Source: Thermotogaceae bacterium (GTDB lineage: Bacteria > Thermotogota > Thermotogae > B21-G9 > HyVt-16). Taken from it: a DNA stretch of 64,000 bases. Shown here one piece after another: positions 1 through 64,000 of this stretch (positions are counted from its first letter, which is position 1; each line of letters opens with the position of its first letter). The DNA is taken from contig JARRBB010000012.1 in assembly GCA_029981435.1 (NCBI GenBank), forward strand, positions 1-64,000. The letters run 5' to 3'. The notes under the pieces were generated by a model. That model did no database searches. It saw only the letters and a list, made by a program, of their open reading frames with translations, and was not told the origin of the DNA. The translations under genes and the position numbers were made by a program.

Positions 1-1
1 A

Positions 2-196
2 CTTGGTTCAAACAACCAATGTGAATCTAAGTTTTCTCTTTTCAAAGACTTCTTACGTCTCAAACGTCAGTTCAAGAAATTCAACAATTTCATCCGTTAC
101 GTTCATGGTTTTTGTGTCGTTAGAAATCTTTTTGAACTTCATTCTGATATCAATTCTGTTATTTCTGCTTTAGCTTCTATCATCACTACTAGTTAA
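2..196 (+). pseudogene. C-terminal fragment of a probable DDE-type transposase (5' part lies outside the window)
   Basis: Open frame from the window edge: LGSNNQCESKFSLFKDFLRLKRQFKKFNNFIRYVHGFCVVRNLFELHSDINSVISALASIITTS*; the NN-x2-E...F...R.F layout resembles transposase C-termini. Family not assigned. Confidence 0.5.
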
Positions 197-293
197 CAGC
201 ATCGGTCTTTATAAAATAATAGCACTTCTTCTTATAAAAATTATCAAGGTGTAAAATATATTATTGAATAAAATATCTAGGAGGTATATAGAA

Positions 294-1325
294 ATGAAAG
301 GAAAAGCAGCTGTATTGGGATTGGACAGAAAAATATCTATAATTGAGAAGGAAATTCCTGAACCGAAAGAAGATGAAGTACTTATAAACGTCAAAGCTTG
401 TGGTGTTTGTAGAACGGACCATCATATTTATCACGGTCAATTCAACATCAAGCAACCTGTAGTACTTGGGCATGAATTTTCAGGAATTGTGGTCAAAGTA
501 GGTAAAAAGGTACGTAATTTTAAAGAAGGAGACATTGTTGCAGCTCATCCAATAATTTCGTGTGGTGAATGTGAATATTGTGTATCAGGCCACAGTAATT
601 TATGTGAAAATGCGAAGGTTCTTGGAGGAGCAGGTGAAGACATATACGATGGTGGTTTTCAGGAATATACAATCGTACCCGAAAAAAATCTAAGAAAATT
701 CAATAATAAAGTAGATTTTGAAGAAGCTGCTTTTGCCGAACCACTTGGTTGTGCTGTAAGAGGTATTCAAAAATCAAGATTGTCTCTCGGCGAAAAGGTT
801 TTAATAGTTGGTGCAGGGCCGATGGGACTGTTGTTAGTACAATTAGCTTCGATATACGGAGCTTCAATGATAATTGTGAGTGAAATTGATGAACAGAAAA
901 GAAAAATTGCAGAACAACTTGGAGCACATATAACTGTAAATCCTAAAGAAGTTAATGTACCGGAGTTTGTTAAAGACATCACCAAAGGTGGAGTTGAGCT
1001 GGCTATAGAAGCGGTTGGAAAAGTAGAAACCTTTGAAACAGCTTTTAAATCTTTGAAAAAGATGGGAAGAGCGATGATATTTGGCGTGCCTGGCGATACT
1101 GCTGAATATTCCATACCCTTGTTTCCGATATATTATGAAGAATATGAAATTATAGGAAGCTACGCTGTGAGCTATGAAAGTTTCAATATAGCTGTTGAAT
1201 TATTGAATAATAAACGTGTAAATGTAAAACCCCTGATAAGTCACAGATTTAAACTTGAAGAAATTTTAAGTGCTTTCGATTTGATGGACAAAAACGTTGG
1301 ACTTAAGAAGATGATAAAAATATAA
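294..1325 (+). CDS. Zinc-dependent medium-chain alcohol/polyol dehydrogenase
   Basis: GHEFSGIV, CGECEYCVSGHSNLCEN structural Zn site, VGAGPMGLL Rossmann motif. Start placed at ATG 294 behind AGGAGG rather than at 264. Confidence 0.9.
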   Translation: MKGKAAVLGLDRKISIIEKEIPEPKEDEVLINVKACGVCRTDHHIYHGQFNIKQPVVLGHEFSGIVVKVGKKVRNFKEGDIVAAHPIISCGECEYCVSGHSNLCENAKVLGGAGEDIYDGGFQEYTIVPEKNLRKFNNKVDFEEAAFAEPLGCAVRGIQKSRLSLGEKVLIVGAGPMGLLLVQLASIYGASMIIVSEIDEQKRKIAEQLGAHITVNPKEVNVPEFVKDITKGGVELAIEAVGKVETFETAFKSLKKMGRAMIFGVPGDTAEYSIPLFPIYYEEYEIIGSYAVSYESFNIAVELLNNKRVNVKPLISHRFKLEEILSAFDLMDKNVGLKKMIKI

Positions 1326-1350
1326 AGGAAGCATGATTTTTAAATAAAAA

Positions 1351-1376
1351 GGCCAGCCTTGAAGCTGGCTTTTTTG
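1351..1376 (+). terminator. Rho-independent terminator
   Basis: GCCAGC-cttgaa-GCTGGC followed by T6, between convergent genes. Confidence 0.85.
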
Positions 1377-1384
1377 TCTTAATA

Positions 1385-2902
1385 TTATGAAATCTTTTCA
1401 TATTTTCTTTTTGCTGTTGCTAAATGCATTACTTGTTCTTGAGTGGCATCCTTGCCTGGTATTATATCGACCAATTCTCCTTCACTCATTACGGCTATTC
1501 TATCACTCATCTGAAGAATTTCCGGAAGTTCCGAAGATACCATAATAACTGCTATGCCTTGTAAAGCTAGTTCATTCATAAGTTTATAAATTTCTGCCTT
1601 GGCTCCTACATCTATTCCTCTTGTAGGTTCATCAAGTATCAATATTTTTGGTTTTTTAGGCATCCATTTTGCAAGTACAACTTTTTGTTGATTACCCCCT
1701 GATAGATATAAAACTTTCTGCTCTATTGAAGGAGTTTTTATATCAAATTCCTTAACAAGTTGCTTTGAAAGCTCGATTTCCTTCTTTTTATTTGCAAAAC
1801 CTAACCTTGACTTTAACATTTCCAAATTGGCGTAAGCAATGTTTTCACGAATGGAATGTATTAGAATCAGGCCCAGTTTTTTTCTATCTTCTGTAACAAA
1901 TCCCATCCCTAATTTTATTGCATCCAGCGGATGGTTTATTTGAACTTCTTTTCCTTCTATAAAAATTTTACCAGAGGTTATTTTTCTGAATCCAAAGATA
2001 CTTTCCATCAACTCAGTTCTTCCAGCCCCCACAAGCCCTGCAAAACCAAGGATCTCACCAGAATAAAGACTGAAAGAAACATTTCTAAATCCATTACCTG
2101 TAAGTTTTTCCACCCTTAGTATCTCTTTCCCATGGTCATGTTTACTCTTAGCGAAGAATTGATCTATTCTTCTTCCAACCATCATTTCTACAACTTTTGT
2201 TCTGTCAAATTCATTTTTATTGAGAGTACCTATCAATTCTCCATCTCTCAAAACACTTATTCTATCAGCAACTTCTAAAACTTCCTCGAGCCTATGTGAA
2301 ATGAATATCACACAAACTCCTCTTTCACTGAGCTGTTTCATAGTTTGCAAAAGCTTATTTGCTTCAGCTTCAGATAGAGAAGAAGTTGGTTCATCCATTA
2401 TTATTATTTTTGCATCTCTTGAAATAGCTCGTGTTATCTCTATCATTTGTTGTATTGCAACAGAATACGAACCGGCTGGTACAGAAGGATCAACTTTAAG
2501 ATCAAATATTTTCAAAAGTTCCATAGATTTTTTATTCATTTCTCTAAATGAGACAAAAGGTCCATTCAAAACTTCACGCCCGAGAAATATATTCTCAGCC
2601 ACAGAAAGATTTGGGATTACCGAAAGTTCCTGGAATATCGTTATTATTCCAGCCTTGATAGCTTCTTCTGGATCCTTCCAACTTACTTTCTCACCTTGAT
2701 AAATTATTTCACCATTATCTGCATGATAAACTCCTGCGATGATTTTCATCAAAGTAGATTTTCCAGCACCATTTTCGCCAACTACAGCGTGAATTTCCCC
2801 ACTTTTAAAATCCAAGGAAACACTTTTGAGAGCCTGTACCCCAGGGAAGTTTTTACTTATATTTTGAACCTTCAATATTATTTTTGAATTTTTGTTGTTC
2901 AT
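1385..2902 (-). CDS. Sugar ABC transporter ATP-binding protein, double-domain RbsA/MglA type
   Basis: Two ABC cassettes: GENGAGKSTLMK, LVGAGRTELM, LSGGNQQKVVLAKW, ILDEPTRGIDVGAK. Confidence 0.95.
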   Translation of the reverse strand: MNNKNSKIILKVQNISKNFPGVQALKSVSLDFKSGEIHAVVGENGAGKSTLMKIIAGVYHADNGEIIYQGEKVSWKDPEEAIKAGIITIFQELSVIPNLSVAENIFLGREVLNGPFVSFREMNKKSMELLKIFDLKVDPSVPAGSYSVAIQQMIEITRAISRDAKIIIMDEPTSSLSEAEANKLLQTMKQLSERGVCVIFISHRLEEVLEVADRISVLRDGELIGTLNKNEFDRTKVVEMMVGRRIDQFFAKSKHDHGKEILRVEKLTGNGFRNVSFSLYSGEILGFAGLVGAGRTELMESIFGFRKITSGKIFIEGKEVQINHPLDAIKLGMGFVTEDRKKLGLILIHSIRENIAYANLEMLKSRLGFANKKKEIELSKQLVKEFDIKTPSIEQKVLYLSGGNQQKVVLAKWMPKKPKILILDEPTRGIDVGAKAEIYKLMNELALQGIAVIMVSSELPEILQMSDRIAVMSEGELVDIIPGKDATQEQVMHLATAKRKYEKIS

Positions 2903-3870
2903 CAGCTCACCCTCACTCTTCTGAATTGATCAAACATAATCGCGAATATTATGACCGCACCTATAGTAACTTGTTGCCAGAATGAAGAAACCTCAAGCAA
3001 TATAAGTCCATTTCTCAAAACAGCCATTATCGCAGCTCCTAACAAACTTCCTAATATTGAACCTTCACCACCCATTAAGCTCGTTCCGCCGATTATTGTA
3101 GCGGCTATAACGTCCAGCTCATATCCCTGACCAGCATTTGCCTGCGAAACTCCAAGCCAGGAGGTCATTAGAAAACCTGAAAACCCTGCAAAAAAACCGG
3201 ACAAAGTATAAACGAGTATTAGAATTCTATCTTTCTTTATTCCCATCAATGTTGCTGCTTCTGGATTACCACCAACAGCGTAAATTCTTCGGCCAATTAT
3301 AGTGTTTTTCAAAAAGAAGTGCATTATGACCCCAAGAATCGCCATGTAAACGACCGGCATTGGAAATATACCAAGTTTACCCAATCCATGGAAGGTAAAT
3401 GATTCAGAGAAGCCTGAAATAGGCCATCCTCCTGAAAGGACGTATGCCAAACCTCTACCAATGCTTAGCATACCCAAGGTACTTACAAAGGGTACAAGCC
3501 GTGCTTTTGTAATAAGTATTCCATTTGTAAATCCCATTAAAGCTGCTACACCAAGTGCTACAATAACCGCTAAAAATGAATTCCAACCATAATCGATTAC
3601 GAGAACACCGATTATAACTCCAGATAATCCAAGAACTGAACCAACAGAAAGATCTATACCAGCTGTTATTATCACAAGGGTCATTCCATAAGTCATTATT
3701 GCTATAAAAGACATATTTAAAATGATAGTTAATATGTTGTCCAACGTTAAAAACGATTCCGCGAATATACTTAAAAAAGCCATCAATACAATGAGAATCA
3801 GAAAAACTCCTGCTTCTTTGATAGTCATTATCCTTTTAATGATTCTCAGAAAACTTGTTTTTTCAGACAT
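2902..3870 (-). CDS. Sugar ABC transporter permease, RbsC type
   Basis: Multi-TM; GIDLSVGSVLGLSG and GGTSLMGGEGSILGSLLGA typical of the RbsC family. Confidence 0.93.
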   Translation of the reverse strand: MSEKTSFLRIIKRIMTIKEAGVFLILIVLMAFLSIFAESFLTLDNILTIILNMSFIAIMTYGMTLVIITAGIDLSVGSVLGLSGVIIGVLVIDYGWNSFLAVIVALGVAALMGFTNGILITKARLVPFVSTLGMLSIGRGLAYVLSGGWPISGFSESFTFHGLGKLGIFPMPVVYMAILGVIMHFFLKNTIIGRRIYAVGGNPEAATLMGIKKDRILILVYTLSGFFAGFSGFLMTSWLGVSQANAGQGYELDVIAATIIGGTSLMGGEGSILGSLLGAAIMAVLRNGLILLEVSSFWQQVTIGAVIIFAIMFDQFRRVRVS

Positions 3871-3898
3871 CTGCTGGCCCTCCTATCAATAAAGAATG

Positions 3899-3917
3899 GC
3901 CCGGGACATGCCCGGGC
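3899..3917 (-). other. Intercistronic GC-rich stem-loop between binding-protein and permease genes
   Basis: GCCCGGG-acatg-CCCGGGC perfect 7-bp stem, no T-tract on the transcribed strand. Confidence 0.75.
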
Positions 3918-3941
3918 AAAATTCAAAAATCAGACCAATCT

Positions 3942-4961
3942 TTATCTATTTCTCTTGTAAATTATATCTGCAAGCTTGAGAAATTCATCAACATTCTCTT
4001 TTGTAACTACATCGACACCGGTATCAACAATCTTATCACCATTAACTGTTGGAAGAAGTCCAAGAGTCTGTTCAACGCCAAAAACAGCCATGTTGTAAAG
4101 AATCATAATAGATTTGAATCCCATATCGAATGGTCTTTGACCAACGAGTCCATCAACATATCCTTGCTTAACAAGTTCGAGTTCCTCTTTGAGGGTATCA
4201 AAACTAACTATCAAGAGCTCAGCCGTTCTCTCCGGACCACCGAAAGCGCTTGTAAATGTTTTCACAGGAACGAACAATGGCCATCCACCAGCCATGAACC
4301 ATGCGTCAAGATCTGGATAAGTCTTTGAAACGTCTGCAATTATTTGAATAGCTCTTGCAGTATCATCGTCGCAGGGGAAAGGATCAGCAACGTAAGTAAT
4401 CTTTCCAGGTATTTCGTCTTTATGCTGTTCGATGTAGTCTTTGAATCCTTTTATTCTCTCATTAAGATTTAGAGCAGCAAGACCACCTGTGAGTATAGCG
4501 ATCTTAATTTCAGGATCATCAGGTTTTTGCTGTTTAATTAGCTCGACCATTAGTTTTCCACATTCCCAACCGCCACGATAATTGTTTGTACCTACATAAA
4601 CGTATCTTCCACTACCAGCCGCAGCATCAGCGTCAAAAGTAATAACAGGAATTCCAGCATCAAGAGCTTTTTTAATCGCGGTTTTTATGGCTTCAGCATC
4701 ATTTGGAGAAATTGCTATACCGTTTACTCCTTTAACAACATAGTTGATAATTGTTTGTACCTGCTTCGCAGCATCTGCTTCAACTGGTGCGTCAAAAAAT
4801 GCTTTTACCCCTATCAATTTAGCAGCAGCATTCATACCATTTTCTACCGCGTACCAGTAGGGATTGTTGAGGGATTTTGGGCAAAGCAGGAAAGAAAGCT
4901 GAGCAGTAAAAGCCATGCTAACGATAAAAATGAAAAGTAACAACCATACCAATTTTCTCAT
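3942..4961 (-). CDS. Sugar ABC transporter substrate-binding protein, RbsB type
   Basis: Signal peptide MRKLVWLLLFIFIVSMAFTA; periplasmic-binding fold signatures (CPKSLNNPYW, DAGIPVITFDAD). Confidence 0.92.
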   Translation of the reverse strand: MRKLVWLLLFIFIVSMAFTAQLSFLLCPKSLNNPYWYAVENGMNAAAKLIGVKAFFDAPVEADAAKQVQTIINYVVKGVNGIAISPNDAEAIKTAIKKALDAGIPVITFDADAAAGSGRYVYVGTNNYRGGWECGKLMVELIKQQKPDDPEIKIAILTGGLAALNLNERIKGFKDYIEQHKDEIPGKITYVADPFPCDDDTARAIQIIADVSKTYPDLDAWFMAGGWPLFVPVKTFTSAFGGPERTAELLIVSFDTLKEELELVKQGYVDGLVGQRPFDMGFKSIMILYNMAVFGVEQTLGLLPTVNGDKIVDTGVDVVTKENVDEFLKLADIIYKRNR

Positions 4962-5118
4962 AAAGCTCCCCCCTTAAAATAAAGTTGGTTTTTATTACTT
5001 TTATATTCCGTTAACATTTTCTTTATTATACCATATTTATACTAATTTCAAAATTTCTTTCTATTTAGTGATTTATCGGCTCTTTTCAAAAACTTTCTGT
5101 AATCCTTTCTTTTATTTG

Positions 5119-5147
5119 TTGACATCTAATTAAATTTTTAGTAAAAT
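5119..5147 (+). promoter_or_regulatory. Sigma-70-like promoter of the GntR-led operon
   Basis: TTGACA - 17 nt - TAAAAT; perfect palindrome TGATATATCA at 5153-5162. Confidence 0.75.
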
Positions 5148-5188
5148 ATTTCTGATATATCAAACATCAAATACCGGGTGACAATTTA

Positions 5189-5839
5189 ATGAGAAAAAAA
5201 CTTGAAATATCACTTGTTAGAACAAAGGTTTATGATTTATTAAAAGAAGAAATACTCAGCGGTGAAATTCATCTCGGTCAACGATTAAATGTAAGGAAAT
5301 TATCAGAAGAGCTTGGAATAAGTCCAACTCCTGTAAGAGATGCTTTGTTAGCTCTTTCAGCTGATGGATTAGTGAGAGTAGTCCCAAGGGTTGGATTTTT
5401 TGTCACTGAGCTAACCGAAAACTACATAAACGAAATTATAGAGAGTCGAATAATGGTAGAAAGCTTTTGTTTGAAAAAGTATTTTGATGAAATAAGAAAC
5501 TCTCCAGATATTTTAAAGCTTTATGATGAAGTAAAGAAAGTGATTGATACAGAGAATAGAAAACTGTTTGATGAGTCTGATGAGGTTCTTCATATGTTGA
5601 TAGTAAAAAGTTCTTCAAATAAAACCATTATAGATTTTTATGAAAAACTTTGGGATAAGATAGATCTGGTTAGGCATTTGAACAAAAGATATTTAGATTC
5701 AAACAAAGAGCATTTATCGATAATAGAAAGTATTTTGAAAAACGAGAAAGAAAGTGCTATTAAATTTCTTTTAAGGCATATAGAAAACGTTAAGGATGAA
5801 ACTTTAAAGAATTTGAAAACAAGTAAGGTGACAAAATGA
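5189..5839 (+). CDS. GntR-family regulator (FCD/FadR subfamily)
   Basis: N-terminal wHTH (VYDLLKEEILSGEIHLGQRLNVRKLSEELGISPTPVRDALLAL) plus helical C-terminal domain. Confidence 0.93.
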   Translation: MRKKLEISLVRTKVYDLLKEEILSGEIHLGQRLNVRKLSEELGISPTPVRDALLALSADGLVRVVPRVGFFVTELTENYINEIIESRIMVESFCLKKYFDEIRNSPDILKLYDEVKKVIDTENRKLFDESDEVLHMLIVKSSSNKTIIDFYEKLWDKIDLVRHLNKRYLDSNKEHLSIIESILKNEKESAIKFLLRHIENVKDETLKNLKTSKVTK

Positions 5840-6864
5840 AAAAATTGTGTTTTGGAATCGTAGGATGTGGTAATGTAAGCAAAATCCATGCTGAGAGCAT
5901 TGTAAACCTTCCCAATTCAAAATTGGTAGCTGTAGTAAGTAGAACCGAAAGTAATGCAAGAAAATTGGCCAAAGAATATAATTGTGATTATCACATTAAT
6001 TTAGATTCATTTTTGAAAAGAAAAGATATAGATGTCGTAGTTATCCTTACTCCCAATGGCCTTCATGCAGATATTGGTATTAAAGCTGCAAGATTTGGGA
6101 AACATGTTGTGGTTGAAAAACCTATAGACATAGATTTAAAAAAAGCAGATGAATTAATAAGTGAATGTGAAAAAAACGGTGTAAAGCTCAGTGTAATTTC
6201 TCAAAGAAGATTTTCAGATGCTGTACAAGTAGTAAAGAAATACATAAATAAAGGTGAACTTGGAAAATTAAATTTCGGCAATGCGCTTGTAAAATGGTAT
6301 AGAACTCAAGAATATTATGACAGTGGTGCTTGGCGAGGAACTTGGGAATTTGAAGGTGGAGGAGCTTTAATAAATCAATCTATACATTACGTTGACCTTC
6401 TCCAATATCTTGTTGGCCCCGTTGATGAGGTTTTTGCATATATGGCTACGAGATGCCACAACATAGAAGTTGAAGATATCTTAGTTGGCGCTTTGAAATT
6501 CAAAAATGGTGCTCTTGGCTTAGTAGAGGCTAACACAACTGCATATCCTGGATTTGAAGCACGTGTGGATATATATGGTGATAATGGTTCAATCATAATA
6601 GTGGATGACGAACTTGATAAATTAATGATAAAAGGTAAGAAGGAGATCAGTTCCACCAGGAATCAAAAAAGTCTTACAGGTGCTTCTAATCCACAAATAT
6701 CTTTTGAACTTCACAAAAGACAATACCAAGACATAGTGGATTCAATAATGAACAACAGAAAACCTTCTGTTGATGGAATAGCTGGTAGAAACACGTTGGC
6801 TGTAATTTTAGCTTTGTATGAATCTGCAAAGGCAGGTAAAACTGTAAAAGTAAATCTCATTTAA
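5836..6864 (+). CDS. Gfo/Idh/MocA-family oxidoreductase
   Basis: GIVGCGNVSKIHAESI, VVVEKPIDID; ATGA overlap with the GntR gene. Confidence 0.92.
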   Translation: MKKLCFGIVGCGNVSKIHAESIVNLPNSKLVAVVSRTESNARKLAKEYNCDYHINLDSFLKRKDIDVVVILTPNGLHADIGIKAARFGKHVVVEKPIDIDLKKADELISECEKNGVKLSVISQRRFSDAVQVVKKYINKGELGKLNFGNALVKWYRTQEYYDSGAWRGTWEFEGGGALINQSIHYVDLLQYLVGPVDEVFAYMATRCHNIEVEDILVGALKFKNGALGLVEANTTAYPGFEARVDIYGDNGSIIIVDDELDKLMIKGKKEISSTRNQKSLTGASNPQISFELHKRQYQDIVDSIMNNRKPSVDGIAGRNTLAVILALYESAKAGKTVKVNLI

Positions 6865-6888
6865 ATAAGGAAAAAGGAGGAAAAAATC

Positions 6889-8286
6889 ATGTCAAACATC
6901 AAAATTTCTTTCATAGGTGCTGGTAGTGTTAGATACACATTAAAGCTCATTGGAGATCTCTGCAAAACTCCTGAGTTGAGTAATGTTACTGTGACTCTAA
7001 TGGATATTGATGAAGAAAGATTGGAGGCTATTTACAATCTTTCAAAAAGGTATAACGATGAACTTGGAGCGTCACTAAAGATTGAAAAGACAACAGATCT
7101 TCAAAAAGCACTTGATGGTGCTAGTTTTGTTATAAATACAGCACTTGCCAGAGCAGAAGGACATGAAGATGGATATGTTCAGTACGAGATGATGAGGGAT
7201 GTAGGAGAAAAGCATGGTTATTATCGTGGTATAGATAGTCAAGAATTCAATATGGTATCGGATTACTATACGATAGGCGGATTTAATCAATTGAAGATGT
7301 CACTTGAGATAGGAAAAGCTGTTGAAAAATACTGTCCTGATGCTTACTTGATTCAAACAGCAAATCCCGTTTTTGAAATAACACAACTTGTTTTGAGGCA
7401 GACAGGAGCCAAAATAATAGGTTTTTGCCATGGTTTCGGCGGGGCCTTTGAACTTTTTGAAGCTCTGGGTTTGGATAAAAATAAAGTTGACTGGCAAGTC
7501 GCAGGTGTTAATCATGGAATCTTTTTGAACAGGTTTGTCTATAAAGGCGAAAATGCTTATCCCCTTCTTGAAAAATGGATAGAAGAAAAATCTTCTCAAT
7601 GGGAACCTAAAGATCCATGGGATACTCAATTGAGCCCTGCTGCTATAGATATGTATAAGTTTTATGGAATGATTCCAATAGGAGATGCTCCAAGAAATGG
7701 CAGCTGGAAATATCATTATAATCTTGAGACTAAAAAGAAGTGGTATGGAAAATTCGGTGGAATAGACAATGAGGTTGAAAGACCTAAATACTATGAAAAA
7801 CTCAGAGAAATAAAAAGAAAACTCATAGAAGTTTCAAAAGATCCAAAAATAAAGCTCACGGAGCTCTGGCCAGAGGAATTTACAAAAGACAAATTGAGTG
7901 GAGAACAGCAAATACCATTTATAAACGCTTTAACGAATGGGAAAAAAGTAAGACTGTTTTTGAATATACTTAACAACGGAATAATATCTAAAGTACCTGA
8001 AGATGTAGTAGTGGAGGTACCTGTTTGGGTTGATAAAACTGGAATTCATCCAGAGAAAATAGAACCAGATTTAACAGATAGAATCAAAAAATTCTTTCTC
8101 TTACCGAGGATAATGCGAATGGAAATGGCCCTTGAGGCTTTCGTAACTGGTGATAGGAAGGTACTGGAAGAAATCCTCATCAGAGATCCAAGAACAAAAT
8201 CATACGAACAGGTTAAAGCTGTTATAGATGAAATATTAGATCTACCTTTCAACAAAGAAATGAAGGAGCATTATTCCAAGGTTTAA
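6889..8286 (+). CDS. Glycoside hydrolase family 4, probable alpha-glucuronidase
   Basis: FIGAGSVRYTLKLIGD, QTANPVFE, CHGFGG motif (CHGx-type, associated with GH4 alpha-glucuronidases of Thermotoga), VNHGIFL. Confidence 0.85.
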   Translation: MSNIKISFIGAGSVRYTLKLIGDLCKTPELSNVTVTLMDIDEERLEAIYNLSKRYNDELGASLKIEKTTDLQKALDGASFVINTALARAEGHEDGYVQYEMMRDVGEKHGYYRGIDSQEFNMVSDYYTIGGFNQLKMSLEIGKAVEKYCPDAYLIQTANPVFEITQLVLRQTGAKIIGFCHGFGGAFELFEALGLDKNKVDWQVAGVNHGIFLNRFVYKGENAYPLLEKWIEEKSSQWEPKDPWDTQLSPAAIDMYKFYGMIPIGDAPRNGSWKYHYNLETKKKWYGKFGGIDNEVERPKYYEKLREIKRKLIEVSKDPKIKLTELWPEEFTKDKLSGEQQIPFINALTNGKKVRLFLNILNNGIISKVPEDVVVEVPVWVDKTGIHPEKIEPDLTDRIKKFFLLPRIMRMEMALEAFVTGDRKVLEEILIRDPRTKSYEQVKAVIDEILDLPFNKEMKEHYSKV

Positions 8287-8374
8287 AAGAGATAGATGAT
8301 GTACCTCAATCTTTGCTGACGTGATATCAAATTATTGCTGAAAATCTCAAATATAAGTCTTAGGGAGGAATTAA

Positions 8375-10087
8375 ATGCTCAGACCTCAGCATAATGGAAT
8401 TAGAAACGTTTATGATCTCAGTGGGATATGGGAGCTTGAAGTTAAAGGAAGAAAAAGGCCTATAACTGTTCCTGCAAGCTGGAATGAGCAGTATCAGGAT
8501 CTTTGCTATGAAGAGGGACCTGTCGTTTACAAGAAATTTTTCTATGTACCTGCAGACTTTAGAGGCAAAAAAATCAGGATTTATTTTGGAGCTGTGAACA
8601 CTGACTGTATTGTTTATGTGAATGGAAATAAAGTGGCGGAGAATCATATAGGTTATCTTCCTTTTGAGGCAGACATAACTGATTTTACAAGATTTGGAGA
8701 AGAAAATATTCTTGAAGTGAAAGTGGAAAACCATTTAAAAACCGGTTCATTTCCAGCAGGAAAGACACCTCCCAAAGACCTACTTATAGGTTCACCAGAT
8801 AGTTTTCCAGCAACTAACTTTGATTTCTTCCCATATGGTGGAATCATAAGAAATGTAAATTTAGAAGTTTGTAATCTTGAGAAAATAACAGATGTATCTG
8901 TTGACACAAGCACCTCAAAACCAGAGAAAAGACTTGGAATTGTGAAGTTAAATGTCAAGGTTTCTGAAAGCTCTATTGGAAAGATTCTCGAAATAGAATT
9001 AGCTTCTAAGAAAAAAGAAATAGAGATTGTGAAAGATTCTATCGATACCGAATTCAAAATAGAGAACGTAAGATTCTGGCGATTGAATGCCCCATATCTT
9101 TATAAGTTAAAGCTTAAAATAAAGGATAGTGAAAAGCTTCTTGATTATTATGAACTCAAGATAGGTATAAGAACCATCGAATGGGATGAAAAAAAGTTGT
9201 ATCTGAACAAAGAACCAATTTTCCTGAAAGGTTTTGGAAAACATGAAGAGTTTCCTATACTTGGACAGGGTACTTTTTATCCAATGATGATAAAAGACTT
9301 CAGTTTACTGAAATGGATTGGAGCCAATTCATTCAGAACCTCGCATTATCCATACAGTGAAGAGTGGCTCGATCTTGCAGATGAGCTTGGAATATTGGTG
9401 ATAGATGAAGCACCACATGTTGGCGTAACCAGATATCATTACAATCCAGAAACAGAAAAGTTAGCAGTCGACAATGTGAAACGAATGATAGAGAGGGATA
9501 AAAATCACCCATCGGTTATTATGTGGAGTGTTGCAAATGAACCTGAATCTAATCATCCAGATGCTGAAAGTTTTTTCAAAGCACTTTATGAAACTGCGAA
9601 GCAGTTGGATAAAACCAGGCCAATTACTTTAGTGAGTTGTTTGGACCAGCCTGATGCTAGAACAAGAGACGTAGCATTGAAATACTTTGATATAGTTAGC
9701 ATCAACAGATACTACGGTTGGTATATCTTTCAAGGTAGAATCGATGAAGGTTTGAAAGCCTTAGATAAAGATGTAGAAGAACTTTATCAGAGGCACAAAA
9801 AACCAGTGGTAGTAACAGAATTTGGAGCAGATGCGATAAGTGGATATCACTATGATCCACCACAGATGTTTTCAGAGGAATATCAAGCTGAGTTAGTGGA
9901 AAAAACGATAAAACTTCTGAGAGAAAAAGATTTCATTGTTGGTATTCATGTTTGGGCATTTGCTGATTTCAAAACTCCACAAAATATTAGAAGACCAATA
10001 TACAACCATAAAGGTGTTTTTACGAGAACCAGAGAACCCAAATTGACTGCTCATGTTTTACGTAAGTTTTGGAATAATGCTTTTTGA
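8375..10087 (+). CDS. uidA: Glycoside hydrolase family 2, beta-glucuronidase-like
   Basis: MLRPQHNGIRNVYDLSGIWEL N-terminus, GFGKHEEFPILGQG, MWSVANEPES acid/base, VVTEFGADAISGYHYDPPQMFSEEYQ nucleophile region. Confidence 0.88.
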   Translation: MLRPQHNGIRNVYDLSGIWELEVKGRKRPITVPASWNEQYQDLCYEEGPVVYKKFFYVPADFRGKKIRIYFGAVNTDCIVYVNGNKVAENHIGYLPFEADITDFTRFGEENILEVKVENHLKTGSFPAGKTPPKDLLIGSPDSFPATNFDFFPYGGIIRNVNLEVCNLEKITDVSVDTSTSKPEKRLGIVKLNVKVSESSIGKILEIELASKKKEIEIVKDSIDTEFKIENVRFWRLNAPYLYKLKLKIKDSEKLLDYYELKIGIRTIEWDEKKLYLNKEPIFLKGFGKHEEFPILGQGTFYPMMIKDFSLLKWIGANSFRTSHYPYSEEWLDLADELGILVIDEAPHVGVTRYHYNPETEKLAVDNVKRMIERDKNHPSVIMWSVANEPESNHPDAESFFKALYETAKQLDKTRPITLVSCLDQPDARTRDVALKYFDIVSINRYYGWYIFQGRIDEGLKALDKDVEELYQRHKKPVVVTEFGADAISGYHYDPPQMFSEEYQAELVEKTIKLLREKDFIVGIHVWAFADFKTPQNIRRPIYNHKGVFTRTREPKLTAHVLRKFWNNAF

Positions 10088-10136
10088 ATCTGGTTTTAAA
10101 CCAGATAACTAAAATTATTAAGGGAGGGGATTTTTT

Positions 10137-11414
10137 ATGAAGCGGCATTTAGTAGTGTTAGTTGCTGTACTGATACTATCATTCGTTGCAGGTGCAGTGA
10201 AATTAAGCATGTATGTCGGCGATGAAACCATGGCCAGAGTAATGAAGACTGTTACGGAAGCATACGTTAAGGAGAATCCAGCTGTAGAATTCGATATCAT
10301 TGCTCTTCCGTATTATGGTGGTTTCATGCAGAAAGTTTCTTTGTCAATAATGAGTGGAGATGTTCCAGATTTAATCCAGGTTACAACAGCCTACGCACCC
10401 CAAGTAAAAGAATATTTGCTAAACTTAACACCTGACATTGAAAAAGCTCTTGGAATGACATCAAAAGATTATTTAAGCTCAATCTTTGACGTTACAAGTG
10501 TTTACATGACGCAAGAAGATGAAATTAAACTTATTCCATTGGAATTCACCATAACCGGAATTTGGGTAAACAAAGATATGTTTGAAAAAGCAGGAATAAA
10601 ATACCCCCCAACAGGCGGAAAAGATGAGCCTTGGACTTGGGAAGAGTTCAAAGATTTACTGGGAAAAGTAAAAAAAGCAAACAGAATACCCTATGCGCTT
10701 TCATTCGATTATTCGGCAGACAGGTTCTTCAATTACCTTGCTCTCTGGAATGTGAAAGTCTTAGAAGACGACACAAGTTTTGTTCTCGATAAATATCCAG
10801 AAGCTGTAAAGGCAATAGAGGAATTTATAGATTTGTTTAAGAAAAATCTTGTTCCAAAAGCTGAGTGGTTGAGTGGTCAAAGTGCTCAACAAGATTTCTT
10901 TGGTGGCAGAACAGCGGCATATTGGTCTGGAAGCTGGCAATGTAAAAATGCACTTGACATGATGAAGGAAACAAACAAAAACTTCGATGTGGCTTATGTT
11001 CCGATGATGAAAGATTGGTTTGGTGTTCCTGGAGGTAGTTTCTTGGGAGCTTTCAAGACTGGTGACAAGGAGAAAGAAGCCGAAGCCAAGAAATTCATAA
11101 CTTGGCTGGCTAATAAAGATAAAGGATATGCTGTTTTCTTAAAGGAAGGTCTATATCTTACTGCGTATAAAAATCATGTAGTTGATTATGGAATACCCGA
11201 ATTCAACAAATGGGCAAACGAAGTTTTCTCGAAGCTTGGTGAGCGTTCACCAGTATGGACAGCAACGACCAGAGCGAACGTTATTTGGAGCAAACTTTAT
11301 GATGTAGTAAGAAAGCAGCTGGCTTTAGGAATAACCGGAGAAGTTACCGCAAAAGAAATTGTTAATAATCTCAAAAATGAATACGAAAAAATAATTTCTG
11401 AAACATCTAAATAA
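10137..11414 (+). CDS. Extracellular solute-binding protein of a carbohydrate ABC transporter (family 1)
   Basis: Signal peptide; PDLIQ, GRTAAYWSGSWQ, family-1 SBP layout; followed by two MalF/MalG-like permeases. Confidence 0.92.
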   Translation: MKRHLVVLVAVLILSFVAGAVKLSMYVGDETMARVMKTVTEAYVKENPAVEFDIIALPYYGGFMQKVSLSIMSGDVPDLIQVTTAYAPQVKEYLLNLTPDIEKALGMTSKDYLSSIFDVTSVYMTQEDEIKLIPLEFTITGIWVNKDMFEKAGIKYPPTGGKDEPWTWEEFKDLLGKVKKANRIPYALSFDYSADRFFNYLALWNVKVLEDDTSFVLDKYPEAVKAIEEFIDLFKKNLVPKAEWLSGQSAQQDFFGGRTAAYWSGSWQCKNALDMMKETNKNFDVAYVPMMKDWFGVPGGSFLGAFKTGDKEKEAEAKKFITWLANKDKGYAVFLKEGLYLTAYKNHVVDYGIPEFNKWANEVFSKLGERSPVWTATTRANVIWSKLYDVVRKQLALGITGEVTAKEIVNNLKNEYEKIISETSK

Positions 11415-11420
11415 ATTTTA

Positions 11421-11455
11421 ATAACAAGCCATCCTGCAAAAGGATGGCTTGTTAT
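11421..11455 (+). other. Intercistronic stem-loop after the SBP gene
   Basis: ATAACAAGCCATCCT-gcaaa-AGGATGGCTTGTTAT, perfect 15-bp stem. Confidence 0.85.
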
Positions 11456-11479
11456 TTAATATAAAGGAGTGCACACGGT

Positions 11480-12346
11480 ATGAGAAGTGGTAATATAAAT
11501 ATTGTCAAAAATAGATTCGTTTTTGTGATACCTGGTTTGATCCTCTTTACTTTATTTGCCTTGATTCCTATTTTTTCGGTTTTTGTTATGGGGTTTACAT
11601 CGTGGGATTTACTTCATCCTATAAAATTTGTAGGATTAAGGAACTTCAAGAATATGCTTCATGATAAGTGGTTTTGGAATTCCATATTAGTTTCATTTAA
11701 ATTCATGGGAATTTCTGTTCCGTTGATATTTGTTTTGTCATTAGCGCTCGCACTTGCCCTATATAAAGAAGACAGATTTTCCAGAATTTTCAGAGCCTTC
11801 TTTTATTGGCCCTATATGATACCAGCAGTTGTTGGAGGTACTATGTGGAAGTGGCTTCTTTCATATGACACCGGGTTGCTGAATTATATACTTTTAAAAT
11901 TGGGGTTAGAACCGATTTCATGGCTTGAGGAATCTACAAATGCTCTAATTTCAGTCTCTATAGCACAAGTTTGGATATTAGCAGGTTTTATGATGATGAT
12001 ATTTATAACAGGTTTGCAGAATATACCAAGTGAATATCAAGAAGCCGCATTTGTAGACGGAGCAACCAAATGGCAAGTTTTCTGGTATGTAATATTTCCG
12101 TTGCTTAAAAATACAAACATTCTGGTTTTAATAGTTTCAATTGCATATTGTTTTAGAAGTTTTACAATTGTTTACATAATGACAACTGGTGGTCCTGGTT
12201 ATGCAACTACGGTTGCTCCATTGTATATATATCAAAGGGCTTTTACCGAATACAGAATTGGTTATGCTTCTGCTTTATCTGCAGTGGTTTTAATAATTGC
12301 TCTTGTGATTGCCTTGATAGTTCTAAGAGTTAGAAAATCAGACTAA
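11480..12346 (+). CDS. Carbohydrate ABC transporter permease (MalF/UgpA-like)
   Basis: Six TM segments; EYQEAAFVDGATKWQVFWYVIFPLLKN EAA motif. Confidence 0.93.
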   Translation: MRSGNINIVKNRFVFVIPGLILFTLFALIPIFSVFVMGFTSWDLLHPIKFVGLRNFKNMLHDKWFWNSILVSFKFMGISVPLIFVLSLALALALYKEDRFSRIFRAFFYWPYMIPAVVGGTMWKWLLSYDTGLLNYILLKLGLEPISWLEESTNALISVSIAQVWILAGFMMMIFITGLQNIPSEYQEAAFVDGATKWQVFWYVIFPLLKNTNILVLIVSIAYCFRSFTIVYIMTTGGPGYATTVAPLYIYQRAFTEYRIGYASALSAVVLIIALVIALIVLRVRKSD

Positions 12347-12364
12347 ACAGGAGGAACATAATTT

Positions 12365-13165
12365 ATGCTTAGGAAAACATTCATAATAATTTTAGTTATA
12401 ATTTTTATGCTCCCAGTATTTTGGTCAGTTATTTCATCATTCAAAAGTATAAGCGAAATTTATAATTATCCACCAACAGTATTTCCAAGTAAAATATCTT
12501 TTGAAGGATACTTAAGGGTTTTCAAAGATTATAATTTCATGACATATTTAAATAACACATTGTTTGTGGCTGTAATTGCAACGGTGATAACAGTTTTGGT
12601 TTGTATTATGACAGGATATGGATTAGCAAAAGGTAGCTTCCCTGGTAAACAGCTTTTAACTAATGCAATGTTAACAACTTTATTCATAACTGCTCAAATA
12701 ATGATGGTGCCTCTTTTCATAGTTATAAAGAAATTGGAATTGGTTAACAGCCTTTGGGGATTGATAATTCCCGCTGTTTATACCCCGACAGGAACTTTTA
12801 CTGCTATTCAATATATGAAAGATATTCCAGATGAACTAATGGAAAGTGCTAAAATAGATGGTGCTAACGAATGGCAAATTTTTTGGAAAATCATTATGCC
12901 CTTATCTAAGCCTTTAGTAGCAGCTTTAGCAATCTTTTCATTCACCTGGCGATGGAACGATTTTATTTTACCTTTAATAGTTATAAACGATAGCAAACTT
13001 TACACTATTCAGCTTGCGTTATCAAGTCTCCAGGGTCAGTATAGTATTCCTTGGAATGCAATAATGGCCTTCTCAACTTTAGCAATAGTACCAACACTGG
13101 TGATATTTTTGTTGTTCCAGAAGCTTTTTATGAGAGGCCTTATGGCTGGAGGGTTGAAGTATTAA
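12365..13165 (+). CDS. Carbohydrate ABC transporter permease (MalG/UgpE-like)
   Basis: ELMESAKIDGANEWQIFWKIIMPLSKP EAA motif; C-terminal GLMAGGLK(Y). Confidence 0.93.
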   Translation: MLRKTFIIILVIIFMLPVFWSVISSFKSISEIYNYPPTVFPSKISFEGYLRVFKDYNFMTYLNNTLFVAVIATVITVLVCIMTGYGLAKGSFPGKQLLTNAMLTTLFITAQIMMVPLFIVIKKLELVNSLWGLIIPAVYTPTGTFTAIQYMKDIPDELMESAKIDGANEWQIFWKIIMPLSKPLVAALAIFSFTWRWNDFILPLIVINDSKLYTIQLALSSLQGQYSIPWNAIMAFSTLAIVPTLVIFLLFQKLFMRGLMAGGLKY

Positions 13166-13202
13166 GGAGATTTACAAATTTTTATAAGGGAGGTGTTTAA
13201 AA

Positions 13203-14162
13203 ATGAGGAAGTTCTTAGTAGTTCTTGTTTTATTAGTAATTGGTACTATGTTTCTTTTTGCAGGTCCGATAATATTAAGAGCTGCTGATGATCATGCTGA
13301 GGGATATCCAACAGTAGAAGGATTAAAAGTTATGGCAAGAGTTATCGAAGTTATGACAAACGGAAAATACAAGGTGGAAATTTATCCAAGCGCACAGCTG
13401 GGTTCAGAGAAAGAGACAGTTGAACAAACAATACTTGGTGCAATCGATATCAACAGAGTTTCTATTTCACCAATAGTAGCCTTTTATGAACCAATGGGCG
13501 TCTTTTCGATGCCGTATCTTTTCAGAGATCAGGAACACATGTGGAAAGTTCTCGAGGGGTCTATTGGTGAAGAACTTTTAAAAGGGCTTGAAGAAGTAGG
13601 GCTTGTTGGTCTCTGTTATTACGATGCAGGTGCGAGAAGCTTTTACACGGTAAAAAAACCCGTACTTAAACCTGAAGACCTCAAAGGTATGAAGATAAGG
13701 GTACAAAAAAATCCAGTTATGATCAACCTGATGAAAGTGCTTGGTGCTTCACCTGTTCCGATGGCTTTCGAAGAAGTGTATACAGCTCTTCAAACAGGCG
13801 TTATAGACGGTGCTGAAAACAATCCACCAAGTTATTATGAAACAAGACATTTTGAAGTAGCTAAATATTACAGTTTAGATGGTCATACAAGAATACCGGA
13901 AGTTGTTGTTGTTTCAAAAGTTCTTTGGGATCAGTTAACCCCTGAAGAAAAAATAATTTTCAAGACAGCGGCTATAGCATCAGTTGAGTACGAGAAACTT
14001 CTCTGGAATCAATGGGAAGAAAAAGCTATGAAGGCTGTTCAAGAAGGTGGAGCACAGATATTCTACCCTGATGTTACTCTTTTCCAAAAGGCGGTTCAAC
14101 CATTGTACGATCAGTATCCACAGTATAAAGAACTAATAGAGAAAATACAGGCAGTTAAATAA
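13203..14162 (+). CDS. TRAP transporter substrate-binding protein DctP
   Basis: Signal peptide; YPSAQLGSEKE, GMKIRVQKNPVM, EVYTALQTGVIDGAENNPPSY. Confidence 0.93.
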   Translation: MRKFLVVLVLLVIGTMFLFAGPIILRAADDHAEGYPTVEGLKVMARVIEVMTNGKYKVEIYPSAQLGSEKETVEQTILGAIDINRVSISPIVAFYEPMGVFSMPYLFRDQEHMWKVLEGSIGEELLKGLEEVGLVGLCYYDAGARSFYTVKKPVLKPEDLKGMKIRVQKNPVMINLMKVLGASPVPMAFEEVYTALQTGVIDGAENNPPSYYETRHFEVAKYYSLDGHTRIPEVVVVSKVLWDQLTPEEKIIFKTAAIASVEYEKLLWNQWEEKAMKAVQEGGAQIFYPDVTLFQKAVQPLYDQYPQYKELIEKIQAVK

Positions 14163-14170
14163 TTCGAATT

Positions 14171-14200
14171 AATAACCCGGGGGTACTCCTCCGGGTTATT
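14171..14200 (+). other. Intercistronic stem-loop between dctP and dctQ
   Basis: AATAACCCGG-gggtactcct-CCGGGTTATT. Confidence 0.8.
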
Positions 14201-14215
14201 GAAGGAGGAAAAGTT

Positions 14216-14698
14216 ATGAAGTTTCTCAATAAAATTTCAGAGATTTTGGAGAAAATCATAACTTATTTTGCTATAAGTGGTCTTGCCTTTATGTTGATTA
14301 TTATTTTTTATCAGGTTGTTGCAAGATATATTTTCAACAATCCACCAACTTGGTCTGAAGAACTTGCACTTCTTGTAATGATATGGATATCGCTTCTTGG
14401 AGCAGGTATAGGCTTCCGTAAGGAAATACATATGAAAGTTGAGCTTTTTATAAATCTGTTTCCTAATTGGCTTAGAAAGATTCTCGAAATAGTAGTTTTG
14501 ATACTCTTAGGTTATTTTGGATATATGATGACAAAGTACAGTTACATCTTATCGATAAGACTACCAAATAAAATGCCGGCAACGGGGATACCTGTCTGGT
14601 GGATGTATATTCCCGCTATGATATGTGGAATTTTGATAATATTCAGTGTAGTAATAAGAATAACGGTTGATTTGATTTTTGGGGGAGAAAGAAAATGA
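14216..14698 (+). CDS. TRAP transporter small permease DctQ
   Basis: Four-TM DctQ layout; FNNPPTWSEELALLVMIWISLLGAGIGFR. Confidence 0.92.
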   Translation: MKFLNKISEILEKIITYFAISGLAFMLIIIFYQVVARYIFNNPPTWSEELALLVMIWISLLGAGIGFRKEIHMKVELFINLFPNWLRKILEIVVLILLGYFGYMMTKYSYILSIRLPNKMPATGIPVWWMYIPAMICGILIIFSVVIRITVDLIFGGERK

Positions 14699-16095
14699 AA
14701 ATAAGAATAAAAATTCCATCTTTATTGACTTTGATAGTTATTATTATACTAACTGCAATTATTCTTTCGCTTTTTCTGAAACTCCCTTTCACTCGAAACA
14801 TTTCTCGAAATGATGCAGGAACGACTATTTTACTTTCAACATTCTTTTTAACGATATTAAAGGGTATGCCTGTATCGGTTTCTCTTGGATTGTCTTCACT
14901 TTTAACTGCTTTTTATTTAAGACTGCCAGCGATGGTTATATTTCAAAGAATAAGTGCCGGTATAAATTCTTTTTCACTTATAGCGATTCCTTTCTTCATA
15001 CTTGCAGGCCAAATAATGGCTGATGGTGGTATAGCTCAAAAAATAGTTGAATTTTCAAATATATTGGTTGGAAGGATAAGAGGCGGGCTTGCTATGGTCA
15101 ACATAGTAGCAAGTATGTTTTTTGGTGGGGTTTCAGGTTCATCGGTAGCAGATACTTCATCAATTGGCGCTTTGTTGATACCTATGATGGTTAAAGAAGG
15201 TTACGATAGAGAATTTTCAGTTGCAGTTACTATCACTTCTTCAACACAAGGGATAATAATACCACCGAGTCATAACATGATAATTTATTCACTTGCAGCC
15301 GGAGGAGTTTCCATTGGTGCGTTGTTTATGGCGGGTTATATTCCCGGGATAATGGTTGGAATTGCACAGATGATCGTTGCATACATAATATCAAAGAAAC
15401 GAAATTATCCAGTGGCTGGTAAGGTAGGTTTTAAAGAAGCTTTGAAAATAACAAGAGACTCAATACTTGGTCTTTTAGTTGGATTAATAATAATCCTTGG
15501 TATAATCCTTGGAATATTTACTGCAACTGAAGCTTCTGTTGTTGCAGCGGTCTACGCGTTGATAATAACCATGTTCGTTTACAAAACTATGGGATTAAAA
15601 AAACTAATAGAAGTTTTCAAAAGCGCTTCAATAACAATTGCAATGGTTTTATTCCTAATAGCCAATGCATCAGCCTTTGGTTATTTGATGGCATATTTGA
15701 GAATACCGACTACTATTGCCCAGGCACTTTTGAGTGTTACAACTAATAAATACCTTTTGATGTTGTTGATAAATGGGGTTCTTTTATTACTTGGAATGAT
15801 AATGGACATGGCCCCCTTAATATTGATAGTTACTCCTATACTTCTTCCGATTGTTACCAAATTTGGATGGTCACCTATTCAATTTGGAATAATATTAATG
15901 CTGAACCTCTCAATAGGTCTTTGCACTCCACCGGTTGGTAACACCTTGTTCGTTGGTTGTGCCGTGGGAAAAACAACCATTGAAAAAACTGTAAAAGCTA
16001 TGTGGCCTTTTTATATTGCCATGATTATTATTCTCTTACTTGTTACTTATATACCTTGGTTTACAATGTTTTTAGGTAGCATATTTGAAAGATAA
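14695..16095 (+). CDS. TRAP transporter large permease DctM
   Basis: IAIPFFILAGQIM, GGVSGSSVADTSSIG, LSIGLCTPPVGNTLFVG; ATGA overlap with dctQ. Confidence 0.94.
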   Translation: MKIRIKIPSLLTLIVIIILTAIILSLFLKLPFTRNISRNDAGTTILLSTFFLTILKGMPVSVSLGLSSLLTAFYLRLPAMVIFQRISAGINSFSLIAIPFFILAGQIMADGGIAQKIVEFSNILVGRIRGGLAMVNIVASMFFGGVSGSSVADTSSIGALLIPMMVKEGYDREFSVAVTITSSTQGIIIPPSHNMIIYSLAAGGVSIGALFMAGYIPGIMVGIAQMIVAYIISKKRNYPVAGKVGFKEALKITRDSILGLLVGLIIILGIILGIFTATEASVVAAVYALIITMFVYKTMGLKKLIEVFKSASITIAMVLFLIANASAFGYLMAYLRIPTTIAQALLSVTTNKYLLMLLINGVLLLLGMIMDMAPLILIVTPILLPIVTKFGWSPIQFGIILMLNLSIGLCTPPVGNTLFVGCAVGKTTIEKTVKAMWPFYIAMIIILLLVTYIPWFTMFLGSIFER

Positions 16096-16120
16096 ACTTA
16101 TAATCTGGAGGTGGGTTATC

Positions 16121-17530
16121 TTGAAAGCTGATATAGGTTTAATAGGTCTTGCAGTTATGGGACAAAATTTGGCACTGAATATAGCTCGTAAGGGGTATAA
16201 TGTTGCCGTTTACAACAGAAGCCCGAAAAGAACTGAAGATTTGTTGAAAAGGGTTAAAGATGAAAAAATAACGCCCGCTTATGAGCTGAAAGAATTTATA
16301 GATTCGTTGCAAAAACCAAGGAAGATAATATTGATGGTTAAAGCTGGGAACCCTGTTGATCAGATGATAGAACAACTTTTGCCTTATTTAGAAAAGGGAG
16401 ATTTGATAATCGACGGTGGAAATTCACATTATTTGGATACAAATCGAAGATTGAAAGAATTGTCTGAAAAAGGGATTCTTTTTCTTGGAATGGGTGTGTC
16501 AGGTGGTGAATATGGCGCTCTTCATGGTCCATCTTTGATGCCGGGTGGAAGTAAAGAGGCATACGAAATGGTGGAAGAAATCTTGTTGAAAATAGCTGCA
16601 AAGAGCGATGAAGGTCCTTGCTGTACATATGTTGGTAATACTTCCGCTGGTCACTTTGTTAAAATGGTTCATAATGGTATCGAATACGCAATAATGCAGG
16701 CTATTGCAGAAACCTATGATATCATGAGAAAAATTCTGAAGATGGATGTAAAAGAAATAGGAGATGTCTTTGAAAACTGGAACAAAGGAGAATTAAATTC
16801 TTTCTTGATAGAAATTACATACAAAATTATGCGTAAGATAGATGAAGAAACAGGCAAACCGTTAGTTAATTTAATACTGGACAAAGCGGAGCAAAAAGGA
16901 ACAGGGAAATGGACAGCTCAAGCAGCTCTTGATCTTGGGATACCTACACCATCACTGAATTTTGCTTTAATCGCCAGAGTAATTTCTAATTTTAAAGAGG
17001 ATAGAGTAAATTTGTCTAAGATTTTTGAAAAAAGAATCCTATCTGTTTCCATTGATAAAGTAAGATTATTAGAAGACCTCGAAAAAGCTTTACTGTTTTC
17101 CATTTTCATATCTTTTTCACAGGGATTATGGCTTATTTCGCAGGCATCGGATACTTACGATTATGGGATAAATCTCTCAGAAGTTACAAGGATTTGGAAG
17201 AATGGTTGTATAATACGTGCGAAAATGTTAGATTTTTTAAAAAATATATTGGAAGAAGATAAATCGAATGTCTACCTTTTGAAAAGTGAAAAGGCCCTTT
17301 CTTTTCTAAAAGAAAAAGTTGATTCTGTTATCAATGTTACAGAGGTAGCAAGAAAATTTTGGGTGCCAACCCCTGTTCTAAACTCCTCACTTGACTTTTT
17401 ATTTAGTATGATTGAAAGAAATCTTCCGGCAAATTTAATACAGGCCCAAAGAGATTTCTTTGGTGCTCATACATTTGAAAGGATAGACAAAGAAGGTATT
17501 TTTCACGTCGAATGGATCGAGTTGGATTGA
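16121..17530 (+). CDS. gnd: 6-phosphogluconate dehydrogenase (decarboxylating)
   Basis: GLAVMGQNLALNIARKGYNVAVYNR, GGNSHYLDTNRR, GMGVSGGEYGALHGPSLMPGG, GHFVKMVHNGIEYA; TTG start with GGAGGTG upstream. Confidence 0.94.
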   Translation: MKADIGLIGLAVMGQNLALNIARKGYNVAVYNRSPKRTEDLLKRVKDEKITPAYELKEFIDSLQKPRKIILMVKAGNPVDQMIEQLLPYLEKGDLIIDGGNSHYLDTNRRLKELSEKGILFLGMGVSGGEYGALHGPSLMPGGSKEAYEMVEEILLKIAAKSDEGPCCTYVGNTSAGHFVKMVHNGIEYAIMQAIAETYDIMRKILKMDVKEIGDVFENWNKGELNSFLIEITYKIMRKIDEETGKPLVNLILDKAEQKGTGKWTAQAALDLGIPTPSLNFALIARVISNFKEDRVNLSKIFEKRILSVSIDKVRLLEDLEKALLFSIFISFSQGLWLISQASDTYDYGINLSEVTRIWKNGCIIRAKMLDFLKNILEEDKSNVYLLKSEKALSFLKEKVDSVINVTEVARKFWVPTPVLNSSLDFLFSMIERNLPANLIQAQRDFFGAHTFERIDKEGIFHVEWIELD

Positions 17531-17550
17531 AAACGAGGAGGTGTAATTTT

Positions 17551-18354
17551 ATGAAAATAGGTGCAAGGGATTACAGAGAAGGTTACAATGAAATTGTAAA
17601 ACAAGGTGATATGAAATTCGTGGAGTTCGGAATTTTGAAATTGCCAAGAAAAGGTGAATTTGAGCTTTTTGAGCATGATAAAGAATCTGCTTTGATACTT
17701 CTAAATGGTCAGGTTATTTTTGAAGTGAATGAAAAACCTTATAAAACGGGTATAAGGAAAGATTTGTTTAATACCAATGCCTGGGCTTTATATCTTCCAA
17801 AGGGTTTAAAAGTGAAAATAAAAGCCCTTGCAAATTCTGAAATTGCTGTAGCGAAAGCTCCAGCTGTTAAAGAAGGAAATGAGGTTTTCATAACCCCTGA
17901 TATGGTTAAAGTTAAATCCGTTGGTGAATGGAATTGGAGAAGAGATGTGAAAAATATTATCGATTCCTCAATTCCATCAGAACATTTCATAATAGGTGAG
18001 ACTGTTAATCCTCCGGGAAATTGGTCAAGCTGGCCTCCACATAAACATGATATAAACGATTATCCAAATGAAATTGATATGGAAGAAGTGTATTATTTCA
18101 AGGTAAACCCACCAACAGGATTTGGAGTTCAAAGAATATACGATGTTGATTTCAGTGAAATATACGTTGTTGAAGACGGAGATACAGTGTTGATAAAAAG
18201 AGGTTACCATCCAGTTGCTGCTGCTCCAGGACATCAGGTTTACTATCTGTGGATTTTGGGCGGTGAAGAGAGAATACTGCTACCAAATGATGATCCGAAA
18301 TTCAAATGGCAAAAACATCTGGAACCTCTAATCAGAGAAATTAAGAGAGGATGA
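17551..18354 (+). CDS. IolB-like 5-deoxy-glucuronate isomerase family protein; role in hexuronate isomerisation inferred
   Basis: GETVNPPGNWSSWPPHKHD, EVYYFKVNPPTGFGVQRIY, RGYHPVAAAPGHQVYYLWILGG. Confidence 0.85.
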   Translation: MKIGARDYREGYNEIVKQGDMKFVEFGILKLPRKGEFELFEHDKESALILLNGQVIFEVNEKPYKTGIRKDLFNTNAWALYLPKGLKVKIKALANSEIAVAKAPAVKEGNEVFITPDMVKVKSVGEWNWRRDVKNIIDSSIPSEHFIIGETVNPPGNWSSWPPHKHDINDYPNEIDMEEVYYFKVNPPTGFGVQRIYDVDFSEIYVVEDGDTVLIKRGYHPVAAAPGHQVYYLWILGGEERILLPNDDPKFKWQKHLEPLIREIKRG

Positions 18355-19835
18355 TCAATTTGGATAAAAAAGAAGTTTTTATCCTGTTTAATGAACATTT
18401 GGGAAGAGGTTATTCGATATATGAAAAATCCTTCAAAACAAAGGGAAATTTTGCACTTTTTATGGTGAAAGGAAATAAAAAAAAGGAATTAGTCTTGACT
18501 TCAAAAACAGATGATAAAAAAGGATTTGATGTGATTAAAAAGGATAAAATAAAAGATTATTACTTCCATTTCTGTGAACTATCTCACAAAAATGCAGATA
18601 CATTGAAGAAAATTTTCCCTAATCTTAATCCAATTCCTTGCTTAAATAAAGCTTCATTTGGAACTGGAGACAGGCTTGGAATTACAACACCCGGCCATTT
18701 ACGTGCTTTTGATAATTCAAAATTGTTTCCATTTTTGGCACAACAATCTGTTCGCGAAAATGAAAGAACAAGAAGAACCTGGAAAGATGTTCTTAATGAC
18801 GTCGTGTGGGGAATTTTTCAGGAAGGTTATGAAGGAGAATTTGGTGCAGATGCTGATCATATAAAAGAAGAAAAAGATCTTTTAGAGGCTATCGCTGAAG
18901 GTTTTACAATGTTTACAATCGATCCATCAGACCATGTTAGAGAGCTTTCTAAATTGTCTGAAAACCAAAAAAATGAAATCTATCAGGAAATTCTGAAAAA
19001 ACACAACGTTAATAAGTATCTTGAAAAAACTTACAAAATAGATGGAAAAATCCTGAACTTCGATGAAAAAACTCTTAGAGACGCGGCTGTCGTTTATTTT
19101 GATGCTATAGAACATGTTGAAAAAATGTACAAGGTTGTAAAGAAGAAAGTAAAAATGTTTGATTTTGAAATTTCAGTTGACGAGACTGAAACTCCTACAA
19201 GTCCATTGTTTCACATATTCATAGTAGAAGAACTCAGAAGAAGAAATGTTGAGTTTCAAAATCTCGCGCTCAGGTTTGTAGGGGATTGGCAGAAGGGAAT
19301 AGATTACATTGGAGATATAGAAGAGTTCAGAAAGGAAATAAAAATCCACTCGGAAATAGCCAGAAATTTCGGTGGCTACAAATTATCACTTCATTCTGGA
19401 AGTGACAAATTTTCTGTTTATAAGTATTTTTCTGAAAGTACAGAGGGGTTCTTTCATGTTAAAACAGCTGGAACGAGTTATCTCGAAGCTATAAAAATTA
19501 TAGCAATTCACTCGCCAGAGCTTTATCGTAAAATACATAAATTCGCTCTAAAGGTTTTTAATAAAGACAAGGCGTCGTATCATGTAACCACAGATCTTTC
19601 AAAAATACCAGATATTGACTTGTTAAAGAACCAAGAATTACCCAAACTTTTTGAAATCGATTCAGTGAGGCAATTGATCCATATAACTTATGGATCTGTT
19701 TTGAATGCAAGGAATGAAAAAGGCGAATATCTTTTCAGAGACAATCTTTACAAGATAATGTTTGATTATGAGGAAGAGTATTACGATTCGATAGCCAGAC
19801 ATATTGGTAAACATCTCGAATTACTTGGTTATTAA
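18351..19835 (+). CDS. uxaE: Tagaturonate/fructuronate epimerase UxaE-like
   Basis: Similar in length and in recalled motifs to T. maritima UxaE (TM0440): FGTGDRLGITTPGHLRA, GEFGADADHIKE, GFTMFTIDPSDHV, SLHSGSDKFSVY. Confidence 0.82.
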   Translation: MINLDKKEVFILFNEHLGRGYSIYEKSFKTKGNFALFMVKGNKKKELVLTSKTDDKKGFDVIKKDKIKDYYFHFCELSHKNADTLKKIFPNLNPIPCLNKASFGTGDRLGITTPGHLRAFDNSKLFPFLAQQSVRENERTRRTWKDVLNDVVWGIFQEGYEGEFGADADHIKEEKDLLEAIAEGFTMFTIDPSDHVRELSKLSENQKNEIYQEILKKHNVNKYLEKTYKIDGKILNFDEKTLRDAAVVYFDAIEHVEKMYKVVKKKVKMFDFEISVDETETPTSPLFHIFIVEELRRRNVEFQNLALRFVGDWQKGIDYIGDIEEFRKEIKIHSEIARNFGGYKLSLHSGSDKFSVYKYFSESTEGFFHVKTAGTSYLEAIKIIAIHSPELYRKIHKFALKVFNKDKASYHVTTDLSKIPDIDLLKNQELPKLFEIDSVRQLIHITYGSVLNARNEKGEYLFRDNLYKIMFDYEEEYYDSIARHIGKHLELLGY

Positions 19836-19853
19836 CTTTCGAGGAGTGATTAT

Positions 19854-21134
19854 ATGTTGTACAAAGAAAAATTAGACAGTTTTTTGAGTTTAGAAGACAT
19901 AGAAGAAATTTTAGAAGAACTTTTTCAAGACATCTCAAAAGTAAAAAAAGCTTTGTTAGTGCATCCCGACTACACCCGCCATGATTTCACCAATATGATA
20001 GTTCCAAAAATTTTAGAATTGCTTAGAAAAAGAGGATTGAAAGAATTACACACATTGAACTCAAGTGGAACACACAGAGCAATGAGAATAGAAGAATTTG
20101 AGAGAAAGCTTGGTATTAAACAATCGGAAGATGTGATTTTCCATAATCACGAATTTTTCAATCCTGAACAACTGGTGACTGTAGGAAAGTTACCAGCCGA
20201 TTTTGTTAAAAGTGTTACTGAAAATGAGATTGAAGATTCTATATCCGTTGATGTAAACAAAATGATATTCGATGGTTTCGATGTTATATTTGTTATAAGT
20301 GGTACTGTTCCTCACGAATCTGCTGGCTTCGGAGGAGGTCTAAAAGCTTTTATACCAGGGATAAGTGCTCCTGAAGTTGTAGATACATTCCATTGGGCTG
20401 CAGTTTTAGTAGGAATCCCAAAGATAATAGGTACTGTTGATAACCCGGCGCGCGATATAATAAACGAAGCCTCAAAATTGATATTCGAAAAAATAAATTC
20501 GCGAGTTTTTTCAATAAACATGATTTTTGAAGAAGAAATAGGAAGAGTAATACCTAAAGGATTGTACATAGCTGAACAATTCAATGGATTTATCGAAGCC
20601 TACAAAAAAGCATGTGAAGCAAGTTCAAAAATACATGTAAAATACATAGAAAAACCCATAAAACGAGCTGTACAGGTTATAGGTAGAGAATATGATGAAG
20701 TATGGACGGCTGGAAAGGGTTCTTATAAACTTCAAAGACCTGGTGTTATAGTTCCAGGTGGCGAAATAATAATATATGCCCCACACATTGAAAGATTTCA
20801 TTCGAATCCAGACATGGATAGATGGATTCGTGAAATAGGTTATCACTGTAAAGACTATGTGAAAGAATTTATGAAGAAAAATCCATATTTTAGCAGGAAT
20901 GTTGCTTCCCATGTTATAAACGTTACCGGACCTGGTAGTTACGATCCTGAAACAGGAAGAGAGGAACTTTTGTTCAGAGTAATACTTGCAACGAAAATAA
21001 GCAAGGAAGATTGTGAATCTGTAAATCTTGGATATATGTCTCCCGAAGAAGTTAAAAAAGAATATTTTGACGATGGAGAAAGTTTGTGGATAGAACCAGG
21101 TGGTAAGTATCTATATGATATAAAAAAGAGGTGA
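19854..21134 (+). CDS. LarA-family nickel-pincer (NPN) dependent 2-hydroxyacid racemase/epimerase homologue
   Basis: HPDYTRHDF, GTHR, TVPHESAGFGGGLKAFIPGISAPEVVDTFHW; His, Lys and second His spaced as in LarA H174/K184/H200. Confidence 0.88.
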   Translation: MLYKEKLDSFLSLEDIEEILEELFQDISKVKKALLVHPDYTRHDFTNMIVPKILELLRKRGLKELHTLNSSGTHRAMRIEEFERKLGIKQSEDVIFHNHEFFNPEQLVTVGKLPADFVKSVTENEIEDSISVDVNKMIFDGFDVIFVISGTVPHESAGFGGGLKAFIPGISAPEVVDTFHWAAVLVGIPKIIGTVDNPARDIINEASKLIFEKINSRVFSINMIFEEEIGRVIPKGLYIAEQFNGFIEAYKKACEASSKIHVKYIEKPIKRAVQVIGREYDEVWTAGKGSYKLQRPGVIVPGGEIIIYAPHIERFHSNPDMDRWIREIGYHCKDYVKEFMKKNPYFSRNVASHVINVTGPGSYDPETGREELLFRVILATKISKEDCESVNLGYMSPEEVKKEYFDDGESLWIEPGGKYLYDIKKR

Positions 21135-21138
21135 TAGC

Positions 21139-22251
21139 GTGCTTAAAGAACTTTTTAGAAAAAGAGTTGAAGATCTGAGAAACTACTTCAAGAGTAAAAA
21201 TGCTGATGGACTACTACTGAAAAGATGTGACAACTTTTCGTGGTTTACATTTGGAGGACGAAGTCATATAACCCTTGATACCAAAGAAGCAGGAGTGGCA
21301 TCCATTTTAGTAACCGAGAATAAAGTTTATCTATTCACTGACAACATTGAAAGAATGAGATTAGAAAAAGAGGAATTGAATGAGGAAATTTTAGATGAAT
21401 TAGAAATTGTTGAATACAAATGGTTTGAAAATGAGTATCAGTATTTGAACCCTTACATTAAAAATAAGAAAATCCTTTCAGATACTGATATGTACGATAC
21501 CATAAACGTGAAACCTGAAATAGCTCCTTTCAGATATGTACTTACAGATTATGAAATTCAAAACTATCGTGAACTTGGGAAAATTTGTGATTTGATAATG
21601 AATGAAGAGATGAAAAAGCTTAATCCAGATATGACTGAATTACAGGTTCAGGGAATATTCTATAATAAATTAGCAGAAAATGGGATAGAACCACTGTTAA
21701 CTATTGTTTTTGGCGAGGAAAGTGCGATGCTTTACAGACACAACCTTTCAAGAAATGTTAAACTCGGCAAAAAGGTTTTCGTAAGCTTATGTGCTCGCAA
21801 AAAGGGGCTCGTAGTTTCAATAACTCGTTCCATCCTTTTCAAAGAAGATAAAACTTTCATTAAACAGCATAAAGATAACTGCTACGTTGATGCAGTAGCC
21901 ATGGCAAATTCAATTCCCGGAAAAAAACTTTCTGATGTCTTTAAGAACATACAGTCAGCCTATTCAGAAGTTGGCAGAAATGATGAATGGAAGCTACATC
22001 ATCAAGGAGGTTTGGCTGGTTATAATTCGAGAGAATTAAAAGCAACTGGTAATTCGGATTATGTTTTGAAACCAGGAAATGCGCTTGCTTGGAATCCAAC
22101 GATAACAGGTACCAAATCTGAAGACACAATAGTAATAAATAAAAATGATTTTGAAATTCTCTCTTATCCTGAGGACAGCGACTGGCCTTCTCTGACATTT
22201 GAAATCAATGGTAAAAAAGTAAGAAGACCTGATATACTGGTTTTATCATAA
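21139..22251 (+). CDS. M24 (creatinase/prolidase-like) fold protein with degenerate metal site
   Basis: Creatinase-N-like N-terminus; C-terminus aligns to M24 around VSLCARKKGLVVSITRS, HHQGGLAGY and SEDTIVI, but several metal ligands are substituted. Confidence 0.75.
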   Translation: MLKELFRKRVEDLRNYFKSKNADGLLLKRCDNFSWFTFGGRSHITLDTKEAGVASILVTENKVYLFTDNIERMRLEKEELNEEILDELEIVEYKWFENEYQYLNPYIKNKKILSDTDMYDTINVKPEIAPFRYVLTDYEIQNYRELGKICDLIMNEEMKKLNPDMTELQVQGIFYNKLAENGIEPLLTIVFGEESAMLYRHNLSRNVKLGKKVFVSLCARKKGLVVSITRSILFKEDKTFIKQHKDNCYVDAVAMANSIPGKKLSDVFKNIQSAYSEVGRNDEWKLHHQGGLAGYNSRELKATGNSDYVLKPGNALAWNPTITGTKSEDTIVINKNDFEILSYPEDSDWPSLTFEINGKKVRRPDILVLS

Positions 22252-22261
22252 AATCGCAAAG

Positions 22262-22296
22262 AAGACTTCATCTTCTATAAGGCGGAGATGAATTTG
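22262..22296 (+). repeat. IS605-type imperfect hairpin, related to the one at 22445-22473
   Basis: gaagacTTCATCTtctataaggcggAGATGAAtttgc; shares ACT(T/A)CA(T/C)CTTCT(A/G)TAAGG(C/T)G with the second hairpin. Confidence 0.55.
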
Positions 22297-22329
22297 CAAA
22301 AAACATGCTATAGTACAATTACGATCAAA

Positions 22330-22476
22330 AATCACGGTCGTTGAGTAGGGTAGGAACTATTCGAATTTAAGCCTGTGGATCATGCACTGGCGGCGGGAAA
22401 AGAAAATTCTTCTGGTCTACGAGTCACCATGGGATGGAGCAGGAAACTACACCTTCTGTAAGGTGTGGTAGTTCAC
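22330..22476 (+). pseudogene. Decayed 3' end of an IS200/IS605-family tnpB plus right-end hairpin
   Basis: ELFEFKPVDHALAAGKENSSGLRVTMGWSRKLHLL* resembles TnpB C-termini; upstream frame holds stops; AACTACACCTTctgtAAGGTGTggTAGTTcac is a typical imperfect IS605 right-end hairpin. Confidence 0.65.
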
Positions 22477-22490
22477 AAAATCAATAAAAA

Positions 22491-22518
22491 AAGAACTCCC
22501 GATCGGGAGTTCTTTTAT
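22491..22518 (-). terminator. Terminator downstream of tRNA-Gln
   Basis: AAGAACTCCCGATCGGGAGTTCTT palindrome with T-tracts on both sides (potentially bidirectional). Confidence 0.85.
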
Positions 22519-22519
22519 T

Positions 22520-22595
22520 TGGCTGGGGTGGGAGGACTCGAACCTCCAAATGGCGGATCCAAAGTCCGCTGCCTTACCAATTTGGCTACACCCCA
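22520..22595 (-). tRNA. tRNA-Gln (anticodon UUG)
   Basis: Minus strand TGGGGTG...GCGGACTTTGGATCCGC...GGTTCGAGTCC...CACCCCAGCCA; cloverleaf with encoded CCA. Confidence 0.95.
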
Positions 22596-22608
22596 ATCCT
22601 GTATATAG

Positions 22609-22637
22609 ATTTTACTATGAACTTTACAAGCTGTCAA
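22609..22637 (-). promoter_or_regulatory. Promoter of tRNA-Gln
   Basis: On the minus strand, TTGACA - 17 nt - TAAAAT directly upstream of the tRNA. Confidence 0.8.
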
Positions 22638-22701
22638 TAAAAACGATCACGGTTGAGTTTGGATTAAAGATTATTTATCTGGTTATCTTCTGAATTGCCT
22701 A

Positions 22702-23364
22702 TTATATCCCAGGCATTTTCAAATCTTCTATAAAATCTACCTCAACACAGTTTCCAGTACCAACATCAACAGGTTTGAATTTCAATTTTTCATAAGATAA
22801 TTCTATTGCCTTTTCAAAATAATCGTTTTCAGAACATCTTCGTAAAGAATCTCTGAAAATCTTGAATCCTTCTTTTGAAATTTTGTTTATACCTACTGCT
22901 TCACCAAGAGCCATGCTTGTATCTATTTCTTTGGAAACTTTTACTATATTACCATCGTCATCCAGTAAAAATTTTATTTCTTCCTTACCGCATTTCTTAA
23001 ATTCAACAGCTACGGAATTTTCAGGCCCCTCTATAATCTTTTTTAGAACTGTTTCTTTGAAAACTACATCCCCATTTAACCAGATGATGTCATCTTCATT
23101 TATCACCTCAAAAGCTTTCAACAAACTTTTTGCAGTGTTGTTCTGAGTGAAATTTTGATTGTATACATACAAAATATCTGGTTGAACTTCCATGATTATC
23201 TCTTTTTTAAAACCAACAACAGCTATTATTTCATCCACGTAGCTTCTTAAAAACCTCAATTGTCTATCCAAAATGGTCTCACCATTTGGAAGTTCTGTTA
23301 AACACTTTGGTAAACTTCTTCCAAGTCTTTTTCCAATACCTGCCATCAATATTATTGCTTTCAT
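22702..23364 (-). CDS. Sugar/alcohol-phosphate nucleotidyltransferase (LicC/IPCT-like NTP transferase)
   Basis: MKAIILMAGIGKRLGRSLPKCLTEL, WLNGDVVF. Confidence 0.85.
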   Translation of the reverse strand: MKAIILMAGIGKRLGRSLPKCLTELPNGETILDRQLRFLRSYVDEIIAVVGFKKEIIMEVQPDILYVYNQNFTQNNTAKSLLKAFEVINEDDIIWLNGDVVFKETVLKKIIEGPENSVAVEFKKCGKEEIKFLLDDDGNIVKVSKEIDTSMALGEAVGINKISKEGFKIFRDSLRRCSENDYFEKAIELSYEKLKFKPVDVGTGNCVEVDFIEDLKMPGI

Positions 23365-23443
23365 ATCATTGCCTCCCCATAATTGCTATCTTGTAAAATT
23401 ATACTATAATTAAAGTGTAATAAAATTCAAAGGGTACATTCAT

Positions 23444-23634
23444 ATGGATAGACCATATATCGTGTACCTATGGTAGTTTCAATTAACAGTAGAATTACAG
23501 AAGACTTTTTGAAGGAAGCTGGGTGTAAAGGCTTGATTGATAAATACTATAAAATTCCCAGAGGATACAAAGCAGATAGTTTCATTTGTGGAAGAATAAC
23601 TATGGAAAGTAGTTTCCCACAACTAATTTTTTAA
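23444..23634 (+). pseudogene. Frameshifted N-terminal fragment of a RibD C-terminal/dihydrofolate-reductase-like protein
   Basis: MDRPYIVYLW* then, in a shifted frame, VSINSRITEDFLKEAGCKGLIDKYYKIPRGYKADSFICGRITMESSFPQLIF*. Confidence 0.65.
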
Positions 23635-23712
23635 TTTTTAAAAAAGTGACACAATTAAGTAATGAAGGGTTATGGGTAGTTCACCAAAGAAGTAAAAAGG
23701 AGGAATACTGAA

Positions 23713-24477
23713 TTGTATCTTCTGATTGATATTGGAAATACCCATACAGTAATCGGAAAATCCGATGGTCAAAAAATCATTTCTAACTGGCGAATAGGTA
23801 CTAAAAGATTTGAAACAGAAGATGAACTTTATTCCATTTTAAAGAGTCTGGGAATTTTAGATGATATAAACAAAGTAGCCGTTGCTTCGGTTGTTCCAAG
23901 TGTTGATAAATCAATTCGATATTTCTGCAAAAAATATTTTGACTTTACACCTGTGTTTGTCAGTGCACCTGAATGTAAATTGATAAATTGGAATGTCAAA
24001 TATCCAAAGGAAATTGGCGCCGATAGGGTTGCTAACGTTTTAGCTGCGTATAAACTTTTTAAAACCAGCACCATAATAATCGATTTCGGGACAGCTATCA
24101 CCATAGACGTTTTGATCGATAACAATTACGAAGGTGGTGCTATACTTCCGGGTTTTAATACTTCCATAATGGCTTTGTTTGCAAATACTGCGAAACTACC
24201 CCAGGTCGATCTTAAAGTTTTATCAACACCTATAGGTAAGGATACTGAAGAAAACATTCAGTTAGGAGTTGTAATGGGTACTGTAAAAGCAATAGATTGC
24301 CTAATTGAAGACATTAAAAAATTTACAAATAAAGATTTCTTAGTGATTGCAACAGGGGGAAATTCCACGATCGCAAGGGAATTATCGAAGCATATTGAAA
24401 TAGTTGACTATCAGTTAACATTGAAAGGAATATTGGAATTTGCCAGATGTTGTTTTAATGAAGGAGAGCGACAATGA
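23713..24477 (+). CDS. coaX: Type III pantothenate kinase
   Basis: YLLIDIGNTHTVIG, GADRVANVLAAY, DFGTAITIDVL, GGAILPGFN. Confidence 0.95.
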   Translation: MYLLIDIGNTHTVIGKSDGQKIISNWRIGTKRFETEDELYSILKSLGILDDINKVAVASVVPSVDKSIRYFCKKYFDFTPVFVSAPECKLINWNVKYPKEIGADRVANVLAAYKLFKTSTIIIDFGTAITIDVLIDNNYEGGAILPGFNTSIMALFANTAKLPQVDLKVLSTPIGKDTEENIQLGVVMGTVKAIDCLIEDIKKFTNKDFLVIATGGNSTIARELSKHIEIVDYQLTLKGILEFARCCFNEGERQ

Positions 24478-25850
24478 AAAAAAGAGTATTGTTTATTAAT
24501 CCCTGGATATATGATTTTGCAGCATACGATTACTGGCTTAAGCCTGTTGGCCTCTTGTATATTGCCTCTCTTTTGAACAAACTTGGAGTAGAAGTTATTC
24601 TATTAGATTTGTTGGATAGGCACTCTAAAGAACTAAAAGCTTTTTTAAGAACTGAAATTAAAGATAGATTCTTTGGTACTGGGAAATTTCACTTCGAGGA
24701 AATCGAAAAAACAGCTCTACTGAAGCAGATACCGAGAATTTATAAAAGATATGGATTCCCACTGAAATTAACTGAAAAAATCCTCGAGAGATTTTCTACT
24801 GAAAAGTTCGATGCTATTTTTGTGACCTCAACCCTTACTTATTGGTACCCTGGAGTTTGGGATACTATAAAACTCGTTAAAAAATATTTCCCCTCAGTTC
24901 CTGTGGTGCTTGGAGGAATATACACATCTCTATTTCCGAAACATGCTGAAAAAAGTGGGGCAGACTACGTTTTAAAGAGTACCTCTATGGAAGTCGCTCA
25001 AAACATTATTGAAAAAATTTTGAAAGTTGATATTCCTGAAAGCTTGATAAAAAACTGGTTCCAGGAGCTTATGCCGATGTATGAACTTTATGATGGATTG
25101 AAATATGCCGTTCTATTAACAAGTCTTGGATGCCCATTTAAATGTTCTTACTGTGCATCATGGAAACTGCAACCAGATTTTAAGGTCAACAATCCGATAG
25201 AAGTTGTCAAATACATTGAAAGATTATCTCTTAAAGGTGTTGAAGATATTGTTTTTTTCGATGATGCTATACTTGTAGCCAAAGAAAATTTTAAAAAGCT
25301 TTTGAAATTGATAATTTCTAAGGGTTTAAATACCCTAAGATATCATTTACCTAACGGTTTACATGTGAGATTGGTCGACGAAGAAACAGCCAGATTATTG
25401 AAAATTGCCAACTTTAAGACAGTGATTCTAGCGGTTGAAACACTTGATCCACTGTTACAAAGAAAAACAAGCAATAAATTGATTTCAGAAGATTTTTATA
25501 GAGCTGTCAACATACTTAAAAAAGAAGGTTTTTCAGACGAATTGAAAGTTTATTTACTTATAAACATACCTGGCCAAAACGAAGAAGATGTCTTGAGATC
25601 AATAAATGTATGTCATGAACTTGGATTGAGAATATATCTCAACGAATACACGCCAATTCCTTTTACAAGGGATTGGGAATACTTACAGAGAATTGGAGTT
25701 GTGTCGGAAAAAACCGATCCGCTCTTATTGAACAACAAAGTTTTACCCTATTGGTCAAATGTAGGACTGGATGTTCCTACAATTGAAAGGCTTAAAGCAT
25801 ACGTTCGTGATTTAAATCTAAAACTGAAGGAAAAGGAAGTGATGTCTTGA
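24474..25850 (+). CDS. B12-binding-domain radical SAM protein
   Basis: N-terminal B12-binding-like domain (GLLYIASLLNKLGVEVILLDLLDRH); CPFKCSYCASW cluster motif. Confidence 0.88.
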   Translation: MKKRVLFINPWIYDFAAYDYWLKPVGLLYIASLLNKLGVEVILLDLLDRHSKELKAFLRTEIKDRFFGTGKFHFEEIEKTALLKQIPRIYKRYGFPLKLTEKILERFSTEKFDAIFVTSTLTYWYPGVWDTIKLVKKYFPSVPVVLGGIYTSLFPKHAEKSGADYVLKSTSMEVAQNIIEKILKVDIPESLIKNWFQELMPMYELYDGLKYAVLLTSLGCPFKCSYCASWKLQPDFKVNNPIEVVKYIERLSLKGVEDIVFFDDAILVAKENFKKLLKLIISKGLNTLRYHLPNGLHVRLVDEETARLLKIANFKTVILAVETLDPLLQRKTSNKLISEDFYRAVNILKKEGFSDELKVYLLINIPGQNEEDVLRSINVCHELGLRIYLNEYTPIPFTRDWEYLQRIGVVSEKTDPLLLNNKVLPYWSNVGLDVPTIERLKAYVRDLNLKLKEKEVMS

Positions 25851-26437
25851 CAAAAAGAGAAATGATGGATGTAATTGAAGAAAGAATAAGAAAATGTGAA
25901 GCGTGTCCTTTACACCTTTCAAGAACTAACGTTGTTGTTGGTGAAGGTTCACTCGATTCTATTTTGTTTTTTATTGGTGAAGGGCCTGGAGAAGAGGAAG
26001 ATAAAACTGGAAGGCCTTTTGTGGGTAAAGCTGGACAATTGCTCACAAAGATACTTGAATCAGTTAATATAAGCCGTGAGGAAGTTTATATAACAAATAT
26101 TGTAAAATGCAGACCCCCAAAGAACAGAACACCAACCAAAAATGAAGCCCAGGCATGTTTTCATTTTCTTTTAGCTCAGATTGAGATAATAAATCCCAAA
26201 ATAATCGTTACACTTGGTGGACCAGCGCTGAATACCTTACTGAATTCGAATTATTCAATAACAAAAATGCGCGGTCAACTCATCGAATGGAAGGCCGGAA
26301 TAAAAATATTTCCGATGTTTCATCCAAGTTTTTTGTTGCGTAACCAATCAAAAGCACCGGGTTCACCAAAATATTTAACCTGGGAAGATGTGAAGAAGTT
26401 GAGGGAAATGTACGATAAATTAAAGGGTGAAGTCTGA
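25847..26437 (+). CDS. Type-4 uracil-DNA glycosylase
   Basis: CEACPLHLSRTNVVVGEG, GEGPGEEEDKTGRPFVGKAGQLL, NIVKCRPPKNRTP, MFHPSFLLRN. Confidence 0.94.
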   Translation: MTKREMMDVIEERIRKCEACPLHLSRTNVVVGEGSLDSILFFIGEGPGEEEDKTGRPFVGKAGQLLTKILESVNISREEVYITNIVKCRPPKNRTPTKNEAQACFHFLLAQIEIINPKIIVTLGGPALNTLLNSNYSITKMRGQLIEWKAGIKIFPMFHPSFLLRNQSKAPGSPKYLTWEDVKKLREMYDKLKGEV

Positions 26438-26440
26438 TAC

Positions 26441-28576
26441 ATGCATATAAATTTGGAAAATATAGTAAAATTCATCAACATATCCGAAAAAACAAATAAG
26501 AATACATCTCTGAATGGCAAAATAGTTGATGTTAAAGGAAATATTGTCAAAATTGCCTCTAATGATAAATTGTATATAATAGCTGTGAAAAACACGGAAG
26601 TATTGAAAGGTAAAACTGTTGTAGAACTCCTATTTTCAAATAGAGAAGTTACAACTCCACAGTCTTCCTTTCAGAAATATCTCAGTAAAGAAAAATACAT
26701 CGAGGCGAAATTACTTTTTGTAGCTGATATAAAAGATCTTATGCCAAAAAGCGCAGTTGAAATTCAGCCAGCCGAACAAAAAGATATAATTTTAAATATA
26801 CTACAGTTTTTGTTTTCTAATGACAGCACCACGGAAGTTCTTGCTTCTTTAGAGCCCGGAGAAATAGATATTTTATTTGAAGATCTTAAGGAACTCTTCG
26901 AACAATTTTCAAAGATCAAACCAGATAACATTAAAACATCGGAGTTCGAAGTCCTCAAAAAGAATATGATGGAATTTCTTTTAAGACTCGGGAAAAATTT
27001 GAAAATTTTTCTGACTTTCCCTAAAAATATCAGACTTGATATTTTGAAACTCTATCTGAATTTGGAAAAAAGAGATATCAAACACGAACCAGAGAATCTA
27101 AGGAAAATATTTTTTTCTGAAAACACAGATCCTAAAAAAGAACACGAAAATTTGAAGATTATAAAGCATTTTGAAGCAAATCCTGTTGAATCTAAAAACA
27201 TTCCTGAAGACACTAATATAATTAAAAGAGAATTTTCAGCTGAAAATATTCTTAAAACACATGAATATTCGAACAACATTACTAAAGGCACAGGTAATGA
27301 TATAAAATCAATAAAAAGCGAAAACAATAGTCAGCTTAGTACTTATGAAAAACCTGAGGAACAATCAAAACAACAACCGAAAATTCCTGGAATGATTGAA
27401 AATTCAAATATACAATACAAGCAAAGTCAAAATAAAATCACAGATAGACATAAATCTTATGCCTCCCTCGAAATTAAAAAGTTAGTGAATTTGCTGAAGT
27501 TTTCTTTAGCTACTTTCAATCTTAAAACATTGAAGAAAACCAGAAATTCGATTCCGGCAAAAACTGAGATAAATTCAAGCCATCTGGGAAATTCTCTTGA
27601 AATATCTACAAAAGAACTCAAAAATTCATCATTTGAAAATTTAGGAAAAAAGATTTATGGATTTGATTTTTCGAAGTTTTCAGAGAAAATATTTTCAACT
27701 ATTGTTGATTCTGAATCTTCGGAAAAGGAACATCCTGATTTCAAAAACACTACTGAGAATAAATTACCAAATCAGTTGAATGAGAAAATAGAGCATCGAG
27801 CGCTTGAAAAACTTAAAAATTCAGAATTGAGCGTTGAAAAAGTTTTTGAAGAGTTCAAACATGCTTTACTGGAACATATGAATGAAAAAGATGTTGATAA
27901 AATTCTATCGTTGTTCAGAAAAATGTTTAAAATGGTTGATATGGTTGTTGAAAAAGTAGCCATATTCGTTGATAATAAAAGAAGGCAATCAGTTTTATTA
28001 AAAGATTCACTTATTGACTTGAAGGATAAAATAGAGAAAAGACTCATTGGTAAAAAGGATAGCATTGAAAAAGTGAAAAATATCATCGATGATTTTACAG
28101 AGAAGATTTTAGAAAAACAGTCCGAGGAAGAGAACGAAGAACCTCTATTAAAAATTGATGAGAAGAAAATTTTGTACTCGAAAATAATAAACTATATATC
28201 CGAATTTCCCGGAATACACAGCTCTTTCTTAGATTTTGGGAAGGTATCCGGACGTATAGATTTTATAGATGAGAAACTTGATCCCAAGATAAAAAAAGGA
28301 TTTAGATTGATTTTTGATCTGAATTTTCAAAATCTTGGGAAAGTATTATTAGATATAATCATTAATTCAAGAAAAGTAGATATGCGTTTGTTCGTTGAAG
28401 GAAAAGTGAAAGAACTTTTCAACAAAAACTTTGAAAAATTTAAAATTTTATTTAATGAAGAAGGTTACAGCTTAAGGAGTTTTCTTGTGTTGGATGCTAA
28501 AGAATCTAAAATTTTGAGAGATGAAAGATTATTACTATTCTCTGGAAGTGAGGGAAATTACAATTGGATAGCTTGA
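26441..28576 (+). CDS. Large low-complexity protein, probable FliK/YlqG-like flagellar hook-length-control-type protein
   Basis: Long polar Lys/Glu/Asn-rich middle, structured C-terminus (GFRLIFDLNFQNLGKVLLDIIINSRKVDMRLFVE...), immediately upstream of an FlhB C-terminal-domain gene. Confidence 0.6.
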   Translation: MHINLENIVKFINISEKTNKNTSLNGKIVDVKGNIVKIASNDKLYIIAVKNTEVLKGKTVVELLFSNREVTTPQSSFQKYLSKEKYIEAKLLFVADIKDLMPKSAVEIQPAEQKDIILNILQFLFSNDSTTEVLASLEPGEIDILFEDLKELFEQFSKIKPDNIKTSEFEVLKKNMMEFLLRLGKNLKIFLTFPKNIRLDILKLYLNLEKRDIKHEPENLRKIFFSENTDPKKEHENLKIIKHFEANPVESKNIPEDTNIIKREFSAENILKTHEYSNNITKGTGNDIKSIKSENNSQLSTYEKPEEQSKQQPKIPGMIENSNIQYKQSQNKITDRHKSYASLEIKKLVNLLKFSLATFNLKTLKKTRNSIPAKTEINSSHLGNSLEISTKELKNSSFENLGKKIYGFDFSKFSEKIFSTIVDSESSEKEHPDFKNTTENKLPNQLNEKIEHRALEKLKNSELSVEKVFEEFKHALLEHMNEKDVDKILSLFRKMFKMVDMVVEKVAIFVDNKRRQSVLLKDSLIDLKDKIEKRLIGKKDSIEKVKNIIDDFTEKILEKQSEEENEEPLLKIDEKKILYSKIINYISEFPGIHSSFLDFGKVSGRIDFIDEKLDPKIKKGFRLIFDLNFQNLGKVLLDIIINSRKVDMRLFVEGKVKELFNKNFEKFKILFNEEGYSLRSFLVLDAKESKILRDERLLLFSGSEGNYNWIA

Positions 28577-28848
28577 ATGATATTCCAAAAGCCGTTGCAC
28601 TCAGATATGACAGAGAATTGGAAGAAGCTCCAAGAATAATTGCACAGGGGAAAGGAGAAATAGCAAAAAAAATCATAGAAATAGCTCTTGAAAACAATAT
28701 ACCCATCCACGAGGATCCTGTTCTGGCGGATATTTTGTTAGACCTTGAATATTATTCAGAAATTCCTGAAGAGCTTTATCGTATAGTTGCCAAAGTGTTG
28801 ATTCTTGTTTATGAAATTGAAAATGAATTCAGCAAAAAGGTGGTGTAA
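28564..28848 (+). CDS. FlhB C-terminal-domain homologue (YlqH/EscU-like)
   Basis: KAVALRYDRELEEAPRIIAQGKGEIAKKIIEIALENNIPIHEDPVLADILLDLEYYSEIPEELYRIVAKVL. Confidence 0.88.
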   Translation: MDSLNDIPKAVALRYDRELEEAPRIIAQGKGEIAKKIIEIALENNIPIHEDPVLADILLDLEYYSEIPEELYRIVAKVLILVYEIENEFSKKVV

Positions 28849-28852
28849 ATTG

Positions 28853-30292
28853 ATGATAGTGGGTATCGATATAGGTACGGAGGGCCTTAGAGCGGTAACG
28901 TTTGATGAACAGAACTTGAAATTTATAGAATTTAAGGAAAATTACAAGGTATACTTTCCTGCCCCTGAACAAGCTATTCAAAAACCTGAAGAAATATTCA
29001 GCGCTCTTAAAAAAATATTGAAGAATTTTTCTGGTATGGATACTAAGGTTTACATCGGATTTAGTTCTGTGTTTCATAGCATTCTCGCTCTCGACGATGA
29101 GTTCAAACCTGTAACGGATTCCATAATTTGGGCAGACAGAAGAGCTGTTGGAGAAAAAGAGTTTCTTGAACAAAAATATGGCAGCAGATTTTTTTATGAA
29201 AGAACTGGCTGTCCACTTCATGCAATGTATTGGCCAGCAAAAATCTTATGGATTAAAAAAAGAACTCAGAATGTTGTCAAATTTTCTTCAATTAAATCTT
29301 ATCTCATATACAGAATCACAGGAAAACTTGTTGAGGAACTTTCACTTGCTTCTGGAACTGGAATTTTCAATATTCATCGCCAAAACTGGGATAAAGAAAT
29401 TTTGGAGATTCTTGGATCAAATGAAAAAGAACTGCCAGAAATTGTTTCGCCCTATGAAGTTATAAAAGCAAAAAGTGATTTCTCAAGAGAATTAGGATTT
29501 GATGAAATATATATCATCCCTGGTGCTGGTGATGGAGTACTTGCAAACTTTGGTGTTGGTGCCATAAATTCTAAAACTGCGGTTGTAACAGTCGGCACAA
29601 GTGGTGCAGTAAGATTGTTTTTCGACAAACCTATTTTAGATAATGAGGGAACAGCTACTTGGTGCTATTTGTTTGATGAGAAAAACTATGTTCTTGGTTC
29701 AGCCATAAACAACGGTGGAATTGTACTCATGTGGCTTCGTGAGACAATGAAATTTGACAGTTATGAAGAAATAATCGATGTCGCTATGAAATCTCCTGTG
29801 GGGGCTAAAGGACTGGTGTTTTTACCATATTTAAATGGTGAAAGATGTCCCAACTGGGTTGAAAAATATAAAGGAGTTATAGTGGGATTAACCTCTCTTC
29901 ATTCTCGAAATGATATCGCAAGATCAACACTGGAGGGAATAGGTTTCAGAGTTAAAGACATGCTGGAAAGCATAAAAAGAGTTAGTGGTACAGCTCCAGA
30001 AAAAATAATAGCAACAGGTGGTTTTACAAATTCAAAAGAATGGATTCAGATAGTTTCAAACATACTTGGTGAAAAGCTTGAAATAACCAATACAACTAAT
30101 CAATCTGCGATTGGTGCATACCTTATAGCAATGAAAGCTTTGAACTTGGGTTGGAAAAGGTTTCTGGACGAAAACATCAAAGTAGAAACAGTTGTGAATC
30201 CATCTAAGGAGGATTTCGAACTCTACGAAGATGTTTATAAAAGGTACAGATATCTTTATGACTTGCTGTTGAACTACTGGAAAGAATTTTAA
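28853..30292 (+). CDS. gntK: FGGY-family carbohydrate kinase, probable gluconokinase
   Basis: GIDIGTEGLRAVTFD, WADRRA, TVGTSGAVR (typical of FGGY gluconokinases), GSAINNGG. Start at ATG 28853 rather than 28805. Confidence 0.83.
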   Translation: MIVGIDIGTEGLRAVTFDEQNLKFIEFKENYKVYFPAPEQAIQKPEEIFSALKKILKNFSGMDTKVYIGFSSVFHSILALDDEFKPVTDSIIWADRRAVGEKEFLEQKYGSRFFYERTGCPLHAMYWPAKILWIKKRTQNVVKFSSIKSYLIYRITGKLVEELSLASGTGIFNIHRQNWDKEILEILGSNEKELPEIVSPYEVIKAKSDFSRELGFDEIYIIPGAGDGVLANFGVGAINSKTAVVTVGTSGAVRLFFDKPILDNEGTATWCYLFDEKNYVLGSAINNGGIVLMWLRETMKFDSYEEIIDVAMKSPVGAKGLVFLPYLNGERCPNWVEKYKGVIVGLTSLHSRNDIARSTLEGIGFRVKDMLESIKRVSGTAPEKIIATGGFTNSKEWIQIVSNILGEKLEITNTTNQSAIGAYLIAMKALNLGWKRFLDENIKVETVVNPSKEDFELYEDVYKRYRYLYDLLLNYWKEF

Positions 30293-30320
30293 AAAGAGAC
30301 CCTCAATAGGTCTCTTTTTA
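30291..30320 (+). terminator. Bidirectional terminator between convergent genes
   Basis: AAAAAGAGACC-ctcaata-GGTCTCTTTTTA. Confidence 0.88.
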
Positions 30321-30322
30321 TT

Positions 30323-31144
30323 TTATACACCTGAAAACGCACTGAAACCGCCATCTATCGGAATAACTGTCCCAGTCACAAAACTTGCGGCATCAGAAAT
30401 AAGCCATACACAAGCACCTATAAGTTCTTCAGGATTTCCAAAGCGCCCCATGGGTGTATGATCGATTATTGCCTTACCCCTTGTAGTTAAGTTACCATTT
30501 TCATCCAGTAACAGGTATCTGTTTTGATTTGTCAGGAAAAAACCTGGAGCAATGGCATTCACCCTAAGTTTTTTGTTGTATTCAAAAGCAAAATGTACTG
30601 CAAGCCATTGAGTAAAGTTACTCACAGCAGCTTTTGCGGCAGAATATCCAACTACACGTGTCAGAGGTCTAAAGGCAGCCATTGATGAAATATTTATTAT
30701 TGAACCGCCATTTTCGTTTTTTGCCATCGTCTTTCCAAATATCTGAGATGGCAAAATTGCGCCACCGAAAAGATTCAGAGCAACGACCTTTTCAAGAGCA
30801 TCGAATGGAATATCAAAAAATTCCAGTTCTGGAGATACGGTGGCTTCTTTCATATTTCCACCAGCTGCGTTTATCAATACATCTACTCTCCCGAATTTAT
30901 CGTAAATCTTCTCGTGAGTTTTTCTAATACTTTCAAGATCCAAAGCATCCATGTAATAACCTTCTACCTTTAGATTCAAACTCGAGAGTTTCTGCGCAAC
31001 AGAATCATAATTCCTTATGTCGCATATAACAACTTTAGAACCTAATTCTGCCAATCCACGTGCGATTTCTGAACCAAGTATTCCTGCTCCACCAGTTATA
31101 ACAACGACTTTTCCTTTAATGTCAAAAAGTTCCTTAACCTTCAT
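30323..31144 (-). CDS. SDR-family D-mannonate oxidoreductase (fructuronate reductase), UxuB/YjmF-like
   Basis: TGGAGILGSEIARGLAELG, INAAGGN, IINISSMAAFRPLTRVVGYSAAKAAVSNFTQWLAVHFA, APGFFLTNQNRYLL, PMGRFGNPEELIGA, PIDGGFSAFSGV. Confidence 0.85.
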   Translation of the reverse strand: MKVKELFDIKGKVVVITGGAGILGSEIARGLAELGSKVVICDIRNYDSVAQKLSSLNLKVEGYYMDALDLESIRKTHEKIYDKFGRVDVLINAAGGNMKEATVSPELEFFDIPFDALEKVVALNLFGGAILPSQIFGKTMAKNENGGSIINISSMAAFRPLTRVVGYSAAKAAVSNFTQWLAVHFAFEYNKKLRVNAIAPGFFLTNQNRYLLLDENGNLTTRGKAIIDHTPMGRFGNPEELIGACVWLISDAASFVTGTVIPIDGGFSAFSGV

Positions 31145-31225
31145 AGAGTTGCCCCCCTTTCAAAATTATGAACCTTTTAAATTATATCATATCAAAAAAT
31201 TTTTTTATTTTTTCTTTCTCTAAGG

Positions 31226-31254
31226 TTGACAAATAAAAAAATTTTTTATATAAT
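31226..31254 (+). promoter_or_regulatory. Perfect consensus sigma-70 promoter
   Basis: TTGACA - 17 nt - TATAAT. Confidence 0.88.
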
Positions 31255-31262
31255 TTTTCGCG

Positions 31263-32111
31263 ATGATCTTCAGAAAATTCCAAAAACACTACTTTAGTGC
31301 ACAGCTCGGTGTCGAAGAGGATATTCTTGAACAGATAAGAGCAGGTGCTAACATAGGTCAAAACACTGATTCCGCACGTATGGGAATGTACGTCAAGGAG
31401 ATCTCCGTTATGAATGCAGCATACTTCATAAATTTCTTGAATGCGAAAACCCCTGAGGAAGTAATGAATGTTCTTGAAAAACTCAACGAATCTCCAACAG
31501 TGAAAAAATGGCTTAAAGAATTAGAAGAAAAATATGGTTTTAAGGTTTTGTCCTTCATGTGGGTACAGGGTTACAGACATTTCGTAACTAACAAACCAAT
31601 AAGAACTCCAGAAGATCTAAAAGGTTTAAGGATCAGAACACCTGGAGCTCCCATATGGCAAGAATCAATCAGAGCACTTGGTGCGACACCTGTCGCAGTA
31701 AACTTAGGAGAAATATATACAGCCCTTCAGACAAAAGCTATTGATGGTGCTGAGCTGACATATGCAAATGTTGTTAATGGTGGTTTGTACGAAGTCTTAA
31801 AGTATATGTCTGAAACTGGTCATATCCTTTTGATTAACTTCCAGGTTGTGAGCTCAAAATGGTTCAATCGCCTGCCAGAAGAATATCAGAAAATTCTGGT
31901 TGAAGAATGTAACAAAGCAGGAAAGGAAACTTCATTGAAAATAATGAAAGAACTTGAACAAGAATTCAAGCAAAAAGCCATTGAAAAAGGTGTAGAGGTA
32001 GTAACAGATGTTGATTTAGAGGCATTTATGAAAGCAGCTGAAAGCGCTTATCAAGTTCTTGGACTTGTTGAAGCAAGAGATGCTCTTGTAAAAGAAATTA
32101 TTGGTGAATAA
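31263..32111 (+). CDS. TRAP transporter DctP, 5'-truncated (no signal peptide); possibly a pseudogene
   Basis: SAQLGVEEDILEQIRAGANIG, GLRIRTPGAPIWQESIRALGATPVAVNLGEIYTALQTKAIDGAE. In-frame TAA at 31251 prevents extension; N-terminal region including signal peptide is absent. Confidence 0.85.
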   Translation: MIFRKFQKHYFSAQLGVEEDILEQIRAGANIGQNTDSARMGMYVKEISVMNAAYFINFLNAKTPEEVMNVLEKLNESPTVKKWLKELEEKYGFKVLSFMWVQGYRHFVTNKPIRTPEDLKGLRIRTPGAPIWQESIRALGATPVAVNLGEIYTALQTKAIDGAELTYANVVNGGLYEVLKYMSETGHILLINFQVVSSKWFNRLPEEYQKILVEECNKAGKETSLKIMKELEQEFKQKAIEKGVEVVTDVDLEAFMKAAESAYQVLGLVEARDALVKEIIGE

Positions 32112-32120
32112 GATTTCTAA

Positions 32121-32152
32121 AAGGCCCGATCATTTCACAATGATTGGGCCTT
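32121..32152 (+). other. Intercistronic stem-loop between dctP and dctQ
   Basis: AAGGCCCGATCATT-tcac-AATGATTGGGCCTT, followed by TTATTTTA. Confidence 0.85.
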
Positions 32153-32184
32153 TTATTTTAACAATAATCCAGGGAGAGATGACA

Positions 32185-32676
32185 ATGAAGAAATTCAATG
32201 AATATCTTTATAGCTTTGAACGAAATGTCTCGAAAGTTTTGTTATTGTCAATGGTTGTCTTAGTTTTTATTTCCGCTATAGCAAGATTTGCTGGTCATCC
32301 AATGAACTGGGCTGTGGATTTGAGTACTTTCATGTTCGCCTGGGCATGTTTTTTAGCTGTGGACATCGCCTGGAAGGAAGATAAAATGATGTCTGTTGAT
32401 GTGTTAATCAGAAAACTGCCCGAAAAATGGCAGAAATTTTTTAAGCTAATAAACTATTTTATAATATCTGCGTTTTTGGTTTATCTGGTAATATGGGGTT
32501 TTTATCTTTCTTACACAACACGCTTCAGGACTTTTGTTGGTATTCCAAATTTTAGCTATAGCTGGGTTACACTTAGCATTGCCGTGGGTGCTGTTTTAAT
32601 GTTGAGAACAACAATCATTAAAATAAAGAAGGAACTCACAAAACCTGACAAATTGAAGCTTAAGGAGGATAAATAA
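32185..32676 (+). CDS. TRAP transporter small permease DctQ
   Basis: MKKFNEYLYSFERNVSKVLLLSMVVLVFISAIARFAGHPMNWAVDLSTFMFAWACFLAVDIAWKE; start moved downstream of the hairpin to an RBS-preceded ATG. Confidence 0.88.
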   Translation: MKKFNEYLYSFERNVSKVLLLSMVVLVFISAIARFAGHPMNWAVDLSTFMFAWACFLAVDIAWKEDKMMSVDVLIRKLPEKWQKFFKLINYFIISAFLVYLVIWGFYLSYTTRFRTFVGIPNFSYSWVTLSIAVGAVLMLRTTIIKIKKELTKPDKLKLKEDK

Positions 32677-32678
32677 CG

Positions 32679-33962
32679 ATGTTTTTAGTCCTTATCTCAT
32701 TTGCTATATTCCTTTTAATTGGAATGCCCGTCGCTTTTGCCATAGGAATATCCGGGTTTTTCTGGTTTCTTCAACACCTTGAACTTCCAATAACAATACC
32801 AATACAGAGGGCACTTTCACAAACACAGAATTTTGCGCTTTTAGCAATACCAATGTTTATTCTTGCGGGAAATATAATGAATTCTGCAGGTGTCACAAGA
32901 CGTTTGATGAATCTTGCTTCAACACTCACCGGGCATATGCGTGGAGGATTAGGGCGGGTTTCAGCGGTTCTTTCAACACTCATGGGAGGAGTTTCAGGTT
33001 CAAGTATAGCTGATGCAGCAATGGAAACACGTATGCTTGGGCCTGAAATGCTTAAAAGAGGCTATCCAAAGGGATTCGCAGTTGCTGTTAATGTATGGAC
33101 CTCTTTGATCACACCTATTATTCCTCCTGGAATTGCTTTTATAATTTATGGAAGCATAGGTCAGGTCTCTATAGGTCAACTGTTTGCAGCAGGTATTTTG
33201 CCAGGAATTCTTCTCATGTTTGCTTATATGTTTGCTATACGGATTTCTGCAAAAAGAATGGGGCTACAGCCTGAAAGAGAACGCAGGGCATCCTCAAAGG
33301 AGATTGCAAAATCTTTTTCAAAGAGTGTGTGGGCTGTAATATTTCCAATTTTACTGCTCATAGGACTCAGAAGCGGAATTTTTACACCTTCAGAAGTTGG
33401 AAGTTTCGCTGTTATATATGGCCTAATAGTTGGTTTTGTAGCTCATCGTGAACTCGATTTAAAAACTTTCTTCAAAGAAACACTCAACAATTCAATTGCA
33501 GATACTGGAAGCGTTATGTATATAATCGTTATGTCTGCAATATTTGGATATGGAATGGTATGGGAAAGGATACCAGAAGTTTTAGCGAATTTCTTGTTGA
33601 ATATTAGTAGCAATCCGTATGTCCTACAAATTATAATAATGCTTTTCCTTATTTTTGCTGGATTGTTCATAGATGCAACCGCTTTGATACTTATGTTAAC
33701 ACCTATTTTATTGCCAGTTGCTAAAAGGATCGGACTCAATCCTGTTCACTTTGGATTGGTTTTTATACTTTCCGCAGCAATGGGAAATCAAACTCCACCT
33801 GTAGGAGCATCCATGTACGCAGGTTGTTCAGTTTTGGGAGCATCTGTTGAAGAGTATATAAAGGCTTCAGGTCCTTTTATAATCGCAACAATTGTTGTTA
33901 TTACTTTGATAATATTTTTCCCGGAAATAGTGCTCTTGATACCGGATTTAATCTTTGGATAA
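32679..33962 (+). CDS. TRAP transporter large permease DctM
   Basis: LLAIPMFILAGNIMNSAG, GGVSGSSIADAAMETRML, AMGNQTPPVGASMYAG. Confidence 0.94.
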   Translation: MFLVLISFAIFLLIGMPVAFAIGISGFFWFLQHLELPITIPIQRALSQTQNFALLAIPMFILAGNIMNSAGVTRRLMNLASTLTGHMRGGLGRVSAVLSTLMGGVSGSSIADAAMETRMLGPEMLKRGYPKGFAVAVNVWTSLITPIIPPGIAFIIYGSIGQVSIGQLFAAGILPGILLMFAYMFAIRISAKRMGLQPERERRASSKEIAKSFSKSVWAVIFPILLLIGLRSGIFTPSEVGSFAVIYGLIVGFVAHRELDLKTFFKETLNNSIADTGSVMYIIVMSAIFGYGMVWERIPEVLANFLLNISSNPYVLQIIIMLFLIFAGLFIDATALILMLTPILLPVAKRIGLNPVHFGLVFILSAAMGNQTPPVGASMYAGCSVLGASVEEYIKASGPFIIATIVVITLIIFFPEIVLLIPDLIFG

Positions 33963-33977
33963 AGGAGGTCAAATTTC

Positions 33978-34739
33978 ATGAATTTTAAAAATAAAGTTGT
34001 TTTAATAACAGGTGCAGGTTCGGGTATTGGAAGGAAGGCTGCGATAATGTTTGCAGAGCATGGTGCAAGTGTAGTTGTAAACGACATATCAGTTGGTGAC
34101 GGGAAAGAAACTGTTGAAATGATAGAAAAAAGCGGTGGAAAGGCCACTTTTGTACCAGGTGATGTTTCAAAAACGGAAGATGTCAAAAGAATAATATCAG
34201 AAACAATAAAAGCATTTGGAAGTCTTGATATCCTTGTCAACAACGCCGGAATAGTTCCATATGGAACTGTTGAAGACACTGACGAAGAAGAATTTTACAG
34301 GACTATTGATGTTAACATTAAAGGACCTTTCATGCTTTCAAAATATGCTATAAAAGAAATGAAAAACAGGGGTGGAGGAGTGATAGTTAATATAGCTTCT
34401 GAAGCTGGTCAGGTTGGAATACCTAAAAGGTGTGTTTACAGTATCTCTAAAGCTGCGCTTATAGGATTAACAAGATCTCTGGCAATAGATTATGTAGATT
34501 ACAACATTAGAGTTAACGCTATTTGCCCTGGTACAACTTATTCACATGGCCTTGCAAAAAGAATAGAAGCTTCTGAGAATCCTGATGAAATCTATAAAAA
34601 AATGATTTCGCGTATCCCTATGAAAAGACTGGGGAAGGAAGAAGAGATTGCCTTTGCCATACTTTTTGCTGCATCTGACGAAGCTGGTTTTATGACGGGA
34701 AGTATAATAAACATAGATGGAGGTTCAACAGCTGTATAA
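33978..34739 (+). CDS. SDR-family oxidoreductase
   Basis: VLITGAGSGIGRKAAIMFAEHGA, LVNNAGIV, YSISKAAL, INIDGGSTAV. Confidence 0.92.
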   Translation: MNFKNKVVLITGAGSGIGRKAAIMFAEHGASVVVNDISVGDGKETVEMIEKSGGKATFVPGDVSKTEDVKRIISETIKAFGSLDILVNNAGIVPYGTVEDTDEEEFYRTIDVNIKGPFMLSKYAIKEMKNRGGGVIVNIASEAGQVGIPKRCVYSISKAALIGLTRSLAIDYVDYNIRVNAICPGTTYSHGLAKRIEASENPDEIYKKMISRIPMKRLGKEEEIAFAILFAASDEAGFMTGSIINIDGGSTAV

Positions 34740-34755
34740 AACAGGAGGAAAAATA

Positions 34756-35598
34756 ATGGATATTCTTCAAATCATAAGAGAAAAGTATAATTCATTTACA
34801 AACGCAGAAAAACGTATAGCAGATGTAATTCTTCAAAATCCAAGAAAGGTTCTCGAAATTTCTATAAGTGATTTAAGTAAATATGCCAATGTCAAAAGTG
34901 AAGCTTCTGTCGTTAAGTTTTACAGGAAAATAAACCTGAGTAGTTTCCAGCAATTTAAGGTTTTGCTGGCTCAATCACTTTCTGAAGCTCCCTTAGAGAT
35001 AGTATATGAAGATATTTCTGAAAGTGATACCACAAAAGTAATAACTGAAAAGATATTCAAGGCTACTGTAAGAGCCATTCTTGACACTCTTAACACAATA
35101 GAAATTGAGAAAATAGAAAAGGCTACAGAGATGTTTAGAAAAGCTGAAAGAGTCATATTCTTTGGCTTTGCTGCTTCAGCTGCTGTAGCATTTGATGCTT
35201 TTCACAAGTTTACAAGGATAGGTAAGAATTGTCTTTTTTCAAATGATGAACATATCATGGTTACAATACTTGCAAACCTTAAAAAAAGTGATTTGCTCGT
35301 AACTATATCACATACCGGTGAAACAAAATCCATAGTATCCATTGCTTCTAAGGCTACCGAACAGGGAGTACCTGTTGTTACTATCACAGGAAATAAAAAT
35401 TCAAATCTTGCTAAGATATCAACGGTTGCTCTGGTAACGAACACTAAAGAAACCAAGATAAGAACAGATGCGATGACTTCAAGAATAGTTCAACTTGTGA
35501 TACTGGATACTATTTATACTTTACTGGCTTCCAAAGACCAGAATGCGGTGGAGAGTTTGAAGCGCAGTCGTCTTGCAGTATCTGAATTGAAATATTAG
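34756..35598 (+). CDS. RpiR-family (HTH + SIS) transcriptional regulator
   Basis: N-terminal HTH_6 (YNSFTNAEKRIADVILQNP...EASVVKFYRKI), SIS domain (ITGNKNSNLAKIS). Confidence 0.9.
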   Translation: MDILQIIREKYNSFTNAEKRIADVILQNPRKVLEISISDLSKYANVKSEASVVKFYRKINLSSFQQFKVLLAQSLSEAPLEIVYEDISESDTTKVITEKIFKATVRAILDTLNTIEIEKIEKATEMFRKAERVIFFGFAASAAVAFDAFHKFTRIGKNCLFSNDEHIMVTILANLKKSDLLVTISHTGETKSIVSIASKATEQGVPVVTITGNKNSNLAKISTVALVTNTKETKIRTDAMTSRIVQLVILDTIYTLLASKDQNAVESLKRSRLAVSELKY

Positions 35599-35625
35599 AA
35601 ATCAACAAGGCAGGTGAGGATCCAG

Positions 35626-36591
35626 GTGTACAAAGTTTTGATTGTAACAAGAACCTTTGGTAAATATTCTAACAAGCCAATCGAAATTCTTAAAAACAAT
35701 GGTTTTGAAATTTTTAGGAGCGATAACATCGACTCCTTAAAAGAATTCGATGCTCTGATAGTTGGTACCTGTAAAGTAACGCGTGATATGCTTGAAAATT
35801 CATCTATAAAAATAATCGCTAAGCATGGTGTCGGTGTGGACAACATAGATCTCAAAACTGCAACAAGACTTGGTATACCTGTTACCATAACCACTGGTGC
35901 CAATTCATCATCGGTTGCTGAACTTGCAATAGCCTATATATTTGCACTTTCACGCAATTTAATAAATGTGCATAAAGAACTTTTTGAAAATAGAATCTGG
36001 GGTAACTATAGTGGAATAGAAATATCTGGGAAAACACTCGGAATAATAGGTTTCGGTTCGATTGGTAAGGAAGTTGCGAAAAGAGCTGTTTGCCTTGGAA
36101 TGAAAGTTTTAGTCTATGATCCTTATGTTCATAAAGATCAAATCAAAAATTTTGATGTTGAATCGGTGGATTTTGAAACTGTTCTCAAAGAGAGTGATTT
36201 TGTTTCATTGCATGTTCCCTTAGTTGATGAAACCAGAAAGATGATAGGAGAAAAAGAATTGAGTCTTATGAAATCGAGTGCTTTTTTAATAAACACTTCA
36301 CGCGGGGGACTGGTTGATGAAATTGCTTTAGCAAATGCTTTGAAGAGTAAAAAAATTGCTGGTGCAGCACTCGATGTATTCGAAAGTGAACCGTTAAAAG
36401 ACTCACCACTTTTCGATTGTAAAAATGTTATAATGACACCACATATAGGTGCACACACATTTGAAGCAATATATAAGATGAATATGATGGCTGCAAACTC
36501 CATTGTTGAATTTTTTAAAGGTCAGATACCGGAAAACATTGTAAACAGAGAAGTTATAGAGATTCTTAGAAAAAGTGGATTCAAAGAATAA
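35626..36591 (+). CDS. D-2-hydroxyacid dehydrogenase (phosphoglycerate-dehydrogenase-like)
   Basis: KHGVGVDNIDLKTA, TLGIIGFGSIGKEVAKRA, SAFLINTSRGGLVDE, MTPHIGAHT. Confidence 0.92.
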   Translation: MYKVLIVTRTFGKYSNKPIEILKNNGFEIFRSDNIDSLKEFDALIVGTCKVTRDMLENSSIKIIAKHGVGVDNIDLKTATRLGIPVTITTGANSSSVAELAIAYIFALSRNLINVHKELFENRIWGNYSGIEISGKTLGIIGFGSIGKEVAKRAVCLGMKVLVYDPYVHKDQIKNFDVESVDFETVLKESDFVSLHVPLVDETRKMIGEKELSLMKSSAFLINTSRGGLVDEIALANALKSKKIAGAALDVFESEPLKDSPLFDCKNVIMTPHIGAHTFEAIYKMNMMAANSIVEFFKGQIPENIVNREVIEILRKSGFKE

Positions 36592-36627
36592 CTTGCATTT
36601 TAACATAAACTTCAGGAGGTGTAAAAA

Positions 36628-37542
36628 ATGGAGAAAAAGTTTTTTGGAATTTATCCAGCTGCGTTGGTACCTTTCGATGAAGAAGAAAGGGTCGATTTTA
36701 ACGTTTGGGAAAGATACATAGACTTTCTAATAGCCAAGGGAGTAAATGGTCTTTTTCTGCTTGGAACCAACGGTGAAGGACCTTTACTCAATATGGAAGA
36801 AAAAAAAGAACTTCTAAGAGTGGCTGTTAATGTTTGTGAAAAAAGGATACCTGTAATAGTTCAGGTGGGGGAAATTACAACAGATAAAGCCGTTGAACTT
36901 GCACAATTTTCGGCACAGATCGGTGTAGATGCCGTAGCTGCTTTGCCACACTACTATTTCAAACTCAACGATGCATCAATACTTGAGGCGTTTGAAGAAA
37001 TAGCCAGAGCTGTTGAACCTTTACCATTTTTTGTGTACAACATACCTGGCTACACTGGTAATCCTGTTAAAGATAGCATACTTACCAAGCTAAAAGAAAA
37101 AACTTCGAATCTGATTGGTATCAAAAATAGCGAACAAGATCTGGCAAAGTTAATGGGGTATAAACTAAAATTTGGTGATGATTTTGTTGTGATGACTGGA
37201 ACAGATTCTTTGGTAGCTCCATCGGTATTGATGGGAGCTGATGGTGCTGTAAGTGCCATTGCTGATGTGTTTCCTGAATTTTGCTCAAAACTTTATGAAG
37301 AAGCTTCGAAAGGTAATGTGGAAAATGCAAGAAAGATGCAATTTAAACTTCTTAAAATTCGTGAGTTAACAAAGAGCTTTTCTGATTCAAGAGCAGTTCT
37401 AAAATACATCGCTCAAAAGCGCGGAATATTCAAAAATTCAATTGTTAGAAAACCTTTAAAAGGGCTCAGTGATGAAGAAATGAAAATAATCGACGGGAAA
37501 ATAGAAATTTCTGAAGATGGAGAATTGAAGATAAAACAATAG
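36628..37542 (+). CDS. DapA-superfamily aldolase/lyase
   Basis: GIYPAALVPFDEE, GLFLLGTNGEGPLL, VYNIPGYTGNPV, LIGIKNSEQD. Confidence 0.9.
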   Translation: MEKKFFGIYPAALVPFDEEERVDFNVWERYIDFLIAKGVNGLFLLGTNGEGPLLNMEEKKELLRVAVNVCEKRIPVIVQVGEITTDKAVELAQFSAQIGVDAVAALPHYYFKLNDASILEAFEEIARAVEPLPFFVYNIPGYTGNPVKDSILTKLKEKTSNLIGIKNSEQDLAKLMGYKLKFGDDFVVMTGTDSLVAPSVLMGADGAVSAIADVFPEFCSKLYEEASKGNVENARKMQFKLLKIRELTKSFSDSRAVLKYIAQKRGIFKNSIVRKPLKGLSDEEMKIIDGKIEISEDGELKIKQ

Positions 37543-37577
37543 AAAAATCCCTCCTCTTTTTGAGGAGGGATTTTTTA
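37543..37577. terminator. Bidirectional terminator between convergent genes
   Basis: AAAAATCCCTCCTC-tttt-GAGGAGGGATTTTTT. Confidence 0.88.
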
Positions 37578-37886
37578 TTCCTTTACAGGATACCTCTTAG
37601 CAGTTTTCTCAAGTTTATTCAAAACCACCTCGTAGAATTCGGCTTTTAATTTATCACACATCGCAACCAAATAGATAAAGACATCAGCAATTTCATCTTT
37701 AATATGTTCTATTTTTCTATCATCAAGCTTTTCTAAATCGTTCTCAGGAATCCATTGAAATATTTCCAAAAGTTCCGAAGCTTCCAACAATGTCGAAATT
37801 GCAAGATCTTTCAGGTTCCCTTTCCAATTTCTTTCTGCTCTAAATTTTTTTATTCTTTCAACCAAATCATCAAGTTTATCTTTCAT
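37575..37886 (-). CDS. MazG-like nucleotide pyrophosphohydrolase
   Basis: RAERNWKGNLKDLAISTLLEASELLEIFQW...IKDEIADVFIYLVAMCDKL. Confidence 0.9.
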   Translation of the reverse strand: MKDKLDDLVERIKKFRAERNWKGNLKDLAISTLLEASELLEIFQWIPENDLEKLDDRKIEHIKDEIADVFIYLVAMCDKLKAEFYEVVLNKLEKTAKRYPVKE

Positions 37887-37889
37887 AAC

Positions 37890-38729
37890 TCACTCAACCC
37901 TCTTCAAGACCTTTGAAATTATTTTTGCTATCTTCTGACCTGTCTTTTCGGCAATTTCAAGTACTTCTTCTGCTGTTAGGGGTTTTAAATCGTCTGGGAC
38001 GGCTCTATCTGTTATAGCTGATATTCCAAGCACTTTTATACCACCATGATTGGCTACTATCACTTCTGGTACTGTTGACATTCCTACGGCATCTGCTCCA
38101 AGGTGTCTCAACATTCGCAACTCTGCTGGAGTTTCAAAATTTGGCCCTGCAACTGCGACATAAACTCCTTCATATATCTTTATGCCTTCCTCTTTTGCAA
38201 CTTCATAAGCAAGTTTTGAGAGTTCTTTACTATAAGGTTCAGACATATCAGGAAAACGTGGTCCCCATTCTTCTACATTAGGGCCAATCAAAGGGTTATC
38301 TCCCATAAAATTGATATGGTCTGTTATTATCATCGGCACTCCCACATCAAATTCAGGATTAAGACCACCAGCTGCATTGGTTATAAAAAGATACTTCACT
38401 CCCAACAGCTGAAAAACTCTTATAGGAAAAGTTACTTCTTTCATTGAGTAACCTTCGTAATAATGAAAGCGTCCATTCATAGCTACAACATCTTTTCCAT
38501 ATATCTTTCCAAATATCAATTCTCCTTTATGACCCGGTGCAGTTGATACAGGAAAACCCGGAATTTCAGAATATTTCACCACAACAGGTTCTTGAATAGT
38601 GTCGGCGATCCCACCAAGTCCAGAACCCAGCACCACGGCAAATTTTGGTTTGGCCTTTATGCGTTCTTCTATATACGCTGTTGCCCTTTTTACTTTTTCA
38701 ACAAATTCCTTCAACTCATTCACCTCCAT
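37890..38729 (-). CDS. Purine-nucleoside phosphorylase (class I, PunA-like)
   Basis: VVLGSGLGGIADTI, FPVSTAPGHKGELIFG, NGRFHYYEGYSMKEVTFPIRV, TNAAGGLNPEFDVG, AGPNFETPAELRML. Confidence 0.95.
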   Translation of the reverse strand: MEVNELKEFVEKVKRATAYIEERIKAKPKFAVVLGSGLGGIADTIQEPVVVKYSEIPGFPVSTAPGHKGELIFGKIYGKDVVAMNGRFHYYEGYSMKEVTFPIRVFQLLGVKYLFITNAAGGLNPEFDVGVPMIITDHINFMGDNPLIGPNVEEWGPRFPDMSEPYSKELSKLAYEVAKEEGIKIYEGVYVAVAGPNFETPAELRMLRHLGADAVGMSTVPEVIVANHGGIKVLGISAITDRAVPDDLKPLTAEEVLEIAEKTGQKIAKIISKVLKRVE

Positions 38730-38736
38730 ATTTCAA

Positions 38737-39912
38737 TTATTTCATTATCAATCTTTTAAAGCTTTCACCATTTTTCAAATGCCCAACTTCAAAGATATCA
38801 GCCACCGTTTGACCAAGGTCCGCGAATGTTTTCCTTACACCTATGTACACATCTTCTTTGATATCATTTCCATAGACTAAAACAGGTACGATCTCCCTTG
38901 AATGATCGGTTGAAAGAGTTACCGGATCACATCCGTGATCTGCTGTTATAAACAATACATCTTCTGGAAGCATTCTGTTTATTATCGCATCAAGTTTTTC
39001 ATCAAAATATTCAAGCGCTTTCGCATACCCATAAGGATCGTTTCGATGTCCATATTTCATATCAAAATCTACAAGATTGGTAAAAATCAAGCATTTTTCT
39101 TTTTTTGTTTTCAAAGCTTCTATAGTTTTTTCGATGCCATCAGCATTATCAACGGTTTTCAGATGCGTAGTTATGCCTTTTCCAGCATAAAGATCGTATA
39201 TCTTACCTATTGCATGAACCGGTATTCCAGAGTTAACGAGTTTGTCAAGCAGAGTTTCTTCATCCGGTTTCAGTGAAAAGTCTTTTCTTCTTGCGGTTCT
39301 AACGTAATTCGGCCATTGACCAGTAAAAGGTCTTGCAATAACACGTGCTACTTTATGTCCTTTTTCGTTGAGAATCTGTCGGGCAATCTCACAATATTTG
39401 TACAGTTCTTCAACAGGTATTATTTCTTCTTTTGCCGCAATCTGAAAAACGCTGTCTGCAGAAGTATACACGATCAATGCACCTGTCTTTTCATGTTCGG
39501 GCCCTAATTCTTTTATTATCTCTGTTCCAGATGCTGGTTTATTGCCTATAACTTTTCTACCGGTTCGTTTCTCAAATTCATTTATTATATCTTCTGGAAA
39601 TCCATTTGGATATATTCTAAAAGGTTCTTTTATGATTATACCCGCGATTTCCCAATGACCTGTGGTGGAATCTTTGCCAATACTTGCTTCAAGCATTTTT
39701 CCATATGCGCCTATAACCTTCTCAGGATTTTTCGCACCTTCAAAATTGATTAATTTAGACAGTCCTAATCTTTCAAGATTAGGGATGTTCAAACCACCAA
39801 CAGCTTTTGCCATGTTCCCAAGAGTATTACTGCCTTTATCACCATACTTATCAGCATCAGGCATTTCACCGATTCCAAGACTATCGAGAACTATTATTAT
39901 CACTCTTCTCAT
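38737..39912 (-). CDS. deoB: Phosphopentomutase
   Basis: [57 protein letters not shown]. Confidence 0.96.
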
Positions 39913-39946
39913 TGATCAACACCTTCAAATTCTGACGGAATACAGA

Positions 39947-40495
39947 TCAACTCACCAACTCACCAAAGCTGAGTTCCCAGAAATTATTTGAGTGAACCGG
40001 TTTAAGGACATAAGCTGTGTCAAGACCTTTTCCGGTACCACCTGCAGAGACAACCCATTCTTTTGTACTCACAAGTCCTGCATCTGCAGCCATTATCGAA
40101 ATTTCAAAAGCAACTTTGGTGCCAGGACTAAAGATCTTCAAAGCAGTTGCCACTATATCAGTTGGATAAATTCCACCAAATTCTTTTCTCAATGCTCTAT
40201 CTATTCCTGCAAATAAATGTGTTGTAGTCAAAATTTTGTATCCTTTTTCAATCAATTTTTTCTTAATAGAAGGATCAAATTCATCTTTGTCGGGTTCTTT
40301 AAAACCAACTGAATGGGTAACAACTATCAATTGAACATCTGTACCATCGAGTAATTCAAGTGCTAATTCTGCACTTTTACCACGTGTAGATGGTATTATC
40401 AATTTCTTAGAAGGAAGCTTCCTGGCTTTTTCAATACAGAGTTCTAAAACCTTTCTTGTGTTCTCCTCTCCTCGGTTTTTAAAATATAAAACCAC
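39947..40495 (-). CDS. Stand-alone pyruvate-kinase C-terminal (alpha/beta) domain protein
   Basis: IIPSTRGKSAELALELL, VVTHSVGFKEP, SIMAADAGLVSTKEWVVSAGGTGKGLDTAYVLKP; no catalytic barrel. Confidence 0.8.
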   Translation of the reverse strand: MVLYFKNRGEENTRKVLELCIEKARKLPSKKLIIPSTRGKSAELALELLDGTDVQLIVVTHSVGFKEPDKDEFDPSIKKKLIEKGYKILTTTHLFAGIDRALRKEFGGIYPTDIVATALKIFSPGTKVAFEISIMAADAGLVSTKEWVVSAGGTGKGLDTAYVLKPVHSNNFWELSFGELVS

Positions 40496-40540
40496 AGGTA
40501 TCCTCTCCCTAACAGTTTATATTAAACAGCTTTTCAAACA

Positions 40541-42844
40541 TTAAATTATAAACTTCTTTATTATTTCATTCATCCTATCGGAAACCGCTGTTAATTCGGT
40601 AGCTATTTTCGCTAATTCTTCCATTGCTTTTGAACTTTCAGATACACTTGTGTTTACAGAATCAATCAGTGAATAAACGTTTTCAAATTCATCGGCTATT
40701 CTGATAGAAGTTTCACTTACTTCTTCTATACTTTGGTTTTGTTGTTCTATATAAGCTATAAAATCACCTACAAGCTTAGCAAAGTTTTCAAAAGTGTCAA
40801 CAAGTTTTTCCACGTTATCGATGCTCTGATCTGATATCTCGGTTACTTCCGTAACTTTGCTTATTCCATCATTTACAACTTCTGTAACTTCTTTTGTTCT
40901 TTCAACAATGTTTTTCAAAAGATTTGAAATATTTTCAGCGGCTTTATTGGATTCCTCAGCCAGTTTTCTTATCTCATCAGCGACAACTGCAAAACCTCTT
41001 CCGGCCTCCCCAGCACGGGCAGCTTCTATCGCGGCATTCAAAGCTAAAAGATTCGTTTGCTCGGCTATAGAACTTATTATTTCAACGAAATCTTCTATTT
41101 GCCCAACTGTCTGGTCAAGTTGGTTTATTTCCTGGGCACTTTTTTCTATAACTTTTATTGTTTCATCAATAACTTTATTGCTTTCAAGAAGTTGCCTTTC
41201 AGTTTCCTTAGCTAGTTTCTGTGATTGATTAGATCTGTCAGTGATTTTGCTCGCAGTTTTTTGGATATCTGAACTCTTCTCTCTCAGTTTTTGCATTTCT
41301 TGAGCAGTTCTTCTTAGTTCCATGACAGAATTTTCAATTGCAGTTCTTATATTTCCAACGCTCGCTGCAACTTCTTGCATCGAAGCCGAGTTTTCCTCAA
41401 TCGATGCACTAACATTTTCAGCCTGCGAAGTTAAAGAATTAGCAGTCTCTTTAGTGTTGATTATCATTTGCTTCAAGCTATTTAGCATTTCTGCAAAAGC
41501 ATTTTGAAGTTGTCCGAATTGATCTTTTCTCTTGGTAGTTTCAACTGAAATTGATAGATCGCCAGCCGAAACCTTTTGTGCAACACCGGTAAGTGTTTTA
41601 AGAGTACTTGTGAAATTAATTGTAAGAAACATCCCACCTATAAGTATGGTAACTCCGAGTAATGTCAGGAAGACATAAAGACTTTTTACAATATTTTTGA
41701 AAGACTCTTCCACTTTTTCTGTCGATTTTCTAGCGGAATTTATACTCTGACTTTGCTTGGAAGATTGGGAAGACATTAAATCATCAATTTTAGCGTGTAT
41801 TTTTGATTTTAATTCTTCTAAATCACTCACAATTAAAGTGGAAATTTCAGAGAGTATTTTGTTTCTATTTTCATTTATTTCTTTAGCTCTGTTATTCAGA
41901 TTATTCAGAGTGCTCTGTAGATTCGCTATATCTGAATCCAGAGAAATTAAATTCTCAACCTTAGATATATATAAACCAACAAGATTATCTAAAAACTTCA
42001 GTTCAACTGGATTTGTGAGTCCCATTGACATTTTCAGATTCATGTCAATAAAACTTTTCAAGTCTTCCTGTTCTTTTTTCAACTTCTCCATATTTGTATT
42101 TATAACTTCTTTGGTCTTGAAAACCAGTATTTCCAGAACATAGCTTTTCATTCTGTTCAGTCTTGCCATATGCATGGAGAAGGATTGGAAGGTCTTTGAA
42201 TCAAACATACTCTCAATTTCAGGTAAAGACAACGAAGAAAAATCTATTCTCTTAATCTCCGAATCTATCTCTTGCAAGATTTCATCGTTGATCTGGATAT
42301 TACTATACTTTTGTGATAATTCATTTACAGTTACCTTTATCTCTTCAATCTTTTGTTCGTTTTTTTGGAAAAGTCTTTCTCTTTCTTGAGTAAGTTTTGA
42401 AAGTTTAGAAGAGTACGATTGCATATCATTAGCAACATTTTCAAGATCTTTTTCATATTTTATAAAATCTTTCTGGTAATTCACAAGTTTATTTAAAATG
42501 TTTTGAAACTCATCGAGATTTTCTGCTGGAATCATTACAGAACTTAGTTTCGGCTTTATAGCAGACAATTCATTTTCAATTTCCTCTTTTCTTGAATTCA
42601 CTGAATTCTCTTCACGATGGAAAGGTATTTCGAGTGTCTTAGAAAATAAATCATCGATTTGACCAGAAATTTCATGTATTTTCGACAGATCAGCAATTGA
42701 TTTTTCTACATCTTCAAACGAGGTTCTCAGCTCTTTATGAGATAGATCAACGGAGTTCTTTATACTGAGGAAAACGAAGGTCATGATTCCCAGAGCTGCT
42801 GCAATTATCACAAAAACAAGGGCTATCTTCAATCCTACTCTCAT
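40541..42844 (-). CDS. Methyl-accepting chemotaxis protein
   Basis: Two TM segments, HAMP, signalling hairpin [45 protein letters not shown]. Confidence 0.95.
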
Positions 42845-42869
42845 CTCAATCCCCCTCTTTTATAAATTT

Positions 42870-43466
42870 TTACTCAACCAATGTTTCAGAAATAATTTCT
42901 AATAAACTGCTTAAACCCTCTTTGGTTACTCCTGAAAACAAAACCAGTCTGTATTCACCATATTTCATTAAGGTATTTTCAAAAAGTTCTAATTGTTTTC
43001 TGCGCTCACTTCTTTTAACTTTATCGGCTTTTGTTAGAACGACTGTAAAAGGAATATTATTAACTTGTATCCATTGCAACATTTGTAAATCAGCTGGTTG
43101 AGGTTCGTGCCTTATATCCATCAATAGAAAACACATTGATACTCTTCTGGTTTTGAAATAATGTTCTATCAATATTGACCAACGTTCTTTTTCAGCTTTT
43201 GATACTTTTGCATACCCATATCCCGGAAGATCTACAAAATAAAACTGTTTGTTTACAAGATAAAAGTTTATTGAACGTGTTTTACCTGGTTTAGAACTTA
43301 CTTTGGCAATTTTTCGATTGAATAAAACATTCAGTAACGTTGACTTTCCAACGTTAGAACGGCCAGCAAAAGCTATTTCTGATTTCACAGGTTGCGGAAA
43401 AAAATCTGGATCGTAAACTGTTGAAACAAGCTCAACACTTCTTATTAACAACACTATCAACTCCAC
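42870..43466 (-). CDS. engB: Ribosome biogenesis GTP-binding protein EngB/YsxC
   Basis: EIAFAGRSNVGKSTLLN, SKPGKTRSINFY, DLPGYGYAKVS, LTKADK. Overlaps the 3' end of lon; exact start uncertain. Confidence 0.93.
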   Translation of the reverse strand: MELIVLLIRSVELVSTVYDPDFFPQPVKSEIAFAGRSNVGKSTLLNVLFNRKIAKVSSKPGKTRSINFYLVNKQFYFVDLPGYGYAKVSKAEKERWSILIEHYFKTRRVSMCFLLMDIRHEPQPADLQMLQWIQVNNIPFTVVLTKADKVKRSERRKQLELFENTLMKYGEYRLVLFSGVTKEGLSSLLEIISETLVE

Positions 43467-45819
43467 TAAGAGCTATCTTTATAACTTCTTCGATATCGTC
43501 AACCAGATTTATTTTCACTTTTTTTAGAATCTCCTCCGGGATTTTTTGCAAATCTTTTTTATTTTTTGAAGGGATTATTATTTCTTTTATACCGCTTCTT
43601 AGAGCAGCGAGTACTTTTTCTCTAATTCCGCCTACCGGAAGAACCCTACCTCTAAGGGTTATTTCTCCGGTCATCGCTAAATCATTTCTAACTGGAACGT
43701 TTCGAATCGCTGAAAGCAAACTCGTTACGATAGTAACCCCTGCTGAAGGGCCGTCTTTGGGAACAGCACCTTCGGGAACATGAATATGTATATCGTGAGA
43801 ATTAAAAAATTGGGGTTCGGTTTCTTCGCACAATTTTCTCACAACGCTTATGGCTATCTGGGCCGATTCTTTCATAACATCTCCAAGTTGACCGGTGAGT
43901 ATTAAAGCACCCTTTCCAGGTATGATAGCACTTTCGATTTGTAAAATTGTTCCACCTATGGGTGTCCACGCCATGCCGGTTGCAACACCCACCTCAGGTC
44001 TATCGAGAATTTCATCCTCCAAAAAGCGAGGAATTCCAAGCATTTTTTCTAAAAGTTTCGGTGTAACTTTTACCGTTTCGATTTTTTCAGTCAGTATTTT
44101 TAACGCTATTTTCCTGAAAAGTCTTGATAATTCCCGATAAAGATTTCTCACACCTGCTTCTTTGGTATATTTTGATATTAAATCTATTAAAGCTTTTTCC
44201 TGAATAGTTATTTTATATTTCTCGAGTCCATGCTCTCTCATCAGTCTTGGAATCAAGTATTTTTTTGCGATCATAATTTTTTCAAGATCTGTATACCCAG
44301 GAATTTCTATTATCTCCATTCTATCTAACAACGCAGAAGGAATGGAATAAGTTACATTCGCAGTTGTTACAAAAATCACATCAGAGAGGTCAAAAGATAA
44401 TTCAAGATAATGATCAACAAAGTTGCTGTTTTGTTCTGGATCTAAGACTTCGAGCAATGCAGAAGCTGGATCCCCTTGAAAACTCATACCCATTTTATCT
44501 ATCTCATCAAGCAAAATCACAGGATTTTTACTCCCTGCCTGCCTGAGTAGTTGAATTATCCTTCCTGGTAAAGCACCAACGTAAGTTCTCCGATGCCCTC
44601 TTATTTCAGCTTCATCTCTTAGTCCCCCAAGAGACATTCTGACAAATTTTCGATTCATGGCTCTTGCAAGCGAGCGACCAAGGGAGGTTTTCCCTACCCC
44701 TGGAGGACCGACAAGGCAAAGAATAGGTGATTTAAGGTTGTTCGAAATTTTTCTCACGGCGAGAAATTCTAAAATTCTTTCTTTGACTTCTTCAAGCCCA
44801 TAGTGATCTTCGTCAAGAATTTTTTGTGCAAGGTCTATATCAAATGTGTCTTGAGTAGTTTTACTCCAAGGTAAATTCAATATCCAGTCAAGATATGTTC
44901 TTATAACATTAGCTTCAGCTGAGTATGGTGACATCATCGATAAACGTTCCAGTTCATTTTTAGCTTTATCTTTGACATACTTAGGTGCGTTAAGTTTTTC
45001 AATTTTATTTCTCAACTGTGCAATTTCTGTATCTTCATTTTCGCCACTTAACTCTTCCTGTATAGCTCTCAACTTTTCTTTCAGATAAAATTCCCTTTGT
45101 GATTTCTCTATACTGCTTTTTACTCTCTCATTTATCTTTTCTTCAAGTTTTAGTAATTGAAGTTCGTTATCAAGCATCTGGAGGATTTTTTCTAACCTAT
45201 TTTTGGGATGAAGTTCTTGAAGCAGTCTGATTTTTTCATTGAATTTACCAGGTATAACTGAAGCAACCATATCGGCGAATTGTTCAGGATCATCGATTTC
45301 CTCGAGTGGAAAAGCGATTTCTTTTGGTATGGCTTGTGTCATCTCCACATACTGTTCGAACAACTCTTTAACTTTTCGCATCAAAGCTTCCAGATATTTT
45401 GTTTTTCTGTATTTTACCTCGAGCGGTTCTATTTTGAAAAGCAAGATATTTTTCTTTCTCACATTTTCCTTTAAAATCCCTCTTTTTAAAATTTCCACTA
45501 GTACTTTAAGACTTCCATCGGGGTTTTTAAATATCTGAATGATCTGTGCAATTACTCCAAATTCGATCAGATCATTTGCCCGTGGATTTTCAACATCAGG
45601 ATTTTTTTGCCACGAAAGAAAGACCAATCTGCTGGTTTTGTCAAGGGAATACTCCACAGCAGAAAGGGTTACATCCCTTTCAGCTATAAACGGTAAAACA
45701 GCACCCGGAAACATTACGGGACCATCTCTTAAAGCTATAACTGGAAGAACCTCTGGTATATCTATTTGTTCTTGTTCGCTTATAAACTCATCTATTTTTG
45801 ATGTTTTCATAAAAGTCAC
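43432..45819 (-). CDS. lon: ATP-dependent Lon protease
   Basis: CLVGPPGVGKTSLGRSLARAMNRKFVRMSLGG, HVPEGAVPKDGPSAGVT catalytic region, LPVGGIREKVLAA. Confidence 0.97.
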   Translation of the reverse strand: MTFMKTSKIDEFISEQEQIDIPEVLPVIALRDGPVMFPGAVLPFIAERDVTLSAVEYSLDKTSRLVFLSWQKNPDVENPRANDLIEFGVIAQIIQIFKNPDGSLKVLVEILKRGILKENVRKKNILLFKIEPLEVKYRKTKYLEALMRKVKELFEQYVEMTQAIPKEIAFPLEEIDDPEQFADMVASVIPGKFNEKIRLLQELHPKNRLEKILQMLDNELQLLKLEEKINERVKSSIEKSQREFYLKEKLRAIQEELSGENEDTEIAQLRNKIEKLNAPKYVKDKAKNELERLSMMSPYSAEANVIRTYLDWILNLPWSKTTQDTFDIDLAQKILDEDHYGLEEVKERILEFLAVRKISNNLKSPILCLVGPPGVGKTSLGRSLARAMNRKFVRMSLGGLRDEAEIRGHRRTYVGALPGRIIQLLRQAGSKNPVILLDEIDKMGMSFQGDPASALLEVLDPEQNSNFVDHYLELSFDLSDVIFVTTANVTYSIPSALLDRMEIIEIPGYTDLEKIMIAKKYLIPRLMREHGLEKYKITIQEKALIDLISKYTKEAGVRNLYRELSRLFRKIALKILTEKIETVKVTPKLLEKMLGIPRFLEDEILDRPEVGVATGMAWTPIGGTILQIESAIIPGKGALILTGQLGDVMKESAQIAISVVRKLCEETEPQFFNSHDIHIHVPEGAVPKDGPSAGVTIVTSLLSAIRNVPVRNDLAMTGEITLRGRVLPVGGIREKVLAALRSGIKEIIIPSKNKKDLQKIPEEILKKVKINLVDDIEEVIKIALSGVDSVVNKKC

Positions 45820-46261
45820 CTCTTAAAAATCTCTTCTCATAATTTTTGCCTTTAAAAGTTATCATCAATTTTCGCATCATATTGTCAATAAACTCTATTT
45901 TTACTTTCAAAAATCCGTCTTTCCATGTTGATTCAATTATACCAGGCCACTCAATTATTGTAACACCGTCTTTGGGATACAAAAATTCTTCTAAACCTGC
46001 TTCTATAAATTCATCAATATTATTCAATCGATAGAGATCCATATGATATATTTTGAGTTTTCCAGAGTATATATTCAATATGGTGAAAGTAGGACTGCTT
46101 ACCATGTTCATATCTATATCAATAGAAAGGGCAAGACCTTTAACGAATGTAGTCTTGCCCGAACCAAGTTCACCTTCTAAAAATATCAAATCACCTCTTC
46201 TTAAGCCTGTACCAAATTTCTTCGCAAACTCTATTAGGTCATTTTCACTCATCAAATTCAT
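45788..46261 (-). CDS. tsaE: tRNA threonylcarbamoyladenosine biosynthesis protein TsaE
   Basis: LEGELGSGKTTFVKGL, SSPTFTILNIY, HMDLYRL, IIEWPG. Confidence 0.93.
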   Translation of the reverse strand: MNLMSENDLIEFAKKFGTGLRRGDLIFLEGELGSGKTTFVKGLALSIDIDMNMVSSPTFTILNIYSGKLKIYHMDLYRLNNIDEFIEAGLEEFLYPKDGVTIIEWPGIIESTWKDGFLKVKIEFIDNMMRKLMITFKGKNYEKRFLRGDFYENIKNR

Positions 46262-46263
46262 TG

Positions 46264-47733
46264 TTATTGCCAGTTCTTTGATCTTTCCACCGCCTTTTTC
46301 CATTTCATGTATTTTGCTATTAACGATTCATCTGTGATTGGATGAAAGTCTTTATCTACCTTTCTTAACCTCTTTAAATCTTCCAGACTCCATATTCCTG
46401 CTTTTATACCTGCCGAAACAGCAGCACCAAGCGCTGTGGATTCCATATTTTTGGGCCTTGAAACTTTTACATCCAACAAATTTGCTTGCAACTGCATCAC
46501 AAAATCGTTTTTACTGACTCCACCATCAACTCTCAATTCTTTGATTTTCAAATCGCATTCATCTATCATTATATCAATTACTTCAGTAACACTGTAAGCG
46601 ATCGACTCAAGTATTGCTCTTACAAGATGAGCTCTACCTGTATCCCTCGTCATTCCAATAAACAGAGCTCTGGCTTTTGGATCCCAGTGAGGAGCACCCA
46701 GACCAGTAAAAGCACCAACAAAATAAACGTTTCCACTGTCTTTAATTGAGCGAGCTAATGCCTCTGTTTGAGCTGCATTCTCAACAAGCCCTATTTGTTT
46801 CGCCCATTCAACAAGTGTTCCACAGTTGAAAATACTTCCTTCAAGTGCATAGGTAACTTTATCATTCAATTTCCAACCAACTGTAGTTATCAAATCCTTG
46901 GACGATATGATTTTTTCACCTGTATTGGCAAGAACAAAGGCACCAGTACCGTAAGTTGATTTCACCATTCCTTCTTCAAAACACATCTGTCCAAACAGAG
47001 CCGCTTGCTGATCGCCAAGAACTGAATAAATAGGAGGTCCAAATTTTGAGGTGCCGAAATCATCTATACTTTCCTTTATTTCTGGTAAGATTTCTTTCCT
47101 TATACCAAAAATTTCAAGAAGTTCTTCATCCCATTTAAGAGTTTTTAGGTTAAAAAGCATCGTTCGTGAAGCGTTGGAAACATCTGTAAAATGATTATGT
47201 TCTTTTGTCAAGTTGTATATTAAAAACGAATCTATATTTCCAACAATCAGATCACCTTCTTCGAATGCTTGCCTTACTGTGTCCACATTTTTTAAAAGCC
47301 ACTCAATTTTTGTAGCTGAAAAATACGGGTCTACAGGAAGACCTGTTTTCTCTTTTATGATCTGGCTATAGCCCAATTCTTTAAGCTCTTCACATCTTCT
47401 GGTAGTTCTTCTACACTGCCAGACGATCGCGTTATAAAGGGGTTCTCCGGTTTTTTTACTCCAAGCAACTGTAGTTTCACGTTGATTGGTAATACCTATC
47501 GCATAAATATCAGAAATATTGATACTGGATTTTTCAATAATCTCATTTATAACTTCATTGACTGTATTAAGTATTTCAAGTGGATCATGTTCAACCCAAC
47601 CAGATTTTGGATATATTTGTTTGAATGGTTTTTGGGAAATTGCTTTTATTTCACCCAATTCATCAATTAACAGTGCACGAGTGCTCGATGTTCCTTGGTC
47701 AATTGCTAACAAGTACACAACTATCCCTCCCAA
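46264..47733 (-). CDS. glpK: Glycerol kinase
   Basis: LLAIDQGTSSTRALLID, GITNQRETTVAWSKKTGEPLYNAIVWQCRRT, KSTYGTGAFVLANTGE, FVGAFTGLGAPHWDP. Confidence 0.96.
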   Translation of the reverse strand: MGGIVVYLLAIDQGTSSTRALLIDELGEIKAISQKPFKQIYPKSGWVEHDPLEILNTVNEVINEIIEKSSINISDIYAIGITNQRETTVAWSKKTGEPLYNAIVWQCRRTTRRCEELKELGYSQIIKEKTGLPVDPYFSATKIEWLLKNVDTVRQAFEEGDLIVGNIDSFLIYNLTKEHNHFTDVSNASRTMLFNLKTLKWDEELLEIFGIRKEILPEIKESIDDFGTSKFGPPIYSVLGDQQAALFGQMCFEEGMVKSTYGTGAFVLANTGEKIISSKDLITTVGWKLNDKVTYALEGSIFNCGTLVEWAKQIGLVENAAQTEALARSIKDSGNVYFVGAFTGLGAPHWDPKARALFIGMTRDTGRAHLVRAILESIAYSVTEVIDIMIDECDLKIKELRVDGGVSKNDFVMQLQANLLDVKVSRPKNMESTALGAAVSAGIKAGIWSLEDLKRLRKVDKDFHPITDESLIAKYMKWKKAVERSKNWQ

Positions 47734-47739
47734 GACGTA

Positions 47740-48474
47740 TTATTTTCTTTCGAAATCTATCCTAACTCTCAATCCATTTAGTTCAGATGTTCGAGGAGAT
47801 GCCCTTAATTTGAGTATATTTCTCACAGCTATGTCAGCAAGAATTGGGTTAGGTGCATTTATAACATTGACGATGGTTACCCTTCCATCTTTACCTATGT
47901 TTATCTGGACTATAACTTCTCCTCTAAGCGATTTTGCGGTGTTGGTATCGACGCTTTTTAATTTCAGCTGATAGTCATTTTGAAGGTCCTTTAGAACTGT
48001 TGTAAAATTAGGGATTCCAATTTTTGCAAGTTCTTCAAAAGCTATAATTTTTTCCTGAGAGGTCTCTTCAAATTCTATTCGTTTTTCAGAAAATCCTGTT
48101 TTTTTATTTACTCCTGATCTTAAAGACTCAAAAACATTTTCATCGTTTGTTATACCCGAACCGGGATTTAAAAACTCTTTGGGGCTTGTTGAGTATATTT
48201 TTGAATTATCTTTTTTAGGAAAACTGTATTCACTTAATGCTTTTATAATAGGATCTTCATTCACAGATTCTGTTGACTGTTGAATGTTATCTTCGGCTTT
48301 TTGTAAAGAGTCTACGCTTCTTTTTGTTTCAGTAGTTTCTATTTGCGAAACGATTTTGATATTCACAGGATTATTTTCCGGGATCGAAAATGGTTCATTT
48401 ATATTTGGAAGTATGAAAGCAAATAATACAAAGTTTATCATAAAAGATAGAAACATGGAAAAGATCGATCTCAT
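47740..48474 (-). CDS. TonB-family energy transducer
   Basis: Single N-terminal TM, long linker, TonB C-domain (GEVIVQINIGKDGRVTIVNVINAPNPILADIAVRNILKLRASP). Confidence 0.82.
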   Translation of the reverse strand: MRSIFSMFLSFMINFVLFAFILPNINEPFSIPENNPVNIKIVSQIETTETKRSVDSLQKAEDNIQQSTESVNEDPIIKALSEYSFPKKDNSKIYSTSPKEFLNPGSGITNDENVFESLRSGVNKKTGFSEKRIEFEETSQEKIIAFEELAKIGIPNFTTVLKDLQNDYQLKLKSVDTNTAKSLRGEVIVQINIGKDGRVTIVNVINAPNPILADIAVRNILKLRASPRTSELNGLRVRIDFERK

Positions 48475-48476
48475 GT

Positions 48477-48890
48477 CTATTTTTCGATCTCCTTTACACT
48501 TATCTTCAAATCAGTGATTTTATAAGCTCTAAATATATCCATAATCCTTACTACAATACCATAATGTGCTGTTTTATCAGCAGTTATATAAGCCGTATTC
48601 GTCCTCTGAGTGCTCAGATATTTTTCTATTTCATAATTCAAATCATTTATAGATATTCTCTTTCCGTTAAAATATATTCTATCATCAGAATCTATACTTA
48701 CTATCAACCTTTTTTCTTGTATTGTTTCCGATACTCCTGTTTGAGCTTCTGGTAAATTTATTTCTATTGCTTTTTCTTCAATAACAAAAGTTGTAGTAAG
48801 AACAAAGAAAAGTAATAAAAGAAAAATAACATCGATCAAAGGTGTTATCTCTATTACTATTGATTGCAATCGAGCATTTCTACGTTTCAT
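48477..48890 (-). CDS. exbD: ExbD/TolR-family biopolymer transport protein
   Basis: ITPLIDVIFLLLLFFVLTTTF; KAIEINLPEA. Confidence 0.92.
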   Translation of the reverse strand: MKRRNARLQSIVIEITPLIDVIFLLLLFFVLTTTFVIEEKAIEINLPEAQTGVSETIQEKRLIVSIDSDDRIYFNGKRISINDLNYEIEKYLSTQRTNTAYITADKTAHYGIVVRIMDIFRAYKITDLKISVKEIEK

Positions 48891-48893
48891 TTT

Positions 48894-49523
48894 TTACCTC
48901 ACTTCCTCATCAGATAATTCCCTTAGAAAATTTGCAACATCGTTCACTCCTTCAGTTATTGTTGCTTCCAGTTTGTCGGTTAATTCCCACAAGAAGCTCA
49001 TCAAAATTGAAAGCGTTATTGCAACAACAAGCCCGGCTACTGTTGTGTAAAGAGCTTCTGATATACCAGCTGCTAATTCAGCTTTATAAGCTATACCACC
49101 ACTTTGAGAAGGAGCAATAGAATTGAATATTTTTATCATACCGGTTACAGTTCCAAGAAGTCCTAAAAGTGGTGAAATAGTTATTATCATACTTATCAAC
49201 TTGTAATTTCTCTGTATTCTAATCATTTCATTCTCTATCAACAATGTAAGGGTATCTCCCCCAAGATAACCACTTTCTCTTTTTGAGTCTATCAATTTCA
49301 TAGTTATATTGGAAACAGGGTCAGAAGAATTTTTGCACATTTGTCTTATTTGACCTATGCGCTTTTGGCGAAGGAGTTTTTTCAAGTTTTCCACAATTGA
49401 GCCTGTTTTACGTCTAATATAAGCCACATAAATAAGTCTTTCAAACAACAAAAAAAGTCCAAACAACGATGCAAAAGCAATTATTAGGACAATAGGTCCT
49501 CCTTCGTGAATGAAGTTTATCAT
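48894..49523 (-). CDS. exbB: ExbB/TolQ/MotA proton-channel family protein
   Basis: ISPLLGLLGTVTGMIKIFNSIA; ISEALYTTVAGLVVAI. Confidence 0.93.
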   Translation of the reverse strand: MINFIHEGGPIVLIIAFASLFGLFLLFERLIYVAYIRRKTGSIVENLKKLLRQKRIGQIRQMCKNSSDPVSNITMKLIDSKRESGYLGGDTLTLLIENEMIRIQRNYKLISMIITISPLLGLLGTVTGMIKIFNSIAPSQSGGIAYKAELAAGISEALYTTVAGLVVAITLSILMSFLWELTDKLEATITEGVNDVANFLRELSDEEVR

Positions 49524-49642
49524 CTTTCATCACCTTTCCTGAGAAACTATGTCTTTATATAATATTTTTATTCTCAAAGCCTTATATCCTTATATGCTAT
49601 AATCTCGTAAGAGTTGAATAATCACAAGTAGGTGGTGATATT

Positions 49643-50992
49643 TTGAAGATTCTTTTACTCAATCCTCCGAATAAGGGATATTATTATAAACTTGGTGCCT
49701 TTTATCCACCTCTTGGAATCGCATATATCAGCTCTATGTTAAAAAAAGCAGGTCATGAAACAAAAATAATCGATATGAACATACAGAAGTTCGATTACAG
49801 AAAAAAGAATTACGATGATTACGATTTAGTAGGTATATCTGTAGACACAGTTAGATCGAATATAGCGTATAAAATTGCAAAACACATAAAAACTAAAAAC
49901 GTTAAAGTTGTTCTGGGCGGTCCCCATGCAAGTGCGGAAGCAAATGAGATACTAAAAAATCAAATAGCAGATTATGTAGTAATAGGTGAGGGTGAAAAAA
50001 GTTTTTTAGATCTGGTTGAGAGTTTAGAGAATGGTGAATTATATCCTGAGATTCCGGGTATTGCTTATATGAAACGCGACGAACTTAAAGTTTTTCAAAG
50101 CAAATTTATAAATGACCTCGATTCTATTCCTTTCCCTGATAGAGAAAGTCTGCCATTGAAGTTATACAGAACAAAATTCGATGGCAAAACCGCAACGAGC
50201 ATTATAACTTCAAGAGGTTGTCCGTTTGACTGTGAATTTTGCTCCGCATCTCAATTTATGGGTATCAAATGGAGAAAACGAAGTGTGGACAACGTAATGG
50301 AAGAGATCAAAATGCTTGCTAAAAAACTCGGATATAGATCACTGATATTTTTTGATGACAATTTCACGATGGATCCAAAGAGAGTTATAAAAATATCAGA
50401 GGAAATCCTTAAAAATGATCTAAGGATAAGCTGGTGGGCATTTTCACGAGCAGATGAGGTAATAGGTCATGAAGATATGATAGAAGCGATGTCAAAAGCA
50501 GGCTGTAAAATGCTCTTTGTTGGTTTTGAAAGTGCAAGTGATGATGTTTTGAAAGAGTACGGTAAGAAACTTACAAGTTCTATTGCATTGAGTGTTTCAA
50601 AGATATTGAAAAAATATAAGATAGATTTATTTGCGAGTTTTATATTCGGAGCTCTTGGAGATACAGTTGAAAGTATAAATAAGACTGTAAAACTTGCTAA
50701 AAAACTCGGAGCAAGTATTGTACAATTTTCAATTTTAACACCATATCCTGGTACAAGACTATTCAACAAACTTAAAAATAACCTAATAACTAAAAACTAC
50801 GAACTTTTCGATGCTACGAATCTTGTTTTCAAGCATCCAAATTTTTCTCCTGAAAACCTGAAAAAGATATTTATAAAAGCATATTACAAGGTTTATCTAA
50901 ACCCTAAGCTACTGTTCAAACGCGGTTTGCCTTTCTTGTGGAAAATTTTAACTACTAAACATATCAATGAAGAAATACTTCTTGATGGTTAG
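49643..50992 (+). CDS. B12-binding-domain radical SAM protein
   Basis: PPLGIAYISSMLKKAGHETKIIDMN, VVLGGPHASAEANEIL, TSRGCPFDCEFCSAS. Confidence 0.92.
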   Translation: MKILLLNPPNKGYYYKLGAFYPPLGIAYISSMLKKAGHETKIIDMNIQKFDYRKKNYDDYDLVGISVDTVRSNIAYKIAKHIKTKNVKVVLGGPHASAEANEILKNQIADYVVIGEGEKSFLDLVESLENGELYPEIPGIAYMKRDELKVFQSKFINDLDSIPFPDRESLPLKLYRTKFDGKTATSIITSRGCPFDCEFCSASQFMGIKWRKRSVDNVMEEIKMLAKKLGYRSLIFFDDNFTMDPKRVIKISEEILKNDLRISWWAFSRADEVIGHEDMIEAMSKAGCKMLFVGFESASDDVLKEYGKKLTSSIALSVSKILKKYKIDLFASFIFGALGDTVESINKTVKLAKKLGASIVQFSILTPYPGTRLFNKLKNNLITKNYELFDATNLVFKHPNFSPENLKKIFIKAYYKVYLNPKLLFKRGLPFLWKILTTKHINEEILLDG

Positions 50993-51004
50993 GAGGAAGT
51001 TATT

Positions 51005-51973
51005 TTGGTGTTTAACTTTTTAGTACTTGTCGTCGGAATAACTTTGCTCGTGAAAGGAGCAGATTATTTAATAAGCGGTTCTGTAGCTGTTTCAAGAAGA
51101 TTGGGACTTTCTGAGTTATTTATAGGTTTAACAATCATTGCTTTTGGTACAAGTGCTCCGGAACTTGCAGTCAGTATTCAAGCAGCTTTAAAGGGATCAG
51201 GAATCGCTATAGGAAACGTTATTGGATCGAATATAGCTAACATATCCTTAATCCTTGGAGCAACCGCGATTATAATGCCTTTGAAGATATCTATTTCAAC
51301 TTTCAGATATGAAATACCTTTTGTTATATTGACTTCACTATCAGCAGGCATGATATTAATAGATGGTGACGGTTTTCTGAGTAGATTTGATGGAATTGTA
51401 CTTTTGAGTTTCTTTGTAATATTTCTGGATTATTTGTATAGCATGGCAAAAAAAGATAGAAAAATTCTTTTAGAACTTGAAGATAAAGAAATGGAAGAAG
51501 CCGAAAAACTTTCTAAAATAGATAAAAGCCTACCAATAGCTTTATTAGCAACTTTTGGTGGTTTAGCTGGTGTTATATATGGTGGAAAACTGGTTATAGA
51601 CAGTGCAGTATCCATTGCTAAAGTTTTTGGAGTAAGTGAAACATTAATAGGCGTAACAATTGTTGCGATTGGTACATCTTTACCAGAACTTGTTACGGGA
51701 ATAACCGCAGCTTTAAAGAAAAAAGCAGATATTGCTGTTGGAAATGTGATCGGGTCAAACGTTTTTAATGTTCTTCTGATACTGGGTCTATCCACATTGT
51801 TTAATCCTATTGGTGCTGACAGAAATCTTTTGCAAGACATTATTTTCATGATTGGAACAGCGATTCTTCTACCAACTTTGTCTTTCAAAAATAGAACACT
51901 TTCACGTTTAGGTGGTAGCATACTCTTGCTTTCATACCTTGTCTATATATATCTTGGAATCTTAGCTGGATGA
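51005..51973 (+). CDS. Calcium/sodium (cation/proton) antiporter, YrbG-like CaCA family
   Basis: Two inverted alpha repeats: [19 protein letters not shown]...[13 protein letters not shown] and [36 protein letters not shown]. Confidence 0.94.
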
Positions 51974-52363
51974 ATTTTCATCGTTTGAAATTGCAATTAC
52001 TTCTATTTCAATGTCAACCATTCTTGGTAAATTCGAAACTTCAACAAAAGAACGTGCTGGTTTGTGAGAATAGAAGTATTCAGAATACACTTCATTTATT
52101 TCACTGAATTTATTTATATCTTTCGAAAAAATTGTGACTTTAACTACTTTTTCTAAAGAACTCCCGGCTGCTTCAAGAATTGATTTGATATTTTCAATAA
52201 CTCTCTTTGTTTTTTCTTTTATGTTTCCGGCTATCAACTCATTAGTTTCAGGATCAATCGGTATTTGTCCCGAAACGAATATGAACTCTCCAACTTTTAT
52301 AGCCTGTGAATAAGGCCCTATAGCTTTTGGAGCTTTACTGGTTTTAATATATTCTATATTCAT
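51962..52363 (-). CDS. ridA: RidA-family reactive intermediate deaminase
   Basis: [57 protein letters not shown]. Confidence 0.94.
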
Positions 52364-52485
52364 TTTAATCCCCCTTCTGTTAAAGTTCTATATGATTTTA
52401 ACACCTTGATGCTCAACTACAAAAATATATATGTTTCAGTTTTGTTTTGTAAACCTTAAAAAAATGAAAAATACTTCCAATGTTC

Positions 52486-52515
52486 TTGACTTCCGAAAGT
52501 CTTTAATGATATTAT
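52486..52515 (+). promoter_or_regulatory. Probable promoter of the ilv-leu operon
   Basis: TTGACT - 18 nt - TATTAT upstream of ilvB. Confidence 0.55.
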
Positions 52516-52580
52516 CCATGAAATTCATTTCTATAAACCTTCTTATGGGGTGCCTAAAGAAACTCAAGGGGAGTGTTAGT

Positions 52581-54314
52581 ATGAAAAAAATCAAAGGTTC
52601 TAAAATGCTCTTTGAAGCTCTTTTAAAAGAGAATGTTGATACCATATTCGGCATTCCCGGTGGCGCTATAATAAACGTTTATGATGAACTTTGTGATTAC
52701 GAAAACAAGATAAAATTCTATCTATTTCGTCATGAACAGGGTGCGACTCATGCTGCCGATGGATATGCAAGAGCCACTGGGAAACCTGGTGTAGTACTTG
52801 TAACTTCTGGGCCTGGTGCTACGAATACTGTAACTGCAATTGCCACCGCATATATGGATTCTATACCTCTGGTCGTTATCACTGGTCAGGTCCCAACTTC
52901 AATGATAGGTACGGATGCTTTTCAGGAATCTGATGTTACTGGAATAACTATGCCAATAACCAAACACAATCATCTTGTAACCAATATTGAAGAGTTTCCA
53001 CAGGTTCTTAAAGAAGCCTTTCATATAGCCACAACTGGAAGACCTGGCCCTGTTGTTATAGATCTTCCCAAAGATATTCAGATTGCAGAGGGTACTTTCA
53101 ATTATCCCGAAGAAGTTAATCTTCCAAGTTATAAGCCAAATGTAAAAGGTCACCCTCGTCAGATAAAAACAACTATGGAATTACTTAAAAAATCAAAGAA
53201 ACCTCTTGTTTTAGTGGGTGGCGGAGTGAATTTATCAGGAACAATGAGTTTGGTAAATCGATTTCTCGATAAATTTGGTATACCAGCAGTTGCAACTTTA
53301 ATGGGAAGAGGTGTGAAACCCAGCAATCCAAAGTTATACCTTCCAGGCGGAATTGGTATGCACGGTACTTATTATGGTAATTATGCCGTTTCAAATTCAG
53401 ATTTGCTCATAGCCCTTGGAGTGAGATTCAGCGATAGAATAATTGGGAATCCCAAATATTTTGCACCAAATGCAAAGATAGTTCATGTTGATATAGATCC
53501 AGCTGAAATTGGCAAAAATGTCAGAGTAGATGTACCTATAGTTGGAGACCTCAGAAATGTTCTTGAAAAATTCCTTGAATACGATTTCGAAGTTGACTTT
53601 TCTAATTGGGTTGAAGAACTTCAAAAGATCAAAGAATCTCATCCATTAACTTATCCTAAAAGTGATAAGTACATAAAACCACAGTATTTGATAGAAAAGG
53701 CAAGCGAATATTTTCCAGAAGATACTATAGTGGTTTCAGATGTCGGGCAAAATCAAATGTGGGTTGCACAATTTTATAAATTCCATAATCCACGCTCTTT
53801 CTTCTGTTCCGGCGGCCTTGGCACAATGGGATACGCGCTCCCGGCTGGAATTGGTGCAAAAATAGGTCAGCCTCACAGAGAGGTTATCGTTTTTGCAGGT
53901 GATGGTGGATTTCAGATGAACATTCAAGAATTGATGACAATAAACAGATACAAAATACCCTTGAAAATTGTTGTTCTGGATAACAATTCTCTTGGAATGG
54001 TAAGACAATGGCAACAACTTTTCTTCAAATGTAGGTATTCTGCAACGATCCTCGATGATAATCCTGAATTCTCGAAAATAGCTGAAGTTGTTGGTATCAA
54101 AGCATTGAAAATTCAAAGACCTGACGAAGTTGAAAAAGCAATGAGAGAACTTGCAGAATATGAAGGTCCAATGCTGGTTCACGCATTAGTAGATCCAAGA
54201 GAAAATGTTTTACCGATGGTCCCACCTGGTGGAAAAATCTCAGAACCTTACTTGACAGCACCATACGATGAAAACCTCGAAAAGGTTGTTAAAAGAGGTG
54301 GTTCAAATGAATAA
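52581..54314 (+). CDS. ilvB: Acetolactate synthase large subunit
   Basis: MLFEALLKENVDTIFGIPGGAIINVYD, HEQGATHAADGYARATG, ThDP motif GDGGFQMNIQELMTINRYKIPLKIVVLDN. Start at ATG 52581 with RBS. Confidence 0.96.
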   Translation: MKKIKGSKMLFEALLKENVDTIFGIPGGAIINVYDELCDYENKIKFYLFRHEQGATHAADGYARATGKPGVVLVTSGPGATNTVTAIATAYMDSIPLVVITGQVPTSMIGTDAFQESDVTGITMPITKHNHLVTNIEEFPQVLKEAFHIATTGRPGPVVIDLPKDIQIAEGTFNYPEEVNLPSYKPNVKGHPRQIKTTMELLKKSKKPLVLVGGGVNLSGTMSLVNRFLDKFGIPAVATLMGRGVKPSNPKLYLPGGIGMHGTYYGNYAVSNSDLLIALGVRFSDRIIGNPKYFAPNAKIVHVDIDPAEIGKNVRVDVPIVGDLRNVLEKFLEYDFEVDFSNWVEELQKIKESHPLTYPKSDKYIKPQYLIEKASEYFPEDTIVVSDVGQNQMWVAQFYKFHNPRSFFCSGGLGTMGYALPAGIGAKIGQPHREVIVFAGDGGFQMNIQELMTINRYKIPLKIVVLDNNSLGMVRQWQQLFFKCRYSATILDDNPEFSKIAEVVGIKALKIQRPDEVEKAMRELAEYEGPMLVHALVDPRENVLPMVPPGGKISEPYLTAPYDENLEKVVKRGGSNE

Positions 54315-54816
54315 AAAATCCAGACATATAGTTTCTGTACTTGTTTACAACAAAGCTGGTGTATTAAGAAAGGTAGCACATTTATTTGCAAGAAGAGGAT
54401 ATAACATAAGTAGTATAACTGTTGGTAAGTCTGAAATCCCTGATTTAGTAAGAATGATAATAGTTGTTGAAGGTGAAGACAACGCTATTGATCAGATTGA
54501 AAAGCAGGTTTATAAAGTGATAGAAGTTTACAAAGTTTCACCTATATCTTCAAATGTAGAAGATCGTGTGGAAAGAGAAATGGCGCTTATAAAAGTAAAA
54601 TTTGAGGATAACAAACAAGAAATTTATCAGCTTGTTGAAATATTTAGAGGTAAGATAGTCGATGTCGGTCAGGAGGGTATTATAGTTGAAATAACAGGAG
54701 CAACAAGTAAGATAGAGGCCTTTGTCGATCTGATTTCCAAATCTGGAAAGATTATTGAAATTGCGAGAACCGGCATAGCGGCAATGGATAGATGGGATGT
54801 TTCACAAGGTAAATAA
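54307..54816 (+). CDS. ilvN: Acetolactate synthase small (regulatory) subunit
   Basis: ACT domain: HIVSVLVYNKAGVLRKVAHLFARRGYNISSITVG. Confidence 0.95.
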   Translation: MNKKSRHIVSVLVYNKAGVLRKVAHLFARRGYNISSITVGKSEIPDLVRMIIVVEGEDNAIDQIEKQVYKVIEVYKVSPISSNVEDRVEREMALIKVKFEDNKQEIYQLVEIFRGKIVDVGQEGIIVEITGATSKIEAFVDLISKSGKIIEIARTGIAAMDRWDVSQGK

Positions 54817-54822
54817 ACATAA

Positions 54823-57511
<2,689 letters not shown>

Positions 57512-57524
57512 TGGGGGTGCTATC

Positions 57525-59137
57525 TTGGGGTTAAAATTTACGATACAACTTTAAGAGATGGTGCACAAGCCTTTGGAGTTTCATTTTCTCTCGAAGATAA
57601 AATCCGAATAGCCCATGCTTTAGATGAATTAGGAATTCATTATCTTGAAGGTGGCTGGCCAGGTTCCAATCCAAAAGATATAGCATTTTTTGAATCAATT
57701 AAGAATATCAAATTTAAAAATTTGAAAATAGCAGCTTTCAGTTCTACAAGACGCCCCAACATAAAGGTAGAAGAGGATCAAAACATAGAAACTCTTGTGA
57801 AGTCTCAAACACCCGTTTATACAATCTTTGGTAAAAGCTGGGATCTTCATGTTACAAACGCACTCAAAACTTCTTATGAGGAAAACCTCTCTATGATTTA
57901 TGACACCATATCATACTTGAAAAAATTTGCAGATGAAGTTATATACGATGCTGAACATTTTTTTGATGGATACAAATCAAATCCCGAATATGCACTTAAA
58001 ACTTTGAAAGTAGCTGAAGAAGCAGGAGCGGATTGCATCGTGCTTGCTGATACCAACGGTGGAAGTTTATGGTATGAAATTGAGGAAATAATAGATGAGG
58101 TTAAAAAAGTTGTTTCCTCTCCTCTTGGGATACACGCTCACAACGATTCGGATTTAGCAGTCGTGAATTCCTTAATCGCAGTAAAGAAAGGAATAGTACA
58201 CGTTCAAGGAACTATAAATGGAATAGGGGAAAGATGTGGAAATGCTAATCTCTGTTCGATTCTTCCTAATTTGATATTGAAAATGAAGATAGAAGCTATT
58301 CCAAAAGATAATCTGAAAAAATTGTATGCAATTTCTCACCTTGTTTCGGAACTTTCAAATAAGCCCCACAATGATCATATGCCATTCGTTGGAGACAATG
58401 CTTTTGCACATAAAGGTGGTATTCATGTTTCTGCAATGCAGAGAGATACGCGAACATATGAACATATAAATCCTGAACTTGTTGGTAACAAAAGAAGAAT
58501 TTCTATATCCGAACTTTCTGGTAGGAGCAACATTATTGAAAAAGTGAATGAACTCGGTATAAAAATAAATCTTCAATCAGAGACTGTTCAGGAAATCTTG
58601 AAAAACATAAAAGAATTAGAAGCACAGGGATATCATTTTGAGGGTGCTGAAGCTTCATTTGAACTGCTAGTTGAAGAGATACTTGGTAGAAAGAAAAAAT
58701 ATTTTGATTTCCTTGGATTCAATGTTATAACAAGAAGATACAATGGTCAAAATTACTCAGAAGCCTCTGTGAAAGTAAAAGTTCCAGAAAGTGTAGCGAA
58801 AAATCTTGGTCTCGATGAACCATATGAGCACACAGCAGCTGATGGTGAAGGGCCTGTAGAAGCTCTTGATAGGGCTGTAAGGAAAGCTCTTGAAAAATTC
58901 TATCCTTCTTTAAAAGAAGTGAGACTAACTGATTATAAAGTAAGAATATTGAATGAGCAGGCTGGTACAAAAGCAACTACAAGAGTGCTAATTGAATCAA
59001 CTGACGGAAAAGACAAATGGGGAACTGTTGGTGTATCGCCGAACATAATAAATGCTTCTTGGATTGCTCTTTTAGATTCTCTCATATACAAATTGTATAA
59101 GGATGAAAAAATCATAAGAAGGAATGATGAGGTATGA
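57525..59137 (+). CDS. cimA: (R)-citramalate synthase, with an apparent frameshift at the start codon
   Basis: Open frame from 57512 reads ...[50 protein letters not shown]..., joining the predicted ORF at 57722. The RBS-preceded TTG at 57525 is in another frame. Confidence 0.85.
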
Positions 59138-60654
59138 AAAGAATAAAAATATTTGACACCACTTTAAGAGACGGTGAACAATCCCCTGGAGCCTCTATGA
59201 CACCTGATGAAAAAGTCGAAATGGCACTGATGTTGGAAGCCTTGGGTGTGGATTTAATTGAAGCCGGGTTTCCAGTATCATCTCCTGCCCAGTTCGAAGG
59301 TGTAAAGAAAGTTTCACAAGCTGTTGTTAAACCAACGGTGGTTGCACTAGCCAGATGTGTAGAAAGTGATATAGACGCTGCAGGTGAAGCTCTGAAAAAT
59401 ATTAAAAATAGAAGAATCCATGTTTTCATAGCTACTTCACCAATTCACAGAAAGTACAAGTTGAGAATGGAAAAGGAAGAAATTCTAAAAAGAATAGAAA
59501 ACTACATCAATTACGCTAAGAAGTATTTTTCAGATATCGAATTCTCACCTGAAGATGCCTCAAGAACAGAATTACCTTTTTTAGTGGAAGTTGTAAAAAC
59601 AGCTGTAAAAGCGGGAGCAACAACGATAAACATTCCTGACACTGTTGGATACTCATTACCAGAAGAATTCGCAAATATTATTAAAACTATTAAAGAAGGT
59701 GTTCCAGGAATAGAGAACGTTGATATTTCGGTACATTGCCACAACGATTTGGGTTTAGCGCTCATTAATTCGATTTATGCAGTTAAAAATGGTGCTAACC
59801 AAGTCGAAGTTACTTTAAATGGAATAGGTGAACGAGCAGGAAATTGTGCTCTCGAAGAGTTTGTTATGGCTTCTAAAGTTAGAAGGGATTTACTTGATTT
59901 TGGCACGAATATAAATCCAGAGTTCATATATCCAGCTTCGAGATTGTTGGTTCACATAACCGGAATTATACCTTCAAGAAATAAACCAATAATAGGTGAG
60001 AACGTATTTTTACATGAGTCTGGTATACACCAGGATGGTGTTTTAAAAATGAGAGAAACCTATGAAATAATGAAACCTGAAGATATCGGTCGACCATCTG
60101 AATCTTTGGTACTTGGTAGGCACTCTGGGAGACATGCAATAAAAAAGAAACTTGAATCCTATAGTGTTAAATTAGATGAAGAAAAATTTCAAAGAGTATT
60201 TGAAAGATTTCTCGAACTTGCAGATAAGAAAAAAGAGGTTTTTGACGATGATTTAATTTCAATCGTCTCAGACGTTTTAAGAGAACCTATCAATGGATAC
60301 AGACTTATGCATTTCCATGTGCATACTGGAAACACTCTTTTACCAACTGCAACTGTGAAATTAGAATTTAAAGATGACGAATTCGAAGCTGCTGAAACTG
60401 GTAACGGGCCAATTGATGCGATTTTTAAAGCCATAGACAGAATCACCGGGCTGAAAACAAAACTTTATGAGTATATAATCCAAGCGGTTGGTTCTGGTAA
60501 GAATGCTCAAGGTGAAGTAAAACTCACACTTGAAATAGAAGGTCAATTTTCAAGCGGAAGAGGTATTTCGACGGATATTGTAGAAGCCTCTGCAATTGCC
60601 TATATAAATGCTATAAACAAGCATCTCATAATAAAAAATGGTTTATTGAGGTGA
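59134..60654 (+). CDS. leuA: 2-isopropylmalate synthase
   Basis: [69 protein letters not shown]. Confidence 0.96.
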
Positions 60655-60660
60655 TTTAGT

Positions 60661-61917
60661 ATGACACTTGCTGAAAAGATATTGTCCAGAAAAGCTGGAA
60701 AAAAGTCGGTAGAACCGGGAGAATATTTATTGCTCGATGTTGATGTTGCTCTTGCGAATGATATAACTGCTCCAATTGCCATTGAGAATTTCAAAAAATA
60801 CGGTGGAAAGAAGGTTTTTTCTCCTGAGAAACTGGTCCTTGTTCCGGATCATTTTGTTCCTAACAAAGATATAAAATCGGCTATGCAAGTAAAATTACTC
60901 AGAGACTTTGCAAAAGAACAGGAAATTAAAAATTTCTTTGAAGTTGGAAGAATGGGAATAGAACACGTTATTCTTCCTGATCTAGGGATCGTAAAATCAG
61001 GAGATCTTGTCGTCGGTGCTGATTCTCATACTTGTACATACGGTGCACTTGGAGCTTTTGCAACTGGAGTGGGGTCCACAGACATCGCTGGAGTGATGCT
61101 TATTGGAAAGATATGGTTGAAGGTTCCGGAGAGTATAAAAATAGAACTTCATGGAAGTTTCAACGAGTTTGTTACTGCAAAAGATTTAATATTGAAAATT
61201 ATATCCATACTTGGTGTTGATGGTGCAACATATAAATCTATAGAATTTTTAGGTTCTGGTGTAGAAAACATAACGATGGATGGGAGATTCACTATTTCAA
61301 ATATGGCTATAGAAGCTGGAGGAAAAACAGGTTTATTTCCTGTTGATGAACGAACCGTAGAGTATGAAAAAGAAAGGAATATAACCGTTGAAAAAATGTA
61401 TCCCGATGAAGATGCTAAGTATTTTAAATCGTTGAATATCGATCTAAAGACTTTAGAACCACAGGTTGCTTATCCGTTCTTACCTTCCAATTGTAAAAAT
61501 ATTTCAGAAGCAGAAAAGGATAGAATAAAAGTGGATCAAGTTGTTATTGGGAGCTGTACTAATGGAAGAATAGAAGATTTGAGGCTCGCCGCTGAAATCT
61601 TCAAAAATCATAGAGTGAATCCAGATGTTAGATGCATCATAATACCTGGATCACAAGAGGTTTATAAACAAGCACTCAACGAAGGTCTGATCAACATTTT
61701 CATGGAGGCCGAATGTGCTGTTTCAACACCAACGTGTGGCCCTTGTCTGGGTGGACACATGGGGATACTCGCTAAAGATGAGATTGCCGTTTCCACAACT
61801 AACAGAAATTTTGTTGGCAGAATGGGACATCCTGATAGTAAAGTTTTTCTTGCTTCTCCTGCTGTTGCAGCGGCAAGTGCAATTAAAGGTTTCATAGCAG
61901 ATCCAAGAAAATTGTGA
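60661..61917 (+). CDS. leuC: 3-isopropylmalate dehydratase large subunit
   Basis: VVGADSHTCTYGALGAFATGVGSTDIAGVM, GSCTNGRIEDLRLAAEI, PTCGPCLGGHMGIL. Confidence 0.96.
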   Translation: MTLAEKILSRKAGKKSVEPGEYLLLDVDVALANDITAPIAIENFKKYGGKKVFSPEKLVLVPDHFVPNKDIKSAMQVKLLRDFAKEQEIKNFFEVGRMGIEHVILPDLGIVKSGDLVVGADSHTCTYGALGAFATGVGSTDIAGVMLIGKIWLKVPESIKIELHGSFNEFVTAKDLILKIISILGVDGATYKSIEFLGSGVENITMDGRFTISNMAIEAGGKTGLFPVDERTVEYEKERNITVEKMYPDEDAKYFKSLNIDLKTLEPQVAYPFLPSNCKNISEAEKDRIKVDQVVIGSCTNGRIEDLRLAAEIFKNHRVNPDVRCIIIPGSQEVYKQALNEGLINIFMEAECAVSTPTCGPCLGGHMGILAKDEIAVSTTNRNFVGRMGHPDSKVFLASPAVAAASAIKGFIADPRKL

Positions 61918-61927
61918 GGTGTTATCT

Positions 61928-62431
61928 ATGAAGATAGAAGGGAAATGCTTCGTTTTTGGAGATAACGTTAATACTGATGAAATAATACCAGCGAGGTATT
62001 TGAATACATCAGATCCATTTGAACTTGCGAAGTATTGTATGGAGGACATAAGACCCGGTTTTGGAAAAAGAGAGGATATCAAAGGCTCGATAATAGTCGC
62101 AGGTGAAAATTTTGGCTGTGGTTCTTCAAGAGAACATGCTCCCATCGCCATAAAAGCAGCAGGTATATCATGTGTTATCGCTAAATCCTTCGCAAGAATA
62201 TTTTTCAGAAACGCTATAAATATCGCCCTTCCAATCGTTGAACTAAAAGAAGTAGAAGAATTCGATGAAGGAGACGTTGTAGAAGTTGATTTTGAAAATG
62301 GAATAATAAAAAATAAAACAAAGAATAAAACTTATACAGTACACTCTTACCCTGAGTTATTGCGCGAAATACTGAAGTTTGGTGGTTGGTTAGAATATTG
62401 TTTAAAGAAATCTGGAGGAGATACTGAATGA
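61928..62431 (+). CDS. leuD: 3-isopropylmalate dehydratase small subunit
   Basis: FGDNVNTDEIIPARYLN, IVAGENFGCGSSREHAPIAIKAAGISCVIAKSFARIFFRNAINI. Confidence 0.96.
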   Translation: MKIEGKCFVFGDNVNTDEIIPARYLNTSDPFELAKYCMEDIRPGFGKREDIKGSIIVAGENFGCGSSREHAPIAIKAAGISCVIAKSFARIFFRNAINIALPIVELKEVEEFDEGDVVEVDFENGIIKNKTKNKTYTVHSYPELLREILKFGGWLEYCLKKSGGDTE

Positions 62432-63492
62432 AAAAAATAGTTATTCTTGAGGGCGATGGTATAGGTCCTGAAATAATGAGAGAAGCTTTGAAAGTTTTAG
62501 AAGTCGTGGAGTCAAAGGCAAATATCAAGTTTGAAAAAACTTTTGGCCACATTGGTGGAGAAGCTTATGATAAATTTGGCACACCTTTTCCAGAAGAAAC
62601 AAAAAGAAAATGTCTTGAAGCAGATGCAGTACTATTAGGTAGCGTAGGTGGTCCAAAATGGGACTCACTCCCACCAGAATTAAAGCCAGAAACAGGCGGA
62701 TTACTGGCCCTTAGAAAATTGTTGAACCTCTACGCGAATTTGAGACCCATAAGAATCTATGATTCTTTGAAATCTATTTCACCATTGAAGGAAACTAAAA
62801 TATCAAATGTTGATTTAATAACAGTGCGAGAACTTTCATACGGCATTTACTACGGTGAACCTAAATTTATTGATAATGAAAAAGGCCTTGATACAATGAT
62901 ATACGATAGGAAAACAGTTGAAAAAATAGCAAAACTTGCTTTCGAAATAGCTAGTAAAAGAAGAAAAATCGTCACATCTGTTGATAAAGCAAACGTTCTG
63001 AGAAGTTCCATGTTCTGGCGGAAAGTCGTTAAGGAAATTTCCAGAGATTATCCGAATATTTCCTTGAATCATATGTACGTGGATAATGCAGCAATGCAAT
63101 TGATATTGAATCCATCACAATTTGATGTTATTTTAACATCCAATATGTTTGGAGATATACTATCCGATGAATCCGCTGCACTTGTTGGTTCATTAGGAAT
63201 GCTTCCATCTGCATCTCTAGGGGATATAAATCTTTATGAACCTGCAGGTGGTTCTGCACCAGACATAGCCGGAAAAAATATTGCAAATCCAATTGCTCAG
63301 ATCCTATCTTGTGCTATGATGCTGGAGTTTTCATTTGGAATGATCGATGAGGCAAGAAAAATAGAAAAGGCTGTTGAACTGGTTATTGAGGAAGGTTATA
63401 GAACAAGGGACCTTGCTGACCATTCTTCAAAAATCCTTACCACTTCTCAAATGGGAGATGTTATTTGCAAGAAATTAGAAGAAGTCTGGTAA
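62428..63492 (+). CDS. leuB: 3-isopropylmalate dehydrogenase
   Basis: LEGDGIGPEIMREALKVL, GSVGGPKWD, YVDNAAMQLI, NMFGDILSDE, YEPAGGSAPDIAGKNIANPIAQIL. Confidence 0.96.
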   Translation: MKKIVILEGDGIGPEIMREALKVLEVVESKANIKFEKTFGHIGGEAYDKFGTPFPEETKRKCLEADAVLLGSVGGPKWDSLPPELKPETGGLLALRKLLNLYANLRPIRIYDSLKSISPLKETKISNVDLITVRELSYGIYYGEPKFIDNEKGLDTMIYDRKTVEKIAKLAFEIASKRRKIVTSVDKANVLRSSMFWRKVVKEISRDYPNISLNHMYVDNAAMQLILNPSQFDVILTSNMFGDILSDESAALVGSLGMLPSASLGDINLYEPAGGSAPDIAGKNIANPIAQILSCAMMLEFSFGMIDEARKIEKAVELVIEEGYRTRDLADHSSKILTTSQMGDVICKKLEEVW

Positions 63493-63535
63493 TTTTAGAA
63501 GATTTATGCTTTCCCGGATTTTGCATTAAAATTTA

Positions 63536-63680
63536 ATGAATAAAAATTATTTTGAAAGCAGAAGATGGGTATGCCCCGAATGTGGAACAGAACATGACAG
63601 AGATATAAATGCAGTGATTAATGAAGCGTGATATATGAAATTATGACATACTTGTCAAAGTCTGGAACACTGCGATAAAA
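63536..63680 (+). pseudogene. Remnant of the C-terminal zinc-finger/RuvC-III region of an IS605-family TnpB
   Basis: [31 protein letters not shown] followed in another frame by IYEIMTYLSKSGTLR*. Confidence 0.82.
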
Positions 63681-63821
63681 AGTTAAACTGATCCTGAGGG
63701 AAGAAACATATATTTATTTTTCGCTGCAACTGAAAGTCTCTTTAAGGAGTATAAACCTATTTTTCAAAAGAATATTTGATAGTTTTCAACTAATTGTTTA
63801 TTAACTTCAAAAACAGTTTTC

Positions 63822-63850
63822 TTGACAATATTCGGGGTTTGTTGTAATAT
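63822..63850 (+). promoter_or_regulatory. Promoter of tRNA-Leu
   Basis: TTGACA - 17 nt - TGTAAT directly upstream of the tRNA. Confidence 0.8.
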
Positions 63851-63870
63851 ATTTATCGAAGTTCAAGTGC

Positions 63871-63958
63871 CGGGGTGGCGGAATTGGCAGACGCAACGGA
63901 CTTAAAATCCGTTGGGGCTTAGAGCCCCGTGTCGGTTCGAGTCCGACCCTCGGCACCA
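63871..63958 (+). tRNA. tRNA-Leu (anticodon UAA)
   Basis: GCCGGGGTGGCGGAATTGGCAGACGCAACGGACTTAAAATCCGTTGGGGC...GGTTCGAGTCCGACCCTCGGCACCA; long variable arm, encoded CCA. Confidence 0.96.
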
Positions 63959-64000
63959 CAGAGAAAGATGATGATCTTGTTTAAGATATGTTGCGGGGTG

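Follow-up and report, generated by a model that had tools for sequence, protein, structure and literature searches.

An open reading frame at positions 19854 to 21134 of the DNA analyzed here, a 64,000-nucleotide stretch from a Thermotogaceae bacterium (the window), most probably (roughly 95%) is gntE, encoding an orthologue of Thermotoga maritima GntE2 (LarAH20) that, judging from its sequence, would convert D-mannonate to D-gluconate by means of the nickel-pincer nucleotide (NPN) cofactor. The GntE-type enzyme, the 4NAR structure and the uronate pathway were all published before, hence this identity is already known. Desguin et al. (2020) purified T. maritima GntE2 (PDB 4NAR), supplied NPN and established the protein as a D-gluconate 2-epimerase with a KM of 17 mM and a kcat of 197/s on D-mannonate and an optimum of 80-90 C, inactive on lactate, malate, hydroxyglutarate and phenyllactate (PMC7583248). 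GntE's standing as a recognised superfamily group was confirmed by a 2024 study (PMC11770544), and the operon logic has been published for the T. maritima UxaR regulon, which includes gnd, uxaE, uxaD, gntE and gntK (PMC3750489). Activity and NPN dependence were demonstrated by others for the orthologue, and by analogy we infer activity and flux in the source organism.

The reading frame is complete, encodes 426 amino acids from an ATG start, and is free of internal stops. Its match to the Pfam Lar_N domain (PF09861) scores 67.7 bits (cut-off 23.3, E=1e-18), far above chance. The top PDB sequence match found with phmmer is 4NAR, at 642 bits over the full length and with 274 of 415 aligned residues identical; lactate racemases come next at 44 bits or less. 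None of the NCBIfam models scores above its cut-off, and the nearest curated one, NF052594 (198 bits, family cut-off 500), describes LarAH18, a putative hexonate epimerase of a related group but not the group of this protein. A scan of the genome contigs with the GntE protein alone returned two loci, and a promoter and terminator scan around gntE gave nothing usable above chance.

The first-pass annotation had recognized equivalents of LarA H108, H174, K184 and H200, separated by spacings of 10 and 16 residues, and alignment bears this out. H74 in the motif SGTHR aligns with LarA H108, and H154, K164 and H180 in PHESAGFGGGLKAFIPGISAPEVVDTFH align with H174, K184 and H200, the spacings being exactly 10 (H154-K164) and 16 (K164-H180). 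D39, R42 and K288, which that annotation did not list, are also present, and the protein contains all of the catalytic set (D39, H74, H154 and K288, equivalent to LarA D72, H108, H174 and K298) and of the NPN-binding set (R42, K164 and H180, equivalent to R75, K184 and H200). For GntE2, NPN binding was assigned to R41, K164 and H180 and substrate choice to E155, S156, G286 and N348 (PMC7583248), and the assigned NPN, substrate and catalytic residues all have identical counterparts here. The specificity residues are E155 and S156 after the catalytic His, G287 before the catalytic Lys and N349 in alpha14, and across catalytic, NPN-binding and specificity positions the two proteins agree at 11 of 11 (D R H H E S K H G K N). 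LarA is unlike both at the specificity positions, where it has F/F or L/M, V and another residue. In place of the marks of a lactate racemase (an F-F loop, V before the catalytic Lys and a position in the LarA clade), the protein has E-S and G and lies outside that clade.

A tree of the LarA superfamily had been proposed as a check, and the maximum-likelihood tree of 30 rows places the protein inside the Thermotogota GntE clade and not with the lactate racemases, from which the GntE-like proteins split with 100/100 support. Its partner is one other Thermotogota sequence, and next to the two lies a Thermotoga-family clade of nine rows that includes 4NAR. Support within this part of the tree is moderate, at 94/91 and, for the join to the 4NAR clade, 94/93. 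The GntE-like rows share one residue string, except that in some rows A or T takes the place of S at a single loop position. The fold, the Lar_N domain and the catalytic residues are common to LarA and this protein and would suit a lactate racemase, but the tree and the residues rule that identity out, the missing LarA loop residues standing beside the split itself. Its chance is negligible on other grounds as well: the score for NF033504 is 65 bits (cut-off 460), the orthologue GntE2 lacks lactate activity (PMC7583248), and the LarA/Sar-like homologue of this genome is a different gene on contig C50. The earlier expectation of a sugar acid rather than lactate as substrate is upheld by the orthologue, which acts on D-mannonate and D-gluconate.

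The second LarA homologue on contig C50 (L057:3549-4811) falls with LarA/Sar in the tree, has the loop F-M, and adjoins electron transfer flavoprotein-like genes and a GlcD/FAD-type oxidase-like gene, with an oxidoreductase-like reading frame further downstream. It is probably a short-chain 2-hydroxyacid racemase. Multiple homologues were also seen elsewhere: a Candidatus Latescibacterota MAG has two tandem GntE-like LarA homologues (L031:7199-9778; 33-36% identity) that both keep the GntE residue string save one S/T change, and a further Thermotogota genome with GntE (G003, locus L029) has a second LarA homologue that is 30% identical.

An AlphaFold model built with four sequences (mean pLDDT 72.5, pTM 0.74) has 4NAR as its top Foldseek match (TM 0.82), followed by lactate and malate racemases (LarA and Mar structures, with Mar2 among the matches; TM 0.55-0.66), and the predicted structure has the LarA fold. 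The model is mediocre at residues 153-180, with low confidence in the active-site loop, and it supports the fold only, not the ligand geometry. The structure prediction suggested in the first-pass annotation therefore held for the fold and fell short for the ligands, whose superposability rests on the 66% identity to 4NAR, a structure that Desguin et al. superposed on LarA (PMC7583248).

The source genome encodes LarC (504 bits) and, as neighbors on contig C52, LarB (296 bits) and LarE (313 bits), all above curated cut-offs, so NPN can be made. The possibility of a non-NPN homologue in a genome without the cofactor genes is ruled out by their presence. Conserved residues, the identity to NPN-dependent GntE2 and these three genes together argue for the probable active NPN enzyme that had been predicted.

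As had also been claimed, gntE lies among uronate genes (Table 1), in an unbroken plus-strand run (5189-22251) with short gaps or overlaps that begins with the GntR regulator and ends with the M24-fold gene.

Table 1. Genes of the window in and around the gntE operon, with supporting evidence
Feature	Position	Strand	Evidence
GntR/FCD regulator	5189..5839	+	Pfam GntR, FCD; 58-66% identity to GntR gene inside other GntE clusters (blastp)
GH4 glycosidase	6889..8286	+	Pfam; NCBIfam AglA above cut-off
GH2 beta-glucuronidase-like glycosidase	8375..10087	+	PRK10150 528.5 bits, slightly below cut-off 544
Sugar ABC transporter, binding protein and two permeases	10137..13165	+	Second permease: sugar ABC permease models; other two: translation
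TRAP transporter DctP/DctQ/DctM	13203..16095	+	83/63/79% identity to TRAP genes adjoining gnd-uxaE-gntE in a Thermotoga-family genome (L040)
gnd, 6-phosphogluconate dehydrogenase (decarboxylating)	16130..17530	+	TIGR00873 613.6 bits, above cut-off
IolB/KduI-family isomerase, candidate UxaC replacement	17512..18354	+	KduI/IolB 245 bits; TIGR04378 IolB 214 bits, cut-off 205
uxaE, tagaturonate/fructuronate epimerase	18351..19835	+	Pfam UxaE 627.7 bits; kept in most GntE neighborhoods compared
gntE, probable LarA-superfamily D-gluconate/D-mannonate 2-epimerase (GntE2/LarAH20 orthologue)	19854..21134	+	66% identity to PDB 4NAR
M24/creatinase-fold protein	21139..22251	+	Pfam Peptidase_M24 46 bits; alignment to prolidase 3q6d
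FGGY kinase, probable gluconokinase gntK	28805..30292	+	Top PDB match gluconate kinase 3gbt
SDR D-mannonate oxidoreductase / fructuronate reductase	30323..31144	-	NF006132 353 bits, cut-off 281

The kinase has gntK_FGGY as its top NCBIfam model, below the cut-off of that model, and is 53-55% identical to the kinase adjoining gntE in other Thermotogota, while the SDR is 56-76% identical to the one adjoining gntE in most clusters; both genes lie outside the operon, 6.5-9 kb downstream. In the Thermotogota neighborhoods that we read, gntE occurs with uxaE and the SDR reductase, and in many also with 6-phosphogluconate dehydrogenase or gluconokinase. With its tagaturonate epimerase, D-mannonate oxidoreductase, gluconokinase and 6-phosphogluconate dehydrogenase, the window encodes the remainder of the proposed route from fructuronate through mannonate, gluconate and 6-phosphogluconate to ribulose-5-phosphate, and the gene set agrees with both this route and the T. 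maritima UxaR regulon. There is a slim chance that the NPN epimerase has another main substrate, either an aldarate or another hexonate (e.g. D-altronate, L-idonate or L-gulonate): the KM of GntE2 for D-mannonate is fairly high, another hexonate could be the best substrate here, and a different native substrate is suspected for another GntE group (PMC7583248). Against this, every specificity position equals that of GntE2, and the neighborhood includes genes for gluconokinase and D-mannonate oxidoreductase as well as gnd.

GntE2 shares with this protein its full-length identity, its catalytic, NPN and specificity residues and a uronate operon with uxaE, gnd and a regulator, whereas here the kinase and reductase genes are outside the operon, an M24-fold gene follows gntE, and the N-termini show short differences. 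LarA of L. plantarum (5HUQ/6C1W) and T. thermosaccharolyticum (2YJG) shares the fold and the NPN and catalytic residues, but is 14-18% identical in a structure-based alignment, has F-F rather than E-S in the loop, and has another gene context. The UxaR regulon matches in its pathway genes and in having a GntR regulator homologous to the one here, but in the window the regulator heads the operon, an IolB/KduI gene separates gnd from uxaE, and the reductase belongs to the SDR type of other Thermotogota families and differs from that of Thermotoga, with which it shares 33% identity.

Two further features of the window were recorded. In the M24-fold protein, aligned with 3q6d, both metal-binding Asp of prolidase are replaced by Ser and further ligands look lost; judged on these residues it is likely not a metallopeptidase, and another genome (L044) has a 57% identical relative some 6 kb away from gntE. 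A second TRAP transporter cluster at 31263-37542, with an SDR, an RpiR regulator, a 2-hydroxyacid dehydrogenase and a DHDPS/KDG-aldolase-family gene, is possibly another sugar-acid route.

In the pathway that we propose, an isomerase would convert glucuronate or galacturonate to fructuronate or tagaturonate, which UxaE would interconvert, and the SDR would reduce fructuronate to D-mannonate. GntE would then form D-gluconate, GntK would phosphorylate this to 6-phosphogluconate and Gnd would yield ribulose-5-phosphate, so that GntE would tie uronate catabolism to the oxidative branch of the pentose phosphate pathway. In the enzyme, NPN would be held by K164 and H180 with R42 close by, and H74 and H154 would act as the two proton acceptors and donors, while hydride would leave C2 of D-mannonate for NPN and come back on the other face to give D-gluconate.

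The make-up of this pathway is the one mildly new point. UxaC, UxuA and KDPG aldolase were not found in searches of the draft source genome (93.7% complete, 97 contigs, gaps possible), for each of which the T. maritima control was positive. The missing UxaC, together with the PDB molecule name of 4NAR, 'putative uronate isomerase', could suggest that gntE itself encodes a uronate isomerase, but the 4NAR protein was itself assayed as an NPN-dependent C2 epimerase (PMC7583248), and this literature rules the name out as a function. UxaC is moreover present in 20 of the 24 Thermotogota genomes with a GntE-like match, which means that GntE does not take its place, and we regard a uronate isomerase as wholly improbable.

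We tentatively suggest, at somewhat worse than even odds, that GntE, in a genome where neither UxuA nor KDPG aldolase was found, is the sole exit from D-mannonate and that the IolB/KduI-family protein, not UxaC, makes fructuronate and tagaturonate. A report on E. coli describes KduI as promoting the conversion of glucuronate and galacturonate, with the mechanism left open (PMC3578941), and it is reasonable to think that the protein may replace UxaC here. A KduI-family gene is absent from the three other UxaC-negative genomes with a GntE-like match, so this exchange is not a general rule. Elsewhere in the phylum, a 49% identical homologue adjoins a related TRAP transporter in a genome that has UxaC (L054). 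A true IolD was not found in the source genome, and the IolD-like match at 52635-54206 is an acetolactate synthase whose gene belongs to a branched-chain amino acid operon, which makes an inositol role of the IolB-like protein unlikely.

These results extend GntE2 to another Thermotogota order and confirm that raw sequence can reveal a nickel-pincer epimerase through the spacing of its catalytic residues and its gene context, at a time when misleading database names such as 'lactate racemase N-terminal domain' and 'putative uronate isomerase' persist. If the suggested pathway variant is true, all uronate carbon in this organism would have to pass both an uncharacterised isomerase and a nickel-pincer step, and its use of uronates would be testably nickel-dependent.
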